This document shows positions 1 through 64,000 of a stretch of DNA of 64,000 bases, one piece after another; within the stretch, counting starts at the first letter, position 1, and every line of letters starts with the position of its first letter. Source of the stretch: Microglena sp. YARC (Eukaryota; Chlorophyta; Chlorophyceae; Chlamydomonadales; Chlamydomonadaceae); contig CM039463.1 of the NCBI GenBank assembly GCA_022414725.1, forward strand, positions 28,163,571 through 28,227,570, in the 5' to 3' direction. The translations under genes were made by a program, and so were the position numbers. Under the pieces are notes generated by a model. It was not told where the DNA came from and did not search any database. It saw only the letters and a list, made by a program, of their open reading frames with translations.

Positions 1-1
1 A

Positions 2-94
2 AAGGCTGCAATGCATGGAACTGCTGGGTCTAGGGAGACCGCTTCCATTTACCCGGTGCAAGGCCGTTTTGTTCATGGGCTACAACAAACATGA
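2..94 (+). pseudogene. IS630/Tc1-like transposase C-terminal fragment
   Basis: The open frame from base 2 to a TGA at 92-94 encodes a short peptide beginning KAAMHGTAGSRET. This matches the end of the transposase relic read from the minus strand near 60,600 (KAALHGIDGSRTT). Only this tail is present, so it is a scrap of the same transposon family. The match rests on this within-window comparison. Confidence 0.6.
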
Positions 95-127
95 TGGTGT
101 TCCACCGCCCCCGCATGGACGTACACT

Positions 128-160
128 CAATGGGCGTTCCTGCCTCCCGGCTGATTTATA
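128..160 (+). repeat. Terminal repeat of MITE family M2 (solo end)
   Basis: The stretch carries GGGCGTTCCTGCCTCCCGG, the terminal repeat of a MITE family found at least eight times in the window. Here it directly abuts a Fanzor fragment rather than a MITE interior. Confidence 0.65.
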
Positions 161-164
161 CCAA

Positions 165-272
165 CCGACAACCAAGGCTGCCTGTCAGATGCTGATTTTG
201 AGCCACACTGTGCTGTTCAATCGGCTGAAGGAGAAGTGTGCAGAGTACGGGACAGTGTTCTTGCATGTGCTT
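165..272 (+). pseudogene. Fanzor/TnpB fragment (IS607-linked type)
   Basis: About 100 bases closely match 37,575-37,683, inside the Fanzor/TnpB gene of the IS607 element. They encode the helix between the RuvC-II glutamate and the zinc finger (CQMLILSHTVLFNRLKEKC). The zinc finger and last catalytic aspartate are absent. After 272 the sequence departs from the Fanzor. Confidence 0.75.
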
Positions 273-566
273 GAACCTGTTCAGGCACATGTTCCCCGAA
301 GACCCGGTTGAGCTTTCCAAGTGGGAACATGTAAAGAATCCCGACAACTTTATGTTGCCCCAGAGGCCTGCACAGAAGAAGAAAAAATCATGTTGTCTTG
401 GTGAATGGGAGGCATACAAGTCGGTCCTGAAGCAGTACGATGTGATGTTAAGGATATCAATGCTACTGACGTTTGGCAAGTTTACAAAACATTCAAGGTA
501 CCGGTAAGGTGTCCCACAATTTGTGTGTACACTGCATAAAAAAAACTTGTTGTAAAGGAGTAACGT
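273..566 (+). other. Unassigned segment, possible small ORF
   Basis: An open frame runs to 507 (from 238 through the Fanzor scrap) and encodes a lysine-rich peptide that I do not recognise. A GTAAGG at 504 and a TTTCAG ending at 606 resemble splice sites, but joining them does not keep any frame open into the downstream gene. No function can be assigned. Confidence 0.3.
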
Positions 567-1371
567 TTGTACACACATACACTGATGCAACACCATCGTG
601 TTTCAGGAGATGAAGATACGGATGAGACAAAGATCTCGACACGTGAACTGTACAACAACGTAAACAGTGAGGCCGAAGGAAAAGATTCTGAGGTCGAAGG
701 AAATGCCGAAGGAGAAGATTCTGATGGCGAAGGTGATGACGAAGGAGAAGATTCTGAGGGCGAAGGAGATGCCGAAGGAGAAGATTCTGATGGCGAAGGT
801 GATGACGAAGGAGAAGATTCTGATGACGAAGGAGAAGATTCTGAGGGCGAGGGCGAAGGAGATGCCGAGGGAGGGCGCGGGCGAGGGCGAAGGAGATGCC
901 GAAGGAGATGCCGAAGGAGATGCCGAAGGAAAGGAAGGAGAAGATCCAGAGGGCAAAGATGCCGAAGGCAATTTGGATACCAAAGGCGATGCTGATGCGT
1001 CTTCGTCTCAAGTATCTGCGGGTCCCTATTTGTTAGATGATTTCAAGTCCGATGTGTGTACATGGATTGAGCTTGATGATAGCATCAAGACCTTGCAGCA
1101 TGCGATTCGGGACCGTAGACTGGAGAAGCAGAAATTGACCCAGCGTATTATTGGCTTCATGGATCACCACGACATAGAGGACCTGAACACAAAGAGCGGT
1201 CGCATTCGTTACAAAACGAACTACGTGCGTCCTCAAGTGTCTAAGACGAATATCAGGGACCGCATTTCCTCGTTTTTTCCGAATGACGCTCAATTTGCAG
1301 ACGATATTGTAACTGCTATATACTCTTCTAGAGAGGTTACCGAACGACAGAGCTTGCGGCGTTTGAAGTGA
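567..1371 (+). pseudogene. DUF5760-like giant-virus protein with acidic repeat N-terminus
   Basis: The last ~115 residues (from about 1,027) hold the pattern W-ELDDSIK-L-HAIRDRR-EK, then a block ending in an SLRRLK tail. It resembles DUF5760, a small helical family known from giant viruses and without an assigned role. The N-terminal part is a 21-24-bp repeat coding for acidic EGEDSDGEGDDEG-type sequence. The acidic frame (frame of 567) is open only to about 890; the repeat then continues acidic in the frame of 667, which carries the conserved domain. A one-base shift near 870-895 therefore breaks the gene, or the repeat is read differently. The start is uncertain: 567 opens the acidic frame. 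The DUF5760 name is from memory of the family and was not checked by search. Confidence 0.55.
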
Positions 1372-1407
1372 TCGATGGAAGACTAAAATGAAACTGCTTT
1401 CGGGAGT

Positions 1408-1553
1408 AATTGGGCGTTCCTGCCTCACGTCGGATTTTTACTGTTCGCGAAACATGGTCTGGAGCGGAATTGGGATTTCTCGGTGTTGATATCTCAGGCT
1501 AGCGAGTCGTTCCGGAGACTCTAAATTCTGAGTATAAATTTCAAAAAAATCCC
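1408..1553. mobile_element. MITE family M2, subtype A
   Basis: It begins TGGGCGTTCCTGCC, contains AACATGGTCTGGAGCGGAAT, then TGATATCTCAGGCTAGCGAG, and ends in an A-rich stretch before a truncated right terminus. The same block order occurs at 38,374-38,541, which is complete. It carries no coding capacity. Confidence 0.75.
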
Positions 1554-1567
1554 AATATCAAATGTCC

Positions 1568-4500
1568 CTAGCTGTATGTGACTCTATCGAACTCTCTGAC
1601 GTCCTTGAAAAACATAATATTTTTATTGTCATCACCACCATCAATCACATGAAACGACGCCGTGCCACGACGAATCGTTAGGGGCTCATCAGAAAAAAGA
1701 AGAATGTCTGCCAGCCAATACACGTCATCATCACGAACGCTACGTTTCGGAGTTCTAATGATTCCGTAAATCATCGCAACCACGTCTTTTCGCGCAATAG
1801 GAACGTTCTCACGCGGACGCGAAGCAGTCGATCGAATGGATGACAAATGAAACAATAATTGCAAATTTGAGCGTATGGCCATAGAAACGTCACGCCGCAA
1901 CACATCTCTCACCATGTCGCGGGAACGCAAAGCGCGCTCCCATGGGGGCATGAAAACTCTGTCGTCAACGTGATGTTGGAATTCGTCAACGTAAACGAAA
2001 CAACCCACCGCCGCTCACAGACTTCGAATTAAGTAAAAAGGTATCATCGAAGATTTCGGAGACAACATCTGAACTCGAAAGCCGTTGTTCCCATTACCTA
2101 AAAAGACCTCTGCAATCAAATGGATACGAAGGGGACTACTCTTCACATGACTGGTGTTAACAGGAGGATGTACGCCTTTCTGCAACTTAGCAAGAGATTG
2201 TCGAACCGCGGTCACAATAAGCGGGGGGGGGTACATTAGAATTATCATCAAGAGGAATGAAATGCTCAAGTGAAGCACGCTGCTCCCCACGAATACCCAA
2301 ACGTTCCACAACTGAACGTCCGCCCACAAATTGTTCAAGTAGAATGCAAAACGAGCTCGCACGTTCGAGAGTGTGCAGAGAAGGCAAGTGGATTCGAGTT
2401 TCTGCGTTGCTTGTTGAGTTATCATTACTACTACTACGACGACGTGATACACAACCGCCTCCTACGGATAAGGTGACCGTCAACCAACCCGTTATGGTGC
2501 CCATCAAATCGGCGATCGCATCGACATCGGGGCGAGAGAGTGCAAGGTTGTTGTCCTCCTCCAACGCGACAAGGAAACGTGAGAACGCTCCGAAAATGCA
2601 GAGCTCACGTATTAAGGCGGTCCAAGTTGCGTCCACAGTCTCGGAGTCGTACTCCTTAAGGAGCTGCGAACGAGATACCTTCCCCAACCAAGGAAGGAGA
2701 ATACGGCCCAATCCGAATATGGTCGCGTACGACCCGGATCGCATATGCACAAGGAACGCTTCGAAGATAGAGGGGGATGACAGAGTACGCGTCTCCTCCA
2801 CGCATGAACCGCGCGCACACATAACCATCCCCCATGGCAACGAAGACCCCGGGAGATTTAACCAACACATCGTGCACAGAAAGGAGAAATACCTGCACGT
2901 CGCCTGAAGTATACACATCAGCCAAAGCTCTAAGAAGACTCGTATCTAGAGGGGTACCAGAAGATCCAACACGAACAATCATAGAAGTGTGGTCCTCGTC
3001 GTCTTGTGAAGAAACAAGGACCGAATGCAAGGCACCTAGACGCCCATTGACAGGAAGAGGAACGACACCACTATGCATGACATACCGAGAAAATGATGTA
3101 ATATTGCCACTACTAGGAGACAATACTGCAACATGTTTTTCGTCAGTCCTATTTTTAGTCTTACGGTTGGTGCTACCAGTAATATTGTTGCTACTTGTCT
3201 TACCAGAACCTCCTCCTGCGTCCTTGGCTTTGCACTGGTCGACGCGTTTCCCAGGTTTGTTGAAGCAGCACGGAAGACACAACCCAGAAGGATGTTTGGA
3301 TGGATCCAGAAACCCGACGTGCCGATGATTCTTGTTACTACTGGGTAGTTGGGGGTCGCCATTTTTTGACTTCCTGAAGTATTTGCTGTCGTACAAGATA
3401 GGTTCCTCTGCAGGTCCACCAGGACACCGACCCCTTGCGCTGACCAGTTGATCACGTGTCATGCTCACGCGACTCATCGGACACCACACAGTAGGGCAAA
3501 TGTAAATGTTACGCTCAGATGTCTCCTTAGAGCTTCCATAAGCAATCGCACGGTCGCCGTATGAGTTTGAGGGTAGGGCGTCAAACTCCTCGCGCGTCAC
3601 CACAACAGGTTGACGTCTGTCCACATGAGGACACATCTTCGAGTACGTTGTGCCGGAAAATAGATTGGGGTCAGCGCGATACAGACTCTCCAACAAAAAA
3701 CTCCGAGGAACACTACTATCACCGTTTTTGGTAACGTAATTAGATCTTCCGCTACGAGAACTTCCGGTATGCAAATTCTTTTCTTGAGAAGCTTCTTGCG
3801 AGAGGGAGCCAAATAGCATATCTGCCTCCGAATTTAAGAAGTCGCCGTAACTATTATTTGCGACATTCAATAACTCGCCACCACCACCTACTTGTAACAT
3901 AGATGCCGATAGTTCTGAAATACGCACCCTTCCAATGATACCGGCGATCCGCATCATTACATGCGGTCGCGCGTTCTCAAGCGTGATCGAGTACAAGAAG
4001 GCGCCACGAGACTGAACTTGGAGCATCGGCTCCAGGGTCAAGGCACTAACGACACTCGATGCATCACTACTACTACGATCAGCATTGATCGCCTCCTCGC
4101 ACTGGTCCGGTGTCAAGTGATCGAAACGGGATCGAATGAGTCTAACAGCATCCGTCTTAGAAAGCTGACGCATGTTTGCAACTGCTTTAAAGAGGTTTCG
4201 GGGTCCGTGTACCCGGAAACTCCACGATAAGAGAGCACTTGGGATTTTGAAGGAGGAGTGATTGCGTCAAAGTTCAAGATGTCTTCACGAAGGTCGTTCA
4301 CCAACTTCCCGTGTTCTCCACGGCGGTCCTCGACCGAAATAACGTACCGAGAGTCACGTGCATCCCACTCAAGACTAGAATCACCAACGGAAACGAGTGG
4401 GCGAACACGCACTGGGCAATCAATGCGATCGAGGGCGTCGTTCGCTTCCCCGATGCACACCATGTTCACTAACCGGACCGCATCCGGAATTCTCGAAGCA

Positions 4501-5948
4501 TCCGGGATTCGCTGGAATGATACATTGACGGAAAGGTTGTCGTCATAGCTAACGATCGCCACTCCCCCACCAACGCTATCCAGTGACACGAATGCGCGCA
4601 TGCGACAGTCCGATGAGGGAGGGCGGCGCAGCCAACGAAAAACCTGGCGAAACATGGCAGGGTCCTCATAAACCGTAGAACGACGCACCTTTAATGAAAC
4701 TGACCGGCCCATATTGTCAAGTACCCCATTCATCAACTGCACAGCATGCAATTCTTTGAGATCACCACTTCCACTCATTAACCGACCAAATATGGCAGGT
4801 ATCGTGTCAGAGAAGAGACCTCGGATCGAAGGAATCATTCGGTAGAAAGAAGGAGATGCTCGAGCAACCGCAACGACGCTCCTGACTTCGATGGATACTA
4901 CCTCCACAAGTGGATTGGAAGGGTTGGGGGAGACGATGATGACACCAGGTCCGACACTACTACTAGTACTAGTACTAGTAGTACCAACACGAGATGGTGT
5001 TAATGGAAAGTATTTGAGAACAAACCCTCTAGATGGCGACGACTTGTGCTTGCGCTTACCCAGCACGTCCTCTATTGTGGCGAAGTTCACAACCATGAGT
5101 CTCGAGGATTTATCGATGCCCCATGTAAGCAAGTCACCGATTGTCTTGAACTCGAAGGGCGACTCAGCTACATTCAATCGCGAAGAGGAGGAGGACCATG
5201 CGTCCGGGTCCTCCTCCCCCCTCTCCACAAGAGGTAATTGCGGTTCAAATGGGTTCACGCTCCAAGCGTTTAGGAGAACATCTGAAGAGGTTGTCTGCTG
5301 GACGTAGCGCACTCCCATTCGCCAGTAAGCAACCGACCCTTCGGATGCGAAGAAACGCATAGCGGCAGAAGTGAAATGCTGAAGAGACACATGGTCCGAA
5401 ACCACTATCGCATTCTTGTCGTTGGGCCCCACAACAACGTCCAATGCGCGGAGCGCCTTATCGGACAAGGGCTGCTCATGCATAGCCAACAACATTTTGT
5501 ATACGCGCTCTCGCGAAACGCGGCCATTTAAGACATCTCCAAAGCGAGGGTCCGAGTTCGCGCGAACGTTGGCCATGATGTGCGAGACCACGTGGTCAAG
5601 ATATGGATTGTCCAGGTACGCTCGAAGTGTAGCGTCCCCTCCTCCGCGTACGGTGCTAGTAGTGCTAGAAACTTCTTCGTTAGGCGAATAAGAAACCCAG
5701 AAACATACGCCCTCATTCGTGCGGGCATGTCCTGACCGGACGAGTGCGCCACGCAGAGCGCGAACGGAAAGCCTATGGCAATCAAATCCTGGAGGCAGCC
5801 CGATACTAACCGGTGTCGACGACGAAACGGATGTCCATTTCCGCAATACGAACGGGGAAGAAGAAGAAGAAGAAGAAGATGCAGGAGAGGATGAAGAGGA
5901 CTTATTTTTCTTATTTTTCATTGACAAGTGTGAGGACAGGACAATCAA
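1568..5948 (-). pseudogene. Early transcription factor large subunit-like (VETF-L), broken
   Basis: Five overlapping minus-strand frames add up to one gene of about 1,460 codons, starting at ATG 5,948. The third quarter has the diagnostic cysteine pattern: CPHVDRR, YICPTVWCP, a further CPGG, and CLPCCFNKPGKR. This is the pattern I know from the large subunit of the early transcription factor of poxviruses and other NCLDVs, a helicase-family protein that works with viral RNA polymerase at early promoters. The size fits the longer non-pox members. Frames change near 4,140, near 2,800 and near 2,350, and an in-frame TGA lies at 2,015-2,017. The product cannot be made intact unless these are sequencing errors. 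The N-terminal 600 codons (5,948-4,113) form one clean frame beginning with a Lys/Ser-rich leader. The helicase motifs were not individually identified. Confidence 0.72.
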
Positions 5949-6159
5949 TAAAATGAACTACTGTTTTTTTATACGGTTTCCCACAGTTCCCCACTGGGGC
6001 CATGTTCGCATCGTGTAAAAGAATTTTCAAAGAGGACGTTTCTGTGACAAAACGACATTATTGACCGGTCTGAGTGTAACATTGTTTGTATCGACGAAGC
6101 AGGATTTTACGCTGGCGAACACAGCAGATTCAGTTGTTCTCAATTAAAGCCTGTTATCA

Positions 6160-6182
6160 AATAAACCCTAAACCCTAAACCG
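6160..6182. repeat. Telomere-like CCCTAAA repeat, short
   Basis: AAACCCTAAACCCTAAACC lies in the gap between the VETF-L start and the next gene. It is the Arabidopsis/green-algal telomere unit on the complementary strand, about two and a half units long. It is too short to be a telomere itself. The 5,949-6,231 gap holds nothing else I recognise. Confidence 0.6.
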
Positions 6183-6231
6183 GGCACAGAGATTAAAAAA
6201 AAATGACGGTAGCAATAATTCATGCCATAAT

Positions 6232-6927
6232 CTACTGGTAGATTGCGGTTGCATCGGCGATGAGTAAGCGCTTCTCGAGACTCTTTAACAGTCTTGGGTC
6301 GGCGCTCTTCTCGTCGGGGATCCTTAGCTTCTCGTAGAAGGCGTCGGGGATCCATAGCTTCTCGTGGGAGGCGTCGGGGATCCTTAGCTTCTCTTGGGAG
6401 GCGTCGGGTATCCTTTGATGCATGACATTCTGCAGCAGGAATTGGTGCTTCTTTAGCTGGGCGTTGTGCTCTGCCTTGACATTCTTCAGTTCGGCGTATT
6501 GGGTGAGGATCTGGTGTTGAAACGCAAGCTTAAGCGTGTTGATCTCGTCGACGAGCATGTCCATGTCGTTCTCGACGTGGGGTACCGTCAAGCGAACGTT
6601 GTGGATGATGTCGTCCACGTTCTCGCCGATCAGGTTCGTGAAAACCTGGTTGCGGTGATCGTCGCACGCGTATATGTGGCACTTATCAAGTGGTAAGATC
6701 TTCGTCGCAGGGGAGGAGCTCTTGCTGTGGTTGGTGCACGGCGAGTTTAGTCCACCGGCGCATCGCGTGGCAACTTCCTCGACGACCGCGTAGTGCACAT
6801 TGCACGCGTTAAAGCAACTGTTCTCCGACACTATCGTGGTGGGGTTGCAGCTTAATACGGTGTTGTGGCACCTACCGCAGACGGTCGAGCCGTGGCAGCG
6901 AGTTTCGGTGGTAATCTGTGAGGACAT
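6232..6927 (-). CDS. Cys/His-rich coiled-coil protein with RIPDAS-EKL repeats
   Basis: The 231-residue frame starts at ATG 6,927 (MSSQITTETRC). An upstream extension would have to read through transposon-end sequence, so this start is preferred. Residues 10-100 contain many Cys and His residues (CHGSTVCGRCH, CFNACNVH, CAGG, CTNH, CHIYACDDH), which suggests zinc binding, possibly B-box-like. Residues ~125-190 are a helical coiled coil. The C-terminus has four imperfect repeats of RIPDASxEKL. Zn-binding plus coiled coil recalls TRIM-type scaffold proteins, but no RING is evident. The frame is intact. I do not recognise the family. Confidence 0.55.
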   Translation of the reverse strand: MSSQITTETRCHGSTVCGRCHNTVLSCNPTTIVSENSCFNACNVHYAVVEEVATRCAGGLNSPCTNHSKSSSPATKILPLDKCHIYACDDHRNQVFTNLIGENVDDIIHNVRLTVPHVENDMDMLVDEINTLKLAFQHQILTQYAELKNVKAEHNAQLKKHQFLLQNVMHQRIPDASQEKLRIPDASHEKLWIPDAFYEKLRIPDEKSADPRLLKSLEKRLLIADATAIYQ

Positions 6928-7003
6928 TGTGAGATCTGAATGAATGAATGAATGAAGATTCGTTGTGAGTACAGGGCACTCAATCGGTTTCAATTTTTTT
7001 CTG

Positions 7004-7053
7004 CGGTCTGGATGATTATAAGGTGTGTCCCACTTTATTTGAGAACAACTGTA
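7004..7053 (+). promoter_or_regulatory. Fanzor-type terminal repeat directly upstream of a start codon
   Basis: GGATGATTATAAGG, then GTCCCACTTTATTTGAGAAC and AACTGTA, match the right terminal repeats of the Fanzor transposons ending at 55,693 and 58,956. The repeat ends in TA immediately before ATG 7,054. It may be a solo transposon end or a promoter-like block shared by several genes. Confidence 0.65.
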
Positions 7054-7626
7054 ATGACCAATTGTACAACAGGATACACTGGTACAAAAATGAGCAAGAG
7101 GTACGTTGTAATTGGGCTCAGCCCATGTACTTGTCGTACAACAACGAATAATTATCAATCTTCGTTGCATCCTCGTCAACGTTGTCTATTCTCAGAAACG
7201 CACAGAGACACGCGGTTCGTAGTCGCATTCAAAGAAGAAGAAGTGCGTATCGCGGAACACGTCGCGTCATTGTTGGATGCAGGGGAGATGCATCAAAATG
7301 TCGCTTATGTCAACAACAGGAACAAGACCCTCTTCATTAAAAAGAGGGGTATCCTCCTGGCCACTGCCAACAAGAAGACAGAAGATCCCGCCACATCAAG
7401 AACACCAATACTTGAGCATATATCGCGAACCGAATTCGATGACATGCCACACACACGCATGCTTGGTACAATATGTGTCAGTCACGTGTTGGACGAGGAC
7501 GACGACGTAATCTTCCTCTCATGCAGTGTGCAGAAACCCAATTTGAATAATTTTGAACGGTGTGTACATCACCTGTCACGCGAGTTCGGCGGCGGCAACA
7601 TCTTTGGAGGAGAGGAGGATGTCTGA
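7054..7626 (+). CDS. Hypothetical protein
   Basis: A 190-residue frame starts at ATG 7,054, the first base after the TA of the terminal repeat; ATG 7,090 is an alternative. It has no membrane segment, and the C-terminal half is acidic and ends GGGNIFGGEEDV. It contains a central VAFKEEEVRIAEHVASLL helix and a DEDDDVIFLSCSV strand. I do not recognise it. The frame is intact, divergent from the 6,232-6,927 gene with about 125 bases between starts. Confidence 0.45.
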   Translation: MTNCTTGYTGTKMSKRYVVIGLSPCTCRTTTNNYQSSLHPRQRCLFSETHRDTRFVVAFKEEEVRIAEHVASLLDAGEMHQNVAYVNNRNKTLFIKKRGILLATANKKTEDPATSRTPILEHISRTEFDDMPHTRMLGTICVSHVLDEDDDVIFLSCSVQKPNLNNFERCVHHLSREFGGGNIFGGEEDV

Positions 7627-7671
7627 ATATTACACTCATGAGTACGGTGGCGCACCTCCAAGTAAACAACG

Positions 7672-7808
7672 GTCGGAGCCTGGTCTGGTCGGAATCGCAA
7701 TTCCGCGGAGAGCTAAATCTCTGGTTGGCGAGTGAGTGAGTCGTTCGTACGGCTCTAACTTCTGCTTGGAAAATTTAAAAAAAACGCCGGGAGGCAGGAA
7801 CACCCATT
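7672..7808. mobile_element. MITE family M2, subtype B
   Basis: The block GGAGCCTGGTCTGGTCGGAA, then GAGAGCTAAATCTCTGGTTG, then GCCGGGAGGCAGGAACACCC, also occurs at 9,509-9,648. It differs from subtype A in the interior but shares the termini. The left end is missing. It overlaps no gene. Confidence 0.7.
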
Positions 7809-7878
7809 CTGTACCGCTTGCAGATACAGCCAGGAAAGTGCCGCTTGCCGCTTGCATACCAGGCAAGTGCAACCAAGG

Positions 7879-7920
7879 GTTTATAGGGTTTATAGGGTTT
7901 ATAGGGTTTATAGGGTTTAT
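7879..7920 (+). repeat. GGGTTTATA tandem repeat
   Basis: Five near-perfect 9-base units of GGGTTTATA lie just 5' of the ankyrin-like gene. They resemble telomere-like TTTAGGG with a TA insertion. Translated they give RVY repeats, which is why the longest frame appears to start upstream at 7,852. Confidence 0.85.
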
Positions 7921-7965
7921 CCCAACTCAGTATTTATTTATACCATCCTGTGCGCTTGTACACAC

Positions 7966-9345
7966 ATGTTCATCGAAATGCATTCGCACACGCGATCATT
8001 CCTAACGTTTCCCCATGACATTCTTGATCGTATTGCCCTATTATCTTCCAACCCAAAGATTGTATTAGTGTGTACAACTCTGCACAACAGATTTTCTGGA
8101 TGGCCCCTTACCGGACTGATCCAACCACCACAGCGAGTTGGAGAGATGATGGCGAAAGGGGGGCGCGCCGATCTTCTAGCAGTATGCTTGGTGTCCAATC
8201 CTCTTTTACAGGTTAAGGGGGCCCTACAATTGAGGGCGAACCAAAATGAAAACAAGCTTCTCTATGTGGCTTCCAAGGCAGGTCACGCAGATGTCTGCAA
8301 GCTGCTCATGGATCCAGCGGTGGCTGGACTTGAGTACAGGGCCCTGGCGAACTATAGAGACAGCAGGGCCTTGTGTGAGGCTGCAAGGGAAGGTCACGCA
8401 GATGTCTGCAAGCTGCTCATGGATCCAGAGGTGGCTGGAATTGAGTATAGGGCCCATGCGAACTCTACGCACAGCTGGGCATTGTGGCTGGCTGCCAAGG
8501 AAGGTCACGCAGATGTCTGCAAGCTGCTGATGGATCTAGAGGTGGCTGGACTTGAGTTCAGGGCCCAGGCAAACTCTAGCGACAGCTGGGCATTGCGTGA
8601 GGCTGTAGAGGCAGGTCACGCAGATGTCTGCAATCTGCTCATGGATCCAGAGGTGGCTGGAATTGAGTTCAGGGCCCGGGCGAACTCTGTCGACAGCAGG
8701 GCCTTGAGGGTGGCTGCAAAGGTAGGTCACGCAGATGTCTGCAAGCTGCTGATGGATCCAGAGGTGCCTGGACTTGAGTTCATGGCCCTGGCGAACACTA
8801 GCGACAGCTGGGCATTGTGTGAGGCTGCCAATGAAGGTCACGCAGATGTCTGCAAGCTGCTCATGGATCCAGAGGTGGCTCGACTTGAGTTCAGGGCCCT
8901 GGCGAACTCTAGAGACAGCAGGGCCTTGTGGGCAGCTGCAAAGGGAGGTCACGCTGATGTCTGCAAGCTGCTCATGGATCCAGAGGTGGCTGGACTTGAG
9001 TACAGGGCCCGGGCGAACTCTAGCGACAGCAGGGCCTTGCGGGCAGCTGCCAAGGCAGGTCACGCAGATGTCTGCAAGCTGCTCATGGATCCAGAGGTGG
9101 CTGGACTTGAGTTCAGGGCCCTGGCGAATTCTAGAGACATCAGGGCCTTGTGGGCAGCTGCAAAGGAAGGTCACGCAGATGTCTGCAAGCTGCTCATGGA
9201 TCCAGAGGTGGCTGGACTAGAGTATAGGGCCTTGGCGAACTCTAGCGACAGCCGGGCCTTGTGGGCGGCTGCCAAGGAAGGTCACGCCGATGTCTGCTCG
9301 CTTTTGATGGAAAGCGAAAATATCGCTGCGTGTGCCCAGATGTAG
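7966..9345 (+). CDS. Ankyrin-like repeat protein with F-box-like N-terminus
   Basis: The frame is intact and gives 459 residues from ATG 7,966 (ATG 7,978 is an alternative). Residues ~10-45 (LTFPHDILDRIALLSSNPKI) look like an F-box-type helix motif. From 8,281 onward there are ten units of exactly 111 bp (37 residues) with consensus GHADVCKLLMDPEVAGLE, then an A-N-S/RD spacer and RALWAAAKE. The helix-turn-helix rhythm and GHADV-LL pattern are ankyrin-like, though units exceed the 33-residue norm. Unit-to-unit DNA identity is very high, so the array has expanded recently. In giant viruses and protists such proteins often serve as ubiquitin-ligase adaptors; that role is inference. The upstream RVYRVY segment is read-through of a simple repeat and is not taken as coding. 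Confidence 0.75.
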   Translation: MFIEMHSHTRSFLTFPHDILDRIALLSSNPKIVLVCTTLHNRFSGWPLTGLIQPPQRVGEMMAKGGRADLLAVCLVSNPLLQVKGALQLRANQNENKLLYVASKAGHADVCKLLMDPAVAGLEYRALANYRDSRALCEAAREGHADVCKLLMDPEVAGIEYRAHANSTHSWALWLAAKEGHADVCKLLMDLEVAGLEFRAQANSSDSWALREAVEAGHADVCNLLMDPEVAGIEFRARANSVDSRALRVAAKVGHADVCKLLMDPEVPGLEFMALANTSDSWALCEAANEGHADVCKLLMDPEVARLEFRALANSRDSRALWAAAKGGHADVCKLLMDPEVAGLEYRARANSSDSRALRAAAKAGHADVCKLLMDPEVAGLEFRALANSRDIRALWAAAKEGHADVCKLLMDPEVAGLEYRALANSSDSRALWAAAKEGHADVCSLLMESENIAACAQM

Positions 9346-9508
9346 CAGAAATATTTGATTATGAGGCAGGAACTCTTTGAAAATGATTATTGATGTGAGC
9401 CAGCACTTTGACTTTTCAGGCTACTTTGAAGATGTAACTTCTGTGTCTTTACAGTCCTTGAATGTTTTGTGTCAATCTCCTGAATTGACATGATCGGTTA
9501 CAGTACAT
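9346..9508. other. Intergenic, no feature seen
   Basis: AT-rich sequence between the ankyrin-like gene and a MITE. I see no ORF, hairpin or repeat in it. Confidence 0.5.
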
Positions 9509-9648
9509 TTGTTCCTGCCTCCCGGAGGGATTTTGGTTTCGGAGCCTGGTCTGGTCGGAATCGCAATTCCGCAGAGAGCTAAATCTCTGGTTGGCGAGTG
9601 TCGTTCTTACGGCTCTAACTTCTGCTTTGAAAATTCAAAAAAATCCTG
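9509..9648. mobile_element. MITE family M2, subtype B
   Basis: It starts at the TTCCTGCCTCCCGGAGGGAT terminus and shares the interior of the 7,672-7,808 copy. The right end is replaced by Fanzor sequence from about 9,650, so this copy adjoins a Fanzor relic, as does the terminus at 128-160. Confidence 0.7.
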
Positions 9649-9649
9649 C

Positions 9650-10158
9650 GGCTCTACGGTGGCAAGAAACGTGTCTTAGCACGCTTCTTCAACGAGGTCC
9701 AGGCGGATGTCGGTGAGAGGAAAACAATTGTCGTCGCATAAGGTTCTGCTAAGTTTGCCCCTGGTGGCATGGGTGAACTATCTGTCCCTACAACGAGCGC
9801 GTTCAAGGCGTTTAGCGACCGTTTCAAGGGGCGAGTTGCCGTCATTGACGAATTCCGTACCACAAAGATCTGGCACAAGGACAGCACCACCGTCCTCCAG
9901 AGTGTGCAGTCCGAAAAAGAAGGGCGCACGGTTCGAGGCTTGCTATGGTGCAGTTCAACCATGGAGAACAGCAAGTTTTTTGTAAACCGTGACCTAAATG
10001 CAGCCATTAACATCCACAATTGCTTTACAATGTACCCAATCCGCCCCGGAATTCTTGCGAGGCCAAAGAAATATTGCAAACTGGAAGTTGTGGTAGGACG
10101 CAAAATTGATTACAAGCTGACAGGTTCTTTACATAACGCAGCGTCGAGCGAAGTGTAG
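9650..10158 (+). pseudogene. Fanzor-like nuclease, C-terminal half, dead
   Basis: One frame (the frame of 9,769) runs through LYGGKKRVLARFF, then GSAKFAPGG, VAVIDEFRTTKIWHK, RGLLWCSS and FVNRDLNAAINI. IDEFRTT and NRDLNAAINI fit the E-containing motif and RuvC-III motif of Fanzor/TnpB proteins. A TAA at about 9,748 interrupts the frame, the N-terminal half is missing, and the Cys pair usual after DEFRTS is Trp/His here. It differs from both other Fanzor groups in the window, so it is a third lineage. Relics of such genes are common in giant viruses. Confidence 0.7.
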
Positions 10159-10237
10159 AAGATAAACACATACAAGAGGATTTTGGGGGACTCGGGATAT
10201 TATGTAACATAATTCCCTTGTCCGAGTGTATCGTCCC

Positions 10238-10534
10238 ATGTTGTGTTGTCTTAAAGACCCCGTAGGATACGAAGAACACAAGCACGATCACAGAATGGAC
10301 CGTATCGCGTGCTTGCTAGATCGAACGACGCCACTTAGAGAAATATACAACAAGCACTCCCCACCCCCTGATAAATTTATGAAGGGCCGTGCACAAAGGT
10401 GTTTTGAGGAGTTCGAAAAAGAAAATCAAATCAAGACTGGAACAAAACAAGAAATCGTTGATACGATCGCAAGACTTTCGTATTCTGCTGAAAACATTAA
10501 AGATCTGGAACCAGCTAAGACATTATCATTGTGA
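10238..10534 (+). CDS. Small hypothetical protein
   Basis: A 98-residue intact frame starts at ATG 10,238; ATG 10,295 (MDRIACLLDRTTPLREIY) is a shorter alternative. It is charged and helical, with no membrane segment. Its 3' end runs into a tandem repeat and then the LINE, so its true end may be altered. Not recognised. Confidence 0.35.
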   Translation: MLCCLKDPVGYEEHKHDHRMDRIACLLDRTTPLREIYNKHSPPPDKFMKGRAQRCFEEFEKENQIKTGTKQEIVDTIARLSYSAENIKDLEPAKTLSL

Positions 10535-10605
10535 CTTTCGCATCAGGCGGCACCTGTCGAGTCACACACAGGGCGTCTTTCGCATCACGGCGGCACCTGT
10601 CGAGT
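10535..10605 (+). repeat. Tandem repeat at the LINE 5' junction
   Basis: Two units carry CTTTCGCATCA, then CGGCGGCACCTGTCGAGTCA, the second after a short GGGCGT spacer. A related string (CATCACGGCGG, CCTGTGTCGAGC) occurs at about 22,804-22,824 just past the LINE 3' end, so this may be a diverged target-site duplication. Confidence 0.5.
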
Positions 10606-10765
10606 CACTCACATTCCTCATATATACTGATTTTACCAAATATAACCGACAAACTTCGAGAGCAAATTTCGTAGGCGCTACTTCCCCTCCGCATTAGCGG
10701 AAACTGGATTCGGAATGCCGCGACGCTAGGCTTTGTAACGATCACACCCGCGAGGGAAATGAGCA

Positions 10766-13700
10766 ATGTGCCCCCATCTCAGATCCACCGCTCCCACCTC
10801 CACCTCCTCCAAAGTGATCCATCTCAATTGTCGGCGAGCAAGCAGTTCGAATCCAGGGAAGCAGCGCTCTGGAAGCACCAGAGCGCAGCAAAAACCCATG
10901 GGAAAAGGTAGGGAATATCAAAGCGCCCAACGCCACTGCCAGCATCACCCAACCAAATTCTACCACCAAATCCCCATACCGGGCGGATTACCAAATCTAC
11001 ACCAATCAAGAAGAACAACACCACGTTTCGAGCGGACACGCTGTCGCGAAGCGATCCTGGAACACCTGCTATACAGATATTCCAGGATGGGCACCTGCAT
11101 ACCAAATCCCACTAAGATCGTCACTACCCTCCGACGAATCCTGACCACCATAAAAAAAATATCATCTCCACCTCCAGCATCAAACATTCAAAAACCACCA
11201 CCAAACCCTACTATGGAAAAGTTTCCATCTCCAACGCGACGATCCACATCGTCGTCCTTCAAATCCTCCTAACAAGCACAGCCTTCCTACACCGCAACAC
11301 TTGCAACTCTCAAGCCCCACAACCCTCCAACGATACTATGCTCCGATATGGCCCCTACCAATCCAAGCTCCTCACAGGTGAGAACTACGAGTCGTGCCTC
11401 CCCAGTAACGACCTGTACTCACGCACCGACCCTCAACCTCCATCCGACCATCGCTGCGTCTCCCTGCTCTGCAACAACACACTCCATCCAAACCAACATC
11501 TCCCCCAATTCCACCCTTACTGGGATAATACCGTCCATCGCGGCGAAGGTGAGAGTCCTATTGAATCCTGCAGATTCAATGGGGGGCAAAAAGCCTGACG
11601 GCAGCCCCCAAAATGGAAAGCATAAGCCTGACGGCAGCTATCCGAACCTCGCAAATAACAATATCTCCTCGACAGGTCTCAGTGGCACCAAGCCTGTGCT
11701 CGAATCCAGAGGGGACGTCCTCTACCCCCCCCGAGGATTCACCGCGCAACGCCACTTCTTCCTGGATGCTCACCATACAGCGAGCCATCCGAGGCCTATG
11801 AGACCCACGAGGAAATTAACGCAACCACCCACCCTCCGTCACCCAACGACGAATCAGTCTTCCACAAACATCGACCCCTTCGCGGCCGAGCTGAGCGACC
11901 AAACAGTTTGTGACTTACCCCATCCACGGCATTCCCCAAGATGCCAAGATTATCAAGGTGGTGCTGGGAGGCATTGTTGGCAACACCACCAGCATGAGGC
12001 TTACCAACAGGCCTAGACCCGGCTTCTTCCCTGACAATGCCTTGGCTTGCACCACCCCTGACTCTGTTGCTAGGCATGTCAACGCAGCATTCCGCCAGAT
12101 GCCCCCTGGCATACTGCTGGCGACATCAGTGAGAAGCATGTCGATCAAGTCCGCAGCACCCCTACTACACCTGTAGAGTGGAAAGTAACAGTCCATATTC
12201 ATGCCACTCACCTGCACAAACTCCCCCTCCTGACTATCAAACACCTCTGCAACTTTGCAGTCCTATCCAAAAGCAGAAACCTTGAGACAGGGGTACCCAC
12301 TCTCACCCTCTAGTAAACACCAACACCTCATTCCCTGCAAAATCTTAGTCAATATTGAAGACAGTGAGAGCCTCTATCCCAAGGGCACCATCTCTAGAGC
12401 CTACATCATCACTAGACTTACCTCCCTGGGCAGGTCCACCAGAAACCCTGCCTGGCAGATCATTGATGTTTGTCAGCAGGCCAGGATCTCCACCCATACT
12501 CCCAGTGGAAGTGTCCTCTCAGAGCAACCACTGCACCTACTGCCACAACACTTGTACCCATCCCCCACTATCCCCCCAGAACAACCATACCCTGCACACC
12601 CACCAGCCCCAGGGGCATCTCCAGACCCCCTAGCTGAAGGGGGAGATGAGCATATGACAGAAGCACAGGGCACAGATGTCACTGACTCTCCCACACCCCT
12701 CTCCAACCCTGATGCCCCTGGCCATGACCATGCCCTTCCCACCAAGAAGGCCTGTCAAGGGGCCAAGAAGCAGAAGACCGCAGATGATGCAGAAGTCACA
12801 GGACCCCCCAGGAAACTCACCTCACCCTCACCTCCCCTCAGCTTCTCTGTCCCAGTGACTTATCCCCCCCCTGACTACCCTCGACTTCCACGACATCGAG
12901 GAGGTTCGCCGAGCCTCTGAAGCTTACATGCACTCCGACTGGAGGAACATCGAAGCAGAAGACAAACCCAACTGGCTTGTGAAGCTCGAGGTCATCCTCC
13001 AGCTTGCCTTGATTAACACAGAAGACCAAGTCGCCACCATTACATTGCATAACTCACTCAACTTCATGATGGTAGAGACCACTCGCGACAACAGGACTGT
13101 CACCAGCGCCATGTGCGCTACTCCCGCAATCAAGGAGTCCATTGAGTCCCTGCTCCCCCTCCACATCAGGAGGACTGGCCACTACAGCCTCTTCATCAGT
13201 CCCTCTCACATCCCCTCAGATGCCTACCAGTGCTCAGTGATCTTGAAGACTGACCAGATTGTCAACCTTGAAGACCGCCTTGGACTGCACCAAGCCATCA
13301 TGGAATCCAACAGTCACTACCTCGCTACTCTGAGGAGGATGTTCCCCAAGGAGCTGGAGGGCCTTGATGAGGACCTACACTCACCAGACCTATGGGACAT
13401 CATCTCCAGGGAAAAGATCTGCAGCTATGATGTCACCACTGCTGCTCACATTAACAACTCCCTTGTCACCAGGGAGGGCATCCCCCTCCACTTACATGAT
13501 CCTATCACCAGGTCAACACAAGCCAACCGAGGCATCCACCTCATGCTCTTAAACAGAGCTACAGTCCTGATAACCTTCCTCTCCACCAGAGGCATCCTCC
13601 ATTCTGGTGGCTCTACCTACACCCTCAGGCCCTCCTTCCTCCCTGACTACGACCCTGCCATGACCAAGGGCAAGCCAGGCAAGATCTGGAACTGCCTGGC

Positions 13701-14204
13701 CACTTGGATGATCAGGAGAGAGATCTCAAGAATTCCGCCAAGGGAGAAGGCCCCCTTGACCCCCACACCAAGGGTGACCTGGACCAATGGAAAGGCTCTC
13801 AAGACCTCCCTGGATGGACACCCCCCGAGTACCATGTCACCACCTACCAGAAGGCCATTGTTGACATGCTCCTCAACCATGCAACCCCTGACCCACCTGC
13901 AGCCTGGCCACCTGCACCCTACGAAGCCGCTAATGATGATGACATCTTTGGAGCAGGTGCCATCACCAGTGAGCACTGCAACACCCCAGCAGACCCTGAA
14001 CTGGGAAATGACTGGAGCAGCTTCCTCCAAACAGCTGCTCTCAAGGTAAACCCCAATCAAACCAAACCCTATAGTACCTTCTACATCTGCATCCCTGCCA
14101 CCAAAAAACCAACAACATCAAAACACTCACCACTCCACAGGTTGCCAGCACCACAGCCAACAAGGCCTACCCAAAGCCACCACCTACAAGGGACACAGAA
14201 GTAG
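10766..14204 (+). pseudogene. LINE ORF1 region (gag-like), frameshifted
   Basis: Long C-rich frames follow one another (11,348-12,016; 12,255-12,920; 12,928-14,049; 13,704-14,204) with overlaps typical of one ORF broken by indels. They encode a Pro/Ser/Thr-rich N-terminal part, a polar TEAQGTD/GAKKQKT linker with a nuclear-localisation-like basic patch, then a folded-looking segment beginning YMHSDWRNIEAEDKPNW. No CCHC knuckle or RRM was identified. Its role as the nucleic-acid-binding ORF1 product is inferred only from its position. Confidence 0.55.
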
Positions 14205-15629
14205 CAAACCCCTGGACCTCTGGATAACAGCACTGCTCCTCCTGCTCTTCTCTCTTATCAGCATTACCCACTGTCTCAGTGGAAACATCCATAGCAAGAG
14301 CAACAAGAATAGGAAAATATACATGGATATGAGCCCTCTGGACACTATCTCCTTAATCATAGTCCCTGCCAGACCAAAGGCACAGCCTGCCAATCCTGTG
14401 CTGAGATTACAACCTGTAACAGATTAAACCTTGCCTGCACTCTTCCCTCCCCTATCTCTCCTGCTCTCACTCTAACCCATGGACAGCTCAGACACTCAGG
14501 AAGATGCTCACAGCAGTAAGTACCCCTACAGCTGCCCCCTCTCCACTCCTCCTACACCCCCACACTCAGAGGAGTAGACCCAGAGGAAGCAGACGCCTAC
14601 AAAGTAAGTCTGAGTCTGCCCCATACTGGGAAGCCCAAACAGCCTCCCACTGCCAAATTCACTCCATCAACGCCTACCTTGGATACAAAGCCATGGATAT
14701 CACCTAGTCCTAGACTTTGCTAACAAACTCCACACTCAAGTCACTAGAGCCACTGATAATCACTGGAAGGTTATGGGATCATATTCTCTCAACCCCTCTG
14801 GAAACTATAATAATGCCCTTATTGACTAGCTACACCTTCACCAGGCCAGACTGGCACTGGATACCTGGTCAGCCACAGGAACCACCCATACACACCACTA
14901 CACACCTCATCTCCTAACACTGAAGAAAACTATGAAACAGGCATCCAACTTGGTAGCACCAAACAACAAATTCTTAGCAGAATTCCCATCAATAGCACCA
15001 AATTCATACTGCACTACTGGTCCAATGGCTATGGTCATGCAATCACTATCAAATACTACAAACAATAAATGGTACAACCTTGACTCTGAACTCTCTGGGC
15101 CCACCATCCTAACCCCCCAAGACTGGCACCAGCTCCAGGGGTGCATCTACACTCTTAGCCAGGCTACACCCTCCTTCCATGGCTATCCATTTCAACCTGA
15201 TCTCTATTTTGATCCAAACCAATCCCCACCCTAATACCAATGATACCATCCTAGACGACTCTCAACAGATCAACACCTACACCAATCTACCACCTTCACC
15301 ACCAGATCAAACAATCCCTACCACTCAAAATAACACTGAAACACCCACAGACGAAGATGATGTTATCTATCTAGTATCTGAGGATGAATCCCACACAAAA
15401 CATAAGAAACCCTACACCTCTACCAAAAAACCTAAAAAATCCAAGAAACCACCACCACTAAAAAACGGTCACGAAGTGACCTTCCCTCCCCAATACAGGC
15501 AGCAAGGCTCCCCACCCCCCAGCAGGCCTACCATCCCTGAATACAACAAGCTCAGACAGACCTGGATCCCTGGAGCTCCCCCCTCAGCCAAGAAGCAGCA
15601 GTCCATCAGCACTACCAAGCCACCTCACC
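14205..15629 (+). other. LINE region between ORF1 and endonuclease
   Basis: C-rich, with several short frames (for example 14,932-15,234 and 15,179-15,787) but none that I can assign. The last includes an acidic DEDDVIYLVSEDE stretch followed by Lys/Pro-rich sequence and may be the N-terminal part of ORF2. Confidence 0.5.
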
Positions 15630-18600
15630 GGAGAAACGTAGTAAGCCTAAATATTCTGAACAAACCTCAGACCACCCTGTCCAACAGCAGGAGCACATTC
15701 TTAATGACACCAACATCACCACTATCAACTGCAGGGGAATTGGATCCTCCTGGGAAGTCATCTATGATCACATTAGATCCAGGATAATGATATAATAAAT
15801 TCTCACTGAAACCAAACTACTCTCACACAGAAAATCCATTCTAAACATGATTAAATCAGACATGCATGATTATCACTTCCACCACAACAGCAAAACTACT
15901 CTCCAAGCTACCAGCCCTGACAAAATAGTCACCCCCTCAGCAGGGGTCATTACACTAATCAGGAAAACAGTCACTGCTCACCCAGTCAATCATGAAACTC
16001 CAGTCGAACTCTCTGGACACATTACCCACCAAACCATAAACAACATAACCCATGTCCTGGGCGTCTACATGCCCTGTAACAATGCCCTCAAAAAGAGAGC
16101 ACATCTACTCCTACATCCACCACATTACTGAGAAAAATCCTACCCACCACTACATCCTAGCAGGGGACTGGAATGCCACATGCCACACCACTGACAGAAG
16201 CAGTCTAACCAAATATCCAGATGACATTTCTCACCAGCAACACATTTCTCAACTCTGTATCACTCCACAACCACAACCCAGACCTCACACATATTTTTCT
16301 TGCAGCAACAACACCCCCTACAGCAGTCGTATTGATGATATCCTGCTCATCACCCACCTCCGGGCACCCACACCACTGAAAGCACCCACCAAATGGGGGA
16401 CACCTTAGACCACCATGCACTTGAGCAACGCCTCACCTCCACTCTCCTTCCCCTCCTGCCATACCTCCAACCAACACCTACACCTCCCCTCAGCTCCTCC
16501 TCCCTCTTAAACAATCAGACAAAGAGAAAACTAGGCAAGCCATCACTACTCAATACCTCCACCAATTTCTGAGCTCCCACACTAACATAGAATCCGCCTG
16601 GCAAAACTGCTCAGGACCTTCTTGGGAAGACAGGACTGCCTCTCACATTCAATCCATCCGGCAGGAACTGATGACTGCACTTCCAGAAGACCTCAACAGT
16701 ATGGCGACCACCTTATGACCACCCTGCATCAAGCCCTCAGTATCATGATAGAGACTTGCCCCACTAAACAAACCATTTCTGGCATCTTCCTTCCCAGAAA
16801 GACAGCTAAATCCTACCAACAACTTAACCAACACGTGAAACACATTAAAACTCTCCGCACCCAATCCTACTCCATGGACCAATCTGGATATGATAACCTG
16901 CGCTCTTCCCCATCCTTTCCCCAGACTGCCCTCTACAAACTAAAACGCAAGTCCAACTTCTCTCTCCTCCACAACCCCCTTCTTTACCCAATACCGTCAA
17001 TCACTCACTGATGACATACAACACACTATCCAGGAGCTACGCACTATCCAAGCCCTGCAAAAGGAGGAAAGAAGCACCAAGGCCATCAAGAAGTTTCGCC
17101 ATCGCCTTAATACACAGGCGCGGGTTATGCATAGACACATCTTCAAACCAGACGGCCAACCCCACTCTCCCACTGTCCTTCTTAACCAGCAAACTGGAAC
17201 CCTACATACTAAAACTAACGATCTCCTTGACCTTTTGACCAAACACATGGGCAAACTCATGTCCCCCCTGTGCCCCCACCCAATGGCAACTACGCTGCCT
17301 ACTCCACCCCTCCCCCCTGGGAAACACACACTGACAAATTTCAACTCGAAACCCCCGCCACCTCTATTCAGCATACTGCCTCACCCTACACCTACCTCTC
17401 ATCTCCAACTGCCTACACCGACTGCATCAGAAAACTGGCCACAAATAAAGCCACAGGACCAGATGGATACCCAATGAATTACTGATGTGTCTCCCCACCG
17501 AAATGCACACTGTCATTCACAAACTTATGCAAATCTCCTGGATCCTGGAGAAACCCCAGACTGCTGGAAAACTTCTCACACAGTTATGCTTTACAAAAAA
17601 TCTGACCCATACCTTCCCCAGAACTATAGACCCATAGGACTTAACAATTCTGTGGCTAAACTCTGGACCTCTCTCATCACCAACACAATTTCCACCTACT
17701 CAGAAACCAATCATATTCTCAGCACCTGCCAAGAGGGATTCAGAAAAGACAAGAGCACCTATAGGCAGCTCCTCAACCTCCTTCACAACATAGAGGATGC
17801 CTCCCTCTTCCAACAAGACTTGTACGCAGCTTACTTTGACTTTAGCTCTGCCTTCAACATGATAGATCACCAAAAACTTCTTTGCATTATGCACAACCTT
17901 GGATTCACCCACGACACCATAGACACAGTCAAAGGGATCTACACCAACTCCAACACTCACATCCTCCTTAACAACACACCTGGTCAACCCATCCCCATCA
18001 CCAGGGGATCCATCCAAGGGGACACACTCTCCCCTCTCCTCTTCATCATCTTTATTGAACCCCTCCACCGATGGCTATGCTCAGGAGGCAGGGGATACCG
18101 CGCTGCCTCCCTTCCCACCGCGGAGGCTGACGAGCACCTCACCAGCAGCCTGGGGTATGCGGATGACACCGCAGTCCTCACTGGAACGGTCGAGGACCTC
18201 CGCATCCAATGTGGTAAAGTCCAACTGTTCAGCACCTGGTCTGGCATCCCTCTCAATGCTACCAAATGTGTGGTCAGTGGCATCCTTCACAAGACACACC
18301 CCTCAAACCCCACCCACAATGATATCCTCAAACAAAGACTCCATGACAAAATAACCCTTGGAGACACATATGCCACTTATCAACCACCAGATATAGCCTA
18401 CAAATACTTAGGAGTCCACATCTCTCTCACCCTCAACTGGAAAACCCAACTGCATGCCACCCTTGACATTATTCACACCAAGGGCCTACATATACTCAAC
18501 AAAGCTAAAAGCAGGGCAACCCCTGAACAATGCATACGTATAATCACACAATGCATCAGAGCAGCCATCAAATACCCTATGATCGTAGCCCCCTTCTCTC

Positions 18601-21600
18601 TCACAGACATCCACATTATAGATAAAGCAGTACTTAAGACAGTCAAACTGTGCAGCAGCCTTCCCATGTCCTTCCCCACTAGGGCACTACACCTGCCCAA
18701 AACAGAGGCAGGCCTAGGGATCCCCTCTCTCCTCACTGAATATACACAAATTACTGCCTCTGCCCTCACCCACGCCATGAATGACACTGGACGCCTGGGC
18801 ATACTAACCAAATCTCTCCTCACTAAAACCTTCAAAACTTTCCACACTCTCACTCCAACCTCTCTCTCTCCCAAACTCCTCCAATATTCATCTCTTGCCC
18901 GGCAACTTCAACTCCTAGACCATTCAAACATCCAAATCACCTGGAATGACACAGAACTCCTGGATAAGCTCAACATCCAATCAGTACTCCCTCAACCTGC
19001 TCACATCCCTGTCTCCCTTGTGACTCCCTTCCACGATCTAGGGATCTATACATACCACGACCTGGTTACTCCAGCAGGCACTCACCTTATCACTACCACG
19101 GATCTCCCTCTTATCACACAGGGCAAAGTAACAAAGCACCATCGGCGCTCCCTCAACCTCCTTACAGCACACCTCACTGGCAACAGCCCCGACCTGCTCC
19201 CCTCCCTCAGCCATGCCAACCCTCTTCCATTACCGCAGCGACGACTTACCTCGTCATACACCATCCCACCCAAACCGTCAGCCTATGCGCAGAACATGTT
19301 TGTCGCCGCCCGGCCTCCACCCCAACTCAGCGCTACCCCACCAGCCGAGCGCAACCTCCTGTCAAGGAAGCGGACTACACAGCAGACCCTCTCCGTGACA
19401 TCAGCGGGGAAACAATGGTGGGCGTGGACCACCTGCAACTCCACAGCCGAATGGAACGCCAACGTCGACCATTACGGTAAAGCATGGGGCAACAACGAAG
19501 CAGCGACAACCTGGGCATCCCGCCTTCACCTCTGCAAGGCCATCCTCCGCGGCCCAGCCAAGCCCTTCTTTAAGCACTACAACATTACTAAGGCCTCCAA
19601 CCCTGATCTTCTCAAGGCAGCAATGCTCCACCCTACCCCTGGATCCCCTTCCCCCCCTACCCGTCTCCTTCACCTCACCTATGGTAACCAGTACACACCC
19701 CTCAGCATCACCAGCTGGCGCAGCAAACGGACCATGGACACTAGGACACCAGCATCACCACCACTGCCCACCTCCAATGGGCCCCCATCACCATGCACAA
19801 CGACCATATCAGTCAATATACCCAAATTGGTTACACTATCCTTCACAGTAAACCAATTACTCCCACCACCTCTGAGGTCCACTGGAAACCACAACCATAC
19901 CACACCACCCACCTCATCACCATGCTGGGCCAATCCACCTATGACACCCTTCTCCAGGCCTTCAAAGACACACCCACCACCACAACCCATCTTAACCCCA
20001 GAAGAGACTCCCACCTTACTAACTCCCAGCAACAGGGACAATGGGCCACTACACCTGGCTTCAATGCTGATAACCATGCCCTTGTCCACAAACTTCTTCA
20101 CATAGACACTCATGACCGAAACCCTACCTGGGACATCCAACCACCACTCAAACACACAGCCCAAACTGGCATCCTCACTGGCTCAGAAGGCCAGCAAACC
20201 CACACGCATGCAGACACTACATTCCTCTACAACCCCGCCGGGAAATGTGTGGGCCATAGTACCAACACCCTTCTCACCTCCCTCCACACACACTATGAAT
20301 ACAATAAAACTACACGCCCTTCAACTTGGAACCAACTCACACAAGGAGGATTCTTACCTGACCTTGCAGCCCTATACACCAGACACAAGGACACCCCTGC
20401 CTCCACCTACACTCTTCCCTCAGCCCTGCACCAAGCTAACCTACACCTCAACATCACCCATCACCGCACTGCTACTCCACTCAACCTAGATTCTGCCTAT
20501 GCAGAATTTTCCTCCATAAACCCAGCTGACCAGCTCTTTGGAGCCAACGGGGATCTCTTCCACAGCATCTGGACAGGGGCATCACTGGTGGACATCCCTA
20601 CCTCCGTCACCGATGCACACAAGGCACTCAGGTGGGCTCTAGCCAGTGCTGACCACGCAGAAGCACAACACATCCCAACATGCACTGTCTTACTCATCCC
20701 AGGCAACTATAATGCCCCCTACAAGAAACTTCTGCACCACCCCTGGATCCACCACGTGGACACCAGACCTTTCTCTGAAATCTACAGCACCTCTGAAACC
20801 TGGCTAGGGGGCAAACATCACAACCCTACCTCCTCCCACAAGCTCCACATTCTCATCATCAGCAACCCAAGCAGCCAACCTGAATACCTAAACCGTCTCC
20901 AGGGTTCACAGACATCTGGTCACAGCACATGCTCAGCATCTCACCCTTCTGGGAACCACATAACCTCCCTACACATCCTACCCTTACCTCCTCAGACACA
21001 CAAATCACCTACCCCAGGACTCTTAAATCCCTCACTACTCTGCCCTGGCAGCCTACCACCCACCACTGCCCCCCTCTGCTTCCCACAGTCATCTACCCCT
21101 GCCACTACTCAGCCATACCTACCCTAGGTCTGCAGGTCTATACTGATGGCAGCCTAATCAAGGGAGCCCCTGGCACCCCCAGCAAAATAGGTGCAGGGGT
21201 CTACATACCTGTGGCTGGTATGAGCTATTCCATTAACCCAGGAGGCCAAGGCGCCACCAGAACTAACAACCGGGCTGAATTAGTGGCCATCCACCAAGCC
21301 ATAGCACACATTGATTATACCACTGACCTCACCTTGCACACTGACAGCCTCTGCTCACTCCAACTCATTAACAAAATGATTCAAGATCCTACTACCTCTA
21401 CACGTTCTCTCCACTCTGTACTCCTGCATTCTATCCGCACTCACCTTGTCCAACGCATTCTGGCAGGATCACACACTACCCTCTGCAAAGTACGCTCACA
21501 CACTGGCATATTGGGCAATGATAGAGCAGATGCACTAGCACGCAATGCAGCCACCAACCCAGCATCTGTACGATACACCGACACCACTGGAGAACAACCC

Positions 21601-22582
21601 CGCCACAACACCTATTGGCCCACTGTCCAACCCCCCTGCACACCTCTTGGCACAACTCCCCCACGAGCCCTAGCACCTAACCTCACCAACGGGATCAGCC
21701 TTAACCTTCCCACTAGCTGCCACCTCGGACAGCATCCCCTCAAAGGCATATATGCCACCACCTGGGCTGATAACACCCCCTTGCATCTACCCCACTCTAG
21801 CAATAAATTCTGGACATCCTCCCACATCACCCACAAAACTAAGTTCTGCATCCTCAAGGCCAGATGGGGCCGACTGTGGAACAAGAAGCTCGCCTATCGC
21901 TGGAAGATGCCCTATGCTAACAACCCCAACCCTGCCACCTCCCCCACATGCCCTATTTGTACCACCCACGAGGACGGAGCTGGTCACATTCTTGCTGGCT
22001 GCACACACGCCACCTTCAAGGGCATGTACATCAAGCGTCATGACGCAGCTGTCCACTTACTGCACAAGGCCATCAGCAAAGGCGCCCTTGGATCCCGCCG
22101 CGTTATCATGGACGCAGGCAGGCTGGAGGACCTCCCCCGCGGAGTCCTTGGCAAAACACTGCCTGACTGGTTACGCCCTCCCTCCATCCCAGCAGAGATC
22201 TGGCCCAAACTGAGGCCAGATCTCGCCATCCTGCCCGAGGTGGACTCACCCACCATTGCTGCTGACAAGGAAATCTGGATTCTAGAGCTGGGATACTGCT
22301 CTGACACCAACCATGCCACTAAGGCAAAGGATAAAACATGCCCAACACACCCAGTTGGTGGCCGGCCTTAGACTAGCTGGCTACCTTGTTCACTACCTAG
22401 TTGTTACCATTGGCACCACTGGCACCATCCCCAGAACCTTTGTGACCTCCATGACCACCCTTGGTCTTACCAATTTAGAAACTCTCACACTAGCAGACCA
22501 GCTGCACCACCACTCTGTTGACAGCTTTCAGACTATTTTACAATGTCGTAGATTCATGGAACACCACCCCGCCGGAGATTAA
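15630..22582 (+). pseudogene. LINE ORF2: APE endonuclease, RT, RNase H, PD-(D/E)XK-like
   Basis: Domains in order. An APE endonuclease at ~15,700-16,420 shows NCRGIGSSWE, LTETKLL, LAGDWNATCHTTDR and SRIDDILL in shifting frames. The reverse transcriptase lies in the 17,487-20,105 frame, with YRPIGLNNSVAKL, YFDFSSAFNMIDH (motif A), RGSIQGDTLSPLLF and YADDTAV (motif C, ~18,155). An RNase H at ~21,130-21,560 shows YTDGS, NRAELVA, TDSLCS and GNDRADALA. A CPIC-x-H-x-C knuckle follows at ~21,950, then RPDLAILPE-x-WILELGY at ~22,210-22,300, which has PD-(D/E)XK spacing. Frameshifts fall at several points in the APE, near 19,750, near 20,900 and near 22,335. The catalytic residues of RT and RNase H are still visible. 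Confidence 0.85.
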
Positions 22583-22766
22583 CATTTTTTGGTCCAGCTA
22601 GTGCCACCCACGTGACCGACTGAAATGACTCTCAGTCCGCCACGGGTGGGATCACAACTAGTACTGGATCTTTTTTGTGTTTATCTATGGTGACTACAGC
22701 TAGCTTCTGCGTACGCTGTGGTGTCCTTAATTTCACGTCCTTAGAGTTTTCATATTTCTTGGATGT

Positions 22767-22790
22767 AACAATTTCATTTCATTTCATTTG
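22767..22790 (+). repeat. ATTTC simple-repeat tail of the LINE
   Basis: Three to four ATTTC units follow the LINE 3' untranslated sequence; many non-LTR elements end in short tandem tails. 22,583-22,766 is the 3' untranslated region and contains no ORF. Confidence 0.6.
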
Positions 22791-22828
22791 GTGACCGCCC
22801 TCATCACGGCGGATCCTGTGTCGAGCAG

Positions 22829-23899
22829 ATGATGATCAGCCGCAGCAGCGAGCATCGATGCATGCAGCAGTATGCTAACATCCTTACATGGCTGGGGTCG
22901 AACCACCAAGTGAACTTGTGCGTTCAGTACACCAACATTGGATTCAACAGCACTTGCAGGAAGCTGGTGGCTGCAATGTCAACTTTGGCATGGATCCACG
23001 AAGGCCGCATCAGCTTTGCTTATGATGACGAAGCCAGAAAGCTTGATCAACACCATGCAAAGGCTTTTGAAGAGGGACGGGTTCTTGGTATGCATGAGGC
23101 CTTTGAGAAGCAGCAGCAACAAGTGATGATCCCTCTGACAGCTAGCATGGAGGCTAACAAGCAGGCAGCTCAGAACATATTGGATATAACCAAACAGCAG
23201 AAGATTTTGCTGCATGAACTCACAATCACCAAGGACAGCTGCCAGTCAATGCGCCTGGGGGTCAATGCGCTCAGCAACTACCATCTGAAGCAGAACGATT
23301 CATATGATATACTGGTAACCAGCCTCATGAAGATGCACTTGCACGCAGGGCACAATGATGTTTCTGAGCTGCCACGGTCCCAGCACAAAATTGAGCATGT
23401 GCCAGATGTCTTTCCAAAGGGTGTGGAGTGGGATGGTGTATTGTATGCAGAGCCAAAAAACCATCTTTACCTGATTAAAGCGAAGAGCAGCGTGGAGAAC
23501 AGCCACATCGCTGGCATGCAAGCCCGCATGAAACGGACTGCGGAGTTCATTGATCTCTGTGCAACAGGCAGTCTGCCAGTTGGCAAGGTAACAACTCAGC
23601 AACGACAGTTGTGCGCCGCATGGGCTACCTATTCTGGGCGTACGGAGATATTTGGTGTTGTTGGTGCCCCTGGTTTCACTGAAATCATGCATGTGACTAC
23701 GGAAGCTCAAGGCATTATAACAGTCTACCCCAAAGGTGGATGGTACGCAATTCAACCACCAAAACAGTTGTGGTCCTGTGTAAATTCTGAGAACCCAGGA
23801 GCACAGCAGCCATCAGCAGAAACAGTTAAAGTAACGAAGGAGCAGCTGGATGAAGCACAAGAATTAGAGTTTGAGAGGGAGCATGTTGTTGTAGAGTGA
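22829..23899 (+). CDS. PD-(D/E)XK-superfamily-like protein
   Basis: An intact 356-residue frame starts at ATG 22,829; ATG 22,976 (MSTLAWIHEGRISF) is also possible. The first half is helical and Gln-rich. Residues ~200-235 read EWDGVLYAEPKNHLYLIKAK followed by SSVENSHIAGMQAR. The spacing of E-x-D...(strand)-K-x-K matches the core of PD-(D/E)XK nucleases, with the usual (E/Q)xK glutamate replaced by K-A-K, so activity is doubtful. Proteins of this build are often multicopy in algae and oomycetes and mobile-element associated; that is general knowledge, not a match made here. It lies between the LINE and topoisomerase II and could be host-derived or viral. Confidence 0.5.
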   Translation: MMISRSSEHRCMQQYANILTWLGSNHQVNLCVQYTNIGFNSTCRKLVAAMSTLAWIHEGRISFAYDDEARKLDQHHAKAFEEGRVLGMHEAFEKQQQQVMIPLTASMEANKQAAQNILDITKQQKILLHELTITKDSCQSMRLGVNALSNYHLKQNDSYDILVTSLMKMHLHAGHNDVSELPRSQHKIEHVPDVFPKGVEWDGVLYAEPKNHLYLIKAKSSVENSHIAGMQARMKRTAEFIDLCATGSLPVGKVTTQQRQLCAAWATYSGRTEIFGVVGAPGFTEIMHVTTEAQGIITVYPKGGWYAIQPPKQLWSCVNSENPGAQQPSAETVKVTKEQLDEAQELEFEREHVVVE

Positions 23900-24397
23900 C
23901 ATACAGTTGCAGGTCAAGCTGCTGCACCGGGCGTTGTCATGAAAAGCAGCCGGCCGTGATTGTACACCTGCTTGACCTGCACCAGCGCAACTCTCATCCC
24001 AGGCCCGCGAATGATGCAAGCTACGCGAGCCTACCCCCCTTTGGTGGCTTCATTAGCAGGCATCCTTATGCAAGTCAAACGGAATGCAGCCAACTGCAGC
24101 TGATAAGAACCCTCATGCACGCCAAGACAACCAACTGCAACCCATAAACGCCTCATCCGTACCGTTGAATTTAAGCTACCCGTATATCTTTTCGGAAAGC
24201 AAACGAGTCAACTATTGCAACCTTATTGCTCCAAGCTGGTGAGGCAAGTCGGGGTCACCCTCTCATTCATGTGCAATCCATGCAGGCTCTGGTGATGAAC
24301 ATTGTAAACCGTGAATTCTTGGTGATAAACATTGTAAACCGTGAATTATTGGTGTAAACATGTGCAATGTATGAAGTTCAACAACCGGTTCCAGTAA
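23900..24397 (+). other. Intergenic region upstream of topoisomerase II
   Basis: No convincing gene. At 24,288-24,355 there are two and a half units of an AACATTGTAAACCGTGAATT repeat. No recognised viral promoter motif was seen before ATG 24,398. Confidence 0.6.
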
Positions 24398-27300
24398 ATG
24401 TTGCACCAACCCCCGACATACCGAAAGCTTTCGCCACGCGACCATGTGCTCCTGCGCCCCGGTATGTACGTAGGCTCTGTGGAGCAAACGACCGACGCAA
24501 AACAGCGCATCGTCGTTCACACCACGATCAAGACGACGACACCAACATGCGTTGATGAAAACAAGGAAGACGAAGATGATGATGCAAGCACCATCAGCAA
24601 CTCGTCGAAAGCGGTATCAACAATAACCAAGGCTTCCGTCGCCGCAGATGCTGCTAATGTGCGCATTGAGATGGCGCACAACTCGACTGTGCACATACCG
24701 GCATTGTTCAAAATCTTCGACGAGATACTCGTGAACGCCCTTGATCAGGTGCAAGAGAACGATGCAGTCCGCCGCATCGATATTAGCGTCGACCGCGGCA
24801 CGGGCGTCATCGGAGTGCGTAACGATGGAGTAGGGCTGCCTGTGGAGATGCACCCGGAACACGAGTGCTACACCCCAGAACTTATCTTCGGACACATGCT
24901 CACGTCAGCCAACTACGACGATGACATGGAGAGGACCATCGGCGGACAGAATGGCATCGGAGCCAAGGCTTGCAACATCTTCTCGGAATGGTTCAAAGTA
25001 GAGACGCTAGACGCCACACGCCGCCTAAAGTACACCCAGCGGTTCGAGGAGAACATGTCGCGCACGCTGCCACCCACAATCTCCCCAGTGCCAGCCAGGA
25101 CGAGGAATCCCAAGCAATTCGTCAGCGTGCGCTTCCTCCCCGACTACAAACGCTTCGGAGGGCTTCAGTCTCTTCCTGAGGATATCCTCAAGGTCATGGA
25201 GAGGCGCGCGTACGACATTGCAGCGCTCACGCCCACTCGCGTCACATTTAACGACCATATCTTGCCCATCCGGTCGTTCGAGCAGTACGCCAACATACAC
25301 GGTAACACGGAATCCGAACTCGTCTTCGAAAACCTGAAGATGTTCGAGGGACTCGAATGGGAGGTGGGGGCGAAGCTATCGGACACCGGGTTCCAACAAG
25401 TCTCGTTCGTTAACGGACTGAACACCGTACGCGGAGGCAAGCACGTCGAATACATACTACAAAACATATGCAAACGCGTTGGTGAGTACGTCAGCAACAC
25501 TAGCACCAAGATCGGACGCTCGCTCAAACAGTCGGTCGTCAAACCGCAGTTCGTCAGAGAGAGCTTATTCCTCTTCGTTCGGGCGACCATCCCCAACCCG
25601 ACGTTCGACTCGCAGGCCAAATAACTCCTCACTACACCGGCGACACGTTTCGGAGGGACGAACAAGAAATCATCATCCATAGGCATCTCCGAACGTTTCA
25701 TCGGGCGCCTCTGCAAGCTAGACGGATTCGTGGAGCAAGTAAGCGCACTAAGCGGCGTGGCCACAGAACGCGACACCCGCAAGACAGACGGCGCGAAGCG
25801 AAGCGTTGTCTATGGGGTCAAAAAGCTAGACGACGCCGAGTGGGCGGGAACGGCAAAGAGCGAGCAGTGCACGCTCATACTCACGGAGGGGGATAGCGCC
25901 AAGGCAATGGCAGTTGCTGGCCTCGCCGTCGTAGGAAGACAACTCTATGGCGTCTACCCTCTACGCGGAAAGGTCATGAACGTGTGCGACGCTCCCTCAG
26001 AGAGAATCTCCGCCAACGAGGAGATCAGCAACATCAAGAAGATCATGGGTCTCCAAAGCGGACGCGTGTACGACTCGGTCAAGGATCTAAGATACGGACG
26101 CATCATGGTCATGACCAATCAGGATGTCGACGGCTCGCACATCAAAGGGCTCGTCTTCAACCTCTTCCACCAGCTCTGGCCATCGCTCCTCGCAATAGAT
26201 GGTTTCATGACATCCATGCTCACACCAATCGTGAAGGTCAAGCAACATTCTAGTAAGCAGAAGCAAAATGTCGTAAGCTTTTACAATATCTCGGACTTTG
26301 AGCGATGGCAAGAAGAGAAGAAGTCCGACTCCTCCAGAAAGTCGTGGACTGCAAAGTACTACAAGGGGCTGGGGACATCGACATCAGAGGAGGCGAGAGA
26401 GTATTTCCGAGAACTGCGTACTGTAACCTACCACATCGCAGACGAGAGAACGTGTCCCGACGCACTCTCCAGATTGTTTGACAAGCGTCGCGCGAACGAT
26501 CGGAAGGCGTGGCTACAATCATACGACACCAACGACACGCTGGACTACCAAGCATCGCAGCAGATGAGGGTGTGCTACGGAGACTTCATCGACAAGGATC
26601 TGAAACACTTTTCGAATTACGACGTCCTCAGGTCTGTACCATCCGTTGTGGACGGTCTTATGGTGTCCCAGCGCAAAGCTCTCTTCGGCTGCTTCAAGCG
26701 ATGCGGTCCCTCGAACGACAACTACCCGGAAGCGCGAGTCGCTCAGCTTGCGGCTTACGTTGCGGAGCACTCCCTCTTCCACCACGGCGAGGCGTCCATG
26801 CAGGGCACCATCATCGCCATGGCCCAAAACTTTGTGGGTGCCGGCAACAACCTGAACCTGCTGCAGCCCATCGGACAGTTCGGGAGCCGCCTCGGAGGTG
26901 GGTCAGATCACGCTTCACCTCGATACATCCACACGTGTCTAGAGCCCGTGACGCGCGCCCTCTTCCCCAGGGAGGACGACCGCGTCCTAGAGTACCTCAC
27001 GGACGACGGGACGAGCGTGGAGCCCCGGTTCTACGCCCCGATCATACCGCTCGTGCTCGCTAATGGAGCCGACGGCATCGGAACCGGCTACAGCACACAC
27101 ATCCCATGTTTCGATCCCAGAGACCTCGTGATCGCGATCCGAGAACGCATCTGCGGAACAGAACGCATCACGAAGCTGAAACCATGGTACAAGGGCTTCC
27201 GTGGCGAAGTGGGGGGCATTCGCGTGAACGGCCGCGAGGTCATCACCGGCAGCGTGGTGAAGGTAGGCGCGACCAAGGCGCGCATCACCGAGCTACCGGT

Positions 27301-28129
27301 AGGCGTATGGATCGACAACTTCAAGGAGACGCTCGAGAACTTCGTCGGGGATAACGCCAAGGGTGTCAAAGGGTTCTCGAACGAGAGCACGGAGGATAAT
27401 GTAAGCTTCACAATCACGTTCTCGAACTCCGCCACGGCATCCTCTTGGCTCCAGGTGAATACTACTCAAGACTCCGAAGCACACGATGACGACATAGGAT
27501 ACGGAGACACCGTGAATGGTCTCACGCGTCTGGAGATAGAGCTCAAGATGTACGTCTCCAAACCTCTGTGCATGACCAACATGCACCTCTTCGATGCCAG
27601 CGGTCGCATCCGCAAGTACTCCAGTCCAGAGGAGATCCTAGACGAGTTCCTCGAGCAGCGCATGAAGGTCTACGTGCAGCGCAAGGCATGGCTTGAGCGA
27701 GAGCTGGCGGAGACCTTGCGCGTGTTGGAGCAGAAGGTGCGCTTCGTGGAGCTAGTGGTCACAGGCGAACTGGACATGTTCAAGGAGGTGGTCGACGACG
27801 ACAACGACAACGATGACGAGGTGGAAGATGACGATGACGATGACTCATCAGGTCTTGACTCGGCGTAAATGAAACAAGGAACTGCATCACCAGATGCTAA
27901 AGAGAGGAAGCGTGTACACGCACTCGAGAGGCACGGACTGGAGTGTGTGAAAGGGTCGTTCAGGTACCTGCTGTCGATGCCAGTATCGTGCCTGACTCGG
28001 AAGCGTAAGGATGCGCTGGAGTGCGAACGTGACGCGAGGCGCACCGAGTTGGAGGCGGTGCGCGTCACGGATGAGAAGGACATGTACATACGGGACCTAG
28101 AGCGACTCGAGAAATTCCTGATCAAGTAA
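24398..28129 (+). pseudogene. TOP2: DNA topoisomerase II (type IIA), two in-frame TAA codons
   Basis: One continuous frame of 1,244 codons encodes a complete eukaryote/NCLDV-type topoisomerase II, the ATP-dependent double-strand passage enzyme. The N-terminus has YRKLSPRDHVLLRPGMYVGS. The GHKL ATPase shows DEILVNALDQ, NDGVGLP and GGQNGIGAKACN. The Toprim domain has EGDSAKA (~residue 497) and NQDVDGSHIKG. The winged helix includes YYKGLGTS, and the active-site tyrosine is in ASPRYI (~residue 843). An acidic tail is followed by the conserved C-terminal RYLLSMP and a coiled coil ending at 28,129. TAA codons interrupt it at 25,622-25,624 (codon 409, between ATPase and Toprim) and 27,866-27,868 (codon 1,157). 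There is no frameshift anywhere. Either stop could arise from CAA or GAA by one substitution. Confidence 0.93.
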
Positions 28130-28139
28130 ATGATGGGAT

Positions 28140-28213
28140 GGTGTGAGCACAATGGTATAAATTATTGGTAGAAATACATAAAAATGTACCTGTAATTATT
28201 ATCATCAGTAAAC
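28140..28213 (+). promoter_or_regulatory. Conserved upstream block of fibre-like genes, copy 1
   Basis: An AT-rich block with GGTATAAATTATTGGTAG, then CATAAAAATGTACCTGTAAT and TTATCATCAG precedes the ATG. It recurs before copy 3, and its second half before copy 2. Conservation over three copies may reflect recent duplication as much as promoter function. TATAAAT is a plausible late-type core. Confidence 0.45.
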
Positions 28214-29399
28214 ATGGCCGATGATCTTTTAGTGTACAAATTCTTCGCAATTATTTTGCTTTCCGTAATCGTCGCTATATCCATGAAGCCCCCGATAAGG
28301 GAGGGTCTCACAAACAACAAATCCAGCCAACCATTCCAACCAACCATTCCAACCAACGATCCCAACAAACCATTCAACGCAATCAATAGAAAAAGGTACG
28401 TGAAATCCTACAACGTCGCAGACAACGGCATTTACGGGTTGGAAAACATTGCTTATAACAAGGTTGTACCAAATATCTCTGTAAAAGGGGAGATTAGGTT
28501 CCAGACGCCTAAGACTAACAATACGGATAATTACACCCTGCGTAAAGTAGTCCACGGCGTCGATAAGAGTTCTCTGCGCCTAACGATTAACGACGACTCG
28601 GATGAGGTCATTGAGATTTGGGGCGACTATTGCGCAAACGGAGGATGTGGAGGAGAAGGTGCCGTCGCTCACAAGTTCACTGCGGATGGCAATGCATGGC
28701 ACAAGGGTGGTATGACGGCAGACGTAACCAACGTAAATCGTATCAAGCTTGGGAATAAGTGGAGTTTAAGTGGTGTGGGTGACAAGCATGGGAACGACGA
28801 CTGGTTGCGACTATTTAATAAAGATGGGACTGGGTACTACGGGGGTCTGGCTGCCGGGCGATTGTGGTCTGGAGGGGCTACGACCCTCAACGGGCCCACG
28901 TACACTAAAGACATCACCGCCTCTGGAAATTTGAATGTATATGGTGGCAATGCCAATGTCTGCGTAGACGGGGCATGCATTACCAAGGGCGACATCAACA
29001 CTTTCAAGGCCGCGAAGGCCGCAATCTCACAACTACAACATGACTTAACCTCGACGACCTCTCTTGCTAAGACACAACAGAAGGTGTCGGCAGAGAATGA
29101 AATAACCATCGCTAGACTACAGCAGGTATTGTCAGCGACGACCTCCCTTGCTCAGACACAACAAACCTTGTCCGCGATGAATGAAAGATCCATTGCTCAA
29201 CTACAGCATGACTTGTCAGCGACTAAAGCGCATGCAAAGGCATTGGCACTCGCACAGGCACAAGCACAGGCACAGGCACAGGCACAGGCATTGGCACATG
29301 CACAAGCACAAGCACAAGCACAGGCACAGGCACTGGCAGCGGCACAGGCAGCGGCACAAGCACAAGCACGGGCACAAGCACAGGCATAGGCACAGGCAT

Positions 29400-29484
<85 letters not shown>

Positions 29485-29890
29485 AGCACAGGCACAGGCA
29501 CAGGAGCAGGCGCGTGCAAATGCAGCAAATGCAGAGGCGCAGGCGCGTGCAGCACAGGCACATGCGCAGTTGCGTGCAAATGCCGAGGCGCAGGCGCGTG
29601 CAAAGGCACAGGCGCAGGAACTACGGATACAAATCAACGTTGAAGATACTTCAAGTGATGGTTTACCACCAAATGGTTCAAACAATCCTGGTTTTGCGAT
29701 TCGTGCGGGTCAAACAAATTTTGTCAACAAAATTACTCAATCCAAATATTTTAGAATTGATAATGGTCCACATTTGACGTTTAAAAATTATTATCCAAAA
29801 TCGCATTATGGAAAAGATGTTATTAGATATGGTCCTGCAATCCAGAATTTCAAGGCATATCAAAATCACACTTTTGATTTTTTTATGTAG
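28214..29890 (+). pseudogene. Fibre-like virion protein, copy 1, with distinct C-terminal tip
   Basis: ATG 28,214 opens a protein with an N-terminal membrane anchor (residues ~8-24, [15 protein letters not shown]) and a Lys/Asn/Pro linker. A beta-rich segment follows with [24 protein letters not shown] and [20 protein letters not shown], then [14 protein letters not shown] and [12 protein letters not shown] coiled coil of [11 protein letters not shown] repeats leads to a long Ala-Gln repeat. In-frame TAG codons at 29,387 and 29,399 interrupt the Ala-Gln repeat, where the surrounding codons are CAG. The same frame continues to a TAG ending at 29,890 and encodes a unique ~85-residue tip ([15 protein letters not shown]). 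[16 protein letters not shown] segments are familiar from giant-virus structural proteins; function as a virion surface fibre is inference. Confidence 0.75.
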
Positions 29891-29923
29891 GGGTCGGTAA
29901 AAGCGTTTGGCGTTTCTAATTCC

Positions 29924-29958
29924 AAAAGTTTGCTTACAAATTCACGTCGTTTTCGATA
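29924..29958 (+). mobile_element. IS630-like transposon scrap
   Basis: About 35 bases including TTACAAATTCACGTCGTTTT match the transposase relics near 34,228 and 61,137. Nothing else of the element is present. Confidence 0.6.
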
Positions 29959-29965
29959 AAGAGAG

Positions 29966-30043
29966 GAGGCGGTGTGCGTCGCTGATGTGAAGGACATGTA
30001 CATACGGGACCTAGAGCGACTCGAGAAATTCCTGATCAAGTAA
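29966..30043 (+). repeat. Duplicated topoisomerase II 3' end, copy A
   Basis: The last ~25 codons of topoisomerase II, including GGACATGTACATACGGGACC, and its stop are repeated here, upstream of fibre copy 2. It matches 28,050-28,129 with a few changes. It marks the left edge of the duplicated segment. Confidence 0.85.
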
Positions 30044-30107
30044 AAGGATGGGATGGTGAGGCGGTGACATCATAAAAATGTACCTGTAATTATTATCATC
30101 AGTAAAC

Positions 30108-31667
30108 ATGGCCGATGATCTTTTAGTGTACAAATTCTTCGCAATTATTTTGCTTTCCGTAATCGTCGCTATATCCATGAAGCCCCCGATAAGGGAGGGT
30201 CTCACAAACAACAATTCCAACCAACCATTCCAACCAACCATTCCAACCAACGATCCCAACAAACCATTCAACGCAATCAATAGAAAAAGGTACGTGAAAT
30301 CCTACAACGTCGCAGACAACGGCATTTACGGGTTAAAAAACATTGCTTATAACAAGGTTGTACCAAATATCTCTGTAAAAGGGGAGATTAGGTTCCAGAC
30401 GCCTAAGACTAACAATACGGATAATTACACCCTGCGTAAAGTAGTCCACGGTGTCGATAAGAGTTCTCTGCGCCTAACGATTAACGACGACTCGGATGAG
30501 GTCTTTGAGATTTGGGGCGACTATTGCGCAAACGGAGGATGTGGAGGAGAAGGTGCCGTCGCTCACAAGTTCACTGCGGATGGCAATGCATGGCACAAGG
30601 GTGGAATGACGGCAGACGTAACCAACGTAAATCGTATCAAGCTTGGGAATAAGTGGAGTTTAAGTGGTGTGGGTGACAAGCATGGGAACGACGACTGGTT
30701 GCGACTATTCAATAAAGATGGGACTGGGTACTACGGGGGTCTGGCTGCCGGGCGATTGTGGTCTGGAGGGGCTACGACCCTCAACGGGCCCACGTACACT
30801 AAAGACATCACCGCCTCTGGAAATTTGAATGTATATGGTGGCAATGCCAATGTCTGCGTAGACGGGGCATGCATTACCAAGGGCGACATCAACACTTTCA
30901 AGGCCGCGAAGGCCGCAATCTCACAACTACAACATGACTTAACCTCGACGACCTCTCTTGCTAAGACACAAAAGAAGGTGTCGGCAGAGAATGAAATAAC
31001 CATCGCTAGACTACAGCAGGAATTTTCAGCGACGACCTCCCTTGCTCAGACACAACAAACCTTGTCCGCGATGAATGAAAGATCCATTGCTCAACTACAG
31101 CATGACTTGTCAGCGACTAAAGCGCAGGCAAAGGCATTGGCACAAGCACATGCACAAGCACAGGCACAGGCACAGGCACAGGCATTGGCACATGCACAAG
31201 CACAATCACAAGCACAGGCACAGGCACTGGCAGCGGCACAGGCAGCGGCACAAGCACAAGCACGGGCACAAGCACAGGCACAAGCACAGGCACAAGCACA
31301 TGCACAGGCACAGGCACAGGCACAGGAGCAGGCACAAGCACAGGCGCGTGCAAATGCAGCGGCACAAGCGCGTGCAAATGCAGAGGCACAGGCGCGTGCA
31401 AATGCAGAGGCGCAAGCGCGTGCAAATGCAGAGGCACAAGCGCGTGCAAATGCAGAGGCCCAGGCGCGTGCAGCACAGGCACAAGCACAGGCAGAGGCGC
31501 AGGCGCAGGCAGCACAGGCACAAGCACAGGCGCGTGCACAGGCAGAGGCGCAGGCGCAGGCGCAGGCACAGGCACAAGCACAAGCAAAGGCAGAGGAACG
31601 CGAGCGTGCCACTGCAAAAAGAAGAGAAAGATATGCGGAGATGGTTCGTAGAGGTTATTTCAAATGA
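30108..31667 (+). CDS. Fibre-like virion protein, copy 2
   Basis: An intact 519-residue frame starts at ATG 30,108. It is almost identical to copy 1 through the membrane anchor, the beta-rich domain and the [11 protein letters not shown] coiled coil. The Ala-Gln repeat is longer and grades into ARANAEAQ units. The protein ends in a basic tail ([16 protein letters not shown]) and its stop falls where a Fanzor fragment begins (~31,664), so the original C-terminus may have been replaced. Neighbours on both sides are tandem copies. Confidence 0.8.
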
Positions 31668-32120
31668 TATCATACCGGATAGAGATTCTTCGAGATCTGA
31701 ACAGATTGGTGCGTATGCCAGGTTCTACATGGGTGCCGCCCCAATTCTTCTTGCCCATCGTGCTTCGAGGGGGTACCGAAACATCCTCTTTTGCAGGTAC
31801 TGCAAGAAACAGAAACTCATTGTTGAGATTGCTGACTTCGTAGCTACGAGGGAGAAGAAGGTCTGGGGGCGACGCCAATCTCTAGGCGGACTTGTGGCCC
31901 TCTCCAAGCTATTCGTTTCTAGCTTCGTAGCCAAGAAAACGTCATCATGGAGGACGTCGATGAGTTCAGAACATCTCAACGATGCAGCTGCTGTGAGAAC
32001 CGCCTTTGCAACATGGTGGCACTCACTCATCGTAAGAAGCAAGACTGTACCGGTTGGGAATGTACAGAAGGACGCAAGCGGATTCACAATATTCTCCACT
32101 GCAAAAGCAGTCAAAGCGGA
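31664..32120 (+). pseudogene. Fanzor fragment captured in the fibre array
   Basis: The sequence matches ~54,870-55,350 of the TIR-flanked Fanzor. It encodes pieces such as SEQIGAYARFYMGAAPILLA, RYCKKQKLIVEIADFVA and the DEFRTSQRCSCC finger in shifting frames. The GKVLVGFGDWKG section is deleted. It starts exactly where fibre copy 2 stops and ends at the topoisomerase tail copy, at a short shared GCGCACCGAGTTGGAG-like junction. Confidence 0.8.
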
Positions 32121-32211
32121 GCGCACCGAGTTGGAGTCAGTGCGCGTCACGGATGAGAAGGACATGTACATACGGGACCTAGAGCGACTCGAGAAATTCC
32201 TGATCAAGTAA
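32119..32211 (+). repeat. Duplicated topoisomerase II 3' end, copy B
   Basis: It encodes RTELESVRVTDEKDMYIRDL and the end of topoisomerase II, then a stop. It is nearly identical to 28,037-28,129, and like copy A it precedes a fibre-like gene. Confidence 0.85.
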
Positions 32212-32235
32212 AAGGATGGGATGGTGAGGCGGTGA

Positions 32236-32315
32236 CATCCTGGTGTGAGCACAATGGTATAAATTATTGGTAGAAATACATAAAAATGTACCTGTAATTA
32301 TTATCATCAGTAAAC
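32236..32315 (+). promoter_or_regulatory. Conserved upstream block of fibre-like genes, copy 3
   Basis: It repeats the AT-rich block seen before copy 1, including GGTATAAATTATTGGTAG. Copy 2 has only the ATG-proximal half (30,070-30,107). Confidence 0.45.
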
Positions 32316-33449
32316 ATGGCCGATGATCTTTTAGTGTACAAATTCTTCGCAATTATTTTGCTTTCCGTAATCGTCGCTGTATCCATGACGCCCCCGATAA
32401 GGGAGGGTCTCACAAACAACCATTCCAACCAACCATTCCAACCAACCATTCCAACCAACGATCCCAACAAACCATTCAACGCAATCAATAGAAAAAGGTA
32501 CGTGAAATCCTACAACGTCGCAGACAACGGCATTTACGGGTTGGAAAACATTGCTTATAACAAGGTTGTACCAAATATCTCTGTAAAAGGGGAGATTAGG
32601 TTCCAGACGCCTAAGACTAACAATACGGATAATTACACCCTGCGTAAAGTAGTCCACGGCGTCGATAAGAGTTCTCTGCGCCTAACGATTAACGACGACT
32701 CGGATGAGGTCTTTGAGATTTGGGGCGACTCGTGCGCAAACAGGGGATGTGGAGGAGAAGGTGCCGTCGCTCACAAGTTCACTGCGGATGGCAATGCATG
32801 GCACAAGGGTGGTATGACGGCAGACGTAACCAATGTAAATCGTATCAAGCTTGGGAATAAGTGGAGTTTAAGTGGTGTGGGTGACAGGGATGGGAACGAC
32901 GACTGGTTGCGACTATTTAATAAAGATGGGACTGGGTACTACGGGAGTCTGGCTGCTGGGAAATTGTTGTCTGGTGGGGTTACGCATCTAAACGGGCCCA
33001 CTTACACGAAAAACATCACCGCCTCTGGAAATTTGAATGTCAATGGTGGCAATGCCAATGTCTGCATAGACGGGGCATGCATTACCAAGGGCGACATCAA
33101 CACTTTCAAGGCCGCGAAGGAATCAATCTCACAACTACAACATGACTTAACCTCGACGACCTCTCTTGCTCAGACACAACAGAAGGTGTCCGCAGAGAAT
33201 GATATAACCATCGCTAGACTACAGCAGGAATTGTCAGCGACGACCTCCCTTGCTCAGACACAACAAACCTTGTCCGCGATGAATGAAATAACCATCGCTA
33301 AACTAAAGCAGGAATTGTCAGCGACGACCTCCCTTGCTCAGAAACAACAAACCTTGTCCGCGATGAATGAAAGATCCATTGCTCAACTACAGCAGGAATT
33401 GTCAGCGACTAAAGCGCAGGCACAGGCACAGGCACAATCACAGGCACAA

Positions 33450-33484
<35 letters not shown>

Positions 33485-33917
33485 AGCACAGGCACAGGCA
33501 CAGGCACAGGCACAAACACAAGCACAGGCACAAGCACAAGCGCAGGCGCAGGCGCGTGCAAATGCAGATGCGCGTTTAGCACAGGATCAGGCGCAGGCGC
33601 AGGCACAGGCGCAGGCGCGTGCAGCACAGGCACAGGCACAAGCACGGGCACAGGCGCAGGCGCGTGCAAATGCAGATGCGCGTTTAGCACAGGATCAGGC
33701 GTAGGCGCAGGCGCGTGCAAATGCAGATGCGCAGGCGCGTGCAGCACAGGCACAAGCACAGGCGCAGGCTCGTGCAGCATCTGAACAGTCGCGGGCACAG
33801 GCGCAGGCGCAGGCTCGTGCAAATGCAGATGCGCAGGTGCGTGCATCACAGGCGCAGGCGCGTGCAAAGGCAAAAGCGAGTTTAGCACAGTACCAGGCGC
33901 GTGCAAATGCAAAATAG
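32316..33917 (+). pseudogene. Fibre-like virion protein, copy 3, one in-frame TAG
   Basis: From ATG 32,316 the protein has the same anchor and beta-rich domain, with more substitutions than copies 1 and 2 (for example [12 protein letters not shown]). It has an extra coiled-coil unit ([19 protein letters not shown]) and a long AQ/ARANADA repeat. A TAG at 33,702-33,704 lies in the repeat in a CAG context. The same frame continues to TAG 33,915-33,917, giving about 533 codons. No copy-1-type tip follows; an IS630-like relic starts about 30 bases later. Confidence 0.75.
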
Positions 33918-33946
33918 GACAGCTACATGGGCCAGCGGGACATATT

Positions 33947-34419
33947 AAACCCACATTCGAAAACTGATACTAAAATTTTCCTTGATTGTATCCTTGTATC
34001 TACTACAAAATTCAGAGACAAGTGGAACTAATTCCCCTTTACACTGTCCACGGAGTTTGCTCATTTTTCTTGTATAACCAATGAGTTTTATGAAACGATA
34101 CACTGTTTTAGTTGATAATCGTAAATTGTGAGTACTTTTGAAAAATGCAACAACACCTCTTGCGGTTGTGCATTGAGTTGACAATAAAAACAATTTCAAC
34201 AAATCTTTGTTCGTCTCAAAAAGTTTACTTACAAATTCACGTCGTTTTCGATTTACACCAAAGCGTTTCCACCTCCACAGAGTAGAACAACTGATGTTCG
34301 TAAACACAGAAGTTTTTAACACACCCAAGTCAGCGACCATTCTTAACGCCAATTTTCTAACGGCGATGTCGTACTTTATTTCCATCTGATATGTTTCATT
34401 TACTGTTCCGCCGACTGTA
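33947..34419 (-). mobile_element. IS630/Tc1-like element, truncated copy A
   Basis: The right terminal repeat (GTTTCATTTACTGTTCCGCC, then GACTG and TA) lies at 34,392-34,419. The transposase starts at ATG 34,385 on the minus strand and shows an HTH-type LSTKTVYRFIKLIGYTRK. It ends at ~33,947, before the first catalytic aspartate, so only the DNA-binding half survives. It matches copy B at 60,445-61,341. Confidence 0.8.
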
Positions 34420-35194
34420 GTCGAACACAGAGATCGTCTCCTTTGAATGATGGAACTGGATATAAAAAGCACCAAAGCCCGCATTAGAGTCAGGTCTTGA
34501 ACAGTGGCACGCCCATTTGAGTTTTTCACAGTTTCATTTTAATGTTCCTTTGAATGTACTGTATCCAGTATTTTGTCATCATGAGTACATCGAATCTAAA
34601 TCAGGATCGAAGAGGATTCGGTAGCGACATACATTCGCCTCGTCCTCCTCATATTCCCATAATCAGTGTTGTTGTATCCAAACTTGACGAGGGGCCAACA
34701 CATCATGATGAAGAGAATGAGAAAGAACAACAAAATAAATCCGCGCCGACAGTGTTATTGCTCTCCAATCGTTGTGCAGCCGAAGTCGTGGCATGCTTCT
34801 TCTTCCACATATTGGGGTCGTTATCCCCTACACCATGGTGAAACGCAGCCACGTTGTCCATCATGGTTCTAGCGACCGCCCGCATCTCCGGGGCGCACCT
34901 GAATCCTTGCGTCACATGGGTTTTCACGTTGATGGGGTACACGCACCCGCACGAGGCAGTCCTCTACGCTGTATCGCAGTACGTTGGATGCGTCTTAGGC
35001 GCAATGTACCTCTCGCTCATGATCCCGGGCGTCAGCGTGGGGGGACCTGGCTTAGGATGCTTCTCGCCAAGCGAAGGGATCACAGACAGGCGCGTGCTGG
35101 CTATCGAAGGGCTAGGAACGTTCGTGTTCACACTGTGCGTCTTCGCGGTCGTGTGGTACACTCAAAACAAGCACGGGTACGGTACCATCGGTCC

Positions 35195-35268
35195 TACAGT
35201 CGGCGGAACAGTAAAATGAAACATCCCAATACACGAAGTGGTTTCATTTTAGTATTCCGTTGACTGTA
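35195..35268. mobile_element. 72-bp MITE with IS630/Tc1-type ends, inside the aquaporin
   Basis: The two 26-base termini (CAGTCGGCGGAACAGTAAAA and the inverse of CAGTCAACGGAATACTAAAA, both then TGAAAC) agree at 22 of 26 positions, with only ~18 bases between. TA flanks both sides. Removing the element and one TA leaves the aquaporin frame open across the site. The terminus supplies the stop TGA that ends the upstream part. Confidence 0.9.
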
Positions 35269-35407
35269 TCATGATCGGACTGTCTCTCCTTGCACCAGCC
35301 CTTGCCATAGGACCGCTCACCGGTGGTGCAATGAATCCTGCCCGCGTGTTGGCAAGTCCGACGGTCTTCAACGAGGGCACAGGATGCAAGGGAGAGTTCC
35401 TATTGGT

Positions 35408-35423
35408 GGTGTCGATAGACACC
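35408..35423. other. Perfect hairpin at the aquaporin/Rep junction
   Basis: GGTGTC-GATA-GACACC is a 6-bp stem with a 4-base loop, located just 3' of the Rep-like reading frame's stop. It could be a terminator, a replication-origin remnant or chance. No canonical nonanucleotide is in the loop. Confidence 0.4.
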
Positions 35424-35434
35424 TGTTTTTGTTT

Positions 35435-35820
35435 TTATAGTTTGTAGATTTCAGTCATGTGGATAACCTTGAACCTCCTCCTGATTGCTGCAGTCATCTC
35501 ACTGTCCCACTCAAACTTTGGATCTTGTGGAGAGTAGTTGCTTGTCACCACTATTTTCTTGGGTCTGATGTGCAGGGTTCCTCCTTTAACTTCTGCCAGG
35601 AAGCTGTACCTGTCAGCCCATATCTTCAAGTGATGTCCCAGGTTCCCAGTGTCGAAGTCATCCAATATCACATAGTCTTCATCCTGGTATCCGTCCCACC
35701 ACTTGTTCTGGCCTTTCAGATAGGCCCCAGGGTAGTCCTTCCTTGCACCCTTGGACTTGCCACATCCAGGGGGGCCATAGATCCACACACCAGTCAAATC
35801 CTCTGCATCTTCTGGCTTGG
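35435..35820 (-). pseudogene. CRESS-DNA-virus-type Rep, helicase half only
   Basis: The minus-strand frame (open to ATG 35,797 and homologous a little further, KPEDAEDL) has the superfamily-3 helicase order of CRESS Rep proteins. Walker A is [33 protein letters not shown] block contains Walker B. Motif C is [11 protein letters not shown], and AAIRRRF is the arginine finger. The N-terminal HUH endonuclease is missing. It lies antisense within the aquaporin gene and replaces nothing visible of that gene. Endogenous Rep fragments occur in many eukaryotes, but in this case the host gene is itself viral-type. The source virus group cannot be named from this fragment. Confidence 0.85.
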
Positions 35821-36013
35821 CGTGTACGTGGGAGCCGAGATGCTCGGCGCCACGTTGTCCGCGATATGCGTGCTCCTGTGCTTCGGTGTGGCAGAGGTTC
35901 CTTGGTACCCGTACAGTGTGAAGAAGGTTGCAACAGTTGACTCGTTTGCTTTCCGAAAATAAGTAAACCTAACAGTGTATAAGGAATTTGCATGTACTAA
36001 ATATCAGAATGCC

Positions 36014-36610
36014 ATGTATGGCAACCAACGCTTCTGTAAAATTGGCAAGGCCTCCGATGCCCTTGGTGTCTCCAGGACCGTCCTCCGTCGATGGGCGGAT
36101 AATGGCACGATCAGAACGATCCGGACTCCAGGCAACCAACGTCTCTTTGACCCAAGCAGCATCCAAGGCTACCTCATCTAGCAGGAAAAAAAAACCAGCA
36201 GTCGTCAAGTCATTCTCTACGCACGTGTGTCCTCACACAAACAACAACCCGACCTACTCAGATAGCAATTGTTCTTGCAAACCCATATTTCTGACAAACA
36301 TTCCGGATGCGAGCAAGTCATTGAAGTCAAGGACGTCGGATCAGGGCTCAACTTCAAGCACCCAGGACTTTTACGAGTATTGGGACTCGTCACGACAGGA
36401 CTTGTATCGTCAATTGTTGTGGCTTCCAAAGACAGGCTCGCAAGGTTTGGTTTCTAGCTCATTGAATGGATTTGCTCGCAGCACTCCTGCTCGATCATCG
36501 TTCTCGATCACCAAGACGGAGCCCCTGAAGACGAGCTTGGAAAAGACCTCATGTCCATCGTTCAAGTATATTGTTGCCGATGGAACGGTCGAAGACGCTA
36601 CAAAGTCAAA
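36014..36610 (+). pseudogene. tnpA: IS607 TnpA serine recombinase, three in-frame TAG codons
   Basis: ATG 36,014 begins an HTH (FCKIGKASDALGVSRTVLRR, then WADNGTI and GNQRLFD). The same frame continues into the catalytic domain: ILYARVSSHKQQPDL with the active-site Ser, then KDVGSGLNFKHPGLLRVL, SKDRLARFGF and APEDELGKDLMSIV. TAG codons interrupt at 36,179, near 36,260 and near 36,454. There are no frameshifts. The 3' end overlaps the start region of the nuclease gene in another frame, as in active IS607 elements. Confidence 0.82.
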
Positions 36611-37838
36611 TGCCAAAACCAAGTTGAGGACCTTAAAGCTGAAGCTGAACCCAACCAAGGCTCAGAAATCGATGCTGGCAGAGTTTGCAGGGTGCAGCCG
36701 GTTCATGTACAACAAGGCGGTGGCAGCACGGTTGGGCGTCGGAAGCACTCACAAGTCTGTCTTCCGAATTCGAGACAGGTATGTGACGAACAAGGTGAGG
36801 GGGGAGGGTAAGATGCCAAACCCGTACTTCAAGAATCGCCAATGGTTGCTTCAGTGCCCCAAAAGCGTACGCCAAAGTGCAATCAAGGCTGCCTTGGCAA
36901 ACTTCAAGGCTTGCTTTTCGAATATGAAAGCAGGTAACATCAAGCATTTTTCAGCTCCGTTCAGACGGAAGAAGACAGAGCTTGAGAGGGGTTGGGCCAT
37001 TGAGATGGATCAGAAGAACGTTTCCAAGGATGGCGACAAACTCTTCATATTCAAAGACATATTGGGCAACATGCGCTACTTCGGTAGCAAACAACTCCAT
37101 AAGTTGATGCCTGAGGAAAACCCGACCCACGATCCAAAAGTCCAAAAATCCCGCTTCGGCGAATATTTCCTCGTCTTGTCTGTCGCTACCAGGGACAGGA
37201 GGGGAGATCGGAAGCCTGTCCATCCAGAAAAGGTTGCAACTGCATCCATCGACCCAGGCGTCCGCAAAACAATGGTCACGTACTCACCAGAGAATGAGGA
37301 ATCCTTCATGTTTGGTCAGGGACAGGCATCCGACCTTGTCAAACTCCTGCTGGTTCATGACAAGCTGCAGTCAAGGTTGGATACTGAGAAAACCTTACGA
37401 TCAAAAGAGAGGATGAAGATAAAAAATCAGATGATTCGCATTCGGAAGAGAATTTTTAACCTCAAGAAAGAGTTTAGGGACCAGACAACAAATTTCTTGG
37501 CCGCTCGCTACGATGTGTTGTTGGTACCTCAATTGGAGACGGCGAAGATGACAATCAGTGCTGAACGGGAGCTGACAACCAAGGTTGCCCGTCAGATGCT
37601 GACTTTGAGCCACTCTGTGCTGTTCAATCGGCTGAAGGAGAAGTGTGAAGAGTACGGGACAGTGTTCTTGCACGTGCTTGGGCATTACACAAGTCAGACA
37701 TGCCCTATGTGCGGTTTCTTAAACAAGTGTGGAGAGACATACACCTGCAAGAACAGTCAATTCACATGCGACAGAGACATTGTGGGGGCAGCTGGCATCT
37801 TCCTGAAGGCAGTTCGAACAGAAAATCCCTGTTCGTAA
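36606..37838 (+). CDS. tnpB: Fanzor/TnpB-like RNA-guided nuclease of the IS607 element
   Basis: The frame is open to 37,838. Recognisable family sequence starts at ~36,606 (KTKLRTLKLKLNPTKAQKSM), but no ATG is obvious there; the frame extends open upstream through the tnpA region, so the start is unresolved. RuvC-I is in SIDPGVRKTMVTYS (~37,250). The RuvC-II Glu is in VLLVPQLETAKM (~37,530). The zinc finger is CPMCG...C (~37,700), and RuvC-III Asp is in CDRDIVGAAGIFLKAV (~37,770). All catalytic residues are present, and it is the only Fanzor in the window with an unbroken C-terminal half. Its length fits viral Fanzor2/TnpB proteins. It would cut DNA guided by an element-encoded RNA, probably overlapping its 3' end. 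Confidence 0.82.
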   Translation, partial: SNAKTKLRTLKLKLNPTKAQKSMLAEFAGCSRFMYNKAVAARLGVGSTHKSVFRIRDRYVTNKVRGEGKMPNPYFKNRQWLLQCPKSVRQSAIKAALANFKACFSNMKAGNIKHFSAPFRRKKTELERGWAIEMDQKNVSKDGDKLFIFKDILGNMRYFGSKQLHKLMPEENPTHDPKVQKSRFGEYFLVLSVATRDRRGDRKPVHPEKVATASIDPGVRKTMVTYSPENEESFMFGQGQASDLVKLLLVHDKLQSRLDTEKTLRSKERMKIKNQMIRIRKRIFNLKKEFRDQTTNFLAARYDVLLVPQLETAKMTISAERELTTKVARQMLTLSHSVLFNRLKEKCEEYGTVFLHVLGHYTSQTCPMCGFLNKCGETYTCKNSQFTCDRDIVGAAGIFLKAVRTENPCS

Positions 37839-37997
37839 AGGACAGCATCCCCGGGGGAGTTGACCCCTATGATACCCCTATGGAGAATTCATTGTCTTTC
37901 TTACTACATGTCCCCCGGACCCCCGGATGTGTACCGCAATTCCTCGCGTAAACCCCTAAACCACAGTTAACACAGCATAAATGGGTGACAAACTTAA
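37839..37997 (+). other. 3' flank of the Fanzor gene, candidate guide-RNA region
   Basis: GC-rich sequence with CATCCCCGGGGGAGTTGACC follows the stop. In TnpB/Fanzor elements the guide RNA usually covers this flank. No structure was computed, so this is a positional suggestion only. Confidence 0.25.
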
Positions 37998-38008
37998 TCA
38001 ATCAATCG

Positions 38009-38073
<65 letters not shown>
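37995..38073 (+). repeat. (ATCA)n microsatellite
   Basis: About 19 tandem ATCA units with one GATC variant end at the ATG of a small ORF. Confidence 0.95.
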
Positions 38074-38074
<1 letters not shown>

Positions 38075-38258
38075 GAGGTCAGAGACAATTTCACCATTCG
38101 CGCTGACCGATGAGGAATGGGCGGATATCATTAAATCCAACACATTCACGTGCAGCAGAGCTGAGAAACGGCGCTTTGATCATCTGCAAGAGGAATCTAC
38201 TGAAAACATGACGACCATCTTGAACAAATTGCCGAAGATCAAGACGAAGAAGATGTAG
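38073..38258 (+). CDS. Small hypothetical protein
   Basis: A 61-residue frame starts at ATG 38,073 with sequence FALTDEEWADIIKSN and a lysine-rich end. It could be a remnant of a longer protein, because the microsatellite removes any upstream coding sequence. Not recognised. Confidence 0.35.
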
Positions 38259-38323
38259 ATGATATGTAATACAATCACTGTAGTAAATTGGATTGATGGG
38301 ACACACGTCCACATTGTAACATA

Positions 38324-38330
<7 letters not shown>

Positions 38331-38355
<25 letters not shown>
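38331..38355 (+). repeat. (CT)n microsatellite
   Basis: About twelve CT units lie shortly before a MITE; no gene spans 38,259-38,553. Confidence 0.95.
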
Positions 38356-38363
<8 letters not shown>

Positions 38364-38373
38364 CATCTCGACA

Positions 38374-38541
38374 TAATGGGCGTTCCAGACTCCCGGCGGA
38401 TTTTTACTGGTTGCGAAACATGGTCTGGAGCGGAATTGTGATTCCTCTGGGCTGATATCTCAGGCTAGCGAGTCTTTCTGGAGGCTCTAAATTCTGAGTA
38501 GACGTTTCAAAAAATCCGCCGGGAGGCAGGAACGCCCATTA
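38374..38541. mobile_element. MITE family M2, subtype A, complete copy
   Basis: Both ends are present: TAATGGGCGTTCCAGACTCC on the left and CAGGAACGCCCATTA on the right, giving a TA flank and inverted termini of ~28 bases. The interior has AACATGGTCTGGAGCGGAAT and CTCTAAATTCTGAGTAGA. This is the reference copy for the family (168 bp). No coding capacity. Confidence 0.88.
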
Positions 38542-38553
38542 CATCTCAAAAAT

Positions 38554-38970
38554 TTAGTAGGGATCCTGTGAGAGACGCATTTCAATTTCGTCCCTTTCAT
38601 ACATGAAGGGACGTTCTTGTTCACGTGCATGTTCCTCATTTGCCAAGTCATTGATTACATCACTGACAATTTGGGTCTCCTTATTCGATATGTTGTTCAG
38701 TGATTCAATGAAGGTCTCGAAGATTTTCTTACGCTCTTTCTGACTGTTCTGAATGCGCTTGCGATACTTGAACATACATGAATCTTCGATGCAACCCTGG
38801 TGCTTCTCACACCCTTCATTTCCGTCCCCACAAAACTCGTGGCCATCTTTGTTAAGGTTGTGATGAAAAACGCTCCGAGGGCATCCCGTAAACGTAATTC
38901 GGACAGTGCGAATACAATCTCGGGAGGGGGAGATCTTACACATCACTCTTTCGCTGTCAATATTAAACAT
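38554..38970 (-). CDS. Hypothetical protein with a cysteine cluster
   Basis: An intact 138-residue frame runs from ATG 38,970. Residues ~25-65 contain eight Cys or His residues (FTGCPRS, HEFCGDGNEGCEKHQGCIED, SC), suggesting one or two metal sites. A charged helical C-terminal half (RIQNSQKERKKIFETFIESL) follows. Not recognised. Transcribed away from the primase-helicase. Confidence 0.5.
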   Translation of the reverse strand: MFNIDSERVMCKISPSRDCIRTVRITFTGCPRSVFHHNLNKDGHEFCGDGNEGCEKHQGCIEDSCMFKYRKRIQNSQKERKKIFETFIESLNNISNKETQIVSDVINDLANEEHAREQERPFMYERDEIEMRLSQDPY

Positions 38971-39305
38971 TTGTGCTTGATACAAATGTACTTACTTACT
39001 TACTGACGCGAATTATTTTTAGTGCAATCGTCCGCGAGTCAATGACTCACTGAGCTGGCCGGAACACACAATGCGGACAATCTTTATCTGCAGACAGGCT
39101 CTCTCGATTATTCCAAGTCTTCATCAGAACACACGATATGCAGCAGTTGATACAATGTATAAAAGTTACGAACAACAACTACTAAAGTGCTTACTCGCAC
39201 AGTTACGATAACACATATTTTGATGAAAGTGATACAATCGTGTTGAAAATAAAAGGCATATTACATATTCACACTATAATCCACAGTGGAGCGCCAAGAG
39301 CTACC
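38971..39305. other. Divergent intergenic region
   Basis: AT-rich spacer between the Cys-cluster protein and the D5-like gene. It contains ATTTTGATGAAAGTGATACA and ACTTACTTACTTACTG, but no gene or known promoter motif. Confidence 0.5.
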
Positions 39306-42021
39306 ATGGGTAATCCTTCACAACAGCAACATGATGCAAGCGCGCCAATCTCTCCGCAACTGGCTGAGCAGGCGCTTCACCGGTTTCTATCCCAGCGCCG
39401 TGTACATAAAGGGGACGAATTCACACACACCGGCATGGGGGGAGGACGCTCGTGCAGTGCAGGATCATACTACATATCCGCATCCGACCAGGAAGATTTC
39501 CACCGTCTGTACCGTGAAGCAGTAAATGCAGGCGCACCGGATCTCTCGCTCACAGAGAAGCACCGCCACATCGGACCGGTCGTCATTGACCTAGACCTGA
39601 GACTTGATTCGGGATGTATTGGAGGCGGCAGGGCTTCTCATGACAAGTCCATAGTGGACATTCGCTCATTGGCACCTCAGATATGCAAAATATACCTTCA
39701 ACGCATCCGAGAATTTGTCGACGCTCCGCGCATCCGTTTCTTTGTCATGTCCCGATCCAAGGCTCCTATGCTCTTCAAGAGCGGCGTGCTAAAGGACGGA
39801 CTGCACATCATCGTCCCGGACATCGTGACCCGCACCGAGGTGCAGTACCTCCTCAGACAGAAGGTCCTAGATGACCTATCGGCCCTGTTCTCCACACACA
39901 TCCCTGGCTTGTTATCGCGCATCGAGGATGTCGTGGACGAGGCAGTCATCGAAAAGAACAACTGGATGATGTACGGAAGTCGAAAACCTGGTGCCACGCC
40001 GTACACCGTGCACAGCGTGCTAGAGTGGGACTCCGTCTCCTCACTAGCGGAGGTCCCGATAGCGGAAGACGAACAACATCTCTCAGACATACTCTCTATC
40101 CGGAACAAGTACACCGAGAGCGAGCTAAGAGAAGATAGTCTTGATGAGGTGACTGTATTCTCACGCACACGAGAACATCGCAACAGAATGCGAGAGACGA
40201 TCCAGAATGTAGTCATGCAGGAAGACGATTGTAGGAACAACCACGTCTCCGCCGATGAGTTCCTTTGCATTTCCCAGATTGTGATGATGCTTTCTCCAGC
40301 TCGCGCCGACTGCTACAACGAGTGGGTCCGCGTAGGTTGGTGTCTGCGCAATATAGATCATCGCCTACTAGACAAGTGGGAGGAATTCAGCCAACAGTCG
40401 CCAAAGTATGTGAACACCGAGTGCGCTCGTTTGTGGAACAAGATGCGCACAGGCGGACTCGGGATAGGCACACTACATATGTGGGCGAAACACGACAACC
40501 CCGAGGCGTACCTGAACCTTATCCGCAATGATCTACACTCGCTCATCATGCAGAGCTCTAACGGGACGCATTATGACGTCGCTCGCGTGGTGCACCACAT
40601 GTATCGCTATGATTACGTATGCGCTTCCATCAAGATGTGCATCTGGTACGAGTTCAGGAACCATCGATGGCACGAGACCGATTCCGCATACACTCTACGC
40701 GGCAAGATCAGCACCGAAGTGGTCAGCGAACCATGAACCGCGCTACCATGAACATTCAATCCATGTCCCTGACGGTTGATGAGTCTGAGCAGAAAAGGTT
40801 GATCGAGCTGGCTCACAAACTCACCGCCGTATCCCTGCAGTTGAAGAAGACCGCTTTCAAGGACAACGTGATGCGCGAGTGCTGTGAGTTGTTCATGGTC
40901 GAGAAGTTCTGCGACCTCCTTGACAGCAACTGCTCTCTGGTGGGGTTCGAGAACGGAGTGTACGACTTGGAGCGTTTCGAGTTCCGTGACGGTCGTCCTG
41001 ACGACTACATTTCCTTCTCGACGGGTTGTGCGTACACCCCATTCCATCGCGACCACCCAGTGGTCGCCGAAATAAACAAGTTCTTCGCCCAGACGCACCC
41101 ACGAGAGGACGTGCGCACATACCTTCTAAGGACGCTCGCGGATTGTCTCTCAGGGCACATCCGGTACGAGCGCATGAACGTGTGGACAGGAAGCGGATCG
41201 AACGGCAAGTCCATCACGATCTCTCTCATGGAAAAGTCGCTTGGGGACTATTGCTGCAAGTTCCCTGTCACTCTTCTTACGCGCCAGAGAGCGGCTAGCA
41301 ACGCAGCCACTTCTGAAATCGCTAGGGCCAAAGGCAGGCGTTTCGGCGTGCTGCAGGAGCCATGCGAGAACGAGCACCTGAACATCGGACTAATGAAAGA
41401 GTTGTCGGGAGGAGATACCATTCAGTGCAGGGAGTTGTACAAGCCCCCCGTTGAGTGGAAGCCGCAATTCAAGTTGTTTCTACAGTGCAACCATATTTAC
41501 CTTCGGTTCCTTCGGACGACGGAGGCACGTGGCGACGCATACGCGTGATAGAGTTCAAGTCCAAGTTCGTGCCCAAGCCATCCCCGGACCACCCTAACGA
41601 GTTCCCCATGGACCTTGAACTATCGTCAAAGTTGGAGCATTGGAAGGAGCACTTCGTATCGATGCTGATACACACATACACGGCCACGTTCGGGCAGGCG
41701 CTCGAGGAGCCTGAGCCCGTCATGGCGTGTACTCACCAATACCAGCGCGACAACGATCACCTTGCCGATTTCGTCGACAAGTGTGTAGAGAAGGTCGAAG
41801 AAGACACGGTATCGGCGGAAACGCTCACGCTCGACGCAGCATTCGACGAGTGGAAGATATGGAACAAGGCCGAGTCGGACGGTATCACGGGGGCAACCAA
41901 GATCCGGAGAGGCGCGATGAACAAGTACCTAGACCAGGCGCTGAGGACGAAAGGAATTCGTGTCAAGGGGGTAGGAATTGTTTACGAGGGGTTCCGTTTG
42001 ATCGAACCAGAGTTACGTTGA
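39306..42021 (+). pseudogene. D5-like primase-helicase, two frameshifts
   Basis: ATG 39,306 starts a ~905-codon gene. The N-terminal third is an archaeo-eukaryotic-primase-like domain with HRHIGPVVIDLDLRLD (metal-binding D-x-D). A D5_N region follows, then the SF3 helicase with Walker A GSGSNGKSITISLMEKSL (~41,190), a QEPCENEHLN block and LFLQCN (motif C). The tail has DDGGTWRRIRVIEFKSKF. The frame moves near 40,730 and again near 41,500, each explicable by one base. This is the NCLDV hallmark replicative primase-helicase, acting at the viral replication fork. The 3' end converges on a minus-strand gene. Confidence 0.88.
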
Positions 42022-42844
42022 TATTTGCCATCTTGAGGAGGCATAGACATTGAAGGTGGCATTCCGTACGGGCTCTTGTCCGAGCAGCATTAGCATTAGT
42101 TTCGTGAGATCGAGGAAGCGCATCATACAAAGAGGGGCCGTTATTACCACCACGGGCGCTAGATATCGGGCCAACGTTTTTAGAAATGGATTGTTGTGTT
42201 GTATCACCATTGTCCCCACCATTAATGTGAAGTCGTTCATTGTCGCGCCCGCGCCCGCGCCTATTCTCATTCTCATTCGCACTATCACTGTCACTATCAT
42301 TGTTGCGGGTGCGGGCACTGTTTTTGCGGTCATTGCTGTCGCTTTCACTATCGTTGTTGTTGTCACGGTTATTCTTGCTTTTTAGGGTTAGGGAATCCGG
42401 ATCAAACATAGCTCGGCGTTTCATATTGTAGACCGCTGATGGTATGAACGGTTTGCGTGACACAGATTCTTCTTCATTTCGCTTGATCGATGCGTCATCT
42501 ATATTGTTGTCTACTTCACGACGTTTAAGGTCTTCGCGTTTCTGAGGACTCCTCACTCCCTGTTCTTTCGCGTTCGCGTTTGTTTTCGCGTTCGCGTTTG
42601 TTTTCGCGTTCGCGTTCGCGTTTGTTTTCGCGTTCGCGTTCGCGTTCGCGTTTGTTTTCGCGTTCGCGTTTGTTTTCGCGTTCGCGTTCGCGTTCGCGTT
42701 CGCGTTCGCGTTAGCGTTCGCGTTCGCGTTCGCGTTAGCGTTCGAGGGGGGTGAGTTCGCACTCGGAGAACGCTTCACAAAAATAGATCGTAAACCGAAT
42801 AAACCTGATACCACGATTATCAACACAGGAATTGTACTCGCCAT
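41963..42844 (-). CDS. Membrane-anchored Asn-Ala repeat protein
   Basis: From ATG 42,844 the protein has one membrane helix (residues ~4-19, IPVLIIVVSGLFGL). It is followed by a long NANANAKTNANAK repeat encoded by GCGTTC-type hexamers, a polar Asn/Asp/Ser/Arg-rich middle and a disordered tail. Three frames are open near the 3' end, so the C-terminus is uncertain: the frame reported ends at 41,963 within the convergent primase gene, another ends at 42,013. Probably a virion or membrane-associated structural protein; inference from its build only. Confidence 0.5.
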   Translation of the reverse strand: MASTIPVLIIVVSGLFGLRSIFVKRSPSANSPPSNANANANANANANANANANANAKTNANAKTNANANANAKTNANANAKTNANAKTNANAKEQGVRSPQKREDLKRREVDNNIDDASIKRNEEESVSRKPFIPSAVYNMKRRAMFDPDSLTLKSKNNRDNNNDSESDSNDRKNSARTRNNDSDSDSANENENRRGRGRDNERLHINGGDNGDTTQQSISKNVGPISSARGGNNGPSLYDALPRSHETNANAARTRARTECHLQCLCLLKMANINVTLVRSNGTPRKQFLPP

Positions 42845-42897
42845 TTTGTATTTAAAACGGATCACTAAAAAATATTCGTGTAAACTCCGGCATCCGG

Positions 42898-43593
42898 TTA
42901 CAACGCGGTGCTTATAATAAGAGATATGATGGCATCTTTCTTCATGGAGGCAATAGCAGTTGCTGTCACACCAGGGGTGTTCGTACTAGAAAGAAGTCTC
43001 CTAAGCTTGTCGACGCGCATAGACTTGAGTTTACCCTCGTTCAAATTATCGGGTCGAAGAGATTCACTATCACCCTCAATAGGTACTATTTCAGTCTGTT
43101 GTGGCAAAGTAGTAGCGGAACCAGTATCGCTACTATTAGTACCATCAGCATCAACATCACCAACATCAGTATCCGTGATGACACAAGAAGTTTGTGGGGT
43201 ATAATTTACAGAATGGTCCTCGATGCATGGTGATAAATTGGAGGTAATGATCGTCCCGACAATGTCGATCATATTGTCTACCTCGTCATCTTCATTGTCA
43301 TCGGTATATTCTTCCCCGGAGTCGGAATCGTCTTCCACATTTGCGGACTTACCGTCACCCTTCTTCAAGACAATAACGTGATTAGTATTGTTACAAGTCT
43401 CATTACCATCGGGCGCATTCTGGAGCAACTTAGAACTCACCAAAGACAGACACTCCAATCGAACCATCTCGATACGCTTTTGCATCTTTGTGTGGATGTC
43501 CGATATAGACATGAACACATACAACGCCGTGCACACGGCCAGGCAAGCTGTGAGAACGCTCCAAGGGATACGTGTTACAATTTTCAGTGCCAT
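42898..43593 (-). CDS. Single-pass membrane protein with SAP-like C-terminus
   Basis: ATG 43,593 gives a 231-residue intact protein. Residues ~10-29 form a membrane helix (WSVLTACLAVCTALYVFMSI), followed by a coiled-coil-like stretch, an acidic region (DDSDSGEEYTDDNEDDEVD) and a C-terminal motif MRVDKLRRLLSSTNTPG with MKKDAIISLI. The last part has the helix-turn-helix spacing of SAP DNA-binding motifs. Its combination of a membrane anchor with a possible DNA-binding tail suggests a virion membrane or genome-tethering role; inference. Confidence 0.55.
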   Translation of the reverse strand: MALKIVTRIPWSVLTACLAVCTALYVFMSISDIHTKMQKRIEMVRLECLSLVSSKLLQNAPDGNETCNNTNHVIVLKKGDGKSANVEDDSDSGEEYTDDNEDDEVDNMIDIVGTIITSNLSPCIEDHSVNYTPQTSCVITDTDVGDVDADGTNSSDTGSATTLPQQTEIVPIEGDSESLRPDNLNEGKLKSMRVDKLRRLLSSTNTPGVTATAIASMKKDAIISLIISTAL

Positions 43594-43736
43594 TGAAAAG
43601 ACTTTACATGTCCTTACAAATACAAAATCAACGAACGATTGACCGCGCAACCCGTTTTTCCTAGAAAAAAAGGTTGCCGTAAACGATAATGAGACGTTTC
43701 ATTTATTGATTTGCGTTCGCGACATGTATCACGTCG

Positions 43737-43766
43737 TCACTACACTCGGTGGAACAGTAAAATGAA
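43737..43766. repeat. Solo IS630/M1 terminus
   Basis: CACTCGGTGGAACAGTAAAA followed by TGAAA matches the IS630/MITE terminal repeat. No partner end is close. Confidence 0.65.
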
Positions 43767-43793
43767 AAAGACTCAATAAAGTTCCGCATTGTT

Positions 43794-44117
43794 TCAATTA
43801 TTGCTCTTGGGTCTTGAAGCTTTGGGTCCTGACGAAGCTTTGGGTCCTGACGAAGCTTTGGGTCCTGACGAAGTCTTGGTTCCTGACGAAGCCTTGGTTC
43901 CTGACGAAGCCTTGGTTCCTGACGAAGCCTTGGTTCCTGACGAAGCCTTGTTCGCGGATTTTTCGGTTGATTTATAAGTCTTTTTGGACTTTGTAGACGA
44001 CTTTGTTGGCGTCGTCTTGGAGATACTTTTGGTGGAACGAGTAACAACATCCTTTTTTTCGGGCTTTTTGGTGAAAATATCGTTTACAATGTTAACTCCT
44101 TCTCTAGCACCTAGCAT
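43794..44117 (-). CDS. Basic repeat protein (KASSGT repeats)
   Basis: ATG 44,117 opens a 107-residue frame: an N-terminal MLGAREGVNIVNDIFTKKP, a Lys/Ser/Thr-rich linker, then eight KASSGT or KASSGP repeats coded by 18-bp units. Very basic and disordered; it could be a DNA-packaging (histone-like) or virion core protein. Intact. Not recognised. Confidence 0.5.
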   Translation of the reverse strand: MLGAREGVNIVNDIFTKKPEKKDVVTRSTKSISKTTPTKSSTKSKKTYKSTEKSANKASSGTKASSGTKASSGTKASSGTKTSSGPKASSGPKASSGPKASRPKSNN

Positions 44118-44399
44118 TAAAAAAGGGGACTATGAATTTTTGAAATTCAGTTGCAATTATTCCTGCTTCCAACATAGGAAGGTTCGTTAATAAACTTAAC
44201 GGAACATAAAAAAAACTGAAATACATACCAAAAAAACTGTACAAGGACAACGCTTCAATGGACACTCTCGAAAGTACCGACAAAATAACGATACGGAGTC
44301 TGCAGGACGGAGAGCCGTGATCTAAAAAAGAACCCGATATTCTCTTGCAATTTGTTGATTATATTATGGTATTGGTGTTCCACTGCCCCGTGGATTTCT
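44118..44399. other. Intergenic, nothing recognised
   Basis: AT-rich sequence with no ORF longer than a few dozen codons and no repeat shared with other parts of the window. Confidence 0.5.
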
Positions 44400-44401
44400 A
44401 C

Positions 44402-44476
44402 ACCATTAGGTTACACCGTAAGGTGTGCCGTACACGAAGCGGTTTCATTTTAGTATTCCTTTGACTGTACAGTCGG
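44402..44476. mobile_element. M1 MITE end with internal hairpin
   Basis: ATTAGGTTACACCGTAAGGT, then GTACACGAAGCGGTTTCATT and a TTTGACTGTA terminus. The same arrangement, with a better GTTACACC/GGTGTAAC hairpin, occurs at 59,235-59,317 and inverted at 60,445-60,514. Only one end is present. Confidence 0.65.
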
Positions 44477-44503
44477 AGACACAAATTGTGGGACACATTA
44501 AAA

Positions 44504-44595
44504 TGGGCGGGATAGCAGCACGGAGGATCACAATTCCGCTCAAGACCATGTTTCGCAACCAGTAAAAATCGGCCGGGAGGCTGGAACACATCCCC
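44504..44595. mobile_element. MITE family M2, partial
   Basis: ATGGGCGGGATAGCA, ACCATGTTTCGCAACCAGTA and GGCCGGGAGGCTGGAAC show one half of the M2 element in inverse orientation. The interior is deleted. Confidence 0.65.
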
Positions 44596-44614
44596 CATCA
44601 GGATGGGATGGGGC

Positions 44615-47600
44615 TCACACACACCCCATCCTCGATGGGAAGTCACCCTTGATAGCATTGATAGCCTTCTTCTTCAACTGAGCTACCTGCTCAGCATCCA
44701 ACCGAAACCTCTTCTGCTTGAGCTCTCCATCATCTAACAAGATAACCATCAAAAAGTCCTCGCGACGATATGTAACACGCTGTGAACGCGGCTTCGGGAA
44801 CTCAAACATGCCATCGACACACTCAGAATCGGATTTGATGTACACGCCCTGGACGTAGAACAATCCATTACTCTCTCTGATGGAGTTCACCTTGAACGCG
44901 TACACACGATGCGGAACATCTCCGTCGGGAGAATCACTCAAACGCACAGCGTATGGGTCAGACGGTTTGCTGCAAACTGCAAACCCGACTTCTCCAGGCT
45001 TGGGAATCTCGTCATCATCATCATCATCACAGGTGTGTTTCGGCTCGGTGATAGTCATCCGCTTGGATGCGTGCCGCTTGGATGCGTGCCGGTCGGATGC
45101 GTGACGCTTGGATGCGTGTATGGGATCAGGAAGGTCACACGCTGTCTCTTCACAAGGATTGGCATTGAAGTCCCATAGTCGTTCCCGAGATGGGCCGGCG
45201 TCCCCGAGGGCCCGCACAGGTACCGTGTTGAATGCCAGTGCACCGTACTTTTTCATCGCGGATGGGTGGATGTAAAACATGAGCCGCAGCATGTGGCTCA
45301 GATCCAGCTCAGCCATTTGTGGATTGTCCGCTACCTCATTCAGCTGTTTCCACTTGGTTCCTCGAATATGTCCAGAATTAGCCAACCAGCCGACATCGTA
45401 GACCTTGTACACAGCATTCTTGAATCCAAGCTTCCAGTTGGAGGGAAGCATGCTCGTCTCGATGAAGACGTGTCTGAGGTCCAGCATCGGAGCAAGAACG
45501 GACATGCTCTCGGCAACAGTTTGCTTCCGCTGTCCTCCGTCGTAGGCAATGCAGTCCTTCGGTTTGATCAAGTCATGCAGGAACTTCAAACTAGTCTCAA
45601 CGGAGAGATTTCCACCAGAGATGGTGTTGTCCAGAATAACATCAAGGTGTGCAATCACGGCGGTGACCTTGTCGGCAACTTCCTTTGGCAGCTCACCAGT
45701 CGCCAGCTCATGTGTATTCACCGGGTCCACGTAGTTCCCAGGAAAGTGGTGGTGCCACCTCCTTACATTCGCAACCAGGGCATTCACGACATCCCGCTTC
45801 TCATCATCCAAATGGGACACATCCATGGGGATAGGCACGATATTCTCAACACCGGTGCCGGTCTGGTACTTCAGTGTGTTTGGATTGGTCGAGTACACTT
45901 TCTCGATCGTCTGTGTGTCACCATGACCAAACTGGTGGAAACGCAAGAATTCCAGACATCGCGTTTTGTCCAACGGATTCGCCAAGTTACCCAGCGTCAA
46001 ATTCTCCGTGACGTCAATGACACCCCTCTTGTTTTGCTTCTTCACGTGCAGGATGCGAAGCATGGCAAGGGTTGCTGCTGCTAGGTACCTTGAGGCGTAT
46101 GGAGAAAAGTCATTGACAGGGCTGTTATCCTTGCCACGCAGATCGGGGTCCACTCCTTTGGCATTCGAGTCGGATGAAGACCAGTAGGTGAACTTCCCTT
46201 CCACCCCCCTCTTCGCAAAAACGCGCTGCTCAATGTTCTCTGTCGGGTCCAAGAATCCGATGTCGTAGAGAAACATGAACCGAACTGCAAAGCAGAAGGC
46301 GTGCAGAAATGACAACATCGATGCAGAGCCGGGAAGTGTGCTGTGGATGTGTGTCAGCGTTCTTCATCTGACGCTTACCCTTCCAGGTAAGCTCCATATA
46401 CTCTTTCACATAGCTGAGGACTTCGGGCACGAACGCCCCGACTATGGCTGGAACTCTCGAAGTGACACTGACACCGTCCTTGCTCTTCATCGAAATGAAA
46501 AACGTGATGTCACTGAAAGACAAACTGGTTGCCTCGATTGTCCGGCTCACACGCGTCATTATCATCACCTGCAAAGCAAACAAGTCAGGTATTAGATCCC
46601 GATATAATGGGCGTTCCAGCCTCCCGGAGGATTTTTTGAAATGTCTACTCAGAATTTAGAGCCTCCAGAACGACTCGCTAGCCTGATATATCAGCACAGA
46701 CAGAGGAATAACAATTCCGATCCAGACCATGTTTCGAACCAGTAAAAATCATCCGGGAGGCTTGACCACACATTGTATGTGCTACTACGGTTGCAAGTCG
46801 ATCGTTGTTTATTACCTGCTCAAGGTACCAAAGCATAGAGTTTTTGGCGCTCTGGAACTTTCTTGAAGGGAGACTGGGTCCTCTGCTGTTATCTGGGAGG
46901 TCACTTGGCGGAGGGTTATCTTTTGTAAACGCATGGACGGTCCCCAATAGCAAGGCTGCCTTGTAAACGATTGCCGCGAACGGAGGCACCACAGAGTTCC
47001 TTGTATCCGTTTTTCTGTCCTCCATTAGAGCCTTGTACGCACTCTGCGTTGTCGGGTCATCGATTTCGTACAACGTGCTCACATTGTGACTGCAAGGGCC
47101 TTCGACGCTCTTCTTTGCAGACCGCATAGACACTGTCTCTTGCACATTCCTCCCGATCAGTTTCATCACTCGTTTTATGTCCGTGTTTAGAATCGTGTAC
47201 GACAGCATCTTCTCCCTGAACTTCAGTAAATCCATAACATAGGACGTTGGGTACGTCACTAGAGTCGTGACAGATGTGACAAAGTTGAAGTTGGTTCTCT
47301 CCGCATCCACATCAGCCTGAATAAAGTTGTTCCACAAAAGATTGACGACTTGGACAAAAGATTTAATGACCTTCGCAACCAGCAATTCCTCCACGATGCG
47401 CTCCCACTTCACCAACTGCATACGATTGCTAGTCACGATGTCCCTCACATGGGACTCTGTCGGAGGGATGACTGGCGAATGATGACGCTCAACAGCCAAT
47501 GGAAAAAACCAATGCGCAAGGTCCTGTCGTCCACGACACTGGTTAGTTCGTTGTCCCCGGTTGGCTTATTGCGATAGACGATTGTCTTGTTGACACGACG

Positions 47601-47660
47601 GGATGATAGAGACCCATCGTATCCCCAATCAGTTGTGCAGGTATCTGTGTTTGTTAACAT
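44615..47660 (-). CDS. Large unknown protein, ~900 residues, two introns
   Basis: The gene starts at ATG 47,660. Exon 1 runs to 46,816, exon 2 is 46,568-46,379, and exon 3 is 46,284-44,615. Both introns have GT-AG ends and a pyrimidine-rich TTTGCAG acceptor, and both junctions keep phase (phase 0 and phase 1). One single-base indel is needed near 47,505 in an A6 run to join the first ~50 codons. The product is mixed alpha/beta, without signal peptide. It has a DWGYDG N-terminus, a central FMFLYDIGFLDPTENIEQRV, an HASKRHASDRHASKR repeat, a DDDDDD stretch, and a C-terminal part that resembles a small beta-barrel (GLFYVQGVYIKSDSE). I do not recognise any family. It is a candidate capsid or host-derived gene. 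Confidence 0.6.
46285..46378 (-). other. Spliceosomal-type intron 2, 94 nt
   Basis: The donor is GAAGG|GTAAGC and the acceptor CTTTGCAG|TTCGG. Removal joins two frames that are otherwise offset, and conceptual translation across the site stays open. Confidence 0.65.
46569..46815 (-). other. Spliceosomal-type intron 1, 247 nt, carrying a MITE
   Basis: The donor is GAGCAG|GTAATA and the acceptor TTGTTTGCTTTGCAG|GTG. The junction is phase 0. Without the 165-bp MITE inside, the intron would be about 80 nt, close to intron 2. Confidence 0.7.
46607..46773. mobile_element. MITE family M2, subtype A, inside an intron
   Basis: TAATGGGCGTTCCAGCCTCC and CATCCGGGAGGCTTGACC mark the ends; the interior is the reverse complement of the 38,374-38,541 copy. 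It lies wholly within intron 1 of the large unknown gene. Confidence 0.85.
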
Positions 47661-47723
47661 GATTGATTGTTGTAAATAAATGACTAGGTATCGTGAATTT
47701 ATAGAGGACGATCTTTGCTCATC

Positions 47724-47783
47724 ATGCGGTTTCCGTCTACTGCATGCGGTTTCCGTCTACTGCATGCGGTTTCCGTCTACTTC
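47724..47783. repeat. 20-bp direct repeat, three units
   Basis: TGCGGTTTCCGTCTACTGCA is repeated three times at the 3' end of the XRN1-like gene, the last unit diverging. Because 20 is not a multiple of three, the expansion shifts the reading frame at the protein's C-terminus. Confidence 0.9.
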
Positions 47784-49525
47784 TACTACATTCAGCGGAT
47801 GCCCTAACGATGACATTCCCGATGACGTCAAGGTCCACATGCGGAATTATTGCATGGCACTCCCACGTCCGCTCCCGTAAATACGTACGCAACCGGTAAC
47901 TGGACGGAAACATGAACGCGCACTCGTCGGATCGGGTGACGGCGTCCGAACACATCACGTCCACCGCGGACGCCAAGGGGCGAGACGGTAGAATGAGGAA
48001 GAGAAATAGTTGATCCCTATCAACGGCGTCAATCCCCATTGTAGAAGCCGACTTGTGCACACGGGATACGAAACGCTCTAGTGTGCGGTCAAGTGTAGAG
48101 AAGTGGTCATCGAGTTCCTCGATGATATGCGGTGTCGACTCGCTCAGAAAGTGTTGGATGTCAAGTGCGAGAGGCGCGTAATCATACGGGTACGTCCAAC
48201 CCACACTATACAGCTTCTGGTCACCAAGGTAACGCAGTGTCCACGCAAGTCCCGCCACGAACGCCATCGCGGCTTCGCGGATCCTCGCAGCGGAACCAGC
48301 TGCCCCGCCCACAAATAGAGCGTTGTAGTATCGTCGACGCCAAAGAACATCGCATGCGGCGTGGTGAACGAAGTCGACGATGCCGCTCTCCGGATTCTCC
48401 AAAGGGTACCTTTCTCCCCCTCCATGCATATGCATCGCCAGCATACCGTACGCATTAGTACTACTGCTACTAGTACCGTTTCTCTTCGACATTTGCGTGT
48501 ACGTTCTCGCGCACTGCTCATTGTACCAAGCATCCTCCTCGCGCGCGAGCTGGTGCTCGTTCTCCGCTATACTTGACATAAACGAGCGTAGAGCACTCAA
48601 CGAAATGCCTGCCGTAACGTCAGGTCCTCCGGTAGACAGCCAAGGGGGGGGAGAGGTGCGCGCATTAGACCCGTGTCCTCCTCCAGCTAATGAGTGGTAC
48701 ATGGACAGCAGTATGCTCAACCCATTCGTTTTGAGACGAAGTCCGGTCAGAGAAGGGATGAAGTCGTTTCCAAGCAATAGACAGATTACGACGAAGTCAC
48801 GGACGTTTATGTTGCGCTCCAGCTGAGTGCGGAGCGATCGCACGTTAAGGATGCAGTCACCTCCACAACCACCGGGAGTCTCACGGTACAACTCAATCGC
48901 GTTCCAATGAGGAGAGAGCAACGACATTAGGATGAGGTCCGCGTCCAATCCGTGCACAAGCACGGATAGCGATTGCGAATCCCTGTACGAGGCGGTGATA
49001 TGCCGGAAGATCTTCTGCTCACCCTCCCCTGACTCGAGGTCGGTGGACAGAACCACCTCGACAGAAGGGCATGTGCACGAAAAACGCGCAGAGAAACCCT
49101 TGGAGACCGCGGCGAAGGTGGTGCATGAAGGGGGTGGCAGGAGATATGTGGGAACGGTCCAGGTACGTTTCATCTCGGTTCTGGGGGTGGTTGTTCGTCT
49201 CTCCATCACAGTGTCGTCGCTGTGTCAATTCGTGCACAAACCTACGATTCCGCTGTTGCTGCATCTTCGCTAGAGGAGCGGTGCCATCTACAGAGACGAA
49301 CAACAACTTGGCTGGACGGGTACAACATACAAGATATTCAAGTCGATCCATCGAATGTTGGACGACCTGCTCGGGTGTGGTGTTGGGAAACCTTGAAAGA
49401 GCGTCGTGGACTACCGCGTTAAAATCGATGTACACGTGATCGTACATGCGGTCAGGGGAGCGCACATCGCGAACACAAGAAGGATAACGCCTCCGAAGGT
49501 GAGAAAACAGGTACGGGATACCCAT
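47737..49525 (-). pseudogene. XRN1-like 5'-3' exoribonuclease, one frameshift
   Basis: ATG 49,525 starts MGIPYLFSHLRRRYP, a typical XRN N-terminus. Active-site motifs follow: VYIDFNAVVHDA, VSVDGTAPLAKMQQQRNRRF, SPATPFM, EGEQKIFRHI, VHGLDADLILMSLL and LLGNDFIPSL. The frame moves once near 49,085, between SPATPFM and EGEQK. The C-terminus ends in the 20-bp repeat. At ~596 codons it matches compact NCLDV XRN proteins, which are thought to degrade decapped host and viral mRNA in the cytoplasm. A block like the Fanzor terminal repeat lies ~50 bases upstream. Confidence 0.88.
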
Positions 49526-49572
49526 TCATACAAAACACAATGTAACACAAAATGAGAATGCCTGTAGTCTTT

Positions 49573-50012
49573 ACACTTCTTGTTCTCAAATAAAGTGGGA
49601 CAACACCTTATAATCATCCAGACTGCATATCGTTGCTTTTGGGCAACGTAGGGGGGGGGTGCAGCAAGTTTAAGAGGTTCTCGAAAATATTCAGAGTCGC
49701 CTCTTTGGTAAACCGTTCAACCGTCTGTGTCCCCAAATCAGTATCAGGTGTTGGTGGGGTTTTCGAGGAGCTTCTCGGAGCGTCTCGTAGAAACGCGAGA
49801 GGTCGCTCTCTCCCAAAGACTTGGTGGAGTGTAAGCATCAGGATGTTCCTGGAAGCGTTCACATCTCGGTCCCAAGTCTTCCTGCAGTGGAGCCTACCGC
49901 CGTTCTGTTGGCGTGGCGATCCGCTTTGACTTGTTTTGCAGTGGAGAATATTGTATTGAATCCGCTTGCGTCCTTCCGTACAATTCCAACCAGTACCGTC
50001 TTGCCTCTTTGA
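49573..50012 (-). pseudogene. Fanzor transposon 3' fragment
   Basis: Reading the minus strand, it carries the last part of the TIR-flanked Fanzor: TGWNCTEGRKRIQ, LHCRKTWDRDVNASRNIL with the RuvC-III Asp, and TQTVERFTKEATLNIFENLL, then the terminal repeat (49,573-49,620). Joined at its 5' side to an M2 MITE end. Copies with more of the gene are at 54,139 and 57,398. Confidence 0.82.
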
Positions 50013-50029
50013 GTCAATCTCAATTTGAA

Positions 50030-50137
50030 GACTCCAATCCCTTCTTGAACGACTCACTAGCTTGAGACATAAGCACCAAGGAATAACAAATCCGCTCCAA
50101 CCAGTCAAAATAGGCCGGGAGGCAGGAACGCCCATTT
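50030..50137. mobile_element. MITE family M2, partial
   Basis: GGCCGGGAGGCAGGAACGCC followed by CATTTA is the right end; part of the interior (GACTCACTAGCTTGAGA) is recognisable. The other end is replaced by the Fanzor fragment. Confidence 0.7.
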
Positions 50138-50146
50138 ACTGTCAAA

Positions 50147-50392
50147 TCACTGAACTTGTTGGACCACCTTTTTGAAGATGTCTGTCATTCCTTTGACGAT
50201 CATCGGCTTCGCCCCACCACCTTCCCCCCCCCTCTCCTCCTCATTTTTTGCATCTTGCTTCTTTACAATATCTCCCGGCAATCTCCGGAGAATTAGGGCG
50301 ATATCCTTACGCATGCGCATGATCGTCTCGAAACTGTATAGGTTGAAAGATATCAACATAGCGAAAGAGATCAACACAATTATCTTACCCAT
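50147..50392 (-). CDS. Small membrane-anchored protein
   Basis: An intact 81-residue frame from ATG 50,392 has an N-terminal membrane helix (IIVLISFAMLISFNLYSF), a basic helix, an EEERGGEGGGA spacer and an amphipathic C-terminal helix ending VVQQVQ. Proteins of this size and layout are common inner-membrane components of NCLDV virions. Not recognised. Confidence 0.55.
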   Translation of the reverse strand: MGKIIVLISFAMLISFNLYSFETIMRMRKDIALILRRLPGDIVKKQDAKNEEERGGEGGGAKPMIVKGMTDIFKKVVQQVQ

Positions 50393-50466
50393 CCCTGTAC
50401 ACGTGGTCGTTCGTTCTCTTGATTCATGGTTTTTTTTTTAATTTAAGAATGAAACGAATCCAAACA

Positions 50467-51742
50467 ATGAGCAAAGGAAAATATTATTAACGAGGGAGGT
50501 TTCAACGTCATTTTCGAGATCGAACTCCTTAAAAATGATGTGCAGTCGGAGGGAGACGTATTCGTCGTGGACACGTTCAACGTACACACAGGAGAACTGT
50601 TGTCGGTTAGGTACAACAGTCTCAAGACACTGACACATGCGTACCCTAGCAAAGAAGTCGTCATAAGGAAATTAAAAAACATCATTAATAGACGTGCGCC
50701 TGATAACCTCGACGCCGATTGTCTCACGTCTATCCTCACTAAACTGTGGAACGAAACGACGCCGTCAAAGAAAACAAAGTACACGCAATCCTCCGTACAC
50801 TCATTCCTAAAGAGCATGCCGGAATGGAACATGCTCTGGAAAATATTCAAACTCGGAGTCATAGCCAGACACAAACCTGTAGACGCATTCACGTCCATGC
50901 ACGTGAATGGACACCTACATAGTAACACTATGCATACGCACTAGAAAAGGAATCTATCCTGTCTGAGGCGGTTCACAGGTGATTTAGGGTCAAAAGAGTT
51001 CATAAAGAAGCTCACGCTAGGGCGAATTCTCGATGTAGCAGAAGCGGTTCTAGACACACTCTATTACTTTTCATTGTACGGATTCTTCCACCACGGAGAT
51101 GTCAAGTTGAACAACATCCTATGGAAGGACATGCCAGACGGATCTATCATTGTGCGCTTGGCAGACTACGATACCATGGTGCAAATTCCTGATCACGTCG
51201 CACTGAACTCGTTAGACATGTCTGTAGTAACCAATCTGTACGCGTCCCCATTTAGCGTTTCAGCACAAACCTTCGATAGATCGTTTGCCTACTTCCAAAG
51301 CAAAAGCATACTCATCCCCCAAGACATCAACGCACGCACTATACGCAAATCATGGGAGCCTCTCAAAGACACACACGCATACAAACGACAAGCAGGAAAC
51401 AAAAACTGGAGGTGCGACCTACTCAACATGCTCGTATCGAAAAGCGACCTCTACAGCCTAGGACTTGTCATCGCCGCATTCGGATTAAGCTCGACAATCA
51501 CCAGCAAAAAAGTCATAAACAAGCTATCGGGGTTCGTCAGAAATCTCGTCACTATCGGAACAAATGCCGATGGGGTCATTCGACCCCCACAAAGAAACTC
51601 CGGTATTACATGCCTCAAAAACACCGACGATATCATGACTATATCGGACGCGACTATCCAACTGTCACAGATCCGAAAAAGCTTCACGACAGAAGAACTC
51701 AATGCCCCAATTTACTCCCAATTTACTTATGTTTCATTTTAA
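50467..51742 (+). pseudogene. Protein-kinase-like protein, broken
   Basis: The frame of 50,540 continues to 51,742 across an in-frame TAG at 50,942-50,944. It holds the catalytic loop HGDVKLNNILW and LADYD in place of DFG, then an activation segment and SKSDLYSLGLVIAAFG, which fits the conserved D of subdomain IX. The N-lobe has GGFNVIFEIELL as a possible glycine loop. ATG 50,467 is in a different frame and would need a one-base shift to reach it. Viral Ser/Thr kinases of this degenerate type are frequent in giant viruses. The VAIK lysine is not obvious. Confidence 0.7.
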
Positions 51743-51787
51743 TTCCGCAAGGAAACCCAAGTTCCTTGCAAGTGTTCATGCCATCCC

Positions 51788-52495
51788 ATGAGATACACTT
51801 ACACTGAACGAAACACCCTACGGCCCGACCAATTTTTACGGAACCAAATGCAAACCCACGGGGCAGTTACGATTTTGAATCGCAGGATGTTCGTGGTTCC
51901 AATCCTGCTTTCGAAGTGTCCAAAGGAAGCCGCACTTAAGCGATGCGTAAAAAGAAAAGGCAATTGTGAATTATTGGAAAGTGATTCAGAATCGCAACAA
52001 CTCGAACTGATAGCATCTATTATAACTGAACTGAAGACAGCTAACGAAACCAATGTCCAGATACTAGGTGCGTTCCAGAAGACTTCTTGCAGAGACAGAA
52101 CAATATCAAACAGATGATCCCTCAGATGGACAGAACGTGGGAGGAGAAAATCCAGAGTCGGAAGGTGTTGAAGACGAAGAAGGATACCTGAAGACGAAGA
52201 AGGAGTAGTATCTGAAGACGAAGAAGGAGTAGTATCTGAAGACGAAGAAGGAGGAGTACCTGAAGACGAAGAAGGAGTAGTACCTGAAGACGAAGAAGGA
52301 GTAGTATCTGAAGACGAAGAAGGAGGAGTACCTGAAGACGAAGAAGGAGTAGTATCTGAAGACGAAGAAGGAGGAGTACCTGAAGACGAAGAAGGAGTAG
52401 TATCTGAAGACGAAGAAGGAGTACCTGAAAAAGACGTACCTGAAGAAGTTGAAGAAGTTGAAGAAGTCGACGTGGAAGAATTCAACGGACGTTAA
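51788..52495 (+). pseudogene. Protein with acidic SEDEEGVV repeats, frameshifted
   Basis: ATG 51,788 starts RYTYTERNTLRPDQFLRNQM and a basic segment, then a helical SQQLELIASIITELKTANET. The frame ends at 52,117, but the same frame resumes after ~52,180 as EDEEGVVSEDEEGVV repeats of 24 bp and ends at 52,493-52,495. Other frames are open between. Probably one gene with indels in the middle. The minus strand also has a long Ser-rich frame, which I take as the shadow of the acidic repeat. Function unknown. Confidence 0.5.
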
Positions 52496-52594
52496 ATGTG
52501 GAAGTGATTTGGTTGTAAAAACTCAAAAAAAATGACTTATGTGTAAAGAAGTACGAGTGACAAACCGGTCATCTTCTTTGTTTATTCAACTAAG

Positions 52595-53178
52595 ATGAAC
52601 GCTAAAAAAGAATATGATGACGTAAGGGTGCTTGTCGGTGATACTGATGATGCTTCAAAACCATCAAACCGATCTAAACAAAGGAATTCAGAAGGTGCTC
52701 CTCCGTCGAATAACACTACTACCAATAGGAACAGTAAGAAGACTGTAGGATCATTGATTGTAGATGGGCCAGTGGCAGGTCCGTATTCCTTCTCTAGTCT
52801 TTTGAATGCAAATGATTCATCTTCCAAATTTTCCGTTCCGGGAGGTGACGTTTTCAGCGAGTTGATGCTGAAGGAGGAACGAGTGATTGACAATGTAAAC
52901 AGAGTCGTCAATCATGCAAGATTGACAGATCTGTCGAAGCGTTCTTTTGTACAACAACCCTTGCATGTGATTCTAGTAAAGTTGGTAGAGACTATTCGAT
53001 TCATAATCGAGGATATTGTCTCTTCCTCTCACAAAGTGTCGATATCAGGAACAAAAGGTATCCCTGCTTATAGCAGGGCGATCGTTCACTCGTTCGTAGG
53101 AGGGAACGGAAGATATATGTCGGTATCATACTGATAAGTCTAGCTGTCACATTCGTCGTTTTCCACCTTGCCTTCTGA
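52595..53178 (+). pseudogene. Probable tail-anchored membrane protein, one frameshift
   Basis: ATG 52,595 gives 170 residues: a charged disordered N-terminus, then SLIVDGPVAGPYSFSSLL and a helical core (PLHVILVKLVETIRFIIEDI). The listed frame stops at 53,134. A shift of one base near 53,108 instead gives a C-terminal membrane helix, IYVGIILISLAVTFVVFHLA, ending at 53,178. That looks like the true end and implies tail anchoring. The 3' end overlaps the convergent patatin gene by ~39 bases. Not recognised. Confidence 0.55.
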
Positions 53179-54071
53179 ATCTTCAATCGTCGTGAGGGGG
53201 GCAATGTTTCTACGGATGGTATCATAACCTCTAGCGACAAGGGATTCTACATCGTTCCTGTCAAACGTGACGATATCCTCTAAGACAAATCCGGGTTCCA
53301 TGTTGAGATCGACAATAATTGTGGTACATGCGGATACCTCATGTGAGAGTAAGTTGTCCATTTCACGGTATGCGAAAAGCGCGAAAGAGTTGGCCACTCG
53401 AATGATGAAGGAGATGAAGTCGTCACCATATTTCTCATCCGGTATATTCATGATATTATTGATACGTAGTATGAGGTTCTTACCGCAATCACCCCGCCTC
53501 AGTTTCTCTCTACATGCTTAGGAACGTGCACTCCCTTGTAGCAACACCCGTCAATGTAAATCTTTCCCTCAAATGTCACAGGTGTGAAAATGATGGGCAA
53601 AGCGCACGACATGCGAATCGCCAAGCGGACCTCCATGTCGGGGTGAGAATCAAATGAGAAAGAATCCAGAATGTTGTCTGTCAAGTTGACCACATTTACA
53701 ACAAGGTCTTTCCCAGTACGCGTACGCAAGTCGGCGAATGTAGTGTTACAAGGAAATGACCTGTAGGAGAGAATGTCTTGTACCATGGAAAATAGGAAAG
53801 AACCATCGTCAAATCCCCTCGTCTCGAATACTTGGTCTATACAATTAAGTTCTGGTAACTGCATGTTTTTGAACACACAAATCATGTCATGGCTAGACAA
53901 CCCCAATATTACACCGAGAGACACAATGGATCCTGAAGAAGACCCTACGAAGGTGTCTATCTGATTTATGATTCCCGCCTCTTCAAAATACTTGATGCAT
54001 CCGATTTGCAACCCTCCTAGAAACCCGACGCCCCCGAATGTGAGACATCGAACTTGAGTAAGATCAATCAT
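53140..54071 (-). pseudogene. Patatin-like phospholipase, one frameshift
   Basis: ATG 54,071 (MIDLTQVRCLTFGGVGFLGG) carries the glycine-rich oxyanion loop, FVGSSSGSIVSLGV with the nucleophile in G-x-S-x-G, and IYIDGCCY with the catalytic aspartate in D-G. The frame moves near 53,500, after DGCCYKGVHVPKHVE, and continues to 53,140. The Ser-Asp dyad is intact and lies before the break. Patatin-like lipases act on membrane phospholipids and occur in several giant viruses and intracellular bacteria. An outward-facing Fanzor terminal repeat begins 68 bases upstream. Confidence 0.85.
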
Positions 54072-54138
54072 GATTGTTACACTTTGACCAGACTCTTTGT
54101 GAACGCAACAGACGCACTGATTGTCACACTTGGACCAT

Positions 54139-55693
54139 ACAGTTGTTCTCAAATAATTTGGGGACACTCAGTATAATTTGAATGATATCCCCTGAAACCT
54201 GGTACAGGTCCGTGGTTCACTACAAATATTTTTTGAGGAGTATCAGGAAGGTTTGTAATATATACAACGTGTCCAAGATCTCACTACATAGATGGGTCAA
54301 TGCTGATCAGGTGGGTAAAAGTAAGCGTTTAAAACGAAAAAATAAAAACGAAAAACATCGCACATTCTCGTTGTTGCCTTACAAATCTGGATTCACTCTG
54401 TCGCACATTCCGATTTCGAAAATGGCCTTTTTCTATATGGTCAACGAGTGCCACTTCGATTCATGCAAGGCAGACGTTGCTTCCAAAAACCATCAAGGAA
54501 TATGGGAGCGCTTCGCAAACCTCAAGAAAGTGGAGACAGTTTCTCGGAAGTTCGGTTACCGCATTGTGACAGACGGCTTTGCAGTCAGCATCTTGATGAA
54601 TAAGCCTACGTGTCTGACATGTTCGATGCCTGAAGACGCGTTCTCTACGCGGGCGCATGAGTATGTGACAACAAACGAGGGTGGCATTGTATTTTCCTCG
54701 ACAATGTGGTCGTGGCTGCGGTAGACCGGGTGTTACTGATATCGTGACTGTAACAGGACTCAACGGAGGTACAAGATCGTACAGCTAGGCGCAATATTAT
54801 CGCAAGGGTCTGATCTTCAAGTCTCAGCGTCAAACTGACGTTTGAACCTCGAGACGGCTGATATCGTCGGTGGTATCATTCCGGATAGAGACTCTTCGAG
54901 TTCTGAACAGATTGGTGCGTACGCCAGATTCTACATGGGTGCCGCCCCGATCCTTCTTGCCCATCGTGCTTCCAGGGGGTACCGAAACCTCCGCTTTCGC
55001 AGGTACTGCAAGAAACAGAAACTCATTGTTGAGATTGCTGACTTCGTAGCTCCGAGAGAGAAGAGCGCTAAGGTACTCGTCGGGTTTGGTGATTGGAAAG
55101 GTCTGGGGGCGACGCCAATCTCTAGGCGGACTTGTGGCCCTCTCCAAGCTATTCGTTTCGAGGTAGCCGAGAAAACGTCATCATGGAGACATCGATGAGT
55201 TCAGAACATCTCAACGATGCAGCTGCTGTGAGAACCACCTTTGCAACATGGTGGCACTCACTCATCGTAAGAAGCAAGACGGTACAGGTGGGAATGTACA
55301 GAAAGGACGCAAGCGGATTCATAAGATTCTCCACTGCAAAAAGCAGTCAAAGCGGAGCGCCACGCCAACAGAGCCGGTGGTATGCTTCACTGCGGGAAGA
55401 CTTGGGACCGCGATGTGAACGCTTCCAGAAACATCCTGATGCTTACACTTCACCAAGTCTTTGGGAGAGAGCGTCCTCTCGCGTTTCGCCGAGACGCGCC
55501 GAGAAGTTCCTCGACAACCCCACCCCCTGATACTGATATGGGGACACAGACGGTTGAACGGTTTACCAAAGAGGCTACTCGGAATATCTTCGAGAACCTC
55601 TTCAACCTTCTGCACCCCCCAACGTTGCCCAAAAGCAACGATCTGCAGTCTGGATGATTATAAAGTGTCCCACTTTATTTGAGAACAACTGTA
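54139..55693 (+). mobile_element. TIR-flanked Fanzor transposon, copy 1 (1,555 bp)
   Basis: The ends are TACAGTTGTTCTCAAATAAT with GGGACACT on the left and AAAGTGTCCCACTTTATTTG with AGAACAACTGTA on the right, flanked by TA. The interior begins with an HTH-like SVVHYKYFLRSIRKVCNIYN, then ~54,470-54,720 (FGYRIVTDGFAVSILMNKP), IGAYARFYMGAAPILLA, a GFGDWKGLGATPISRRTCGP block, HCGKTWDRDVNASRNIL and a C-terminal helix. Frames change repeatedly, so it is dead. Tc1/IS630-type TA-flanked inverted repeats around a Fanzor recall eukaryotic Fanzor1 elements. Confidence 0.82.
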
Positions 55694-55742
55694 CTCTTTG
55701 TGAACGCAACACACGACACCGTACACGTTCTTAAAAGTACGA

Positions 55743-56600
55743 TCATGAAGACATGTCGTACTCCTCGGGTTCGAGAAATTCCGACATCTCCACACGACCG
55801 GTCTTCTTACGAGTGAGCCTCTTCTTGGCAAGGTGAAACTTGCTTGTGGTCATTCTTCTAGTGACGGTCTGCAACATCGATGCAACTTGAGGTGCCTCAT
55901 CCAAGCGTGAATCATTAGCCACATCATCTTTATCCACAACAATGGACGGAGTATCGACAGACTTCGAATCAATTACAACATCATCATCTTCCTCGACATC
56001 CTCGACATCCTCGACATCCTCGACATCATCGACATCGACATCGACATCGACATCGACATCGACATCAACATCATCATCATCTTCCTCACCATCGACATCT
56101 ACATCTACATCTACATCGACATCGACATCGACATCGACATCGACATCGACATCGACATCGACATCGTCATCGAGATCATCAGCTTCATCTACGTCTTTAG
56201 AGTCGTCGACATCTTCAGAGTCGTCTTCAACATCATCGTCACCGCCACCCTTGCGTCCGTTCTTATTGGATTCCTTGATTGCGTCGATATGTGTGTCTGA
56301 ATTCGAACGCATAGGCAGGTTAACAATTGCCTCGTATTTAGGAAGGCGATCGAAGTCTTGGTTCAGGCGACATTCTGCAAGGCGGTTGTTGTAGTCGTCC
56401 ATCATACCCTTATTCTGATGACAGTACTCGACGAAACGTGTAATGGATCCCATAACGTCCTGGGGAATACTGGCCATATCCACGAAAGTTCCGTTCGCAT
56501 TCTGCATGTATCGCGTCGTGGGGCAGTGCTTCAGAATATTGAAGATTTCGATGTGCTCTGTGGCACTGAGATCAGCCACTTGTTTTAGAAATCCGTCCAT
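55743..56600 (-). CDS. NET-domain-like protein with Asp-Val repeat
   Basis: An intact 285-residue frame from ATG 56,600. Residues 1-75 read MDGFLKQVADLSATEHIEIF, then NANGTFVDMASIPQDVM and a helix ending MMDDYNNRLAE. The pattern LSxxEHxEIF-NGxFxD matches a widespread phycodnavirus/mimivirus protein that resembles the NET (extra-terminal) domain of BET chromatin proteins; this is from memory. The middle is highly acidic, with ~25 DV units coded by GACATC hexamers. The C-terminus is basic (LAKKRLTRKKTGRVEMS). A role in transcription or chromatin is inference. Confidence 0.72.
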   Translation of the reverse strand: MDGFLKQVADLSATEHIEIFNILKHCPTTRYMQNANGTFVDMASIPQDVMGSITRFVEYCHQNKGMMDDYNNRLAECRLNQDFDRLPKYEAIVNLPMRSNSDTHIDAIKESNKNGRKGGGDDDVEDDSEDVDDSKDVDEADDLDDDVDVDVDVDVDVDVDVDVDVDVDVDGEEDDDDVDVDVDVDVDVDVDDVEDVEDVEDVEEDDDVVIDSKSVDTPSIVVDKDDVANDSRLDEAPQVASMLQTVTRRMTTSKFHLAKKRLTRKKTGRVEMSEFLEPEEYDMSS

Positions 56601-56708
56601 GAAACCAGATAGATAGTAAGTGCACCGATAGTTTCTTCCCTAACGTCTCTTTCATTGAAACTTTATTGTTCCATTTATTTACACTCTTTATTAATTCATT
56701 ATTTCAAC

Positions 56709-57382
56709 ATGTCATTGGAACCGACAACTTCCATCGTGGACCCATACGCCCTTTTCGGTATCCCTAAGGAACAGTTATGCAGCGGCGGCTCCGATTCGTT
56801 GGCGGAAATACGCAAGCGATATTTCGAACTTAGCTTGCTATGCCACCCGGACAAGGGGGGGAATACCGAAGACATGATCACTCTTCAACGATCGTACGAT
56901 GTTGTCCGCGCAGGTATGCGTTAACGTCGCCCCTTTCAGAAACACGAATGGAATCCATAGTGAAATTTGAGGATATTATCAAAGAATGCTTCGTCTCAAA
57001 TAATTGTCAACATCAACAAATGGACATCCCCCCATTCGACAACGAAGCCTTTATCGTGGAGGCAAGAACAAACACTGACTACGTCGCTTGCACACTCCCG
57101 GGAGGGTATGGAGATGATCAAGGTGATAACGATGATCAAGGTGATAACGATGATCAAGGTGACATTGGGAATGGAGACATTTCCGAATTTCGTCCGTTCA
57201 TCGTTAGAGATCTCATGTTGCAACTTTCGAAGATTTCAAGTGATGGCAATGTGGATTTCAGCGTGGATGCCCCTCAAGAAATGTTCGATTACCATGCCGC
57301 TTACACGGTTCCCCAGACAACGTTTGTGGACCCCAGAGAGAAGAGGGACCTGGACACACTCCTGGTCGAGCGGGAAGAATAA
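56709..57382 (+). CDS. J-domain protein with possible 26-nt intron
   Basis: ATG 56,709 opens a J domain: YALFGIPKEQ, IRKRYFELSLLCHPDKGG with the HPD motif, then MITLQRSYDVV. The frame stops at 56,924, but CAG|GTATGC at 56,914 and CCCTTTCAG| at 56,939 bound 26 nt whose removal joins it in phase to the downstream frame (ETRMESIVKFEDIIKEC to 57,382). The second part has three GDNDDQ repeats and a C-terminal helix (REKRDLDTLLVEREE). Either a mini-intron or a coincidental indel. J proteins recruit Hsp70; viral ones often serve virion assembly. Total about 215 residues. Confidence 0.72.
56914..56939 (+). other. Candidate 26-nt intron
   Basis: GTATGC donor after CAG and a CCCCTTTCAG acceptor, only 26 nt apart; excision restores phase. 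Introns this short are known only in a few protists, so a two-base net indel is the alternative. Confidence 0.4.
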
Positions 57383-57397
57383 ATACAGAATTTTGTA

Positions 57398-58956
57398 TAC
57401 AGTTGTTCTCAAATAATTTTGGGACACTCAGTATAATTTGAATGATATCCCTTGAAACCAGGTACAGGTCCGTGGTTCACTACAAATATTTTTTGAGGAG
57501 TCTCAGGAAGGTTTGTAATATATACAACGTGTCCAAGAGCTCACTACATAGATGGGTCAATGCTGATCAGGTTGGTAAAAGTAAGCGTTTAAAACGAAAA
57601 AGGAAAGAATTGTCCATGCTTTTACGTTCCACGATATCCAATGATATTGCAGTGAACCCCTTCATAACATGCAAGGATTTGGTCGGTATAATTTGCAAGA
57701 GTTGTAATGTGAGATCATTAATCCGTTGAATAATCAGATTGAATTTCCAAAAACCATCAAGGAATATGGGAGCGCTTCGCAAACCTCAAGAAAGTGGGGA
57801 CAGTTTCTCGGAAGTTCGGTTACCGCATTGTGACAGACGGCTTTGCAGTCAGCATCTTGATGAATAAGCCTACGTGTCTGACATGTTCGATGCCTGCAGA
57901 CGCGTTCTCTACGCGGGCGCATGAGTACAACAGACGTGGCATTGTATCCTTCCTTGACAATGTGGTCGTGGCTGCGGTAGACCCGGGTGTTACTGATATC
58001 GTGACTGTAACAGGACTCAACGGAGGTACCAGATCGTACAGCTAGGCGCAATATTATCGCAAGGGTCTGATCTTCAAGTCTCAGCGTCAAACTGAAGTTT
58101 GGAACCTCGAGACGGCTGATATCGTCGGTGGTATCATTCCGGATAGAGACTCTTCGAGTTCTGAACAGATTGGTGCGTACGCCAGATTCTACATGGGTGC
58201 CGCCCCAATCCTTCTTGCACATCTTGCTTCCAGGGGGTAAACCTCCGCTTTCGAAGGTACTGCAAGAAACAGAAACTCATTGTTGAGATTGCTGACTTCG
58301 TAGCTCCGAGAGAGAAGAGCGCTAAGGTACTCGTCGGGTTTGGTGATTGGAAAGGTCTGGGGGCGACGCCAATCTCTAGGCGGACTTGTGGCCCTCTCCA
58401 AGCTATTCGTTTCGAGCTTCGTAGCCGAGAAAACGTCATCATGGAGGACATCGATGAGTTCAGAACATCTCAACGATGCAGCTGCTGTGAGAACCACCTT
58501 TGCAACATGGTGGCACTCACTCATCGTAAGAAGCAAGACGGTACAGGTTGGGAATGTACAGAAGGACGCAAGCGGATTCATAAGATTCTCCACTGCAAAA
58601 GCAGTCAAAGCTGAGCGCCACGCCAACAGAGCGGTGGTATGCTTCACTGCGGGAAGACTTGGGACCGCGATGTGAACGCTTCCAGAAACATCCTGATGCT
58701 TACACTTCACCAAGTCTTTGGGAGAGAGCGTCCTCTCGCGTTTCGCCGAGACGCGCCGAGAAGTTCCTCGACAACCCCACCCCCACCCCCTGATACTGAT
58801 ATGGGGACACAGACGGTTGAACGGTTTACCAAAGAGGCTACTCGGAATATCTTCGAGAACCTCTTCAACCTTCTGCACCCCCCAACGTTGCCCAAAAGCA
58901 ACGATCTGCAGTCTGGATGATTATAAAGTGTCCCACTTTATTTGAGAACAACTGTA
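57398..58956 (+). mobile_element. TIR-flanked Fanzor transposon, copy 2 (1,559 bp)
   Basis: Same ends and order as copy 1, in the same orientation. The left part differs from copy 1 at ~57,600-57,740, where it has RSTISNDIAVNPFITCKDLV instead. This copy shows VDPGVTDIVTVTG (RuvC-I, ~57,975), GFGDWKG, DEFRTSQRCSCCENHLCNM (~58,450, zinc finger) and WDRDVNASRN (RuvC-III). Several frame changes remain. Together with copy 1, the 31,664 and the 49,573 fragments, it represents one family with at least four remnants. Confidence 0.82.
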
Positions 58957-59234
58957 CATGCATGTAGAAAAACCCGTGTAAACCTCGTCGGAATCATTTA
59001 TATATTTTTATTAGTTTTAAGAAGAAATTTCATTTCCCCGCGTTCCTGCGTGCCTCTCAGGCCCTGTATGCGCAATGAAAACTGCGCACGCTAAGTTTCT
59101 CGACGACCCTAAACCCACCGGGGGGGAGAAAAAGCCTTTACAGGCAATGCTTCTCCCTATTGCCTTCGCTGCCAAGTCTGCTGCTCCTGCTCCTTCCGCC
59201 GTGCTTGCCATCGCCAGTGCCCTTGCCCTCCCAG
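58957..59234 (+). other. Region with one small ORF (59,075-59,269)
   Basis: A 64-codon frame from ATG 59,075 encodes a Lys/Pro-rich start and an Ala-rich stretch (SAAPAPSAVLAIASALALPE). It overlaps the following MITE end and its codon use looks unlike nearby viral genes. I cannot support it as a gene. Confidence 0.3.
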
Positions 59235-59317
59235 AGGACGACAACATTAGGTTACACCGCAAGGTGTAACGTACACTCAAGAAAGCTGTTTCATTTTAGT
59301 ATTCCGTCGAGTGTATA
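59235..59317. mobile_element. M1 MITE end with hairpin (left member of an inverted pair)
   Basis: ACAACATTAGGTTACACCGC, then AAGGTGTAAC closing a GTTACACC/GGTGTAAC hairpin, then GTACACTCAAGAAAG and the terminus GTATTCCGTCGAGTGTA. The inverse occurs at 60,445-60,514. Confidence 0.75.
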
Positions 59318-59436
59318 GATCTCTCAATTGAGCTTTGCTCCCTGTCCCTCAGCCAGCTTTAGTAACCCCCTTTTTTTTTGATACTACATTCTTTCTTCAC
59401 AATTCCCCCCTCCGTTTGCGTGCGTGCGTGTGTGTC

Positions 59437-59488
59437 TCTTGTTCTCCTGACGGCGAGATGAGCTCTTGTTCTCCTGACGGCGAGATGA
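59437..59488 (+). repeat. Two 26-bp direct repeats
   Basis: CTCTTGTTCTCCTGACGGCG then AGATGA occurs twice in tandem. No ORF depends on it. Confidence 0.8.
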
Positions 59489-59540
59489 GGCATCGAACAT
59501 GTCAGACACGTAGGCTTATTCATCAAGACTGCAAAGCGAA
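59489..59540 (-). pseudogene. Fanzor scrap
   Basis: About 50 bases, including ACATGTCAGACACGTAGGCT, are the reverse complement of 57,838-57,894 in Fanzor copy 2. It is fused directly to an M2 MITE half. Confidence 0.65.
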
Positions 59541-59552
59541 TTTGATTACTCG

Positions 59553-59646
59553 TTGCTGATATCTCAGGCTAGCGTGTCGTTCCGTAGGCTCTAAATTCTG
59601 AGTAGAAATTTCAAAAAATCCTCCGGGAGGCAGGAACGCACATTAA
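59553..59646. mobile_element. MITE family M2, subtype A, right half
   Basis: GCTGATATCTCAGGCTAGCG, CTCTAAATTCTGAGTAGAAA and CCGGGAGGCAGGAACGCACA. The left half is absent. Confidence 0.75.
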
Positions 59647-59711
59647 TTGCAAGAAGAACATGGAGCGTGAACATGCCAAAAAAAATATGTTGTTCTTCTA
59701 AACATATCATC

Positions 59712-60469
59712 ATGTCTACCCTATCAGTATGCCCTTCGTCCGACTTTTTTGACGAGGCACAACGCAGACAGCATCCGCTACTGTCGTCATTCAACCATCT
59801 CAAGTACGACGAAGGATCCTACCGCGTAGACCTAGGACAGTCCCGAGGACCCGGATCATACCAACTTGAGACCCCGGCGACGCACTGCACCCCCTGCTTA
59901 GCGAGTGACGCTCGCATGGTCATGGGCACGTCCGGGCACACAGAATGCGGGAACCGGCTCATGGTGGACATCGATCCGAACTCCTTGGCATCACAAGGAA
60001 GGCATCCAGGTCGCCCGCATGCCAATTCCAGAAAGGTACACCGGAATGTGCCGAGTATCGCACATCCCCCGACTGCTCGTCAGTTGTTCTCGACGTTCAA
60101 GACACACGTTTGAATAACCCCTCAAGCACCCTTAGGGGGACCGGTTGGAACAGATGGCAGTGGCTGTGCCGCAACCCTCAAGAACACGCCATCCAAGAGT
60201 TCGAGTCTGGCATCGATACCACTATCCTCACAAAGGACAATCACCGACCTATAGTATCGGTCCCACTCGACCAGACGGTGTTCCTGCCTCCTAGAAAAAA
60301 CGAGAGCCCCGAACAAAGCGCGCCCAAATGGCAGACCCCAAGGTGCTCAGGGGATGCAGAGTACGACCCCAATAATTTCGTGAACCCCATACCCACGATG
60401 CACTGGCGAACGTGCAAGGAGGTGTCGCGCATTCAACAAGGATGTACACTCGACGGAATACTAAAATGA
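59712..60469 (+). pseudogene. Conserved NCLDV-type protein, frameshifted and cut by a transposon
   Basis: ATG 59,712 (59,667 is also open) gives FNHLKYDEGSYRVDLGQSRG, then YQLETPATHCTPCL. A one-base shift near 60,000 leads to QDTRLNNPSSTLRGTGWNRW-type sequence (DTRLNNP, WLCRNPQEHAIQEF) and DNHRPIVSVPLDQTVFLPP. I recall a TRLxNPxxxLRxxGxNR block in an uncharacterised protein present in many phycodnaviruses and mimiviruses; this was not checked by search. The last residues before the stop (CTLDGILK) are read from a transposon terminus starting at 60,445, so the original C-terminus is lost. Function unknown. Confidence 0.65.
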
Positions 60470-61341
60470 AACTTTCTTGAGTGTACGGTACACCTTGCGG
60501 TGTAACCTAATGTTGTCGCGACCACCGGAGTGGGACCGAGTGGTGTCTACAACAATACGAGTTTTTATTCATCAACAACAACAGAGCTGCTGTGGGCAAA
60601 TGTAAGAGGTCGTCCTAGACCCATCAATTCCATGCAGTGCAGCCTTGCGATTGTGAGAGCAGAAGAGCGATCCCGGTCCGAGTAAATGCATGTTTCTGGA
60701 GAGAATCGCAGTCCTCGTACCTCTGGGTACCGCTCGATCGATTTTTGAGAATCGACAAGGGAAGTGGCGAAGCCACCCACCAGTAGTTTTAACGATAACA
60801 GGTTTTCCTACAGGGGAATACCCATAATGTGGCTTGATACGCTCACTAAACCCACATTCGTCAACTGATACTAAAATTTTCCCAGCATTGATTGTCTCCT
60901 TGTACCTACTACAAAATTCATTGACAAGTGGAACTAAGTCCCCTTTGCACTGTCCACGGAGTTTGCTCCTTTTTCTTGTAAAACCAATGAGTTTTATGAA
61001 ACGATACACTGTTTTAGTTGATAATCGTACATTGTGAGTACTTTTGAAAAAAGCAACAACGCCTCTTGCGGTTGTGCATTGAGTTGACAATAAAAACGAT
61101 TTTAACAAATCCTTATTCGTCTCAAAAAGGTTGCTTACAAATTCACGTCGTTTTCGATTTACACCAAAGCGTTTCCACCTCCACAGAGTAGAGCGAACGA
61201 CTGATGTTCGTAAACACAGAAGTTTTTAACAAAGTCAAAAACCCAAGTCAGCGACCATTCTTAACGCCAATTTTCTAACGGCGATGTCGTACATTTATTT
61301 CCATCTGATATATGTTTCATTTTACTGTTCCGCCGACTGTA
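60445..61341 (-). mobile_element. IS630/Tc1-like element, copy B (~900 bp)
   Basis: Ends are TACACTCGACGGAATACTAA (60,445) and GTTCCGCCGACTGTA (61,327-61,341), with TA at both. The left end contains the GGTACACCTTGCGGTGTAAC hairpin region. The transposase reads on the minus strand. The HTH part is in the frame ending ~61,108 (LSTKTVYRFIKLIGFTRKRS), then ILVSVDECGFSERIKPHYGY, which is the first catalytic Asp motif of IS630/Tc1 DDE enzymes. The frame stops at 60,572, and no later D or E motif is found. The copy is internally deleted. Confidence 0.82.
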
Positions 61342-61371
61342 GTAGCCCTTAAAATAAAAATTTAAAAAATC

Positions 61372-61878
61372 TTATCCTCCTCGACGCCCCGTCCCGATAC
61401 CCAAACATGAGTAAGGCGTGTCCACGCGCTCGCAACCGATCTTGTTGCATACGAAAACGTCTTGCTCAGGGACCATAGTCCCGATATCATTAGGACCGAA
61501 CTTGCAGGTGGCCGAAACGTTTCTATGCGCCGATAAGCGCTCCTTCTCGCGAATGGCCTCACCTTCGCGAAGCCGCATCTGTCGGAATTCTTGTGTGGAG
61601 GACATCGCCTTACGCCCCTGCAGTTGAGTGACGTCGTGGGGACGGTAGTCGGTGAACTGGCGCCCATTGGACATCACGACGTCGTTCTGAGAATGCTTCA
61701 TAGACGCACCCGGACCACCAAATTGCTTGGTGAAGGGGGCAGGGGTTTCGAATGCGTTGTCACTTGCGAAGTTCCACCGCGTGGAATTGTGACACGCAGA
61801 CGCCTGAGTAAAAGGCAACAGTAGGTAACCTGTGTGACTATCAAAAGATGATGTATCGCTATACGACGAGGAGGACAT
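61372..61878 (-). CDS. Conserved NCLDV-type protein (NGRxFTDYRP)
   Basis: An intact 168-residue frame starts at ATG 61,878. It has a Ser-rich N-terminus, then MSNGRQFTDYRPHDVTQLQG and SSTQEFRQMRLREGEAIREK with a C-terminal cluster of four Cys. A DGRxFTDY...YR block is recalled from a short virion-associated protein in several NCLDV families; this is not verified. Its start is 12 bases from a terminal-repeat-like block (61,890-61,917). Function unknown. Confidence 0.65.
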   Translation of the reverse strand: MSSSSYSDTSSFDSHTGYLLLPFTQASACHNSTRWNFASDNAFETPAPFTKQFGGPGASMKHSQNDVVMSNGRQFTDYRPHDVTQLQGRKAMSSTQEFRQMRLREGEAIREKERLSAHRNVSATCKFGPNDIGTMVPEQDVFVCNKIGCERVDTPYSCLGIGTGRRGG

Positions 61879-61889
61879 GCTACTGCGAC

Positions 61890-61917
61890 AGATTTGTTCT
61901 TAAATAAACTGGGACAT
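61890..61917 (-). promoter_or_regulatory. Terminal-repeat-like block upstream of the NGRxFTDY gene
   Basis: Read on the minus strand: TGTCCCAGTTTATTTAAGAA then CAAATCTGT, close to the Fanzor terminal repeat and facing the gene. No transposon body adjoins it. Confidence 0.5.
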
Positions 61918-62040
61918 TTTTTTTATGAACTGTGTTGTGCTCGGGCAACGTTTTGGAATTATCGTGTTCCGAGAAAATCCCCAATATTCATCGTTTAAGA
62001 AAAATGTTTCATGTTATTATTCTGTTAATAAATACACCGA

Positions 62041-62972
62041 ATGTCGAATTCTCAACAAAGACCGAAGGTTAGAAAGGCCGATCCGAATGTTAACAAGGCC
62101 GATCCTATGGCATGGAGCATTGGGATGTTGATGTCCAAGGTGAAGGGCAGTCTCTACGGAAACCAAGCGAACAAGATGATACTAATGGGTATTTTCATCA
62201 TTATACTAACCATTCTACTGTTGATCTACATCGCTCGCCGCATCACACGCAAGAACCTCATCAGCCAAGAAATACTAAAAAAAACCGTTCAAGTTGTACG
62301 CGGGCGGAGTTTGTCAAAGCCGTTCGTGTACAGCTCGACCAAGATCCCTTCATCAAAGAACGGCATCGAGTTCACATACAGTTTCTGGCTGTACACAAGC
62401 TCATTCGACATAACATCATTGCCAAAGCTGATCTTCACACGTGGATTTGACATGAGTTATGGAAGTGCGTCCCCCATCGTGTACATGGACGCCAAGACCA
62501 ATTCTCTGCATTTCTCCGTACGAACCAATGTATCTAACACGAATGCAACCCTAGGAGCTGTCCGGGACCATAAGTCCCAATTCCTGAACGCTACGGTCGA
62601 GTACGTACCTCTGCAGCGTTGGTACAGTTCGCGCTCATCGTCAAGGATAACATCATGACCATCCTGATGGACGGAGACCTATACACGATCGAGAACGTCC
62701 TAGACATGCAGAAACCTAACATTAAGCCCATAATCATTCCGCACTCCGGGGACCTCTCTATAGGAAGCATGGCGGGTAGCGCAGGGCTGAAGGGGTACAT
62801 CACTAAGTTCGACATATTCAACTACGCCATCAACATATCGGACGTGAAATCGATATATAACAAGGGACCTTTTTCCACATCGGAGACGATACTATCAAAG
62901 CTAGGGTTCGGGGATTACAAAATGAGGTTGCCGATCTACAAGGAAGATGATGAACCGGTGTCCACTGTGTGA
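62041..62972 (+). pseudogene. LamG/ConA-like membrane protein, one frameshift
   Basis: ATG 62,041 begins a basic leader, a membrane helix (residues ~46-66, MILMGIFIIILTILLLIYIA) and an exterior domain. The domain has strands typical of concanavalin-type folds: NGIEFTYSFWLYTSSFDI, SPIVYMDAKTNSLHFSV, DNIMTILMDGDLY and GDLSIGSMAGSAGLKGYI. The frame moves at ~62,620, where one G appears to be missing after TTGG. Anchored LamG-like proteins are common in giant-virus virions and may bind glycans; inference. An IS630 relic starts at its stop codon. Confidence 0.75.
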
Positions 62973-63208
62973 ACGGTGGAACAGTAAAATGAAACATATA
63001 TCAGATGGAAATAAATGTACGACATCGCCGTTAGAAAATTGGCGTTAAGAATGGTCGCTGACTTGGGTTTTTGACTTTGTTAAAAACTTCTGTGTTTACG
63101 AACATCAGTCGTTCGCTCTACTTTGTGGAGGTGGAAACGTTTTGGTGTGAATCGAGAACAACGTGAATTTGTAAGCAAACTTTTTGAGACGAACAAGGAC
63201 CACGGGGA
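62972..63208 (+). mobile_element. IS630/Tc1-like element, 5' fragment, copy C
   Basis: The terminus GGTGGAACAGTAAAATGAAA is followed by ~200 bases matching the 5' part of copies A and B (GAAATAAATGTACGACATCG, CGTTTTGGTGTGAATCG). It breaks off at GACGAACAAGGA. Only the first part of the transposase is present. Confidence 0.8.
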
Positions 63209-63296
63209 CCTGTAGCGGGTTTCGTGGTTTAGGGTTTATTCAAATTATACCATTCATTCAAATTATAACGGGTGTCCAAAAATTATTTATTAGGGC
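63209..63296 (+). other. Intergenic with a short TTTAGGG-like stretch
   Basis: GTGGTTTAGGGTTTATTCAA and a duplicated CATTCATTCAAATTAT motif; nothing else. Confidence 0.5.
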
Positions 63297-63323
63297 GGTG
63301 TCATTTAATTTGAAAACAAATGT
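63297..63323 (+). promoter_or_regulatory. Terminal-repeat-like block upstream of the last gene
   Basis: GGTGTCATTTAATTTGAAAA then CAAATGTA is a diverged form of the Fanzor right end, facing ATG 63,331 at 7 bases. No transposon body adjoins it. Confidence 0.45.
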
Positions 63324-63330
63324 AAAAGTG

Positions 63331-64000
63331 ATGCGGCGTACGGCATCGTTGTTCATATTCGTCGTCTTCTTACTTGTATTGCTGCTTGGGGTCGCTTACA
63401 ATATGTATTTGCATAGTGGTGGTTGGGGGAGGGAGAGTTTTGATGCGACGAACTCCGACGCGCTGGGGGCCATTCGCAGTAGTAGCGGCTCTAAAGATGA
63501 GAGGATGGCGATGGAGATGGTGTCGGGTGCTCCGATTTCGACGATCATGACGCCAATGGGGTCCGTGCGCGCGTGCGGTTCCGTAAACACGCTTTGTGGA
63601 ACGCGAGACGGATACTACGCCGGAAACTTGATCGTGGGGGAGAAACATGGGAGTCACAGGGAACATAAACATAAATGGAGCATAAAGGAGGTGCAGGATA
63701 TGGCGGTCTTGCGCGCTCTCAATGTTAATGGCATGGCGAAGCTTGAAAGCGTGAACCTGCGTAGTGGTGAAGATTTACGGGTCATTGGCGACGCGACTGT
63801 ACAGAAGATGACTGTCGAGGGTGATACGCATGTTGGTGGCACGCTCGCTGTGGACAAGCATGTCAATATGAAAGGAGATGCGGAAGTGCATGGGGATATG
63901 AGAGGGATGAAGGGAGTCGATGTGAACAATGGTGTTCGCGTTGGAAAGACGTTTCATGTCAAAGGAGATGTTTTTTTTGAACAAAATCTTGTATGCACGA
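63331..64000 (+). CDS. Membrane-anchored fibre-like protein, cut by the window end
   Basis: ATG 63,331 opens 223 codons with no stop before the window ends. An N-terminal membrane helix (residues ~5-24, ASLFIFVVFLLVLLLGVAYN) is followed by a linker (ISTIMTPMGSVRACGSVNTL), CGTRDGYYAGNLIVG, and then repeated short strands of the form LRVIGDATVQKMTVEGDTHV and NMKGDAEVHGDM. The regular GD/VxG turns look like a beta-helix or trimeric fibre shaft. Build and anchor match the three fibre-like genes at 28-34 kb, though the sequence is different. Intact as far as seen. Confidence 0.72.
   Translation, partial: MRRTASLFIFVVFLLVLLLGVAYNMYLHSGGWGRESFDATNSDALGAIRSSSGSKDERMAMEMVSGAPISTIMTPMGSVRACGSVNTLCGTRDGYYAGNLIVGEKHGSHREHKHKWSIKEVQDMAVLRALNVNGMAKLESVNLRSGEDLRVIGDATVQKMTVEGDTHVGGTLAVDKHVNMKGDAEVHGDMRGMKGVDVNNGVRVGKTFHVKGDVFFEQNLVCT

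Follow-up and report, generated by a model that had tools for sequence, protein, structure and literature searches.

A 417-nt insert bearing the helicase half of a CRESS-virus-type Rep gene lies within an aquaporin gene that itself stands among giant-virus genes in a chromosome of Microglena sp. YARC. This arrangement is probably a nested endogenous viral element, in which giant-virus DNA became endogenous first and a CRESS fragment was captured later by end joining from a member of a narrow, putatively two-circle CRESS clade. The near-identical giant-virus copies present elsewhere in the genome serve as natural empty sites, which allows both the time and the manner of the CRESS capture to be worked out at single-base level. 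The results also tie a clade of Rep-only contigs, whose other members among the matches listed here are environmental, to a eukaryotic host genome, and provide evidence for a two-circle CRESS virus of which both halves have been endogenized. Furthermore, they make it testable whether CRESS and giant viruses meet within one cell.

The giant-virus setting of the interrupted aquaporin

The window, by which we mean the whole 64-kb stretch of DNA analysed, covers positions 28,163,571-28,227,570 of contig C2 (94.8 Mb) in a genome of 568 Mb and 2,390 contigs. Pfam searches identify giant-virus genes for topoisomerase II, a C962R-type primase, D5, XRN, ankyrin, and patatin, which together constitute the giant-virus gene cluster within a eukaryotic chromosome that characterizes endogenous Nucleocytoviricota. 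The same window also carries LINE-like sequence in which reverse transcriptase and RNase H are recognizable, and a search of the window for tRNAs found none. The aquaporin, which the initial annotation of this DNA had called giant-virus-type from the letters alone, is located among giant-virus genes, with topoisomerase II and primase genes of that type on either side (Table 1). Its 'giant-virus-type' label rests on these neighbouring genes, and its closest relatives outside the genome are metagenome proteins (64% and 58%). A 10-kb sister stretch (L085) is collinear with the window across the topoisomerase, aquaporin, and primase genes, with 96-97% identity, and the arrangement of primase and D5 in two frames is similar there.

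Other repeated features are present in the window. Three tandem paralogues of a gene of unknown kind with long Ala-Gln repeats are found at 28196-29890, 30090-31667, and 32298-33917, compared to one main copy in L085. A repeated element with TnpB-like frames, recognized by eye, occurs at 31665-32124, 49582-50135, 54443-55693, and 57745-58956, and recurs in L086, where it lies at a distance of 1.7 kb from the CRESS copy.

Table 1. Coordinates of the insert, the aquaporin pieces, and neighbouring features (window positions)
Feature	Position	Strand	Evidence and remarks
Topoisomerase II	24398..27868	+	PF00204, PF00521, PF16898; one in-frame stop
Aquaporin, first part	34554..35194	+	PF00230 3.7e-18 on 34842-35219; private TGA at 34839-34841
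MITE-like element, 70 nt, inverted-repeat ends	35197..35266	.	Between two TA (35195-35196, 35267-35268)
Aquaporin part with second NPA box	35267..35401	+	PF00230 8.8e-6 (35253-35447); sister alignment
Whole CRESS insert, 417 nt	35402..35818	-	Missing in 18/18 sisters; aligns full length to L011, 85.7%
Viral 3' flank, 33 nt, with hairpin 35409-35424	35402..35434	-	Hairpin recurrence in other copies
Rep stop	35435-35437	-	
Rep residues 147-273 (P0002 numbering), SF3-type helicase half	35438..35818	-	127 open codons; PF00910 5.8e-9
Aquaporin last helix	35819..35929	+	Aligned to sisters; natural C-terminus replaced at start of IS607-type element
IS607/TnpB-type element	35930..37925	+	PF00376, PF07282, PF12323; MerR-type HTH 35963-36181; TnpB-like frame to 37838
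C962R-type primase and D5-type helicase frames	39186..41548	+	PF23162, PF08707, PF08706

A Rep helicase half inside the aquaporin

To judge from its alignment, the insert is viral from end to end because all 417 nt align to another CRESS locus, L011, at 85.7%. The minus-strand frame ends in ...YVILDDFD...IVVTSNY...RRRF...YKL*, and its motifs are ones that we take to be Walker A, Walker B, motif C, and the arginine finger. The insert thus carries the SF3-type helicase with these four motifs that characterizes Rep proteins of Cressdnaviricota. Its Rep sequence is 82-83% identical to the database Rep P0002, and a PDB search matched four distinct Rep sequences, of which the best is 7lar ('ATP-dependent helicase Rep', 3e-17), presumably the Rep of porcine circovirus 2. 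Among 1168 candidate database proteins, 1163 match the helicase segment at E<=0.001. To the left of the insert, the MIP domain is split over two frames (Table 1), whereas Pfam gave no separate match for the piece to the right, which is recognized as aquaporin through alignment with intact sisters. Together with the PF00910 and 7lar matches, these data bear out the proposal that a CRESS-type helicase half sits in the aquaporin in antisense orientation, after the second NPA box and ahead of the last helix.

The insert is a Rep fragment rather than a whole Rep. Specifically, it begins at residue 147 and lacks the N-terminal HUH endonuclease domain, which is present in the relatives P0002 and L015 (PF02407). 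A stem-loop origin with a nonanucleotide is likewise absent from the window insert. A plasmid or phage origin of the helicase was considered and rejected: a plasmid search gave no match, no phage protein matched the window piece, and P0002 reached only ~24% identity to phage proteins. The grouping with an unrelated plasmid or cellular P-loop family against which the original claim had been set therefore did not appear.

The perfect 6-bp hairpin at one end had been taken to mark a border of the insert. However, it is located inside the viral insert, and 10 of 10 further CRESS copies have it as well, either behind the Rep stop or where the intergenic region begins; these copies were chosen because they reach that region, and their similarity was judged by eye. 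We therefore reject a role as transposon end or border mark and assign the hairpin to the CRESS element. Five of the recurrences are identical and two have loop differences. In L009, T-A replaces C-G at the innermost stem pair, in L022 the same change is accompanied by a shortened stem, and in L016 the hairpin is imperfect. Taken by itself, a single 6-bp hairpin per 417 nt is at chance level, as 66 of 200 shuffles reach one.

Retention of the helicase half for some functional role, such as that of an antisense or antiviral element, would agree with its 127 stop-free codons and with the existence of EukProt entries (P0003, P0004, and P0035) that are close to the EVE Reps and probably come from the same organism. 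We consider this explanation very improbable. The insert is younger than ~1.2-1.4% divergence, and therefore only ~5 changes are expected and the open frame is uninformative on use. In addition, the HUH half is missing.

Empty sites in the sister copies

The first part of the aquaporin has 63 matches in the genome, and besides the window 26 of these span residues 1-122 at 93-98% identity. Our comparison used 19 of these 26 near-identical copies, 18 of which reach the insert site (the alignment of L049 ends before it). In all 18, the aquaporin is uninterrupted and reads GAGTTCCT|GGGCGTGTAC at this site. The window reads GAGTTCCT-[417 nt]-GGCGTGTAC, such that one G is lost and a target duplication is absent. 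This pattern fits what end joining would leave. The empty sister sites therefore establish the borders of the insert as 35402-35818; the initial annotation had correctly located an insert here, although the extent it gave (35408..35820) was not exact.

The window aquaporin has four separate lesions, namely the TGA codon, the MITE-like element, the CRESS piece, and the IS607-type element, and open sister copies remain. The codon corresponding to the TGA is TGC in 19 of 19 sisters, the MITE-like element is missing from the same 19, and the IS607-type element is not found at that place in any of the 18 sisters that align on both sides. In L040, L041, and L047, pieces of the IS607/TnpB-type element are present upstream of the aquaporin and in opposite orientation, and therefore this element has moved among sister copies.

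The nearest sisters examined are L044 and L045, with 9 differences from the window in 765 bases (1.18%), followed by L051 and L053 with 11 in 765. The L051 copy shares with the window a transposase-like stretch upstream of the aquaporin (33946-34420), and carries neither the MITE-like nor the CRESS piece. A Tc1/mariner name for this stretch was suggested by eye only and was not adopted, as Pfam gave no family (33945-34538, 60572-61225). These comparisons support a CRESS capture later than the split of the window copy from its nearest examined sisters, and are in keeping with the two successive endogenization events that had been envisaged at the outset.

We propose the following history. Comparison of the copies shows that related segments with giant-virus genes, including the aquaporin, occupy dozens of places in the nuclear genome. 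The window copy had presumably already split from its nearest examined sisters when a small circular Rep virus was in the nucleus and a break in the aquaporin took up some of its DNA, with end joining closing the gap. In this history, the donor, which most likely had two circles, belongs to a narrow CRESS clade whose Rep, intergenic, and Cap pieces are seen at some 34-44 places.

An assembly artefact at the join between insert and aquaporin is extremely unlikely. The junctions are known from the assembly alone, and the genome is rich in near-identical copies. Nevertheless, the aquaporin resumes beyond the insert with one base lost and within a long contig, the insert sequence was found at no other locus (best protein identity 89%), and dozens of additional CRESS loci are present in the genome.

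CRESS loci across the genome

Searches of the genome yielded at least 37 matches for the P0002 Rep, at least 26 for the intergenic stretch of L027, and at least 16 for the Cap piece. When merged within 20 kb, these correspond to at least 27 Rep, at least 14 intergenic, and at least 15 Cap loci, with at least 44 loci overall and at least 34 at E<=1e-8; these are counts of loci and not of capture events, since tandem arrays, or repeated copies of a single event, account for some of them. The circovirus-type Cap, Rep, and intergenic pieces are mostly located apart from each other, and Cap coincides with Rep loci in 2 of 15 cases. In L015, a single open frame of 361 residues (937-2019, minus strand) fuses Rep residues 1-160 to a circovirus-type Cap piece (PF02443, 2.1e-13) that begins with its own arginine-rich N-terminus. 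Relative to the Cap cut-off, L087 passes, L088 barely does so (36.3 versus 36.2 bits), and L089 falls below (27.7 bits). A search for outside relatives of Cap gave none at E<=0.001 among 282 candidates in a large protein collection and none in the PDB. In viral contigs, no free relatives were confirmed and no free circle was seen.

Two further open frames were set aside. On visual inspection, the 136-residue frame at L023:2500-2907 is similar to the C-terminal half of another kind of CRESS Rep; it was not counted because PHROGs, Pfam, and the PDB gave nothing. The ORF at L010:3-908 has 36% identity to a D5-type ORF of the window over 145 residues, but lacks a Pfam match.

The surroundings of these loci are diverse. 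The flanks of L018 are LINE-like, those of L019 are more weakly so, and L017 is located at the end of a satellite array with a 1.65-kb unit. Tandem units of 1.65 kb, many with ~44 nt of the CRESS origin stem-loop, are present in L074 and L077-L084 (C2:84190759-84202246 and contig C1737), where a viral origin seems to have become part of a satellite and to have multiplied with it. At L028-L031 (C1:109434115-109436048), at least four head-to-tail units of ~583 bp each contain Rep residues 214-273, the hairpin, and the common block described below. The Cap pieces of L090 (C3:35804301-35806200) are tandemly duplicated with a step of 692 bp and are 99.5% alike. This locus adjoins ankyrin-gene sequence that is 92% identical to window positions 8024-8522 (ankyrin ORF 7759-9345). 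Similarly, L065 and L068, which are 96.5% alike and 19 kb apart, lie next to ankyrin genes.

Three loci, L012 (C1:163.85 Mb), L013 (C5:40.15 Mb), and L020 (C1:106.70 Mb), have one CRESS insertion and its flank in common, with 95-98% identity over 1.9-2.1 kb. Therefore, CRESS DNA can travel with a larger repeat, which is perhaps a giant-virus one. The common insertion has an internal Rep deletion, and the L020 copy is split by a further insertion with MITE-like ends as in the window.

These three loci, together with the pieces next to ankyrin genes (L065, L068, and L090), would also be accommodated if the CRESS piece had entered a giant virus during co-infection and the window copy had been endogenized with the piece already inside, for which the captured Rep of avipoxviruses provides a precedent (PMC10193959). 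We regard this sequence of events as distinctly unlikely. The insert is missing in all 18 other copies, including L051, which has the upstream transposase-like stretch in common with the window, and the flanks of L012, L013, and L020 correspond to repeats in the window that are not necessarily viral. Moreover, CRESS pieces are also found next to LINE-like sequence and within a satellite array, and for this reason contact between two viral groups, which the nested arrangement had been thought to record, is not needed.

A wider version of this idea, which is speculative and decidedly improbable, holds that a bipartite CRESS virus lives with or on giant viruses and reaches host chromosomes through them. 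Its circles would enter giant-virus genomes at co-infection, where they would break genes, as with Rep in the aquaporin, or land beside them, as with the Cap and origin pieces beside ankyrin genes. Such a route of entry, if true, would explain the insertion common to L012, L013, and L020. DNA of virophages and transpovirons enters giant-virus genomes and offers a comparison. Our preferred reading is the later capture of CRESS DNA by giant-virus sequence that was already endogenous.

Phylogeny of the Rep helicase half

In a tree with 61 rows, six EVEs and five environmental Reps are intermixed within one clade (98/94), a placement that is based on 132 columns only, with bootstrap values not settled and EVE_L022 on a long branch. 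Forcing the six EVEs together is disfavoured (p-AU 0.0198). The rows comprise 6 of 10 EVE pieces, with L012, L013, L026, and L028 omitted because each fills at most half of the columns, together with 55 environmental proteins out of the 117 on which a wider tree was based. That wider quick tree, with 127 rows and calculated without P0003, P0004, and P0035, gave no well-supported set containing the window EVE. Our reading of the 61-row tree is that it reflects repeated capture from one narrow virus clade.

One or two circles in the donor virus

The organization of the donor is suggested by loci that preserve junctions. In L027 and L016, the sequence leads from the end of Rep through the hairpin and a common block to a TAGTATTAC stem-loop, read on the complement of the Rep strand, and then to the start of Rep, with stop-to-ATG spacers of 268 and 271 nt. 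Given a Rep of 273 residues, these spacers therefore correspond to a Rep circle of ~1.09 kb. Consistent with this size, the longest contigs are 0.9-1.3 kb for 25 of the 30 best database Reps with known contig size (P0002-P0034). For many lower-ranked database Reps the contigs measure 1.5-3.6 kb, and contigs are not necessarily complete circles. The L023 locus shows, after a Rep piece, the end of Cap, then the common block in reversed sense, and beyond a CAATATTAC stem-loop the start of Cap.

A stem-loop origin with a nonanucleotide, as is typical of Cressdnaviricota genomes, is thus present in the related loci. The TAGTATTAC origin occurs in L010, L015, L016, L017, L021, L027, and L037, where L010 and L021 represent one place, the CAATATTAC origin occurs in L023, and CAGTATTAC is found in L088 and L090. 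A common region between components, as expected for a multicomponent virus, is found when the Rep spacers are compared with the Cap spacers of L023 and L089: the common block scores above all 60 shuffles in 15 of 16 comparisons, and the exception (L023-L016) is reached by 2 of 60. No common block was found in the Cap locus L088 in any of eight comparisons.

Because the Rep-end/origin/Rep-start and Cap-end/origin/Cap-start junctions share the common block, the donor was most likely a bipartite virus with a Rep circle of ~1.09 kb and a Cap circle, each carrying a stem-loop origin and the block. Alphasatellites are Rep-only circles of ~1.0-1.4 kb that depend on a helper virus. The size of the Rep circle fits this class by arithmetic, but the Cap component with its common block argues instead for a virus component.

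A different structure for the donor, which is compatible with the other readings given here, is a single ambisense circle with both Rep and Cap, from which the Rep-only and Cap-only junctions would have arisen as deletion products. We find this rather unlikely. If Cap shared the circle, it would be expected between the end and the start of Rep, whereas L016 and L027 proceed from the end of Rep through the origin to the start of Rep without it, and L023 proceeds in the same manner from the end to the start of Cap. The contig sizes of the best Reps and the separation of Cap from Rep loci in 13 of 15 cases also argue against one circle. Nevertheless, the common block has opposite senses at Rep and Cap loci, as would be observed for convergent genes with one 3' region, and L015 and L023 each contain a Rep piece joined to a Cap piece. 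On balance, we favour the bipartite donor.

Comparison with known systems

A literature search that left subscription papers and preprints aside found no report of CRESS pieces inside endogenous giant viruses, which does not establish their absence from print. The genome of Amoebidium resembles the present one in having many giant-virus integrations, with aquaporin/MIP among the enriched domains, although at 202 Mb versus 568 Mb, and the words 'CRESS' and 'circovirus' do not occur in the main text of that paper (PMC11244446). The word CRESS is likewise missing from the main text of a survey of DNA viruses that integrate in protists (PMC10120064).

The CRESS EVEs described from Entamoeba and Giardia (Naryaviridae, Nenyaviridae, and Vilyaviridae) provide examples of Rep and Cap integrated in protist genomes. 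However, both genes belong to one genome in those viruses and whole genomes were integrated, whereas Rep and Cap are mostly apart in the present case (PMC7493932). Avipoxviruses offer a likeness in that a captured CRESS Rep resides in the genome of a large DNA virus. That Rep is described as a gene of a free virus with signs of selection, unlike the fragment in endogenous giant-virus DNA reported here (PMC10193959).

The closest parallels to the proposed donor concern its organization. Rengasvirus is described as a Rep-only circle of 1,045 bp with a possible capsid circle of 933 bases, although it is known as a metagenome or reagent sequence without a host (PMC8103869). Blackfly multicomponent viruses 1 and 2 have Rep and capsid circles of ~1.13-1.16 kb that share a common region. 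They are free circles from insects rather than endogenous pieces, but like the donor proposed here they carry Rep and capsid genes on separate small circles linked by a common region (PMC6630596).
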